DNA of 26,271 bases from Candidatus Acetothermia bacterium. Lineage in GTDB: Bacteria; Bipolaricaulota; Bipolaricaulia; RBG-16-55-9; JANLFV01. Shown here one piece after another: positions 1 to 26,271 of this stretch (positions are counted from its first letter, which is position 1; every line of letters begins with the position of its first letter). The notes under the pieces are model-generated. The model was not told the DNA's origin and did not search any database. It was given only the letters and a program-made list of their open reading frames with translations. A program made the position numbers and the translations under genes. The stretch covers positions 1 through 26,271 of the forward strand of contig JANLFV010000018.1 of the NCBI GenBank assembly GCA_024653345.1, written 5' to 3'.

Positions 1-94
1 GCCACCTCCCTAGCCAGAGGCCAAAATCTGTCCAACTCCAGGGGTCCACTTCATGGTCTTCAGTTAAGCCCTAAGGCGGGGAGGATTGATGTCC

Positions 95-129
95 CCCTCA
101 TCCCGACTTTCTCCCTCCAGGGGAGAAGG
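95..129 (-). repeat. Degenerate copy of the intergenic hairpin repeat
   Basis: This stretch (CCCTCATCCC ... CTCCCTCCAGGGGAG) resembles, in inverted orientation, the hairpin core found at 996-1036 and 2041-2075. It sits just before the DUF2283 reading frame. The copy is imperfect, so I call it a relic of the same intergenic element. Confidence 0.4.
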
Positions 130-182
130 AGATGTGTCATCTCCGCGTGTCTTACGACCAAGCTCGAGCGGAGGAAGAAGCC

Positions 183-424
183 ATGGCCCAAGTAAGAGTC
201 CCTGATAAGCTATTGGAGAGGATTTCCAAGAATTTGCCCCTCTTGGCGGGGCTACCGGCCTATCCCGGTTCGATCGACTACGACAAGGAAGCCGATGTGC
301 TCTCCCTCTGCTTCGCCAGGGCCCAGGATGCCGCGGCTCGCCTGATGCTGGAGGAGGGGACCTCCTTTGGTATCGTGGAGAGAAGCTCGTGGGGATCACG
401 ATCCTCGAGGCCGCGAAGCGGTAG
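183..424 (+). pseudogene. DUF2283 family protein, interrupted by a frameshift
   Basis: DUF2283 proteins are small (about 60-80 residues) with the motif Y-D-x-E-A-D-x-L; they are often found near toxin-antitoxin genes and their role is not established. Here SIDYDKEADVLSLCFAR gives the family motif about residues 30-46 counted from the ATG at 183, which is preceded by a GAGGAAG ribosome-binding site; an ATG at 132 in the same frame is less convincing. The open frame then runs into an unlikely tail (SSWGSRSSRPRSGR, stop at 426). In the frame one base over, GEKLVGITILEAAKR followed by a stop at 422 is exactly the kind of C-terminus the family has. One base is missing around 363-377; adding one base to the T run at 366-368 joins the halves. 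It may be a real mutation or a consensus error. Confidence 0.65.
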
Positions 425-505
425 GTAAGCAAGCGCGAATCATCTTATTCAGGCGGCGGGGGCTACGATCGCGCTGTCCTGACGGATTCCAAGTCCGAGC
501 AGGGT

Positions 506-882
506 TCAGACCAACTTCAGCCTCACCGCCCGGGGGTCGATGATCACCTCTTCCATCTCCAGATCGAGTTTGATCCGCCACTTTTGCATCGTGCTCGCTC
601 CAAGGATGAGCTTCTCGGAGAGGTCCTCGATGACCACCACTTCATCGGAGATGGTGAAGCCGTCGACGATGATATCGACGATGATCCGCTCCTTAGGCTC
701 GAGCCTCCTCCCCTTCTCCGCCAGCGCGAACGCCCTGGGGCGGGGAAGGGGCAAGATGGTCGCCACCCTCGCCGCTACCTCCTTCCGGATGAAGGAATAG
801 CTCGCCTCCGCATCGAAGAGGGCTTCCAGCTCGGTCTCCCCCGATCTCCCTCGATCTTGAGGCGCTTGACTAATAGGCTCAT
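506..882 (-). pseudogene. Retropepsin-like aspartyl protease family protein, frameshifted near its start
   Basis: Bacterial small retropepsin-like proteins are about 120-130 residues with an N-terminal active-site motif of D-[TS]-G-A type and a C-terminal I-I-G/L-G-A motif. Here the C-terminal half is open (DLSEKLILGASTMQKW then EEVIIDPRAVRLKLV and stop). The matching N-terminus, MSLLVKRLKIEGD, starts at the ATG at 882 but lies in another frame; the frames join if the run of five C at 838-842 (five G in the gene) had six. The repaired protein reads GETELEALFDAEASYSFIRK, so the place of the catalytic D-T/S-G-A holds D-A-E-A: the Asp remains but the flap Gly is gone. Proteolytic activity is therefore doubtful even after repair. 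The gene converges with the DUF2283 gene. Confidence 0.6.
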
Positions 883-932
883 TCCGGAACCAGTATAGGC
901 CATACTCAGGACAGGTGCAACCAAGAAGCCAA

Positions 933-961
933 GGGCCCCGAGGCTCAGCGCCTCGGGGCCC
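933..961 (-). terminator. Perfect 12-bp hairpin 3' of the toxin gene
   Basis: GGGCCCCGAGGC (933-944), loop of 5, then GCCTCGGGGCCC (950-961). It lies about 100 bases beyond the stop of the DUF3368 gene and can serve either strand. There is only a weak T-rich stretch after it on the minus strand (TTGGCTTCTTGG). Confidence 0.6.
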
Positions 962-1037
962 CTCCTATTCCGTCCCAGCGCGCACCCGCACTTCTCCCTC
1001 CCCCTTGAGGGGGGAGGGTTGGGGTGAGGGTGGCATC
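933..1037. repeat. Two-hairpin intergenic repeat, copy A
   Basis: The unit is: GC-rich hairpin (933-961), the linker CCTCCTATTCCGTCC, then a second hairpin CCCTCCCCC-TTGA-GGGGGGAGGG (996-1018), and the tail TGGGGTGAGGGTGGCAT. The same order with about 70-80% identity is found at 1979-2080. The two copies are direct repeats bracketing the UPF0175/DUF3368 pair. Each copy also sits at the 3' end of a minus-strand gene, so an RNA-level 3'-end role is possible. Confidence 0.7.
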
Positions 1038-1059
1038 TGCGAGGCTTGCTGACTTTGGG

Positions 1060-1572
1060 CTATTCTTCGGGCTCGGCGGGCCTTCGGGCTTCGCCCGCTT
1101 CCTTCAGGAGGGCCTCATAAAGCTCGGGAGCGAGCCTAAGCCCCTGGGCAATCAGTCCGTCAAGGGCGCTCTTGACCTCCGGGATTAGACCCTTCTCCTT
1201 GGCCCTAACCAAAAGACCGCCCGTCCCGATGACCTCTAGTCCAGCTCGGCGGCATACAGTTCGCCCCCGCTGCTCGTCCATCAGGACGGCATCGGCACGC
1301 CTCTCTCGCGCTAGAGCGATCACTGCGGCGTCTTTGCGGCTCAAGCCTCGATGGCAGTATCTCTCGATCAACCGAGAATTGCTCACCCGTTCCATCTTGA
1401 CCCAGGGGGCCTCTCCAATCTCCCGGCTGCCCGGCCGATCTCCTCCTTGGATCACCACCTCTTGATAAACCTCCTCGGGGATGATGATCTCTTGAAATGG
1501 CCGCTTCAATAGACAGAGGAGGCCGATTCGCGCCAGGAGGATGAGTGGGCTCGAATCGGAGATGATCACCAT
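1060..1572 (-). CDS. DUF3368 PIN-like protein (probable toxin)
   Basis: A 170-residue protein of the DUF3368 family, PIN-domain-like putative RNases commonly encoded with UPF0175 proteins as a toxin-antitoxin pair. The N-terminus MVIISDSSPLILLARIG gives the first acidic residue (Asp6) of a PIN fold; LSRKDAAVIALA in the middle and AVLMDEQRGR near residue 95 supply the further conserved acidic positions; GTGGLLVRAKEKG is the typical C-terminal DUF3368 signature. The start ATG at 1572 lies 15 bases after the stop of the UPF0175 gene, so the two are one transcript, antitoxin first. RNase activity is inferred from the family only. Confidence 0.85.
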   Translation of the reverse strand: MVIISDSSPLILLARIGLLCLLKRPFQEIIIPEEVYQEVVIQGGDRPGSREIGEAPWVKMERVSNSRLIERYCHRGLSRKDAAVIALARERRADAVLMDEQRGRTVCRRAGLEVIGTGGLLVRAKEKGLIPEVKSALDGLIAQGLRLAPELYEALLKEAGEARRPAEPEE

Positions 1573-1587
1573 AGCCTGGCCCAGGCT

Positions 1588-1860
1588 TCAGCGAGTGAGC
1601 CTTCTGAGGGCGGAGAGCTCCGGTTTCACCTCGCGGCTATCATAGTTCATCAGTGGCACCTCATATCGGGCCATCAAGCTCAGGAAGTCCTGCCAGTTCA
1701 TCCCCAAGATCTCGGCCCCATAGGAGGAGGTTATCTCCCCCCGACGGACTAAATCGAGGATTAGCGACTGGAGGACTCTCCGGCTCACCTCTTGAGGGTC
1801 CTTCCCTAGCAGGGGGAGTATCTCTTCAGGGAGCTCCAGTTCCAGCTTCCTTGAGGCCAC
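1588..1860 (-). CDS. UPF0175 family protein (probable antitoxin)
   Basis: A 90-residue UPF0175 protein. Members are small, helix-rich and thought to be DNA-binding antitoxins of DUF3368 partners. Visible signature: an N-terminal strand KLELELPEEIL, the helix LVRRGEITSSYGAEILGM and WQDFLSLMARYEVPL, which has the form of a helix-turn-helix. I chose the GTG at 1860 because it gives the usual family length; the frame stays open to an ATG at 1992, but those extra 44 residues (rich in Pro and Ser) do not look like the family and overlap the hairpin of repeat copy B. It probably represses its own operon, as such antitoxins do, but no operator is evident. Confidence 0.8.
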   Translation of the reverse strand: MASRKLELELPEEILPLLGKDPQEVSRRVLQSLILDLVRRGEITSSYGAEILGMNWQDFLSLMARYEVPLMNYDSREVKPELSALRRLTR

Positions 1861-1978
1861 AGCTCTAGCATACCGGCCCGAGCTAGAGATTTCAACCGAC
1901 CTGTCCGGCTGTTCTAAGGTCCACTCGGATTGGATCGGCGGGGAGAGCCCACGAGCAGGATCAGGGCAAGAAAGCTGA

Positions 1979-2005
1979 GCCCCGAGGCTCACTGAGCCTC
2001 GGGGC
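1979..2005 (-). terminator. Hairpin 3' of the surface-protein gene at 2085
   Basis: A near-perfect 27-base palindrome (12 or more paired bases) about 80 bases after the stop of the gene ending at 2085. It lies between that gene and the UPF0175 gene, which reads in the same direction, so it probably isolates the antitoxin-toxin pair from the surface cluster. Confidence 0.5.
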
Positions 2006-2080
2006 CCTTCCTATTCTGTCCTGGTCTGCCCCTCACCTCACCCTCTCCCTCGAGGGGAGAGGGCTGGGGTGAGGGTAGCA
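1979..2080. repeat. Two-hairpin intergenic repeat, copy B
   Basis: Second copy of the unit at 933-1037. First hairpin GCCCCGAGGCTCA-C-TGAGCCTCGGGGC (1979-2005), linker CTTCCTATTCTGTCC, second hairpin CCCTCTCCC-TCGA-GGGGAGAGGG (2041-2063), tail TGGGGTGAGGGTAGCAT. The stem of the first hairpin is longer than in copy A and the loop differs, but both arms changed together, so base pairing is kept. Confidence 0.7.
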
Positions 2081-2084
2081 TATA

Positions 2085-3137
2085 CTACCTCAAGATCACC
2101 AGCTTCCGCACCTCGCTCCTCAGGACCGTCCCGTCGTAGCCCTTGACGGCCACAGTGTAGAGGTAAACGCCGTTCGCAAGGGGCGCGCCTCTATCGTTCC
2201 GCGGCAGCCATTCCAAGGCGCTGCTCGAAACCCAGCCGCTGTCGAAGATTGCCCGCCCGGCCGGGCTGAAGACCTCGACCCTGAGGCCCGCGAGCCCCGC
2301 CCCGAGGGCGGCGAACCTGATCGGTCCCCGGCCGCTCCCGCTCGCTTGGAACCTCAGGGCGCTCAGTGCGGTAGCCCCCGCCGGGGGCGAGAGCGCCAGC
2401 CCGGAGGTTTTCAGCGGCGCAGTCAGCACGGCGCTCTTGAACCTGCAGAGGCCGTAGATCAGGCACTTCATGCTCTCCTTGACCCGGACCTCGCCTCGCC
2501 AGGCGGCCTCCAGCCTCCGCATCGCGCTGCTCACCAGGCTCTTCGCCTTCCGCAGCTCCCTGGCTGTAGGCGAGGCTAACTCGACCAGTGTCCGAGCGCC
2601 CAGAAAGTCCGAGCTCGCCTGCGCGAGATTTATGCTGATATCCACGAGTGTCTGGTTCACGCTCTCCAGGCAGCCTCCCAGGCAGTTGGCGAGGATCTTC
2701 CCCAGCTCGGCGGCCTCCGTCTGGGTGATCTTCGTGCTGACCTTGCTGTCTATAGTCTGGCCTAGATCGTAGACTGCTGCCTCTAGGTAATACTCCTTGA
2801 AGCTCCGCGCTGCCCCGATCCCCGACTGAGCCTTATTGATCCGGCCCATCGCCTTGGTTATCGCTGTATCCACCAGGCTCGTCTGAATGGTCCCGCGACG
2901 GCTGAGCAGGGCGAGGGCCTCCGTCCCAAAGCCCTTTGCTTTGATGATCTCCGCGCTCACCTCGGTCCGGACTAGTTCTCTGAAGGTCTCCGCATCGGCC
3001 GAGATGGCATTAGCGGCGTCGATGAGCGTTGCCTTGAAGCCCGCGGAGATGTCGGCAACGGCCTGAGGAGAGATCAGCCACAGGGCACAGCCCCAAATAC
3101 CCGCCAGCAATAAGAACGCAAGAACTCTCCTGCTCAC
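2085..3137 (-). CDS. Exported helical protein with FlgD/sorting-type C-terminal tail
   Basis: About 350 residues, unknown function. The start is taken as the GTG at 3137 because AAGGAGGT lies 5-6 bases before it; an ATG at 3155 is in frame but would put that ribosome-binding site inside the gene. A signal peptide follows (RRVLAFLLLAGIWGCALWL, cleavage near QAVA). Residues about 30-230 are predicted helical by composition (Ala, Lys, Ile, Ser), with two Cys pairs (NCLGGC and KCLIYGLC). The last ~90 residues are the tail shared with the other big proteins: FSPAGRAIFDSGW, then LANGVYLYTVAVKG and the end RKLVILR. It has no cohesin, dockerin or PKD domain. It follows the operon ending at 3324, after a hairpin, so it is probably transcribed separately. 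Confidence 0.75.
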   Translation of the reverse strand: MSRRVLAFLLLAGIWGCALWLISPQAVADISAGFKATLIDAANAISADAETFRELVRTEVSAEIIKAKGFGTEALALLSRRGTIQTSLVDTAITKAMGRINKAQSGIGAARSFKEYYLEAAVYDLGQTIDSKVSTKITQTEAAELGKILANCLGGCLESVNQTLVDISINLAQASSDFLGARTLVELASPTARELRKAKSLVSSAMRRLEAAWRGEVRVKESMKCLIYGLCRFKSAVLTAPLKTSGLALSPPAGATALSALRFQASGSGRGPIRFAALGAGLAGLRVEVFSPAGRAIFDSGWVSSSALEWLPRNDRGAPLANGVYLYTVAVKGYDGTVLRSEVRKLVILR

Positions 3138-3289
3138 GACCCACCTCCTTCTCATGCGATTCTAGAGGAAGGGATGGGCCAGTTGTCTGTGATCCTCATT
3201 ACTCTCAACCAGAAGGGGGCGAGGCGCGCGGACGTCGTAGTCCAGAAGTCCGGTTGGAGAGCGGAACCAGCTACTCAGGAGAGCACGGA

Positions 3290-3318
3290 CCCGCGATGAA
3301 TGGGCTAATTCATGCGGG
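3290..3318 (-). terminator. Hairpin just after the PKD/cohesin gene
   Basis: CCCGCGATGAAT and ATTCATGCGGG pair with one bulged base around a loop of six, ending six bases from the stop codon at 3324. It has the position of a terminator for the operon that runs from 8361 down to 3324, but no T run follows. Confidence 0.5.
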
Positions 3319-3323
3319 CTTGC

Positions 3324-5183
3324 TCATCTCTGGATGAGCAGGCTCTGGACGGCCGAGCGCCCGAGGGCCTGGCCGTCCGGCCCCAGGGCCTGGATGTAGT
3401 AGAAGTAGGCCCCGTTGGGGAGGGGCTGGCCTTCCGCGGACTTCAGGTTCCAGGCGAACTCTTGAGCTGCTAGCGTCAGCTCTTGCTCGAAGACCAGCCG
3501 GCCCGTGGCGGCGAAGAGGCGGAGCCTGGCCTTGGCGGCCCCGCTCGGGAGCGCGTATTTGAAGGTGGTCTGCGTCGAGGCCGGGTTGGGGTAGCAGTGG
3601 GCGGTCACGCTCGGCTGGACTTGGCCCACGCGGATCTGCTTCGTCGTGCTCCCGGTGAGGCCGTCGTTGTCGGTCACGGTGAGCTTGACGGTATAGACCC
3701 CGCGTTTGGCGTATTTGTGCGCGGGGTTCTGCTCCGTGGCGGTCGAGCCATCTCCGAATTCCCAGGCCCAGGACTTGATCGTCCCATCGGGGTCGGTCGA
3801 GCGGTCGGTGAACCGGACGAGCTGGCCCGGCTGGGGGCTCTCCGGGGCGAAGCTGAACGCGGCCTGGGGCGCCCCGGCCGCGCCCTGGGCGACCGTGATC
3901 TGCTGGGAGGTCAGCCCTGTCGCACCCCGGTCGTCCGCGACCTTCAGGGTCACCTTGTAAGTGCCGGCCTTCTTGTAGCGGTGCTCCGGGTCGCGGAGCG
4001 TGCTCGTCGTCCCGTCCCCGAAGTCCCAAAACCACAGGACCACCTCGCCATCGGGGTCGCTCGCCTGGGAGAAGAACTTCACCGTGTCCTGGGTGCTCGG
4101 GCTGGTCGGGGCGAAAGTGAAGGCGGCCTGGGGCGGCTCGTTCACCGCTACTTTGAAGACCGTCAGCTCGCGGAAGAAGGAGTCGGTCGCCCCGCGATTG
4201 TCGGCGACCGTCAGGGTTACCCGATACCTCCCCGAGGCTGAGTATCGATGCGATGGGGCCTCGACCGTGCTGCTGCTGCCGTCGCCGAAGTCCCAGAACC
4301 GGAAGGTGATCTGGCCGTCGGGATCGCTCGAATGATCGGTGAACCGGACCTCGTCCCCCACCGTAGGCCGAGTCGGGGAGAAGGTGAAGTAGGCGATCGG
4401 GGGCTGATTCGGCGGCGCGGGGTAGACGACCAGTTCCTTCACCGCCCGGCCGATCGCCCCCTCGTTGTCGGTCACGGTGAGCTTGACCGTGAACACGCCC
4501 ACCTCCTTGTAGCGATGGGTCGGATTCCGGTCATTCGAGGTCGCCCCGTCGCCGAACTCCCACTCCCAGGCGATGATCTTCCCATCGTCGCTCGATTCGT
4601 CGCTGAACTGGAGCGTCTCCCCGGCGAACGGCTTCTCCGGGGAGACGGAGAACGCGGCTTGGGGCGGGGGATTGAGCTTGATGGTCAGCCGGCCGTCGAT
4701 CGTGGTGTAAGCGATGTCGTTGCCCTGGGGATCGCGGAGCGCGTCGATCCGGCTTATCCTGATCGGCGTGCTCTCCCCGAGGTTCCCGACCGCCCGGACC
4801 TCGAGCTCGACCACCGCTCCCTCGGTCTTGGCCGCCTCCGCGGGCGCGGAGGCGGTGAACCTCACGCTCCCCGCCCCGTTGTCGATGGTCTGGGCTGTGA
4901 TCGTATAAGGAGTTATTCCTGTGACCGCGAGCACCTCCATCACCTGGGGGTCATAGGTGAGCTCTCCACGGGGGCCGATCTGGATCAGCCCCAGGCCGGG
5001 CGCGGGCACCCCGCTCACCAGGACGCGGATGATCGTCGTGGCGCCGGGCGAGGCCGATCGGGTCTCGACCGTCACCTCGGCGTTCGTCGCGGCCCGTATC
5101 GGCCCGGTCCCGGGCCACAAGAGCAGGGGAGCGACAGCGAGGGCCAGGAGCAGCAGCCTCAGCCTCCCCTTCCCTTTGTCCAT
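3324..5183 (-). CDS. Exported cohesin-like protein with four PKD domains and sorting-type tail
   Basis: About 620 residues. Signal peptide RLRLLLLALAVAPLLLW; cohesin-like module at about 35-170 (IQIGPRGELTYDPQVMEV is its hallmark); four PKD domains at about 171-258, 259-348, 349-438 and 439-523, each with the WxFGDG core (WEWEFGDGATS, FRFWDFGDGSSS, WFWDFGDGTTS, WAWEFGDGSTA) and an LTVxDNxG strand; then a tail of about 95 residues starting CYPNPASTQTTFKY and ending SLLIQR. The tail matches the FlgD-like/type-IX-secretion type-A sorting domain. PKD repeats are extracellular Ig-like modules for protein or sugar contact. The start is either the ATG at 5183 or a GTG at 5207; I prefer the ATG because nothing resembling a ribosome-binding site precedes the GTG. 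It lies 43 bases (19 from the GTG) after the lipoprotein gene, in the same operon. Confidence 0.85.
   Translation of the reverse strand: MDKGKGRLRLLLLALAVAPLLLWPGTGPIRAATNAEVTVETRSASPGATTIIRVLVSGVPAPGLGLIQIGPRGELTYDPQVMEVLAVTGITPYTITAQTIDNGAGSVRFTASAPAEAAKTEGAVVELEVRAVGNLGESTPIRISRIDALRDPQGNDIAYTTIDGRLTIKLNPPPQAAFSVSPEKPFAGETLQFSDESSDDGKIIAWEWEFGDGATSNDRNPTHRYKEVGVFTVKLTVTDNEGAIGRAVKELVVYPAPPNQPPIAYFTFSPTRPTVGDEVRFTDHSSDPDGQITFRFWDFGDGSSSTVEAPSHRYSASGRYRVTLTVADNRGATDSFFRELTVFKVAVNEPPQAAFTFAPTSPSTQDTVKFFSQASDPDGEVVLWFWDFGDGTTSTLRDPEHRYKKAGTYKVTLKVADDRGATGLTSQQITVAQGAAGAPQAAFSFAPESPQPGQLVRFTDRSTDPDGTIKSWAWEFGDGSTATEQNPAHKYAKRGVYTVKLTVTDNDGLTGSTTKQIRVGQVQPSVTAHCYPNPASTQTTFKYALPSGAAKARLRLFAATGRLVFEQELTLAAQEFAWNLKSAEGQPLPNGAYFYYIQALGPDGQALGRSAVQSLLIQR
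3327..3870 (-). repeat. Paralogous 3' end shared with the gene at 6820-8361
   Basis: The last PKD domain plus the whole tail of this gene and of the gene ending at 6820 (6823-7370) are close paralogues. DNA blocks are identical over tens of bases, for example around 3557-3600 and 7056-7099, while the upstream PKD domains differ much more. This pattern suggests recent duplication or gene conversion of the 3' module. Confidence 0.7.
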
Positions 5184-5226
5184 CACTCGAAAAATGCGCC
5201 CTCCCACTCCGGTCCGGCGGAGAGGT

Positions 5227-5805
5227 CTACTCGATGTTCAGCTGGCCGTTGCTGATCACGGAGGGGGCCAGGTCCTCGCCCCGCTCGCCCAGGAGCAAGT
5301 CCACTCTTGTCAGCTTCAGCACGCTCCGCTCTCCCGCCTTGCCCAGCACTTGAACCTCGAGCTCCAGGATCTCACCCTCCCTCACCCCTCCGGAGAGGCT
5401 GGCCGCGGCGAACCGCGCCCGCCCTGCAGCGGCGTCGATCTCGCTGGCAAAGACCGAGAAGCCCCCTACCCCGACGATGCTCTTGACCTGGAGGACCTTA
5501 GGATCGAAGACCAGCGCGCCGCGCGGGCCGACCTGGATCTCGGCCAGCCGCCCGTCGGTCAGGACCTCAACGGAGATCTTAACCTTGATCGTCTGCCCCG
5601 GGTTGGCCGTGGCGCTGGCGATAGTTAGCCTTACTGCGGGCTTTCCCACGAAGCTCTCTCCCAGAGAGCCGAGGAGGTCGCAGCCGCCAAGGAACGGACC
5701 GAAGCCGAGGAGGAGAGCTAGGACCGCGAGCAGCCCAGCCCTCCTCAGCCGGGAGGGCTTCCTCTGGGATCTGGCCTCGAGAGCCGATCTAGACTTAGTT
5801 GCCAT
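5227..5805 (-). CDS. Cohesin-like domain lipoprotein
   Basis: A 192-residue protein with a basic N-terminus, a hydrophobic stretch (AGLLAVLALLLGFG) and the lipobox L-G-G-C, giving lipid-modified Cys42. Nearly all of the rest is one cohesin-like module (residues about 55-192): IQVGPRGALVFDPKVLQV is the strand-turn-strand block shared with its neighbours, and the end has the KLTRVDLLL and NGQLNIE strands. Unlike the other exported proteins of the cluster it lacks the sorting-type tail, so it would be anchored by lipid instead. It sits between the PorV-like gene (52 bases) and the four-PKD gene in one operon. The start ATG at 5805 has a GGAG site. A cohesin held on a membrane could be the docking point for the dockerin proteins encoded at 8538 and 10787; that is inference. 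Confidence 0.8.
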   Translation of the reverse strand: MATKSRSALEARSQRKPSRLRRAGLLAVLALLLGFGPFLGGCDLLGSLGESFVGKPAVRLTIASATANPGQTIKVKISVEVLTDGRLAEIQVGPRGALVFDPKVLQVKSIVGVGGFSVFASEIDAAAGRARFAAASLSGGVREGEILELEVQVLGKAGERSVLKLTRVDLLLGERGEDLAPSVISNGQLNIE

Positions 5806-5857
5806 CGTCGTCTCCGCTAGTCACGCATCCCGTGGGCTGATGGTGCTCGCCGCGGGC

Positions 5858-6823
5858 TTACTTGAAGAATGGCGTTAGATCCACAGAGAACGCCAGGCGG
5901 TGGCTGTCCAGCCCCTCGGGATAGGCAATGAAGGCATAGTCTACCCAGAAGTTCTGCATTCTGAGGCCGAAGCCGAGGGTCAGCCCCAGCCCGCCGCGGA
6001 CGAACCCGCCGGTCCTGAGCCGCAGCTCCTGGACGCCGTAGCCGAGGTTGAGGAACCGATACTCCGACCCCAGATGGAAGGCGCCGCTCCCCTCAAGGTC
6101 GAGCGCTAGGATCAGGTTATCGAGAACCCTGGCGGAGGTCCCGAAGCGGAGCCCCAGGTTCCACGGCTCTTTATGACCGCTCCCGTATTCGACCCCCAGG
6201 CTGAGGAGGTTCTGGACCATCAGCCCCAAGCGGAGCGCTCTGACAGGGCCGAGCCGGAGCGCGCTGAGGTCGGCGAGCAGGCCCGAGTCGAGCGCCAGGC
6301 CCGAGCCGCTCCCCTCCTCCAGGGTGCTGATTTGGAGGAGCTTGAGGTTCAGCCCGAGCGCGATCGAGCTGGGGATGGCCGCGAAGAACCTGGCGGGACG
6401 GAGGGCATAGGAGCCGACCAGCCCGTAGCTGCCGTAGCCGAAGGTCTTCCCCGGCTTGTCCGAGGCGTCATATTGGGTGATCCCGCCGACGGAGAAGAAG
6501 AGGATCCCGCTCCCGAAGCCCCTCCCGACAAGCGCCAGGTTCCCGAAGCTCGCGCCGAATCGCGGCTCGTAGAAGGAGCCGAGCCGCAGGCCCTCCAAGA
6601 GAGTCAGTCCGGCCGGATTATAGAAGAGCGAGTTCTCATCGTCGGCCAGCCCGGTGAACGCTCCGCCCATCCCCAACGGCCGGACGCCAGGATCGATGTC
6701 GAAGAGTGAGACCAAGCTCTGCGCTGAGGCCGGAGCCGTAGACAGGAACAGGGCTATCAGGAGTAGCCCGGCCAGCGCCCCTTGGAGCCCGCGCCTCTGC
6801 GAACGGATCAGCCGTCCTTTCAT
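5858..6823 (-). CDS. PorV/PorQ-like outer-membrane beta-barrel protein
   Basis: A 321-residue protein with a signal peptide (GALAGLLLIALFLSTAPASA) and the hallmark N-terminus of the PorV/PorQ (UPF0164-like) family: GVRPLGMGGAFTGLADDENS followed by LFYNPAGL. The rest is alternating short beta strands rich in Gly, Leu and aromatic residues, ending in a C-terminal Phe-containing strand (DLTPFFK), as barrels of the FadL type do. In type IX secretion PorV shuttles tail-bearing cargo to the surface attachment complex. The start is fixed by an ATGA overlap with the stop of the preceding gene (6820-6823), so translation is coupled to that cohesin-PKD protein, itself carrying a sorting-type tail. A longer start at 6865 is rejected for that reason. 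No other type IX component is in the window. Confidence 0.8.
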   Translation of the reverse strand: MKGRLIRSQRRGLQGALAGLLLIALFLSTAPASAQSLVSLFDIDPGVRPLGMGGAFTGLADDENSLFYNPAGLTLLEGLRLGSFYEPRFGASFGNLALVGRGFGSGILFFSVGGITQYDASDKPGKTFGYGSYGLVGSYALRPARFFAAIPSSIALGLNLKLLQISTLEEGSGSGLALDSGLLADLSALRLGPVRALRLGLMVQNLLSLGVEYGSGHKEPWNLGLRFGTSARVLDNLILALDLEGSGAFHLGSEYRFLNLGYGVQELRLRTGGFVRGGLGLTLGFGLRMQNFWVDYAFIAYPEGLDSHRLAFSVDLTPFFK

Positions 6824-8361
6824 CTTTGTATCACCAGCTTTCCAATATCGGACTGGGCGAGCCACTTCCCCGAGGCATCAAAGGCTGTAATATAGAAGAA
6901 GTAGGGGCCATTGGGGAGGGGCTCGCCCGCATCGGACTTGAGGTTCCAGGCATACTCTTGGGCCGCGACCGTCAGCTCGTGGTGGAAGACCGGCTTCCCC
7001 CGAACATCGAAGAGGTGGAGGACCGCTTTAGCCGTCCCGCTGGGGAGGGTGTATTTGAAGGTGGTCTGCGTCGAGGCCGGGTTCGGGTAGCAGTGGACGG
7101 CCACGCTCGGCCGAGCCTGACCGACTGTGATCTGCTTCGTCGTGCTCCCGGTCAAGCCATCGTTGTCGGTGACGGTGAGCTTGACCGTGTAGGTCCCGCG
7201 AGCGGCATACTTGTGCGAGGGGTTCCGGTCTGTGGCGGTCTTGCCGTCTCCGAAGTCCCAAGCCCAGGACTTTATCGTCCCATCCGGATCAGTAGATTGG
7301 TCGGTGAACTGCACCAGCTGGCCGGGCTTGGGATTCTCCGGGGAGAAGCTGAATTTGGCCTGCGGCGCCCCGCCCTCGCCCCCGACGACGATCGTCTTGG
7401 AGGCGCTATTCGTGAGCCCTTCATTGTCGGCCACTGTCAAGCTCACCGTGTAGGTGCCGGCCTTCGCGTATTCATGGGTCGGGTTCCGGACCGCGCTTGT
7501 TGTTCCGTCGCCGAAGTTCCAATTCCAGGAGATGATCGTCTCGTCCCCGTCCGGATCGCTCGACTTGTCGGTGAACTGGACCGTGTCGCCAGCCGCCGGG
7601 CTCGTGGGGGAGAAGGTGAAGCTAGCCTGCGGCGGCCGGTTGGGCGGCCGGACGGTGATCTCCTCGGAGGTGATGTCGGTGGCACCGGTGCTGTCCTCGA
7701 TCAGGAGCTTGACCGTATAGGTTCCAGCCGTCGCGTATTTGTGAGCCGGGTTCTGCTGGGTGCTCCCCTCGCCATCGCCGAAGTCCCAGAGCCAGCGGAT
7801 GATGTTCCCGACCGATTGGTCGATGAACTGGACGGTCTCGTTGATCCTCGGCTCCTGGGGCTGGAAGGTGAAGATTGCTTGCTGGGCCTTGATGGTGAAG
7901 CTCCCGTTCTTGATCCGGTAGTCAATCCGCGCACCGGAAGGGTCATTGAAGGCCTCGAGGGCCAGCTCCAGCAGACTGCTATCGCCCAGCTGGCCGACCG
8001 CCCTCACCTCAAACTGCACGATATTGCCTTCCCGAAGGAACTTCCCGCTCAGCTTCGCCACGACGAACCGGACCAGCCCTAGCTTGTTATTCGCGTTGTA
8101 AGCGAAGACTTGGTAGCCGTTTAGGCCGACGACCTTCTCCACCTGAAGCACTTGGGGATCGTAGGCCAGGCTCCCCTGGAGGTCGGAGAGGCCCGCCTCC
8201 GGGGCCCCTTCGATGGAGAGCTTCACTCTGGTGGTCTTGCCCGGTGCGGCCCCGTAGTCCCCGATCGTCACAATGGCCGCTGGGTCAGCAGAGATCTCCA
8301 GGGCCAGTGAAAGGAGCAACAAGACCAAGGATGAGACCAGCAGACTGCGCCTTCTGTTCAC
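6820..8361 (-). CDS. Exported cohesin-like protein with three PKD domains and sorting-type tail
   Basis: A 513-residue protein. The start is the GTG at 8361 with GAGGGTGG upstream. Signal peptide about 1-26 (SLLVSSLVLLLLSLALEISA); cohesin-like module about 28-159 (DLQGSLAYDPQVLQVEKVVG); PKD domains at about 161-240 (WLWDFGDGEGS), 243-330 (WNWNFGDGTTS) and 334-416 (WAWDFGDGKTA); tail from about 420 to the end (CYPNPASTQTTFKY to KLVIQR). It is the first gene of an operon that continues with the PorV-like gene (ATGA overlap), the cohesin lipoprotein and the four-PKD protein. The N-terminal cohesin differs a good deal from that of the four-PKD protein, but the last PKD and tail are nearly the same. 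Confidence 0.85.
   Translation of the reverse strand: MNRRRSLLVSSLVLLLLSLALEISADPAAIVTIGDYGAAPGKTTRVKLSIEGAPEAGLSDLQGSLAYDPQVLQVEKVVGLNGYQVFAYNANNKLGLVRFVVAKLSGKFLREGNIVQFEVRAVGQLGDSSLLELALEAFNDPSGARIDYRIKNGSFTIKAQQAIFTFQPQEPRINETVQFIDQSVGNIIRWLWDFGDGEGSTQQNPAHKYATAGTYTVKLLIEDSTGATDITSEEITVRPPNRPPQASFTFSPTSPAAGDTVQFTDKSSDPDGDETIISWNWNFGDGTTSAVRNPTHEYAKAGTYTVSLTVADNEGLTNSASKTIVVGGEGGAPQAKFSFSPENPKPGQLVQFTDQSTDPDGTIKSWAWDFGDGKTATDRNPSHKYAARGTYTVKLTVTDNDGLTGSTTKQITVGQARPSVAVHCYPNPASTQTTFKYTLPSGTAKAVLHLFDVRGKPVFHHELTVAAQEYAWNLKSDAGEPLPNGPYFFYITAFDASGKWLAQSDIGKLVIQR
6823..7370 (-). repeat. Paralogous 3' end shared with the gene at 3324-5183
   Basis: Partner of the segment at 3327-3870: final PKD domain and sorting-type tail, same order and nearly the same protein sequence (KSWAWDFGDG against KSWAWEFGDG; LTVTDNDGLTGSTTKQI identical in both). 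Confidence 0.7.
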
Positions 8362-8405
8362 GTTCCACCCTCAGGCAATGAAGATTTCTAGCTACCTCAA
8401 CGGCA

Positions 8406-8447
8406 ATCTTAGCTAACAGCCTCTCCGGAAGCAAAGGACAGCTGTCC
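8406..8447 (-). promoter_or_regulatory. Candidate promoter and palindrome before the cohesin/PorV operon
   Basis: On the minus strand TTGCTT (8434-8429) and TAAGAT (8411-8406) are separated by 17 bases, as -35 and -10 boxes are, about 45 bases before the GTG at 8361. Directly upstream is the perfect 12-base palindrome GGACAGCTGTCC (8436-8447), a possible operator. Box matches are only partial (3/6 and 4/6). Confidence 0.4.
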
Positions 8448-8480
8448 GGTCGCCATCACTTGATCATCACCAAGGAAACG

Positions 8481-8512
8481 GCAGGCCCGCAGCCGGAAGG
8501 CCACGGGCCTGC
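8481..8512 (-). terminator. Terminator-like hairpin after the cohesin-dockerin gene
   Basis: GCAGGCCCG (8481-8489) and CGGGCCTGC (8504-8512) form a 9-bp perfect stem. On the minus strand it is followed by CGTTTCCTTGG. It lies 26 bases after the stop of the gene at 8538. Confidence 0.6.
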
Positions 8513-8537
8513 GTTCAGCCAACCTTAAGGGTAAGGG

Positions 8538-10589
8538 TTACCTCAGGATCACGAGCTTGCGGACCCCGGTCGTCGCTAGCTCGCCGTTGTATCCCCTGAC
8601 GGTTACAACGTAGAGATAGACGCCGTTAGCCAGTAAGGCGCCCTGAGCCGTCCGCATGTTCCACTCGAGGCTTGTCCCCGCGGCGAAGCCGGAGTCAAAG
8701 AGTCGCTTGCCGGAGAGGCTGTAGATCTCGACCTTCGCTGCGGCGATCCCCTGGCCCTCGACCCTGAAGCCGAGCGTGCCGCTGCTGGAGCTCAGGGCAA
8801 CAGCCCGAATCTGCAGCTCCGTCGGGCTGGTCGCCTTGCCCAGGGCCTCAGCTGCGGCGCTCGCGGCCTCGGCCGTGATCGCCTTCCGGGCGATCTCCGC
8901 TACATCGGCGGAGTCCACGGTGCCGTCCTGCGTTGCATCGGCAATGAGCAATTGCTCAGCGGTCAGGGTCAGCAGCCCCACCAGGTGCTGCGCCACGAGC
9001 AACGCGTCGTGGATGGTGATCCTGCCGCTGCCATCGACATCGCCCAGGATCACCAGCGTGATCGGCCCCGGGCAGACGAAGACATTCGCCGTGATGTTGT
9101 TCGGTGGCGAGGCATCATCGAGGACTTCAACGAGGCTGAGCTCGAGCTGAGTCTGGTCCCCGACGGCACCGACGCCGTTCACCTTGAACTTGAAGATGTC
9201 TCCGTCGATCACCGGGACGGAAGTGAGCCCGAAGTTGTAGCTCAGAGTGAAGGTGGCTCTCCCTTCGAGGTGGTTGATCGTGGCCGAGCTGATGGTGTAG
9301 TCATCGTTGTATGGCGGCAGGACCACAAAGGGCGTCTCGTCGTCCGCCGGATTGTGAGGATCGTCGATGGGATCGATGACATTCGGGTTCCAGATCAGTG
9401 TCCCCTGAATGCCTCCCAAGCCGACCGCCGGGTCGTGCGACTTCCAACGGATTGTCACGAACCCCTCAGCGTTAGCGGGGAGGTTCGGGTTATGGATGAT
9501 GATCGCATCCATTCCGGCCGGGATGGCGGGGCCGGTCACGATCGCTTCCGGGGTCCCGTCGCTCATCTTGGGCCAGACGCTGCTGTCGATCTCTGTCCCG
9601 TTCGGTTCCTCTGCGACGACGGTCGTCTCGAACTGGACAGTATGGCCCGGGAAGGCGTAGGGCGAGACCTTCACCCCGATCTGGAAGGTAGCGCAGGTGT
9701 CGTCAGTAAACGTGTATCCGAAGCCGACGGGGGTGATTCGGACTGGGGTGCCCGGGGTAAACGGTGTTGCCGGTATCTGTATCGTGGCTATCGGCGTAGG
9801 ATTACCCTTGACGTAGAGGTGGATCTCCGCCAGGTCATACTCGTCAGCGTCGCCGAGGTTCACCACCCAGACCTCGCGCAGCACGGGTCGCGACAGCTGG
9901 GCGTCGTTGTCGCAGAGGGTGAACTCCTGGACCTTGTGCGTTCCGCCCAGGGTGAGGATCCCGCCGCTGTAGTTGTTGTCCACCGCGGCTTCAAAGCCGC
10001 CGTTCCAGATGATCTCCGGGGCCTTGTCCTCGATACCTGGGGAGGTGAATGTCTGGGGGGTAGAGAAGCCACTCGGCTGCTCTTCATAGGTCAGGCGCAA
10101 CTGCAGCCGCAGGGTCTTCCCCTGGAAGACACCGGCCAGATGATCCGTGTCATCGAGAAAGACCACCACCTGGAGGATCTGGGTCCCCTCGTCGGCGATC
10201 TCCCAGTCTGGTATGTTCCGAGTTTCACCCCAAGCGGTTATCGGCCAGAGCGTATCTATGCACCGGTTGTCCTTGTCTAGGAAGATAATGTCCTTAACTG
10301 CCCCGACCTCGGCGGTCCCGAGGTTACTCACCTGGATGTGGGTAATCTTGACATTGCTCCTATCTTGAGCGGGATAGTCCACATCCCGGATCTCCACCTT
10401 CATCACGAGGGCCGCGTCGTTCCAAGTGAGCGCGCTCCCGGCCGCGCAGGCAGGGGCGGTCACCCCCGGATTGAGCGGCTTTGCCTGGTATCCTAGATCC
10501 CGAGCTTCGATTTGCGCCATCGCCGCGAAACCGATGAACGAGGCAAGGGCTAAGAATACCGCCAATGCTAGAAGCAACTTTCTGGCCAT
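8538..10589 (-). CDS. Exported protein with cohesin-like module, dockerin and sorting-type tail
   Basis: About 683 residues. I start at the ATG at 10589: AAGGAGG ends 8-9 bases before it, whereas an ATG at 10595 is too close and one at 10679 adds 30 unlikely residues before the signal peptide. Signal peptide RKLLLALAVFLALASFIGFA. Residues about 30-355 are two beta-rich regions (VQVSNLGTAEVGAVKDI-type and VWVVNLGDADEYDLAEI-type strands), without a family I can name. Cohesin-like module about 360-509; dockerin about 511-568 with two calcium-loop repeats, GDVDGSGRITIHDALLV and DATQDGTVDSADVAEI; sorting-type tail about 590-683 (LSGKRLFDSGF to RKLVILR). Having both a cohesin and a dockerin it could link to itself or to the neighbours. 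It appears to be a single-gene transcript with its own promoter region and terminator. Confidence 0.85.
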   Translation of the reverse strand: MARKLLLALAVFLALASFIGFAAMAQIEARDLGYQAKPLNPGVTAPACAAGSALTWNDAALVMKVEIRDVDYPAQDRSNVKITHIQVSNLGTAEVGAVKDIIFLDKDNRCIDTLWPITAWGETRNIPDWEIADEGTQILQVVVFLDDTDHLAGVFQGKTLRLQLRLTYEEQPSGFSTPQTFTSPGIEDKAPEIIWNGGFEAAVDNNYSGGILTLGGTHKVQEFTLCDNDAQLSRPVLREVWVVNLGDADEYDLAEIHLYVKGNPTPIATIQIPATPFTPGTPVRITPVGFGYTFTDDTCATFQIGVKVSPYAFPGHTVQFETTVVAEEPNGTEIDSSVWPKMSDGTPEAIVTGPAIPAGMDAIIIHNPNLPANAEGFVTIRWKSHDPAVGLGGIQGTLIWNPNVIDPIDDPHNPADDETPFVVLPPYNDDYTISSATINHLEGRATFTLSYNFGLTSVPVIDGDIFKFKVNGVGAVGDQTQLELSLVEVLDDASPPNNITANVFVCPGPITLVILGDVDGSGRITIHDALLVAQHLVGLLTLTAEQLLIADATQDGTVDSADVAEIARKAITAEAASAAAEALGKATSPTELQIRAVALSSSSGTLGFRVEGQGIAAAKVEIYSLSGKRLFDSGFAAGTSLEWNMRTAQGALLANGVYLYVVTVRGYNGELATTGVRKLVILR

Positions 10590-10704
10590 TTTCATCTCCT
10601 CCTTCCCTAGGGTTAGCCTCAGCTGGCCTCCGTCAGACTGCCCTCCTTTCGTCATTATCGGCCTCCTTCTGCCTGCCATGCAAGGTCAGGCTGAGAAGAT
10701 AGTA

Positions 10705-10745
10705 AGGCCGCCGGGGAGTCTATGTCTGTAACAGGGATGACGAAA
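10705..10745 (-). promoter_or_regulatory. Upstream element shared with the next surface gene
   Basis: On the minus strand CTGTTACAGACAT (10734-10722) closely matches CTGTTACATACAT (13729-13717), which stands before the other dockerin gene. About 20 bases on comes TACTAT here and TATAAT there. The element could be a -35 region with an unusual spacer or an activator site controlling both dockerin genes. Confidence 0.4.
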
Positions 10746-10786
10746 AGGCCTGATTTTTCAGTAATGGAAGCAACAAACAGGGCCAG

Positions 10787-13615
10787 CTAGCGCAGCACGA
10801 CCAGCTTCCGGACCCCGCTGTGGAGCAAAGCTCCATCGAGGCCGCGGACGGTCACCAGGTAGAGGTAGACACCGTTTGCCACGATCTGTCCCCGAGTGTT
10901 GAGGAGATGCCACTCGAAGGCGTTCCCTACCCAGCCGCTGGTGAAGACAGTCCTGCCGGAGAGGTCGAAGATCTCCACGGCGATCTCGGCGATCCCCGAG
11001 CCCTCGACGGAGAAGGTGACAGCATCAGAGTTCTTCACAGGGTTAGGGATAGCGCGGATATCGCGCACCATGAGCCCTGTTGTCCTCTCCACGGTGATCG
11101 TCCCGTTGATCACTCGGGCCCCGAGCTCGGTCCCTCCCAGGTCGCGGAGGATGTCCACGCCTGTGAGCTCGAGCCTGGTAGAGCCTCCCCCAGCGCTGGT
11201 CACTGCCACCTCGAGCTCGGCGATGGGCCCCCTCCCCCGGGCCGCTTCCCTGTCTAGAGCGATAAGGACGAATTGGGCCCTTCCGTCAGTGTTGTCGATC
11301 CGCTCGGCTAGCACGCGGTAGGGTCCCAGACCCCTGATCCCTCGGAGCTGGACTATCTTGGGGTCGAAGAGGAGTGCGCCCTGGGGACCGACCTGGAGGT
11401 CGACCACCTCGCCCAGACCGTCTGTGAGGAAAAGCCCGATCTTGCCCGTCGAGCCGCTAGGGATGGCCTTGCTCTCGAGCTCGACCGAGACAACCCGGCC
11501 CGCGCCTTCGGCTGAGCCGACTTCGCTCTCGTAGCAGCCCATCTCCGAGACGAGGCCGATCGTGTATTCCGCGATCCAGCGCACATCGGTTACATCCACA
11601 TGCCTCTCCGGCGGACGGCAGGGGGAGCGGACATCGGCGTTATACCTCTGAATCTCATTGAGCTCTCGGAGGCAGACGATATACTCCGCAGCCCACTGGG
11701 CATCGATGATGTCCACATCTCCGTCGAGGTCGACATCACCCTTCAGCCCGAACATGACTATTATCTGGACTTCGTCTGTATCGACGCCTCCTCGGCCGTC
11801 CTCGACCTGGAGTTGAACCACATACCTCCCGACAGCGTCGGCCAGGAAGGTCGGCCTGACATTAGCCGGGTCCGAGAGGACAGCGAGGCTCTCCTCGGGC
11901 TTGCTGATGAAGCTCCAAGTGAAGCGGAGCCGATCGCCGTCGGGATCGAACGACCCGCTCCCGTCGAGTTGCACCGTCACGCCCTTGATCACGGCTTGAT
12001 CCGGGCCGGCATCGGCCACGGGAGGGTGCTGGGGCTTGGCGATCCCGTAGATGATGTAGACCTCGCCGGCGTCAGGGATGCGATCCTTCGGCCCATCGGC
12101 CCCGACTGCGCCGACTAGGATATCATCAGTCCCGTCCCCATTGACATCACCGCTCCACAGGCCGCTCCCCAGCTTGTCGAGGGGCGAGGCGCCGTAGATG
12201 ACTACATCAGGGCCCTGACGGAGCAGGTCGAGCTGGGCCGGCAGCTCGCCCCCATAGATGAGGTAAGCCTCTCCCGCGTCTGCCCGCTTGTTCGGGCCGT
12301 CCGCGCCCTTTGCGCCGATGAGGAGGTCGCTCAGGCCATCTCCGTTCACATCTCCGCTCGCTAGAGCACTGCCTAACGCGTCGCGCGGATCTTGGCCGAA
12401 AATGATGATGCCGCTCGAGGCCTGGGCTAAATCGATCACTGGCGGGAAGCCTTCCGCCCCGTAGATGACATAGACCTCGCCCGCTCCGCCCCTGAGGTTA
12501 TCGGGCCCCTTCCCCTCCGGTGCCCCGGCGATGAGGTCTTCAAATCCATCGCCGTCGAGGTCGGCGATCAGGACGGAGGAGCCGAACCTGTCACCGGCAT
12601 CCCTCCCGAAGAGAGCTACATCGGCCGCGGCCGCTCCGAGGTCGATCTCCGCCGGCCAGTTCTCGCGACCATAAATGAGGTAGGCGGCTCCCGCATCAGG
12701 GAGGGCACCGCCTGCGCCGTCAGCATCCGGGGCTCCGACCAGGACGTCGCTTATCCCGTCCCCGTTCACATCAGTGGTAGCGACGGCCTCACCGAGATGA
12801 TCGCCAGGGTTCGCCCCGTAGATGGCGACATGGGGATAGCGAGCGGTCCGGAGGTCGATGACCGAGGGGAGATTGAGACTCCCGAAGACGATGAAGGCGG
12901 CGCCCGCGTCGGGGCGACCGGCACGCCACCCATCAGCATCGGGGGCACCGATCACGATGTCATCGATGTTGTCTCCGTTCAAGTCGGCGGTGCCCAGCGC
13001 TATACCGAATCTTTCCTGCGTGTTGAGGCCGTAGATGATTGTGTCATAGGACGCGGAGCTCAGCAGATCAATAACCGAGGGCAAGTTGGGGCGGCCGAGG
13101 ATGATATAGACCTCGCCTAATCCGAACCTGTCGTTGTTAGGGCCATCGCCGCCGCAGCTTGAGATGATGATATCGTCGATCTTATCGCCGTTCACATCCC
13201 CGCTTGCTACGCCACAGCCCAGGTTATCGCCTATGTCGGAGCCGTAGATTCTCACCCCGGGGCCGGGGAAGTCAGCCAGGTCTAGCGATGAGGGCACCCC
13301 GACACCGCTGAAGATGATGTATCCTTCACCGGCATCGGGCCGGGAGTTGCCCGGCCCATCGGCGTTGGAGGCGCCGAGGAGAATGTCCTGTCTCCCATCG
13401 CCGTTGAAATCACCGGTGGCGATAGAGCTGAAGTCTCCGAGGAGATCATTGCTATCAATGCCGAAGATGGTCACATTCTGTTCCCCGTTGGCGATATCAA
13501 TCGAACTGGGCAGCTGGGTGAGGGCAGGGCAGAGCAGGCTCAGCACTAGGGGCAGCGATAGGACGAGGCCTGACAAAACGCTAGCTCTCAAGAAACTCGA
13601 GCGAGTAATCCTCAT
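10787..13615 (-). CDS. Exported FG-GAP (integrin-type) protein with PKD-like, dockerin, cohesin-like and sorting-type domains
   Basis: A 942-residue protein, start ATG at 13615 with AAGGAGG six bases upstream. Signal peptide about 1-34. Residues about 45-525 hold seven FG-GAP repeats that would close a seven-bladed integrin-alpha-like propeller; each has a FG/YG-start, a calcium loop such as GDVNGDGLSDLLIGA and a closing YIIYG strand. Then a PKD/REJ-like domain (about 530-620, PPVADAGPDQAVIKG), a dockerin (about 624-690) whose first loop GDVDLDGDVDIIDAQW is standard and whose second is altered by a Cys-containing insert (RSPCRPPERHVDVTDVRW), a cohesin-like module (about 707-841, LQVGPQGALLFDPKIVQL) and the tail (about 848-942, LSGRTVFTSGW to RKLVVLR). 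It is probably the largest surface ligand-binding protein of the cluster. Confidence 0.88.
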   Translation of the reverse strand: MRITRSSFLRASVLSGLVLSLPLVLSLLCPALTQLPSSIDIANGEQNVTIFGIDSNDLLGDFSSIATGDFNGDGRQDILLGASNADGPGNSRPDAGEGYIIFSGVGVPSSLDLADFPGPGVRIYGSDIGDNLGCGVASGDVNGDKIDDIIISSCGGDGPNNDRFGLGEVYIILGRPNLPSVIDLLSSASYDTIIYGLNTQERFGIALGTADLNGDNIDDIVIGAPDADGWRAGRPDAGAAFIVFGSLNLPSVIDLRTARYPHVAIYGANPGDHLGEAVATTDVNGDGISDVLVGAPDADGAGGALPDAGAAYLIYGRENWPAEIDLGAAAADVALFGRDAGDRFGSSVLIADLDGDGFEDLIAGAPEGKGPDNLRGGAGEVYVIYGAEGFPPVIDLAQASSGIIIFGQDPRDALGSALASGDVNGDGLSDLLIGAKGADGPNKRADAGEAYLIYGGELPAQLDLLRQGPDVVIYGASPLDKLGSGLWSGDVNGDGTDDILVGAVGADGPKDRIPDAGEVYIIYGIAKPQHPPVADAGPDQAVIKGVTVQLDGSGSFDPDGDRLRFTWSFISKPEESLAVLSDPANVRPTFLADAVGRYVVQLQVEDGRGGVDTDEVQIIVMFGLKGDVDLDGDVDIIDAQWAAEYIVCLRELNEIQRYNADVRSPCRPPERHVDVTDVRWIAEYTIGLVSEMGCYESEVGSAEGAGRVVSVELESKAIPSGSTGKIGLFLTDGLGEVVDLQVGPQGALLFDPKIVQLRGIRGLGPYRVLAERIDNTDGRAQFVLIALDREAARGRGPIAELEVAVTSAGGGSTRLELTGVDILRDLGGTELGARVINGTITVERTTGLMVRDIRAIPNPVKNSDAVTFSVEGSGIAEIAVEIFDLSGRTVFTSGWVGNAFEWHLLNTRGQIVANGVYLYLVTVRGLDGALLHSGVRKLVVLR

Positions 13616-13694
13616 CTAGACCTCCTTGGTCGCCCTCGCGAGGATGGCCTGATCGTCTACACAGTAAGAGCGTAATCAAAGCTCCTCAGGTCGC

Positions 13695-13729
13695 ATTATA
13701 TGCTACTCCAGGCCTCATGTATGTAACAG
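13695..13729 (-). promoter_or_regulatory. Candidate promoter of the FG-GAP/dockerin gene
   Basis: On the minus strand a perfect -10 box TATAAT (13700-13695) lies 80 bases before the start codon. A recognisable -35 at 17 bases is absent; instead CTGTTACATACAT (13729-13717), also found before the gene at 8538-10589, lies 16 bases upstream. This is what an activator-dependent promoter looks like, but that is inference. Confidence 0.5.
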
Positions 13730-13902
13730 CGGTCACCCTATAGGCTGACTACGGCGAACAGGCCAGGTAGTGCCTAGGACTCGCCTGGCGTCGTTCTTGC
13801 CCATCCCTGGCTGCTGGTCATGCGCAGGGCATCTGTCGAGAACGGCCTCCCCAGGGCACCGATGGCCCGGCAGATTCCTCGATCCTGGCTTGACCAGCCC
13901 TT

Positions 13903-13924
13903 GCCTTCTCCGAGCGGAGAGGGC
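13903..13924 (-). terminator. Hairpin after the aldehyde dehydrogenase gene
   Basis: GCCTTCTCC and GGAGAGGGC pair (one G-T pair) around a loop of four, 21 bases after the stop. The stem resembles the second hairpin of the repeats at 996 and 2041. No clear T run follows. Confidence 0.4.
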
Positions 13925-13944
13925 TCCTTGGCTCCTCTAGGGCC

Positions 13945-15423
13945 TCATTCGATCCCCTGGGCCTTCTGGAGCCGGCCGGAGTAGTCGATGTAGACCGCCT
14001 TCCATTCAGTGTATTCGTCGATGGCCGCCTCTCCGGCCTCCCGCCCCCCGTTCCCCGTCCACTTGACCCCCCCGAAGGGGAGGTGGACCTCGGCCCCGAT
14101 CGTCCCGCTGTTGATGTAGGTGATCCCGGCCTCGAGCTCCTGGATCGCCCGCTGGGCCTTGTTCACATCCTGCGTATAGATCGAGGATGAGAGGCCGTAG
14201 TTCGTCCCGTTGGCGATGGCGATGGCCTCCTCGTAGTCCCGGGCCTTCAGGACCGCCAGGACCGGGCCGAAGATCTCCTCCTGGGCGATCCGCATCGTGG
14301 GCTTGACATCCCCGAAGATCGTCGGCTTGTAGAAGAAGCCCTTCGCGAGCTCCCCTTCGGTCGCCCGCTCCCCGCCGCAGAGGAGCTTGGCCCCCTCCTT
14401 AATGCCGAGCTGGACATACTCATGGATCTTGTTCAGTTGGGCCTCGTTCACCACCGGCCCGACATCGACGCTCTCGTCCAGGCCGTTCCCCAGCTTGAGC
14501 CGCTCCGTCCGCTCCACCAGCTCCTTCAATAGCTCTTCATAGACCCCGTCCTCGATGATCAGCCGGCTGCAGGCGGTGCACCGCTGGCCTGTGGTCCCGA
14601 AGGCGCTCCAGATGATCCCCTCGAGCGCCAGCTCCAGGTCGCCGTCCTCGAGGACGATGATCGGGTTCTTCCCCCCCATCTCGAGGTGGACCTTATTGAG
14701 CTTCTCCGCGCCGTAGCGGTAGATCTCCCTTCCGACTTCTGTCGAGCCGGTGAAGGTGATCATATCGATCTTGGGATGCTTGGCCAGGGGTATTCCCACC
14801 TTGCTCCCGCTCCCGAAGACCAAGTTCACGACCCCCGGGGGGAGGCCCTGGTCGGCCATGATCTTGACCAGCTCATAGGCCATTCTCGGTGTATCGGTCG
14901 CGGGCTTCCAGACGAGGGTGTTCCCCGCGACCAGGGCCGGCATCAGCTTCCAGGTGGGGATGGCAAAGGGGAAGTTCCAGGGGGTGATCATGGCGATCCT
15001 CCCGATCGGCCGGCGGATAGCGTATTGGGCCTTATCGGGCAGCTCAGAAGGGGTGGTATACCCCCGGAGGCGGCGGCCCTCACCGGCCATATAATAAGTC
15101 ATATCTATTCCCTCCTGGACCGAGCCGCGGGTCTCGTTCAGGACCTTCCCCATCTCGCGAGTCATGAGCCTCGCCAGCGCCTCCTTCCTTCGCTCGAACT
15201 CCTGGGCCACCTTGAAGAGGAGCTCGCCCCGCTTGGGGGCCGGGACCTTCTGCCACTCCCGGAGGGCTCGATCGGCCGCCTCCACGGCCTTGTTCACATC
15301 CCGCTCGTCCGAGGCGGGGAACTCGCCCAGAAGATCCGAGGTATCCGCCGGGCTCACCGACTTGAAGGTCTGGCCGCCCTCGGCCTCGACCCACTCTCCG
15401 CCGATGTAGTTCTTGTAGAGCAT
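13945..15423 (-). CDS. NAD(P)-dependent aldehyde dehydrogenase (2-oxoglutarate-semialdehyde DH-like group)
   Basis: A complete 492-residue aldehyde dehydrogenase, oxidising an aldehyde to the acid with NAD(P)+ in the cytoplasm. Catalytic residues are present: Glu248 in LEMGGKNP and Cys282 in [18 protein letters not shown] and GSGSKVG are the cofactor-binding segments and [11 protein letters not shown] the C-terminal signature. Overall it resembles the 2-oxoglutarate-semialdehyde/GapN-like group ([26 protein letters not shown]), but the substrate cannot be fixed from sequence. Start ATG at 15423 has AAGGAGG five bases upstream. It is transcribed away from the nucleotidyltransferase and 1-pyrroline-5-carboxylate dehydrogenase genes; the nearby second dehydrogenase suggests a shared part in amino-acid or amine breakdown. 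Confidence 0.9.
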
Positions 15424-15485
15424 CTCGACCTCCTTGCGAGAGATTGCGATGGCATTATAGCTTGGGCCGCGCGGGATGGTCCATT
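15424..15485 (-). promoter_or_regulatory. Candidate promoter and ribosome-binding site of the aldehyde dehydrogenase gene
   Basis: On the minus strand TATAAT (15459-15454) lies 30 bases before the ATG and AAGGAGG lies at 15435-15429. A good -35 is not seen at the expected distance (GC-rich CCCGCGCGG fills the spacer). Confidence 0.45.
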
Positions 15486-15573
15486 TGACAGGGCCCTCGC
15501 CCCGGCCTTTAATCTTACAAGGAATGCGCGAGGAGATCGGCTGGCGGTGGGCCCAGGCGAAGGAGGTGCCTAG

Positions 15574-15912
15574 ATGGGTCGAGGCGCAACTCGGCTCGGG
15601 CTCGAAGGGGAGCTAGCCGAGGAGTTCCGGAAGTTCAGGGAGGCCCTCGCCCGGGAATTCAAGGTCGAGAGGCTCATCCTCTTCGGCTCGCGGGCCCGGG
15701 GGGACCACCTCAAGGATAGCGACATCGACCTAGTGATCATCTCCCCCGACTTCCGGGGGCTGAACTTCCTCGAGCGAGTGAGAAGGGTCGCCCGCCTCTG
15801 GGATGGCGCCCTCCGGCTCGAGCCGCTCTGCTATACCCCCGAGGAGTTCGACCGCCGGAAGGGTGAGCTGAGCATCGTCGGGATCATCCATCGCGAGGGC
15901 AAGGAGATCTGA
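15574..15912 (+). CDS. Minimal nucleotidyltransferase (MNT) domain protein, orphan
   Basis: A 112-residue protein of the minimal nucleotidyltransferase fold (DNA polymerase beta-like). FGSRARG at 37-43 is the phosphate-binding GS motif and DSDIDL at 48-53 gives the metal-binding pair Asp50 and Asp52; the third acid is probably Glu in LRLEPLCYTPEEF. The end SIVGIIHREGKEI is typical of complete members. Such proteins usually pair with a HEPN protein: the MntA type inactivates its HEPN toxin by adding AMP. No HEPN gene adjoins it; 56 bases after it the dehydrogenase gene starts. AGGAGG lies seven bases before the ATG. Role here unknown. Confidence 0.85.
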   Translation: MGRGATRLGLEGELAEEFRKFREALAREFKVERLILFGSRARGDHLKDSDIDLVIISPDFRGLNFLERVRRVARLWDGALRLEPLCYTPEEFDRRKGELSIVGIIHREGKEI

Positions 15913-15968
15913 GCCTCGGGAGGGGGAAGGGGCCGGGATTCTTATCAACCCGATTTAAGGAGGCGAGA

Positions 15969-17570
15969 ATGGTCATGTTCGCAGAAGCTGGGCTGACCAA
16001 GCCGACGAATGAGCCCTACCTCTACAAGGTCGATCCGCGGTTCACCGCGGCGCTCCGGAAGGAGCTGGAGCAGTTCGAGTATGACCGGGAGGTCTACTCG
16101 ATCATCAACGGCGAGCGGGTCCGAGGCGGCGGGGCCGAGCTCATCTCCCGCGAGCCTTGCAACCATAGGAAGGTCATCGCCCGGACGAGGATGGTCACCC
16201 CCGAGCAGGCCCGCCGGGCGGTCGAGGCGGCCTTGGCGGCCAAGGAGGAGTGGGAGCACCAGCCGCCCTTGGCCCGGGCCCAGGTCTTCTGGCGGGCCGC
16301 TCAGATCCTGAGGGAAAGGCGGGCCAAGCTCGTGGCGATCACGATGAAAGAGGTGGGGAAGACGGCTTTCGAGGCCGAGGCCGACTTCGCCGAGATGATC
16401 GATTTCCTGATGTTCAACCCCTACTGGGCTTTGACCTTCGTCTATCCCCTCCAGCCGGAGGCCGTCCCCGGGGAGACCAATATTGCCACCTGGCGGCCGC
16501 TCCGGGGCTTCGTCTTGGCGGTCACGCCCTGGAACTTCCCCTTGGCGATCGGGACGAACCTCCCCACCGCCCCGGCGATCATGGGGAACACCGTGGTCTG
16601 GAAGCCCTCCTCGGACGCGATCGGGCTCTCCTACCTCGTGATGGAGGCCCTTATAGAGGCCGGCCTGCCCCCGGGGGTGATCAACCTCGTCTACGGCTCC
16701 GGCTCAGTAGTCGGCCAGGAGTTGGTGAAGCACCCCCAGCTCGGTGGGATCCACTTCACCGGCTCGCTCGAGGTCGGAAGGCAGCTCTACCAGGCCGGGG
16801 CGGCGAACCTCGAGAGGGGCTTCCCCAGGATCGTGGCCGAGTGCGGCGGTAAGGACTTTCTATTTGCCCTACCCGATGCCGACTTAGATTCTCTGGCCTG
16901 GGCCATCGTGGCCGGCGGCTACGGCTACCAGGGGCAGAAGTGCTCGGCCTGCTCCCGCTCCTACATCCCGAAGTCGATCTGGCCTAAAGTAAAGGAGAGG
17001 CTCATCGCAAGGCTCGAGTCACTCAAGGTCGGGGATGTGAGCGACCTCGCGGCCGAGGTGGAGATGGGCGCGGTCATCAATGCGCCCTCCTGGGAGAAGA
17101 TCAACGGCTACATCGAGGCGGCGCGCCGCTCCCCCTCCTGCAAGATCCTCTATGAGCGGAAGGCCGACAAGTCCGTGGGCTACTACATCGGCCCGGTCCT
17201 GATCCAGGTCGAGGACCACTCCCAACCGGTGATTCAGGAGGAGATCTTCGGCCCGGTCCACGCCGTCTTCGTCTACCCCGACGATAGGCTCGAGGAGGCC
17301 CTCGAGCTCTGCCGCTCGAGCGACTTCGCCCTCACCGGCTCGATCTACGGGACGGATGTAACGAAGATCACCTATGTCCACCGCAAGCTCATCCACGCCG
17401 CGGGGAACCTCTACATCAACGACAAGTGCACCGGGGCGATGGTCAATCGTCAGTGGTTCGGCGGGGACGGCTGGAGCGGGACGAACGATAAGGCCGGCTC
17501 GCCCTTCCATCTCTTGCGCTGGGTCAGCCCCGCGGTCACCAAGTGGGTCAGCCCCCACCGGGTCGCGTAG
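15969..17570 (+). CDS. 1-pyrroline-5-carboxylate dehydrogenase (L-glutamate gamma-semialdehyde dehydrogenase)
   Basis: A 533-residue protein of the ALDH4 type (EC 1.2.1.88), which oxidises glutamate gamma-semialdehyde to glutamate with NAD+, the last step of proline and part of arginine/ornithine breakdown. The long N-terminal extension with EPYLYKVDP, the segment FNPYWALTFVYPLQP and the end DKAGSPFHLLRWVSP are features of the group that separate it from general aldehyde dehydrogenases. Catalytic Glu291 lies in AECGGKDF and Cys325 in GYQGQKCSACSR. The ATG at 15969 has AAGGAGG at a good distance. No proline dehydrogenase is fused or adjacent, so the semialdehyde may come from ornithine instead or from a gene elsewhere. 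The hdrCBA operon follows 114 bases on, in the same direction. Confidence 0.9.
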   Translation: MVMFAEAGLTKPTNEPYLYKVDPRFTAALRKELEQFEYDREVYSIINGERVRGGGAELISREPCNHRKVIARTRMVTPEQARRAVEAALAAKEEWEHQPPLARAQVFWRAAQILRERRAKLVAITMKEVGKTAFEAEADFAEMIDFLMFNPYWALTFVYPLQPEAVPGETNIATWRPLRGFVLAVTPWNFPLAIGTNLPTAPAIMGNTVVWKPSSDAIGLSYLVMEALIEAGLPPGVINLVYGSGSVVGQELVKHPQLGGIHFTGSLEVGRQLYQAGAANLERGFPRIVAECGGKDFLFALPDADLDSLAWAIVAGGYGYQGQKCSACSRSYIPKSIWPKVKERLIARLESLKVGDVSDLAAEVEMGAVINAPSWEKINGYIEAARRSPSCKILYERKADKSVGYYIGPVLIQVEDHSQPVIQEEIFGPVHAVFVYPDDRLEEALELCRSSDFALTGSIYGTDVTKITYVHRKLIHAAGNLYINDKCTGAMVNRQWFGGDGWSGTNDKAGSPFHLLRWVSPAVTKWVSPHRVA

Positions 17571-17576
17571 GCGTCT

Positions 17577-17608
17577 TTGATCTAGATCACCGCACTTGCT
17601 GATATAGG
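17577..17608 (+). promoter_or_regulatory. FNR/CRP-like box before hdrC
   Basis: TTGATCTAGATCAC (17577-17590) fits the FNR half-site pattern TTGAT-N4-ATCAA except for the last base. TATAGG (17603-17608) could be a weak -10 box downstream. The position, in the 114-base gap between the dehydrogenase gene and hdrC, suits an anaerobic regulator, but a single site with one mismatch may be chance. Confidence 0.35.
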
Positions 17609-17684
17609 TCATCGCGGCACCCGCGTCAGTGCCTCAAGATGGAGCGCTGATCCGAAGGGCAGGGAGCGAGCACAGGCAGCCAGA

Positions 17685-18263
17685 GTGAGAGGAATCAAGT
17701 TCGAGGCCGAGCTGGACCGAGCCTTCGCCCGGTGGGCCACGACCGTCCCGGGGGGCGAGCGGATCAGGGAGTGCATCCAATGCGGGGCCTGCAGCGCGGC
17801 CTGCCCCATGAGCGGCTACATGGACTATACCCCGCGGAGGATCATCGCCCTGGTGAAGGAGGGCTTCAAAGATGAGGTCCTCTCCAGCCGGACGATCTGG
17901 CTCTGCGCCTCCTGCTATGCCTGCGCGGTCGAGTGCCCACAAGGGATCAACATCACCGACTTCATGTATGCCTTGAAGGAGCGAGCGATCAAGGAGGGCC
18001 GCTACCCCAAGGGGCTCCCTACACCGATCTATGCCCAGGAGTTCGCTAGGCTGGTCCGCGCGAGAGGCCGGAGCACCGAGAGCCTCCTGGTCATCCGGGC
18101 CGCGCTCCGGCTCAATCCGCTCCGGCTCCTCAAGCTAGCCCCGCTCGGGCTGCGGCTCCTCCTGCGGGGGCGGATGGGCCTCCGGCCTGAGCAGGTGAGG
18201 GATCGGGCCGCGGTGAGGGCGATGCTCACGGCCTCAGAGAACGCGAAATCGAGAGAAGAATGA
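17685..18263 (+). CDS. hdrC: Heterodisulfide reductase-like subunit C (HdrC)
   Basis: A 192-residue iron-sulfur protein. Two [4Fe-4S] clusters are bound by Cys30-33-36-40 (CIQCGACSAAC) and Cys74-77-80-84 (CASCYACAVEC), the CxxCxxCxxxCP pattern of HdrC. HdrC passes electrons between HdrA and the catalytic HdrB. The start is a GTG at 17685 with no strong ribosome-binding site. After residue about 110 comes a basic, Leu- and Arg-rich C-terminal part not seen in the shortest HdrC proteins. Its stop overlaps the hdrB start (ATGA, 18260-18263), so the two are made together. Confidence 0.9.
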   Translation: MRGIKFEAELDRAFARWATTVPGGERIRECIQCGACSAACPMSGYMDYTPRRIIALVKEGFKDEVLSSRTIWLCASCYACAVECPQGINITDFMYALKERAIKEGRYPKGLPTPIYAQEFARLVRARGRSTESLLVIRAALRLNPLRLLKLAPLGLRLLLRGRMGLRPEQVRDRAAVRAMLTASENAKSREE

Positions 18264-19135
18264 GCGGGAAGTCATATGTCTATTACCCCGGCTGCTCGGT
18301 GAAGGGCTCGGCCCGGCAGTATGAGGAGTCGCTCCTTCTCGTCTTCCGCGAGCTGGCGCTCGAGCTGGTCGAGCTGGAGGACTGGAACTGCTGCGGCTCG
18401 AGCCTCTACTCCGGGGTCGACAAAGTCGGGGCCCTCGCCCTCGCCGCAAGGAACCTGGCCCTCGCGGAGCGGGCTCACCCGGGCAAGGAGATCGTCGCCC
18501 CCTGCAGCGCCTGCTATCTCTCATTCCTCAAGGCCAAGGACTACATGGAGCGGTATCCCAAGCTCCGGGCGGGGGTGGACCAAGCCCTGCGGGCGGCGGG
18601 GCTCGAGTATCGCGGCCGGGCCAGGGTGCGGCACCCCCTCGAGGTGGTGATGACCGACCTCGGGGTGGAGGAGCTGAAGAGGCGGGTCAAGCGGCCCCTG
18701 CGGAGCCTTGTGGCGGCCCCTTACTACGGCTGCCAGACCACCAGGCCCTATGCCCAATTCGATCACCCCTTCTTCCCGGAATCGCTGGACGAACTCTTGC
18801 GGGCGCTCGGGGCCGAGGTCGTGGATTACCCCTTGAAGACCAAGTGCTGCGGCTCCTCGATCACCGGGATGGCCGAGCAGACCGGCCTGGGGCTCGTCTC
18901 CGCCCTCTTGCTGGAGGCCCAAAGGCGCGGGGCGAACGCCATCGTCACCGTCTGCCCCTTGTGCCAGTTCAACCTCGACTGCTACCAGGGCAAGATCGCT
19001 GGCCTCGGCTCGCCCATCCCGGTCCTCTACTTCACCCAGGCCCTGGGATTGGCCCTGGGGCTGCCCGAGAAAGGGCTGGGCTTCGCCCGGGCGGTCGTCT
19101 CGGCCGAGCCGCTCCTCGCCGGGATCAGGGGCTGA
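18260..19135 (+). CDS. hdrB: Heterodisulfide reductase-like subunit B (HdrB)
   Basis: A 291-residue catalytic subunit with two complete CCG domains. The first uses Cys12, Cys44-Cys45 (NCCGSS) and Cys82/Cys85 (CSAC); the second Cys158, Cys196-Cys197 (KCCGSS) and Cys232/Cys235 (CPLC). In methanogen HdrB these motifs bind two noncubane [4Fe-4S] clusters that split the CoM-S-S-CoB disulfide. A bacterium is unlikely to use that disulfide, so the true electron acceptor is unknown; related bacterial Hdr complexes are linked to methylene-tetrahydrofolate reductase or to other acceptors. All ligands are present, so the protein should be active. It is followed five bases later by hdrA. Confidence 0.9.
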   Translation: MSGKSYVYYPGCSVKGSARQYEESLLLVFRELALELVELEDWNCCGSSLYSGVDKVGALALAARNLALAERAHPGKEIVAPCSACYLSFLKAKDYMERYPKLRAGVDQALRAAGLEYRGRARVRHPLEVVMTDLGVEELKRRVKRPLRSLVAAPYYGCQTTRPYAQFDHPFFPESLDELLRALGAEVVDYPLKTKCCGSSITGMAEQTGLGLVSALLLEAQRRGANAIVTVCPLCQFNLDCYQGKIAGLGSPIPVLYFTQALGLALGLPEKGLGFARAVVSAEPLLAGIRG

Positions 19136-19140
19136 GGATT

Positions 19141-22100
19141 ATGCACTACAAGGAGATGGAAGAGGCTGCTCGAAGCAAGAGTGGGGGCGAGCCCCCCCGG
19201 ATCGGGGTCTACATCTGCCACTGCGGGGCCAACATCGCCCAGAGGGTCGATGTCCCCGAGGTGGTGGAGTTCGCCCGGACCCTCCCGAAGGTCGTCGTGG
19301 CCCGGGAATACAAGTTCATGTGCTCCGACCCGGGGCAGGGGCTGATCAAGCAAGATATCAAGGAGCTTGGGATCAACCGCGTGGTCGTGGCCTCCTGCTC
19401 GCCCTTGATGCATGAGCTCACTTTCAGGAGGGCCCTGGAGGAGGCGGGCGAGAACCCCTTCCTCTTCCAGATGGCCAACATCCGGGAGCATGTCTCCTGG
19501 GTCTCACTGGACGGCGGGCTGGCCACGGCCAAGGCCAAGGCCCTCGTGGCCGCCGCGGTCCGGCGGGTGGCCCTCCACGAGCCGCTCGAGAAGAAGCGTG
19601 TCCCGGTCAACCCCGATGTCCTGGTCCTCGGGGGCGGGATCGCCGGGATCCACGCGGCCCTGACGCTGGCCGACTCCGGGAAGAAGGTCTACCTTGTGGA
19701 GCGGGAGCCCTCGATCGGGGGGCATATGGCCAAGTTCGACAAGACCTTCCCCACCCTGGACTGCGCCGCCTGCATCCTTACCCCGAAGATGACCGCCGTC
19801 CGGGCCCACCCCAAGATCGAGCTTCTGACCTACAGCGAGGTCGAGGCCGTGGAGGGCTTTGTAGGGAACTTCCGGGTCCGGATCCGGAAGAAGGCCCGCT
19901 ATGTCGACGAGGAGAAGTGCACCGCCTGCGGCGAGTGCGTCGAGGTCTGCCCGGTCGAGCACCCCTCGGAGTTCGACGAGGGGCTCGCCAAGAGGAAGGC
20001 GATCTTTCGCCCCTTCCCCCAGGCGGTCCCGAATGTCTTCTTGATCTCGCGGCTCGGGACTCCCCCTTGCCAGGCCGCCTGCCCGATCCACCAGAACGCC
20101 CAGGGCTACATCACCTCGGTGAGGGAGGGGAAATTCAAGGAGGCCCTCGAGGTCATCCTAAGGGAGAACCCCTTGCCTTCGGTCTGCGGCCGGGTCTGCA
20201 CTCACCCCTGCACTACGGCCTGCACAAGAGGGAAGGTCGATGAGCCCTTGCACATCCTCGGGCTCAAGCGGTTCGTCCTGGACTTCGTGGGGGAAGACTA
20301 TGAGCTCCCCCGGCCTGACCCGGAGCTGGAGAGGCCGGAGCGGGTCGCGATCGTCGGGAGCGGCCCGGCCGGGCTGATGTGCGCCTACGAGCTCCGCCAG
20401 AGGGGGTATAAGCCGATGATCTTCGAGGCCCTCCCCGTGGCCGGGGGGATGCTGGCCGTGGGGATCCCCTCCTTCCGGCTCCCAAGGGAGGTCCTAAAGC
20501 GCGAGCTCGGGAAGATCGAGGCCCTGGGGGTCGAGCTCAGGCTCTCTACCCCCATCGGGGCCGGAGGGAAGCGCACGCTCGAGGAGTTGCGGCGGGAGTA
20601 TCAGGCGGTCTTCATCGCCATCGGGGCCCATGTGGAGCGGCGGCTCAATATCCCGGGGGAGGCCCTCCCCGGCGTCTTCGGCGGGGTCGAGTTCCTGAGA
20701 ACGGTGAACCTTGGGGGTCCAGGGAGGATCGAGCTCGGGCGGAGGGTCCTGGTGATCGGCGGGGGGAACTCCGCGATCGACGCGGCCCGGGTGGCTTTGA
20801 GGCTCGGGGCCGAGGAGGTGAAGATCGTCTACCGCCGGACCCGGGCGGAGATGCCCGCCGCTCTGGAGGAGGTCGAGGAGGCCGAGCGGGAGGGGGTGAA
20901 GCTCGAGTTCCTCGCTGCCCCGAAGCGGTTCCTGGGGGACGGCCGCGTCGAGGGGGTCGAGTGCCTCAGGATGAGGCTGGGCGAGCCCGATGAGTCCGGG
21001 CGGCCCAGGCCGGTCCCGCTCCCCGGCTCGGAGTTCGTCATCCCCTGCGACTCCGTCATCGTCACCATCGGCCAAGCCCCGGACCTAGCCTCGTTGGGGG
21101 AGGCGCGCCTCCGCGACCTCGGCCTGGAGACGACCTCCCAGGGGACCCTCGCGGTCGACCCCGTGACCTTGCAGACCAGCATCCCCGGTGTCTTCGCCGG
21201 CGGGGACTGCGTGACCGGCCCGGATGTGGTGGTGACGGCCATGGCCGCGGGGAGGAAGGCCGCGATCTCGATCGACCGCTACCTAAGGGGCCTGGACATG
21301 TTCGAGGGGAGGGAGCTCGAGGGCCCCTTCGAGAGCAAGGTCCAGGTGGACACCACAGGTGTCTCGCCCAAGCCGCAGGTCCCGCTCCCGGAGCTCGAGC
21401 CCGCCCGCCGGCGGGGCTTCGCGGAGGTCAAGACCGGCTATACCGAGGCTTTGGCGAGGGAGGAGGCCGCCCGCTGCCTCGACTGCGCCATCTGCTGCGA
21501 CTGCCGCCTCTGCGCCACTGTCTGCGAGCCGAAGGCCATCGACTACCAGATGAAGGACCAGATGATCGAGGTCGAGGTGGGGGCCATCATCCTCGCCACG
21601 GGCTTTCGGGCCTTCGATCCCCGGAAGATCCCCTACCTCGGCTACGGCCGGTATCCCGATGTCCTGACGGCCCTGGAGTTCGAGCGGCTGGTCAACTCCG
21701 CCGGCCCGACCGGTGGGAAGGTCCTATTGAAGGACGGCCGTGAGCCCAAGAGCGTGGGGATCATCCACTGCGTCGGCTCGCGGGACAAGCGGTTCCACCC
21801 CTACTGCTCAAGGGTCTGCTGCATGTATTCCCTGAAGTTCGCCCACCTGGTGAAGGAGCGGACGAATGCCGAGGTCTACAACTTCTACATCGATCTTAGG
21901 GCCTTCGGGAAGGGGTATGAGGAGTTCTACAGCCGGGTCCTTGGGGAGGGGGTCCACCTCATCCGGGGGAATGTGGGCGAGGTGAGCGATGTGGCCCTCA
22001 CGCCCGAGGAGGAGGGGAAGCTCATCCTGAGCGTCGAGGACACCCTCTCCGGCTTCGTGCGGCGGATCCCAGTGGACATGGTGATCTTAGCCACCGGCTT

Positions 22101-22572
22101 AGAGCCCCAGCCGGACGCCGAGGAGGTCCGAAGAATGTTCAACATCAGTTGCAGCCGGGAGGGGTGGTTCCTCGAGCGCCACCCCAAGCTCGCACCGGTC
22201 TCGACCTTCACCGACGGGATCTTTTTGGCCGGGGCCTGCCAGGGGCCGAAGGACATCCCCGATGCGGTCGCCCAGGCCGGGGCCGCGGCGGCCGAGGCTT
22301 TGGCGCTCATCGACCGGGGGTTTGTGGAGCTCGAGCCGAATACCGCCTACATCGATGCGGCCCTCTGCTCGGGCTGCAAGACTTGCATCGGCTTGTGCCC
22401 CTTCTCCGCCATCAGCTTCGACCGGGAGAAGGGCGTAGCCGTGATCAATGAGGCCCTCTGCAAGGGGTGCGGGACCTGCGTGGCCGCCTGCCCGAGCGGG
22501 GCGGCTCAGCAGAACCTCTTCGCCGATGAGCAGATCTATACTGAGATCGAGGGGGTGCTGGTCGATGCTTGA
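19141..22572 (+). CDS. hdrA: HdrA with an inserted GltD/NfnB-like NADPH:flavin oxidoreductase module
   Basis: A 1143-residue protein, much longer than usual HdrA (about 650). Residues 1-300 are HdrA: ICHCG at 25-29, CSP/MHELTFR, the FAD site VLGGGIAGIHAA, DCAACILTPKM (Cys208, Cys211) and a ferredoxin site from about 259 (CTACGECVEVCP). Residues about 305-775 are a complete GltD/NfnB-like module: N-terminal iron-sulfur part (CQAACPIHQNAQGY to CTHPCTTACTRG), FAD site VAIVGSGPAGLMCA, NADP site VIGGGNSAIDAAR with YRRTRAEMPA, and GVFAGGDCVTGPDVVVTAMA. HdrA then resumes (CLDCAICCDCRLC, IIHCVGSRD, YCSRVCCMYSLK) and ends with two [4Fe-4S] sites (from Cys1076 and Cys1107). HdrA carries the flavin for electron bifurcation; the insert should let NADPH feed it or receive electrons. 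The ATG at 19141 is used; the frame is open further upstream only across hdrB. Confidence 0.9.
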   Translation: MHYKEMEEAARSKSGGEPPRIGVYICHCGANIAQRVDVPEVVEFARTLPKVVVAREYKFMCSDPGQGLIKQDIKELGINRVVVASCSPLMHELTFRRALEEAGENPFLFQMANIREHVSWVSLDGGLATAKAKALVAAAVRRVALHEPLEKKRVPVNPDVLVLGGGIAGIHAALTLADSGKKVYLVEREPSIGGHMAKFDKTFPTLDCAACILTPKMTAVRAHPKIELLTYSEVEAVEGFVGNFRVRIRKKARYVDEEKCTACGECVEVCPVEHPSEFDEGLAKRKAIFRPFPQAVPNVFLISRLGTPPCQAACPIHQNAQGYITSVREGKFKEALEVILRENPLPSVCGRVCTHPCTTACTRGKVDEPLHILGLKRFVLDFVGEDYELPRPDPELERPERVAIVGSGPAGLMCAYELRQRGYKPMIFEALPVAGGMLAVGIPSFRLPREVLKRELGKIEALGVELRLSTPIGAGGKRTLEELRREYQAVFIAIGAHVERRLNIPGEALPGVFGGVEFLRTVNLGGPGRIELGRRVLVIGGGNSAIDAARVALRLGAEEVKIVYRRTRAEMPAALEEVEEAEREGVKLEFLAAPKRFLGDGRVEGVECLRMRLGEPDESGRPRPVPLPGSEFVIPCDSVIVTIGQAPDLASLGEARLRDLGLETTSQGTLAVDPVTLQTSIPGVFAGGDCVTGPDVVVTAMAAGRKAAISIDRYLRGLDMFEGRELEGPFESKVQVDTTGVSPKPQVPLPELEPARRRGFAEVKTGYTEALAREEAARCLDCAICCDCRLCATVCEPKAIDYQMKDQMIEVEVGAIILATGFRAFDPRKIPYLGYGRYPDVLTALEFERLVNSAGPTGGKVLLKDGREPKSVGIIHCVGSRDKRFHPYCSRVCCMYSLKFAHLVKERTNAEVYNFYIDLRAFGKGYEEFYSRVLGEGVHLIRGNVGEVSDVALTPEEEGKLILSVEDTLSGFVRRIPVDMVILATGLEPQPDAEEVRRMFNISCSREGWFLERHPKLAPVSTFTDGIFLAGACQGPKDIPDAVAQAGAAAAEALALIDRGFVELEPNTAYIDAALCSGCKTCIGLCPFSAISFDREKGVAVINEALCKGCGTCVAACPSGAAQQNLFADEQIYTEIEGVLVDA

Positions 22573-22657
22573 ACAGTTTGAGCCGAAGATCGTGGCCTTC
22601 TTCTCCAAATGGCCAAGTTGCGCCGCCGCCGGACTCAGATGTAGAGCTCCGGCCTGA
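22565..22657 (+). pseudogene. mvhD remnant (5' end only)
   Basis: An ATG inside the last codons of hdrA starts a frame of 30 codons, MLEQFEPKIVAFFSKWPSC and 11 more. FEPKIVAF-x2-x-W is the start of MvhD-type hydrogenase/Hdr-linking iron-sulfur subunits (usually FEPxIVAFxCNWCSYAGADLAG, about 140 residues), and mvhD very often follows hdrA. Here the first cluster Cys pair is partly lost (W-P-S-C) and the frame ends where the yjjX coding end begins on the other strand (22635). The rest of the gene is missing, so MvhD cannot be made from this locus. The start position and coupling to hdrA argue that it was once a working gene of this operon. Confidence 0.65.
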
Positions 22658-23168
22658 TCCGGGGGATGAGGGCGGCCAGGACCGCCTGCTCGGTCAGCTC
22701 GGTCCGGGTGAGAAGCCCCCTAGAAAGATATCCGACCGAGCCCTCCTTCCGCCCGATCTCGGGAATGCCGGCAAGCTCGCTCATCACCTCCCCCACGGCC
22801 CGGCCCTTCCTGACCTCCTCGATCACCCTGGGAGGGTAGACGAATCCCGAGCCGTGGCCGACCGTCAGCCTTCCCTCGCGGTCGAGGATCGCGCAGAATT
22901 GGACATCAAAGTATGTCCTGAGCACCTCATGCCAGACTAGGCCCGCTTCTATACCCACCCCGAAGTCCGCGTCCCTCAGGGCCTCCTTCGCCCTGCGGAC
23001 TGCCCCGCGGGCGATCTCCTCCCCGAAGGGCTCCTTCGGGACCCCGGGGTCGACCTCCACGGCCTCGACCTCCACCTCCATCGGGCCGAAGGCGCGCGAG
23101 AAGACGGCCCGGACGGCCTCGACCTTCACCGGGTTCCTCGTCCCGACACGGACCTTGATCGGGCTCAT
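22635..23168 (-). CDS. yjjX: Inosine/xanthosine triphosphatase, YjjX type
   Basis: A 177-residue protein of the DUF84/YjjX family, which hydrolyses the non-standard nucleotides ITP and XTP so they are not put into RNA or DNA. The N-terminal signature VRVGTRNPVKVEAV, the central FGVGIEAGL and the region GSGFVYPP, with GSVGYLSRGLLTR near the end, are all in place and the length fits the family. It starts at the ATG at 23168. Its 3' end overlaps the mvhD remnant tail to tail, so the truncation of mvhD lies at this junction. The gene is monocistronic as far as can be seen. Confidence 0.85.
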   Translation of the reverse strand: MSPIKVRVGTRNPVKVEAVRAVFSRAFGPMEVEVEAVEVDPGVPKEPFGEEIARGAVRRAKEALRDADFGVGIEAGLVWHEVLRTYFDVQFCAILDREGRLTVGHGSGFVYPPRVIEEVRKGRAVGEVMSELAGIPEIGRKEGSVGYLSRGLLTRTELTEQAVLAALIPRIRPELYI

Positions 23169-23248
23169 CGCAAGGCTAGCTTAAGTGTGGGGATTCCTTC
23201 AGGCAAGTCCGCTCGAGCGCTCCCCGTTAATGAGGCTCGGGTGCCCTT

Positions 23249-23656
23249 TCAACCCGGCCAAGCGAGGGTGCGGACTCGCTCATCCCCAACGGCATAGTAT
23301 TGGATCTGCCCTCGACTGACCCGCACCACCTTGCCCATCCGGAGGGCTTTCGTCCGGAGCTCGGCCAGACGGAAGAGTGGTCGCAGCAATTGCGGGACCT
23401 CGCATAACCGCTCATGAGGCATGTCTACACAAATGATACAATATCTGGGATGAGCGGGCACGCGCCGCCAGAAGTCGGGGACATCGGTGGTGATGAAGGT
23501 CGCCCCCTTAGCCTTGTGCAGTAGCCGGGGGATCGCTTCATCCTTAATGACCATACCACGGCCTAGATCCGTAATGTAGCAGACGCGCCCTGGATACCAG
23601 GCAGCGATAAGCTCATCTGGGCGAACGCTGAGCAGGTTCTCATCGAGGACGATCAC
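23249..23656 (-). CDS. DUF5615 PIN-like protein (probable toxin)
   Basis: A 135-residue protein resembling DUF5615/PIN-like proteins, putative RNases usually paired with a DUF433 protein. The signature is MIVLDENL at the N-terminus (acidic Asp5-Glu6), DEAIPRLLHKAKGATFITTD in the middle (second acidic site) and a strand CIICVDMP after a Pro-rich loop. Its ATG overlaps the stop of the DUF433 gene (23653-23656), so the two are co-translated. It is longer than many members, with a C-terminal part rich in Arg (VVRVSRGQIQYYAV) of unknown role. The base composition is a little lower in GC than its neighbours, as is common for such mobile pairs. Confidence 0.75.
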   Translation of the reverse strand: MIVLDENLLSVRPDELIAAWYPGRVCYITDLGRGMVIKDEAIPRLLHKAKGATFITTDVPDFWRRVPAHPRYCIICVDMPHERLCEVPQLLRPLFRLAELRTKALRMGKVVRVSRGQIQYYAVGDERVRTLAWPG

Positions 23657-23943
23657 ACTGCTACCGTCTTGGCTTCGCGCTTGAGGAGTGATGCGGCCAG
23701 CTTCAGGGCTTCCTCGATGGCCTCCCGTGAGACGCGCCCCTGGAAGTTCTCTACTAGTTGATCGAGCGATCGCCCTGCGGCCAAGAGATCCAGGATGACC
23801 TCGACCTCAATCCGAGTGTATTTGAAAGTCGGCCGCCCCCCGCACACCCCCGGCGCGGCGACGATGTATTCGCCCAGAGGGTAATACTCGTAGGGCTCCC
23901 CGCCTATGGTCTCCCGGACCAGCGGCCTCATCTGTTTGGCCAT
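23653..23943 (-). CDS. DUF433 family protein (probable antitoxin)
   Basis: A 96-residue DUF433 protein. The core is GVCGGRPTFKYTRIEVEVIL followed by LDLLAAGRSLDQLVENF and the helix ISREAIEEALK-like region VSREAIEEALKLAAS: the family's winged-helix or helix-turn-helix fold, with GRPTF replacing the usual GKPCIRGTRI. It precedes the DUF5615 gene with an ATGA overlap, the common order of such pairs. On the minus strand TATAAT (23960-23955) lies only 12 bases before the ATG, so if used the leader would be nearly absent. Antitoxin function is by family association. Confidence 0.8.
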   Translation of the reverse strand: MAKQMRPLVRETIGGEPYEYYPLGEYIVAAPGVCGGRPTFKYTRIEVEVILDLLAAGRSLDQLVENFQGRVSREAIEEALKLAASLLKREAKTVAV

Positions 23944-24070
23944 CTCGGTGATCCATTATAGCGGCAGAGAATCCTCTCGGCCATGAACAAGCTGGATGCT
24001 CAGGCCAGGGGGGTTCAGGTCTGGCCAAGAGATTGCCCGTTGAAGGCGATCAAGGTAGACTCTCTCTGGC

Positions 24071-24544
24071 ATGGGGAAGGACAGAGAGGCCTGGCTGAAG
24101 GTCGTGGCCACGAACCGGAAGGCCCGGCACGACTACGAGATCGCCGAGACCTACGAGGCCGGGCTGGTCCTCAAGGGCGCGGAGGTCAAGAGCCTCCGCC
24201 GGGGGAGCTGCTCGCTCCAGGATGGCTTCGCCCAGGTCAAGGACGGCGAGGTCTTCCTATACAATGTTTACATCGCCCCTTACGAGGTGGGCGGGCGGTG
24301 GAACCCCGACCCCAACCGGCCAAGGAAGCTGCTCCTGCACAAGCAGGAGATCGTCCGGCTCGCGACCAAGGTGAACGAGCGGGGCTATACTCTGGTCCCG
24401 CTCCGGATCTACTTCAAAGGGGGCTACGCCAAGGTCGAGCTGGCCCTGGCCAAGGGGCGGGCCAAATACGATAAGCGGGAGAAAATAAAGAGAGAGGAGC
24501 AAGAGCGGGAGATGCGCCGCGCACTGAAGGAGTTCAGGCAGTGA
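24071..24544 (+). CDS. smpB: SsrA (tmRNA)-binding protein SmpB
   Basis: A 157-residue SmpB, the partner of tmRNA in releasing ribosomes stalled on broken messages. Family hallmarks are all visible: NRKARHDYEI at the N-terminus, AGLVLKGAEVKSLRRGSCSL, the tmRNA-contacting YNVYIAPYE, RPRKLLLHKQEI, LVPLRIYFKGGYAKVELALA with KGRAKYDKRE, and a basic helical C-terminal end. Length is as usual. The start ATG at 24071 has no strong ribosome-binding site nearby. No tmRNA gene (ssrA) is seen in the flanks, although the two are often neighbours. It converges with the hydrolase gene, 47 bases between stops. Confidence 0.95.
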   Translation: MGKDREAWLKVVATNRKARHDYEIAETYEAGLVLKGAEVKSLRRGSCSLQDGFAQVKDGEVFLYNVYIAPYEVGGRWNPDPNRPRKLLLHKQEIVRLATKVNERGYTLVPLRIYFKGGYAKVELALAKGRAKYDKREKIKREEQEREMRRALKEFRQ

Positions 24545-24591
24545 TCTTTAGACGCTCGGGCTGGCCGAGGCCGCGGCAAGCGAACGAGCGC

Positions 24592-25563
24592 TCACTTCCT
24601 CCGGACGAGGATCTGCCCGGAGGCCTCGTCCTCCGCAAGCTTTCGATCGAGCCAGGCGAGCGCCCCGGGTATCCCCGCGAGGTGGCCGAGGAAGAACGCG
24701 GTCAGATAAGCCTGGGCCGCGGCCCGAATCTCGTCCGAGGGGGCTTCGCCGCGGACGCAGACGGCGCAGAGGAGGCCGCAGTCGGGGTTGTCCAGGTATT
24801 GCATGTGGCCGGCATCGAGCTGGGTCACCTCGAGGGCTGGCGGGAGGGCGGCCTCGAAGAACCGCTGGTAGTTCTCCTCGGCCGGGGCGCAGGGCGGGCC
24901 GAACTGGGCCACCCCTCCCAATTCCGCCCCGACCAAGAGGAGTGGAGCGTGGATCCGATCCATCAGCTCAGGCGTCACGCTCGGGAACCTCGCCGGGTCT
25001 CCTCCGCCGGGCGGGCCGCTGTCCACGGGGTCGAGGGCCCCGACCGCGCGGACCCGCTCGTTCGCGCTCGCGGCCAAGAGGCTGAGCTTCCCGCCCAAAG
25101 AGTGACCCGCGGTGCCCACCCGGCTCGGGTCGGCCCGGCCCGCGAGCGGCCCGTCCGGGGCGAGCAAGCGGTCGAGGACGAACAGCAGGTCGCCGAGGAG
25201 GAGGCGATGGTCCGCGCTGAAGAGCGAGACCTGGTAGGTGAGCATGGCAGCGATGATCCCGTGGGAGGCCAGCCGCTGCCCGTAGGAGCGGTATTGGTCG
25301 CCTCTCAGGAGGAACCCCGGGCTGAAGAGGACCAGCGGGGCAGGGGCCTCCTCAGGGGCCGGCTGAGGGACGATGAGCAAGACCGAGACTTCCCGCGCGG
25401 TGGCGGGGTCGACGAGCCGGGCCTGGAGCTCACTAATCCTGAAAGGGCCGTCACGAGAGGGCTCCCCCTCCCAGCCGTCAGCCCCAGCGAGTGGGGAAAG
25501 CGCCAAGCTCAACCTGACCAGAAGCCCACACCATAAGAGAACTGTCAGTCGCCCGAGAACCAT
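24592..25563 (-). CDS. Exported chlorophyllase-like alpha/beta hydrolase
   Basis: A 323-residue alpha/beta hydrolase with a signal peptide (MVLGRLTVLLWCGLLVRLSL, cleavage near LAGA). The nucleophile is Ser155 in GHSLGGK; LDPVD (Asp178) after it and His253 in AGHMQY complete a triad. GHSxGGK followed by the LDPVD pattern is typical of chlorophyllase/PET-hydrolase-like enzymes, and SPGFLLRGDQYRSYGQRLAS is their oxyanion-loop strand region. NPDCGLLCAVC supplies Cys residues that may form disulfides outside the cytoplasm. The substrate is an ester but is otherwise unknown; chlorophyll is not expected here. The ATG at 25563 is used. No operon partner. Confidence 0.8.
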   Translation of the reverse strand: MVLGRLTVLLWCGLLVRLSLALSPLAGADGWEGEPSRDGPFRISELQARLVDPATAREVSVLLIVPQPAPEEAPAPLVLFSPGFLLRGDQYRSYGQRLASHGIIAAMLTYQVSLFSADHRLLLGDLLFVLDRLLAPDGPLAGRADPSRVGTAGHSLGGKLSLLAASANERVRAVGALDPVDSGPPGGGDPARFPSVTPELMDRIHAPLLLVGAELGGVAQFGPPCAPAEENYQRFFEAALPPALEVTQLDAGHMQYLDNPDCGLLCAVCVRGEAPSDEIRAAAQAYLTAFFLGHLAGIPGALAWLDRKLAEDEASGQILVRRK

Positions 25564-25841
25564 CTCATTTGTTGGGATACAAGGGGCCTCTTGACTGTCC
25601 CAGCCTGACCAGCTTTCTGACGCCGCTCATATGCTCACTTGGAATCTTGGCCGGTCTTTGCCAGGGTCTGCCATCCCGAGGCTATCTTGCTGATCGCGAT
25701 AGTTCGATGATGAACTCCACTGGAAGGTCGTGCCTGAAAAGTCTAATGATGTGAAATGGCTGGGTGAGCACTTGTGCTTTGTTGAGTAACCTCCAGCTCC
25801 AATCTCCGGCCTCATGCTACACCCCTACCCCCCCCCGCCTG
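25564..25841. other. 278-base intergenic stretch, lower GC, between hydrolase and IS end
   Basis: The base composition falls below that of the flanks. On the minus strand a 29-codon frame from a GTG at 25771 (TQPFHIIRLFRHDLPVEFII ... to a stop at 25682) looks protein-like, and other frames nearby read similarly, so this may be a decayed coding fragment. A run of C at 25829-25837 lies close to the transposase stop and may mark the IS end. I see no clear gene, RNA or terminal inverted repeat. Confidence 0.35.
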
Positions 25842-26271
25842 TCAAGCCCCCGCGGCGGCGAGAGCCGGGGCTGGGGCCAAAGCCAAGCCTAACATCAGGT
25901 TGTAGACCCAGACCTTCAGCTCGATCTCCCTCACCATCCGCTCAAACCTCTTCGCCGAGACTACCTCGCCGAACATCCGCTTGAACCCCGAGAAGAACGT
26001 CTCGGCCATCCACCGCTGCCCATAGCCCACGCGCTTCTTCCACCCTGGAGGGTCCTTGAGATAGGCCCGCACCACCTCACCTCTTTTCCCACCACAGTTG
26101 GGATGAGAATCCTCCCGCACCTTGAGAGCGGCCTCAATCCCAGAAGCGGCCAGGAACTCGAAGTTCTCGTGGGAGTCATAGCCACTATCCCCTAAGACCT
26201 CCTTGACCCTCACCTCCCTCTGGGCCTTCTTCACCAGCGGCTTGAGCTTCTTCCCCTCATCAGTCCGCTCA
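25842..26271 (-). mobile_element. IS5/IS4-like DDE transposase, C-terminal part (cut by the window edge)
   Basis: The frame is open to the right edge, so this is the last ~143 residues of a larger protein. GDSGYDSHENFEFLAASGI holds the second Asp of the DDE triad with its Y-D-S context; RWMAETFFSGFKRMFGE holds the final Glu, in the Y/W-x-x-E-x-F-F form of DDE_Tnp_1 transposases; an Ala-rich tail (ALAPAPALAAAGA) ends it. The piece is intact with no frameshift. The gene reads leftwards, so the left IS end should lie within about 30 bases of the stop; no inverted repeat can be named without the other end. Confidence 0.85.

Follow-up and report, generated by a model that had tools for sequence, protein, structure and literature searches.

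The locus and its modules

On the minus strand of the window (the whole 26,271-nucleotide stretch of DNA analysed here), six genes between positions 2085 and 13615 encode exported modular proteins, and a gene for a PorV-like barrel lies among them. Together the six proteins hold five cohesins, two dockerins, five C-terminal tails, PKD arrays and an FG-GAP propeller, and every gene and module proposed by the initial annotation could be located at its coordinates:

2085..3155, minus strand: exported 356-aa protein with a helical region and a sorting-like tail (2088-2357; E 1.9e-33, ending at the stop codon)
3324..5207, minus strand: cohesin (4674-5087), four PKD and tail (3327-3608); PF00963 31.4 bits, PKD_4 275.7 bits, TIGR04183 27.7 bits
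5227..5805, minus strand: lipoprotein with one cohesin (5230-5640) and no tail; lipobox LGGC, Cys42; PF00963 32.3 bits
5858..6865, minus strand: PorV-like outer-membrane barrel; NF033709 E 3.7e-17, 62.9 bits; PDB match to F. johnsoniae PorV, E 2e-13
6820..8361, minus strand: cohesin (7882-8283), three PKD and tail (6823-7104); PF00963 29.8 bits, TIGR04183 27.5 bits
8538..10679, minus strand: two Ig/CARDB-like regions, cohesin (9081-9512), dockerin (8856-9047) and tail (8541-8822); PF00404 36.9 bits, fold matches
10787..13615, minus strand: seven FG-GAP, PKD-like, dockerin (11534-11743; profile E 8.4e-33), cohesin (11087-11494; E 7.9e-40) and tail (10790-11068; E 9.4e-36); PF01839 162 bits

A Pfam search assigned the 2085-3155 protein to no family. 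The common tail described for five proteins is present in five, each time terminating exactly at the stop codon with arginine as the last residue. Four of these are cohesin proteins; the fifth cohesin protein, 5227-5805, is a lone cohesin without a tail, and 2085-3155 has a tail without a cohesin.

Cohesins and dockerins without enzymes

Three of the five cohesins (in 3324-5207, 5227-5805 and 6820-8361) exceed the curated Pfam cut-off for PF00963, and the 8538-10679 dockerin exceeds that for PF00404. The cohesins of 8538-10679 and 10787-13615 and the dockerin of 10787-13615 lie below the reach of Pfam and were found by profiles (E 6e-38 and 8e-40 for the cohesins, 8e-33 for the dockerin) built from the window and its relatives, with those window modules themselves among the profile rows. 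Support independent of such self-containing profiles comes from the model of the 8538-10679 cohesin, which adopts the fold of a scaffoldin cohesin (CipA; Z 15.2, rmsd 2.8 over 144 residues) and also matches the Archaeoglobus fulgidus cohesin 2xdh (Z 14.2). The identity of the dockerins likewise holds, by PF00404 in 8538-10679 and by profile in 10787-13615; in structure prediction the dockerin came out poorly modelled.

By a sensitive profile the genome has three dockerins, each within a tailed protein that also holds a cohesin, together with PKD, FG-GAP or LTD domains; those of relatives occur alongside PKD, DUF11, LTD, BACON or HYDIN-type domains; the dockerin proteins examined in this genome and in relatives carry no enzyme domains, hydrolases included. 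The initial annotation had argued from the lack of a glycoside hydrolase that this is not an ordinary cellulosome, and we agree: there is no enzyme in the gene set, the window has neither a dockerin-bearing enzyme nor a multi-cohesin scaffoldin, and its cohesins come one per protein (two in some relatives).

In most loci seen, a gene for a single-cohesin lipoprotein directly follows the dockerin gene, a pairing that recurs across many genomes, and the lone cohesin of 5227-5805 is the lipoprotein member of such a pair. Because the same kind of gene adjoins dockerin genes in many genomes, this lipoprotein is probably a membrane anchor for dockerin proteins.

The C-terminal tail and its PorV-like partner

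Three of the five window tails pass the TIGR04183 cut-off (27.7, 27.5 and 23.2 bits). Against PDB sequences, the tail profile finds the PorU CTD as its best match (E 2.1e-7), followed by the CTDs of PorZ and RemA, and the 8538-10679 tail has the fold of the PorU CTD (Z 10.8, rmsd 2.5 over 89 residues); a weak resemblance to FlgD is also seen in profile searches. In this genome about 19-20 proteins have the tail at their exact C-terminal end, which gives some 20 candidate cargo genes with a conserved C-terminal sorting domain, as in T9SS cargo. Taken together, these results strongly support the view that the tail, as an Ig-like domain, is a homologue of the type A CTDs of the T9SS and serves as an outer-membrane sorting signal. 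The gene set is one of the loci of a tail system that extends across the genome; the translocon operon lies outside the window.

The proposed link to a PorV-like protein also stands. The window protein scores below the curated NF033709 cut-off of 90 bits, and the only PDB match of its family profile is F. johnsoniae PorV, a match that places it with the PorV shuttles of the T9SS. Judged by sequence, it is clearly homologous to PorV despite the NF033709 score. Its gene probably starts at the ATG at 6823, which overlaps the stop codon of 6820-8361, the tail gene lying upstream (ATGA). This coupling is general: in a sample of 86 PorV-like genes (78 non-redundant), a tail gene lies directly upstream of 85 of the 85 with room for one, at a median gap of 6 nt. 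PorV genes are multiplied, each in an operon with one tail protein.

A SprA-like barrel encoded elsewhere

An operon on another contig encodes an S8 protease with the same tail, a PorV and a giant outer-membrane barrel, in that order. Searched against 177,635 PDB sequences, a profile of the barrel's N-terminal part matches SprA in two collinear segments (E 7.8e-10; next match E 0.9). TIGR04189 gives a match in 29 of 40 genomes, each time to a single protein, which is the barrel, and none in the controls. With the AlphaFold model (pLDDT 80, pTM 0.49, 80 C-terminal residues left out), Foldseek ranks 1-4 are all SprA: E-values run from 1e-16 to 2e-10, against 1e-7 for other barrels, SprA does better than LptD and SlpA by about nine orders of magnitude, and TM-scores are low (0.29). 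The sequence likeness is detectable over about 230 residues only, scores against the SprA equivalog are 14-36 bits (cut-off 200 bits), the barrel is slightly more than half as large as SprA, and it carries an inserted propeller for which SprA does not account. We read the barrel as a probable SprA homologue, which gives the genome a candidate for the export route whose absence would have weighed against the initial annotation. Pfam, including PF14349 (SprA_N), does not detect the barrel; since it misses this protein altogether, a negative Pfam result is not read as absence.

The propeller needs some care. When the PDB is searched with a profile of the whole barrel, propeller matches swamp the result, the SprA match having come from the propeller-free N-terminal part, and the VIA-align matches listed for the model concern the propeller only and are silent either way on SprA. 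A PorZ fusion was considered, as 12 of 23 members match NF052228, yet the best matches are HTCS sensors, so we call the propeller PorZ/HTCS-like and claim no more.

The tail gene that precedes the PorV-barrel pair encodes an S8 subtilase in nine of nine cases tested, with catalytic triad motifs in most. Besides the S8-tail and PorV genes, no neighbours of the barrel were found to be conserved class-wide, except for what look like housekeeping genes or antisense frames. The search for PorU that had been suggested came back negative in this genome, which has no C25 peptidase (PF01364), present in three of 60 relatives; GldM was found in 0 of 60 and GldN in 0 of 30 genomes, in searches run without a positive control. 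Because the PorU-type protease is absent and GldM and GldN were not found, the system is T9SS-like and not a standard T9SS.

The T9SS is known from the Bacteroidota and the wider FCB group. The host belongs to the Bipolaricaulota, a poorly known phylum outside that group, which was the circumstance under which the set had been thought of interest, and among 24 public relatives encoding the barrel the named ones are Bipolaricaulota, Acetothermia or Fraserbacteria. The barrel is present in all 34 class genomes that are at least 90% complete, as one gene each in nearly all; the present assembly is 92% complete.

Interpretation

We consider it likely, with a probability of roughly 0.7, that the window contains cargo genes and a single carrier gene of a T9SS-related outer-membrane export pathway that builds a non-catalytic cohesin-dockerin surface layer. 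The proteins, which have signal-peptide-like N-termini, would leave the cytoplasm via Sec, and the C-terminal tail would direct them to the outer membrane, which, by homology, they may cross through the class-wide SprA-like barrel. PorV-like barrels, each coupled with its own tail protein, would bind the cargo and hold it at the surface, and the tailed S8 subtilase from the operon of PorV and the barrel may stand in for the C25 sortase PorU. At the surface, cohesins and dockerins, among them the lipid-anchored cohesin and the modules of proteins that bear both, could join the Ig, PKD and propeller proteins together. The resulting layer would contain no enzymes, depend on calcium and act as an adhesive or a sheath; we infer such a layer from the module architecture and from the recurrent dockerin/cohesin-lipoprotein gene pair. 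Self-assembly of the module proteins, already part of the initial annotation, is likewise presumed.

An alternative that we regard as unlikely is that the SprA-like barrel performs another outer-membrane task (lipid, polysaccharide or barrel assembly), PorV merely holding tail proteins exported otherwise. The short stretch of similar sequence, the low TM-score of the whole model, the propeller insertion and the lack of a recognisable motor match would suit it. Against it, the barrel gene lies across the class in one operon with those for PorV and a tailed protease, and Foldseek places SprA far ahead of LptD and SlpA. Somewhat less probable again is that the tail is no more than a generic end domain of FlgD/Ig-like type, with the PorV-like proteins acting as FadL-type nutrient porins, leaving ordinary periplasmic or released adhesins and no type-9-like export. 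FadL-like/UPF0164 relatives do occur in bacteria without a T9SS, the tail has weak FlgD matches and the PorV family score is under the curated cut-off; on the other hand, this reading leaves unexplained the 85/85 coupling of tail and PorV genes, the exactly C-terminal position of the tail in about 20 proteins, the PorU CTD as both its best sequence match and its fold match, PorV as the family's only PDB match, and the operon shared by PorV and the SprA-like barrel.

A cellulosome or other enzyme complex with catalytic dockerin-bearing subunits elsewhere in the genome seems very improbable to us. The canonical cohesin and dockerin modules speak for it, but the genome's three dockerins all reside in the tailed cohesin proteins described above, and the dockerin proteins of relatives carry no hydrolase; at 92% completeness, an overlooked enzyme is conceivable but not likely. 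Beyond the T9SS-related surface layer that we favour, we see about even odds for a broader proposition: a separate homologous type-9 lineage, with a propeller translocon, a subtilase sortase and no rotary motor, universal in the Bipolaricaulota and with the cohesin-dockerin coat in one order.

Comparison with known systems

With the Bacteroidota T9SS (SprA/Sov, PorV, PorU, CTD cargo) the system shares a giant barrel that is probably homologous, a homologous PorV and C-terminal signal, a tailed protease (PorU there, S8 in the operon here) and many scattered cargo genes. It differs in its phylum outside the FCB group, in the smaller barrel with an HTCS/PorZ-like propeller, in an S8 subtilase for C25, in GldM and GldN, which searches lacking a positive control did not find, and in the multiplied PorV genes, each with one tail protein. 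The clostridial cellulosome has the same cohesin fold, EF-hand-like dockerin repeats and a surface-anchored cohesin; here, however, proteins have one cohesin (two in some relatives) and no enzymes, cohesin and dockerin often share one chain, and anchoring is via the CTD-like tail or lipidation. The cellulosome-like complex of the Cloacimonadota member 'Ca. Stygibacter', with dockerins on GH18, GH57, S8 and C25 enzymes and one large scaffoldin (PMC8542988), likewise comes from a candidate phylum and has dockerin and cohesin proteins with a CTD for surface attachment, whereas here dockerins sit on no enzyme and PorV is coupled in pairs with a cohesin-tail protein. Cohesins outside cellulosomes are known in archaea and bacteria, 2xdh being an example; the present cohesins resemble them in this, but are tied to a candidate export route and carrier.

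Implications

Whether the Bipolaricaulota envelope is mono- or diderm has been left open (PMC6092417); a class-wide SprA/PorV/CTD core implies an outer membrane with large barrels. The presence of relatives of the T9SS core (channel, carrier and C-terminal tag) in these distant bacteria suggests that the route is older or wider than thought, and if the reading as a separate lineage is true, the T9SS predates the FCB group or spread beyond it. The locus also offers a clean example of enzyme-free cohesin-dockerin use and, with the operon, a reduced system that lacks the known sortase and perhaps the motor as well. Overall, the class-wide core makes the origin of the T9SS a testable question.

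Cohesin, dockerin and PKD proteins encoded with a PorV-like barrel

The window is an entire contig from a genome that measures 1.71 Mb and is 92% complete. Seven genes on its minus strand, between 13615 and 2085, make up an operon-like run. In reading order, where tail denotes a C-terminal sorting-like domain, these are:

10787-13615, minus: FG-GAP x7, PKD, dockerin, cohesin, tail
8538-10679, minus: Ig-like, cohesin, dockerin, tail
6820-8361, minus: cohesin, PKD x3, tail
5858-6865, minus: PorV-like barrel
5227-5805, minus: single-cohesin lipoprotein
3324-5207, minus: cohesin, PKD x4, tail
2085-3155, minus: helical protein with tail

The modules and PorV-like protein described in the initial annotation are real, because the cohesin, dockerin, PKD, FG-GAP, TIGR04183 and PorV-family assignments are backed by Pfam and NCBIfam, profiles built in this analysis recovered the second dockerin together with two cohesins of divergent sequence, and an AlphaFold model agrees. 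That model, of the C-terminal part of 8538-10679, shows a cohesin resembling CipA in fold (Z 15.2), and its tail superposes on the P. gingivalis PorU CTD (Z 10.8, 89 residues, 21% identity); the dockerin lies in a low-confidence region.

Elsewhere in the window, a UPF0175 gene followed on the minus strand by a DUF3368/PIN-like gene (1060-1992) resembles a toxin-antitoxin pair. Also present are two aldehyde dehydrogenase genes in divergent placement (13945-17570), a heterodisulfide-reductase-like set with 4Fe-4S, CCG and FAD/Fe-S subunits (17685-22572) and, on the minus strand, an alpha/beta hydrolase with matches to the Pfam models for chlorophyllase and PETase-like proteins (24592-25563).

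A probable T9SS-like export system

PorV and tail are one unit. The PorV profile has F. johnsoniae PorV as its sole PDB match (E 2e-13), while the tail profile finds the PorU CTD, then those of PorZ and RemA, then FlgD. A tail gene lies directly upstream on the same strand (median gap 6 nt) for 85 of the 85 PorV-like genes with room upstream, in loci fetched via PorV or the barrel described below, the upstream neighbour being no selection criterion; the sample's 86 genes form 78 groups at 95% identity. In the window, the tail-gene stop codon overlaps the PorV ATG. Across this genome, 19-20 proteins have the tail's last residue, nearly always Arg, as their own C-terminal residue. Two other matches to the tail in this genome (G000:C8:634-1779 and G000:C13:7092-8787) show broken frames or end unusually and are perhaps decayed genes.

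A SprA homologue, which the initial annotation had proposed seeking in the rest of the genome, is present on contig G000:C30 (locus L035), where one operon encodes a tailed S8 subtilase, a PorV-like protein and a 1369-aa outer-membrane barrel (L035:5345-9454 = G000:C30:49344-53453), followed by a further PorV/cohesin-PKD-tail pair. SprA is the sole significant PDB sequence for the barrel's N-terminal profile of ~520 residues (E 7.8e-10; 29-158 on SprA 149-284, 396-491 on 696-789), and TIGR04189 (SprA) picks out the barrel and no other protein in 29/40 genomes. An ortholog's AlphaFold model (pLDDT 80, pTM 0.49) has ~35 long strands in 1200 residues; its best Foldseek matches are four SprA entries with low TM-scores, and we therefore claim a SprA homologue and giant barrel, not identical architecture. 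An HTCS/PorZ-like beta-propeller (~523-801 in the model) is inserted in this class-wide barrel, and SprA matches do not account for it.

T9SS has been stated to be restricted to FCB or Bacteroidetes (PMC8754138; PMC4793230). The possibility, raised initially, of a host outside that group is borne out: among 24 public loci with barrel relatives (nearest 83% identical), those named are Bipolaricaulota, Acetothermia or Fraserbacteria, not FCB. The barrel occurs in 34/34 near-complete genomes examined of the class, and tail-PorV-barrel operons in several of its families. The upstream tail proteins were S8 subtilases in 9/9 tested, as in this genome; L035:2032-4443 and its orthologs, with intact triad motifs, adjoin PorV and barrel and are a candidate non-C25 sortase.

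C25 (PorU) protease is absent from this genome and found in 3/60 relatives (G030:C77, G056:C48, G024:C22), and GldM (0/60 genomes) and GldN (0/30) were not found in searches without a positive control; the system is therefore 'T9SS-like', not a T9SS member.

A proposed enzyme-free cohesin-dockerin layer

This genome encodes eight cohesins and three dockerins, all three in tailed proteins that also bear a cohesin. Such cohesins occur in 18/19 genomes of the window's order versus 7/41 in other families. A two-gene arrangement recurs in which the gene for a dockerin-bearing protein is paired with one for a single-cohesin protein of ~170 aa; most of these short proteins have a lipobox, and they are of the same kind as 5227-5805. 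The choice of some of these loci rested on a listing of both modules; in L154-L167, taken mainly for the short cohesin gene, a dockerin gene lies directly upstream in most. L154:2152-5111 (G000:C27) is a second dockerin-cohesin-tail protein of this genome; it also has lamin-tail and PKD domains, and the gene directly after it encodes a single-cohesin lipoprotein.

As initially noted, enzymes are missing: none of the dockerin proteins examined carries a hydrolase domain. This contrasts with the enzyme-bearing complexes of Cloacimonadota (PMC8542988), described in the only paper linking T9SS, dockerin and cohesin, with an assembled complex, in a candidate phylum that a literature search with partial journal coverage found; earlier notice elsewhere is possible. 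For Bipolaricaulis, no adhesins were reported and the envelope was uncertain (PMC6092417). On the simplest reading of these sequences, cohesins anchored by lipid or by tail would hold adhesin-like proteins with dockerins together in a surface layer, and head-to-tail linkage could occur between chains that carry both modules.
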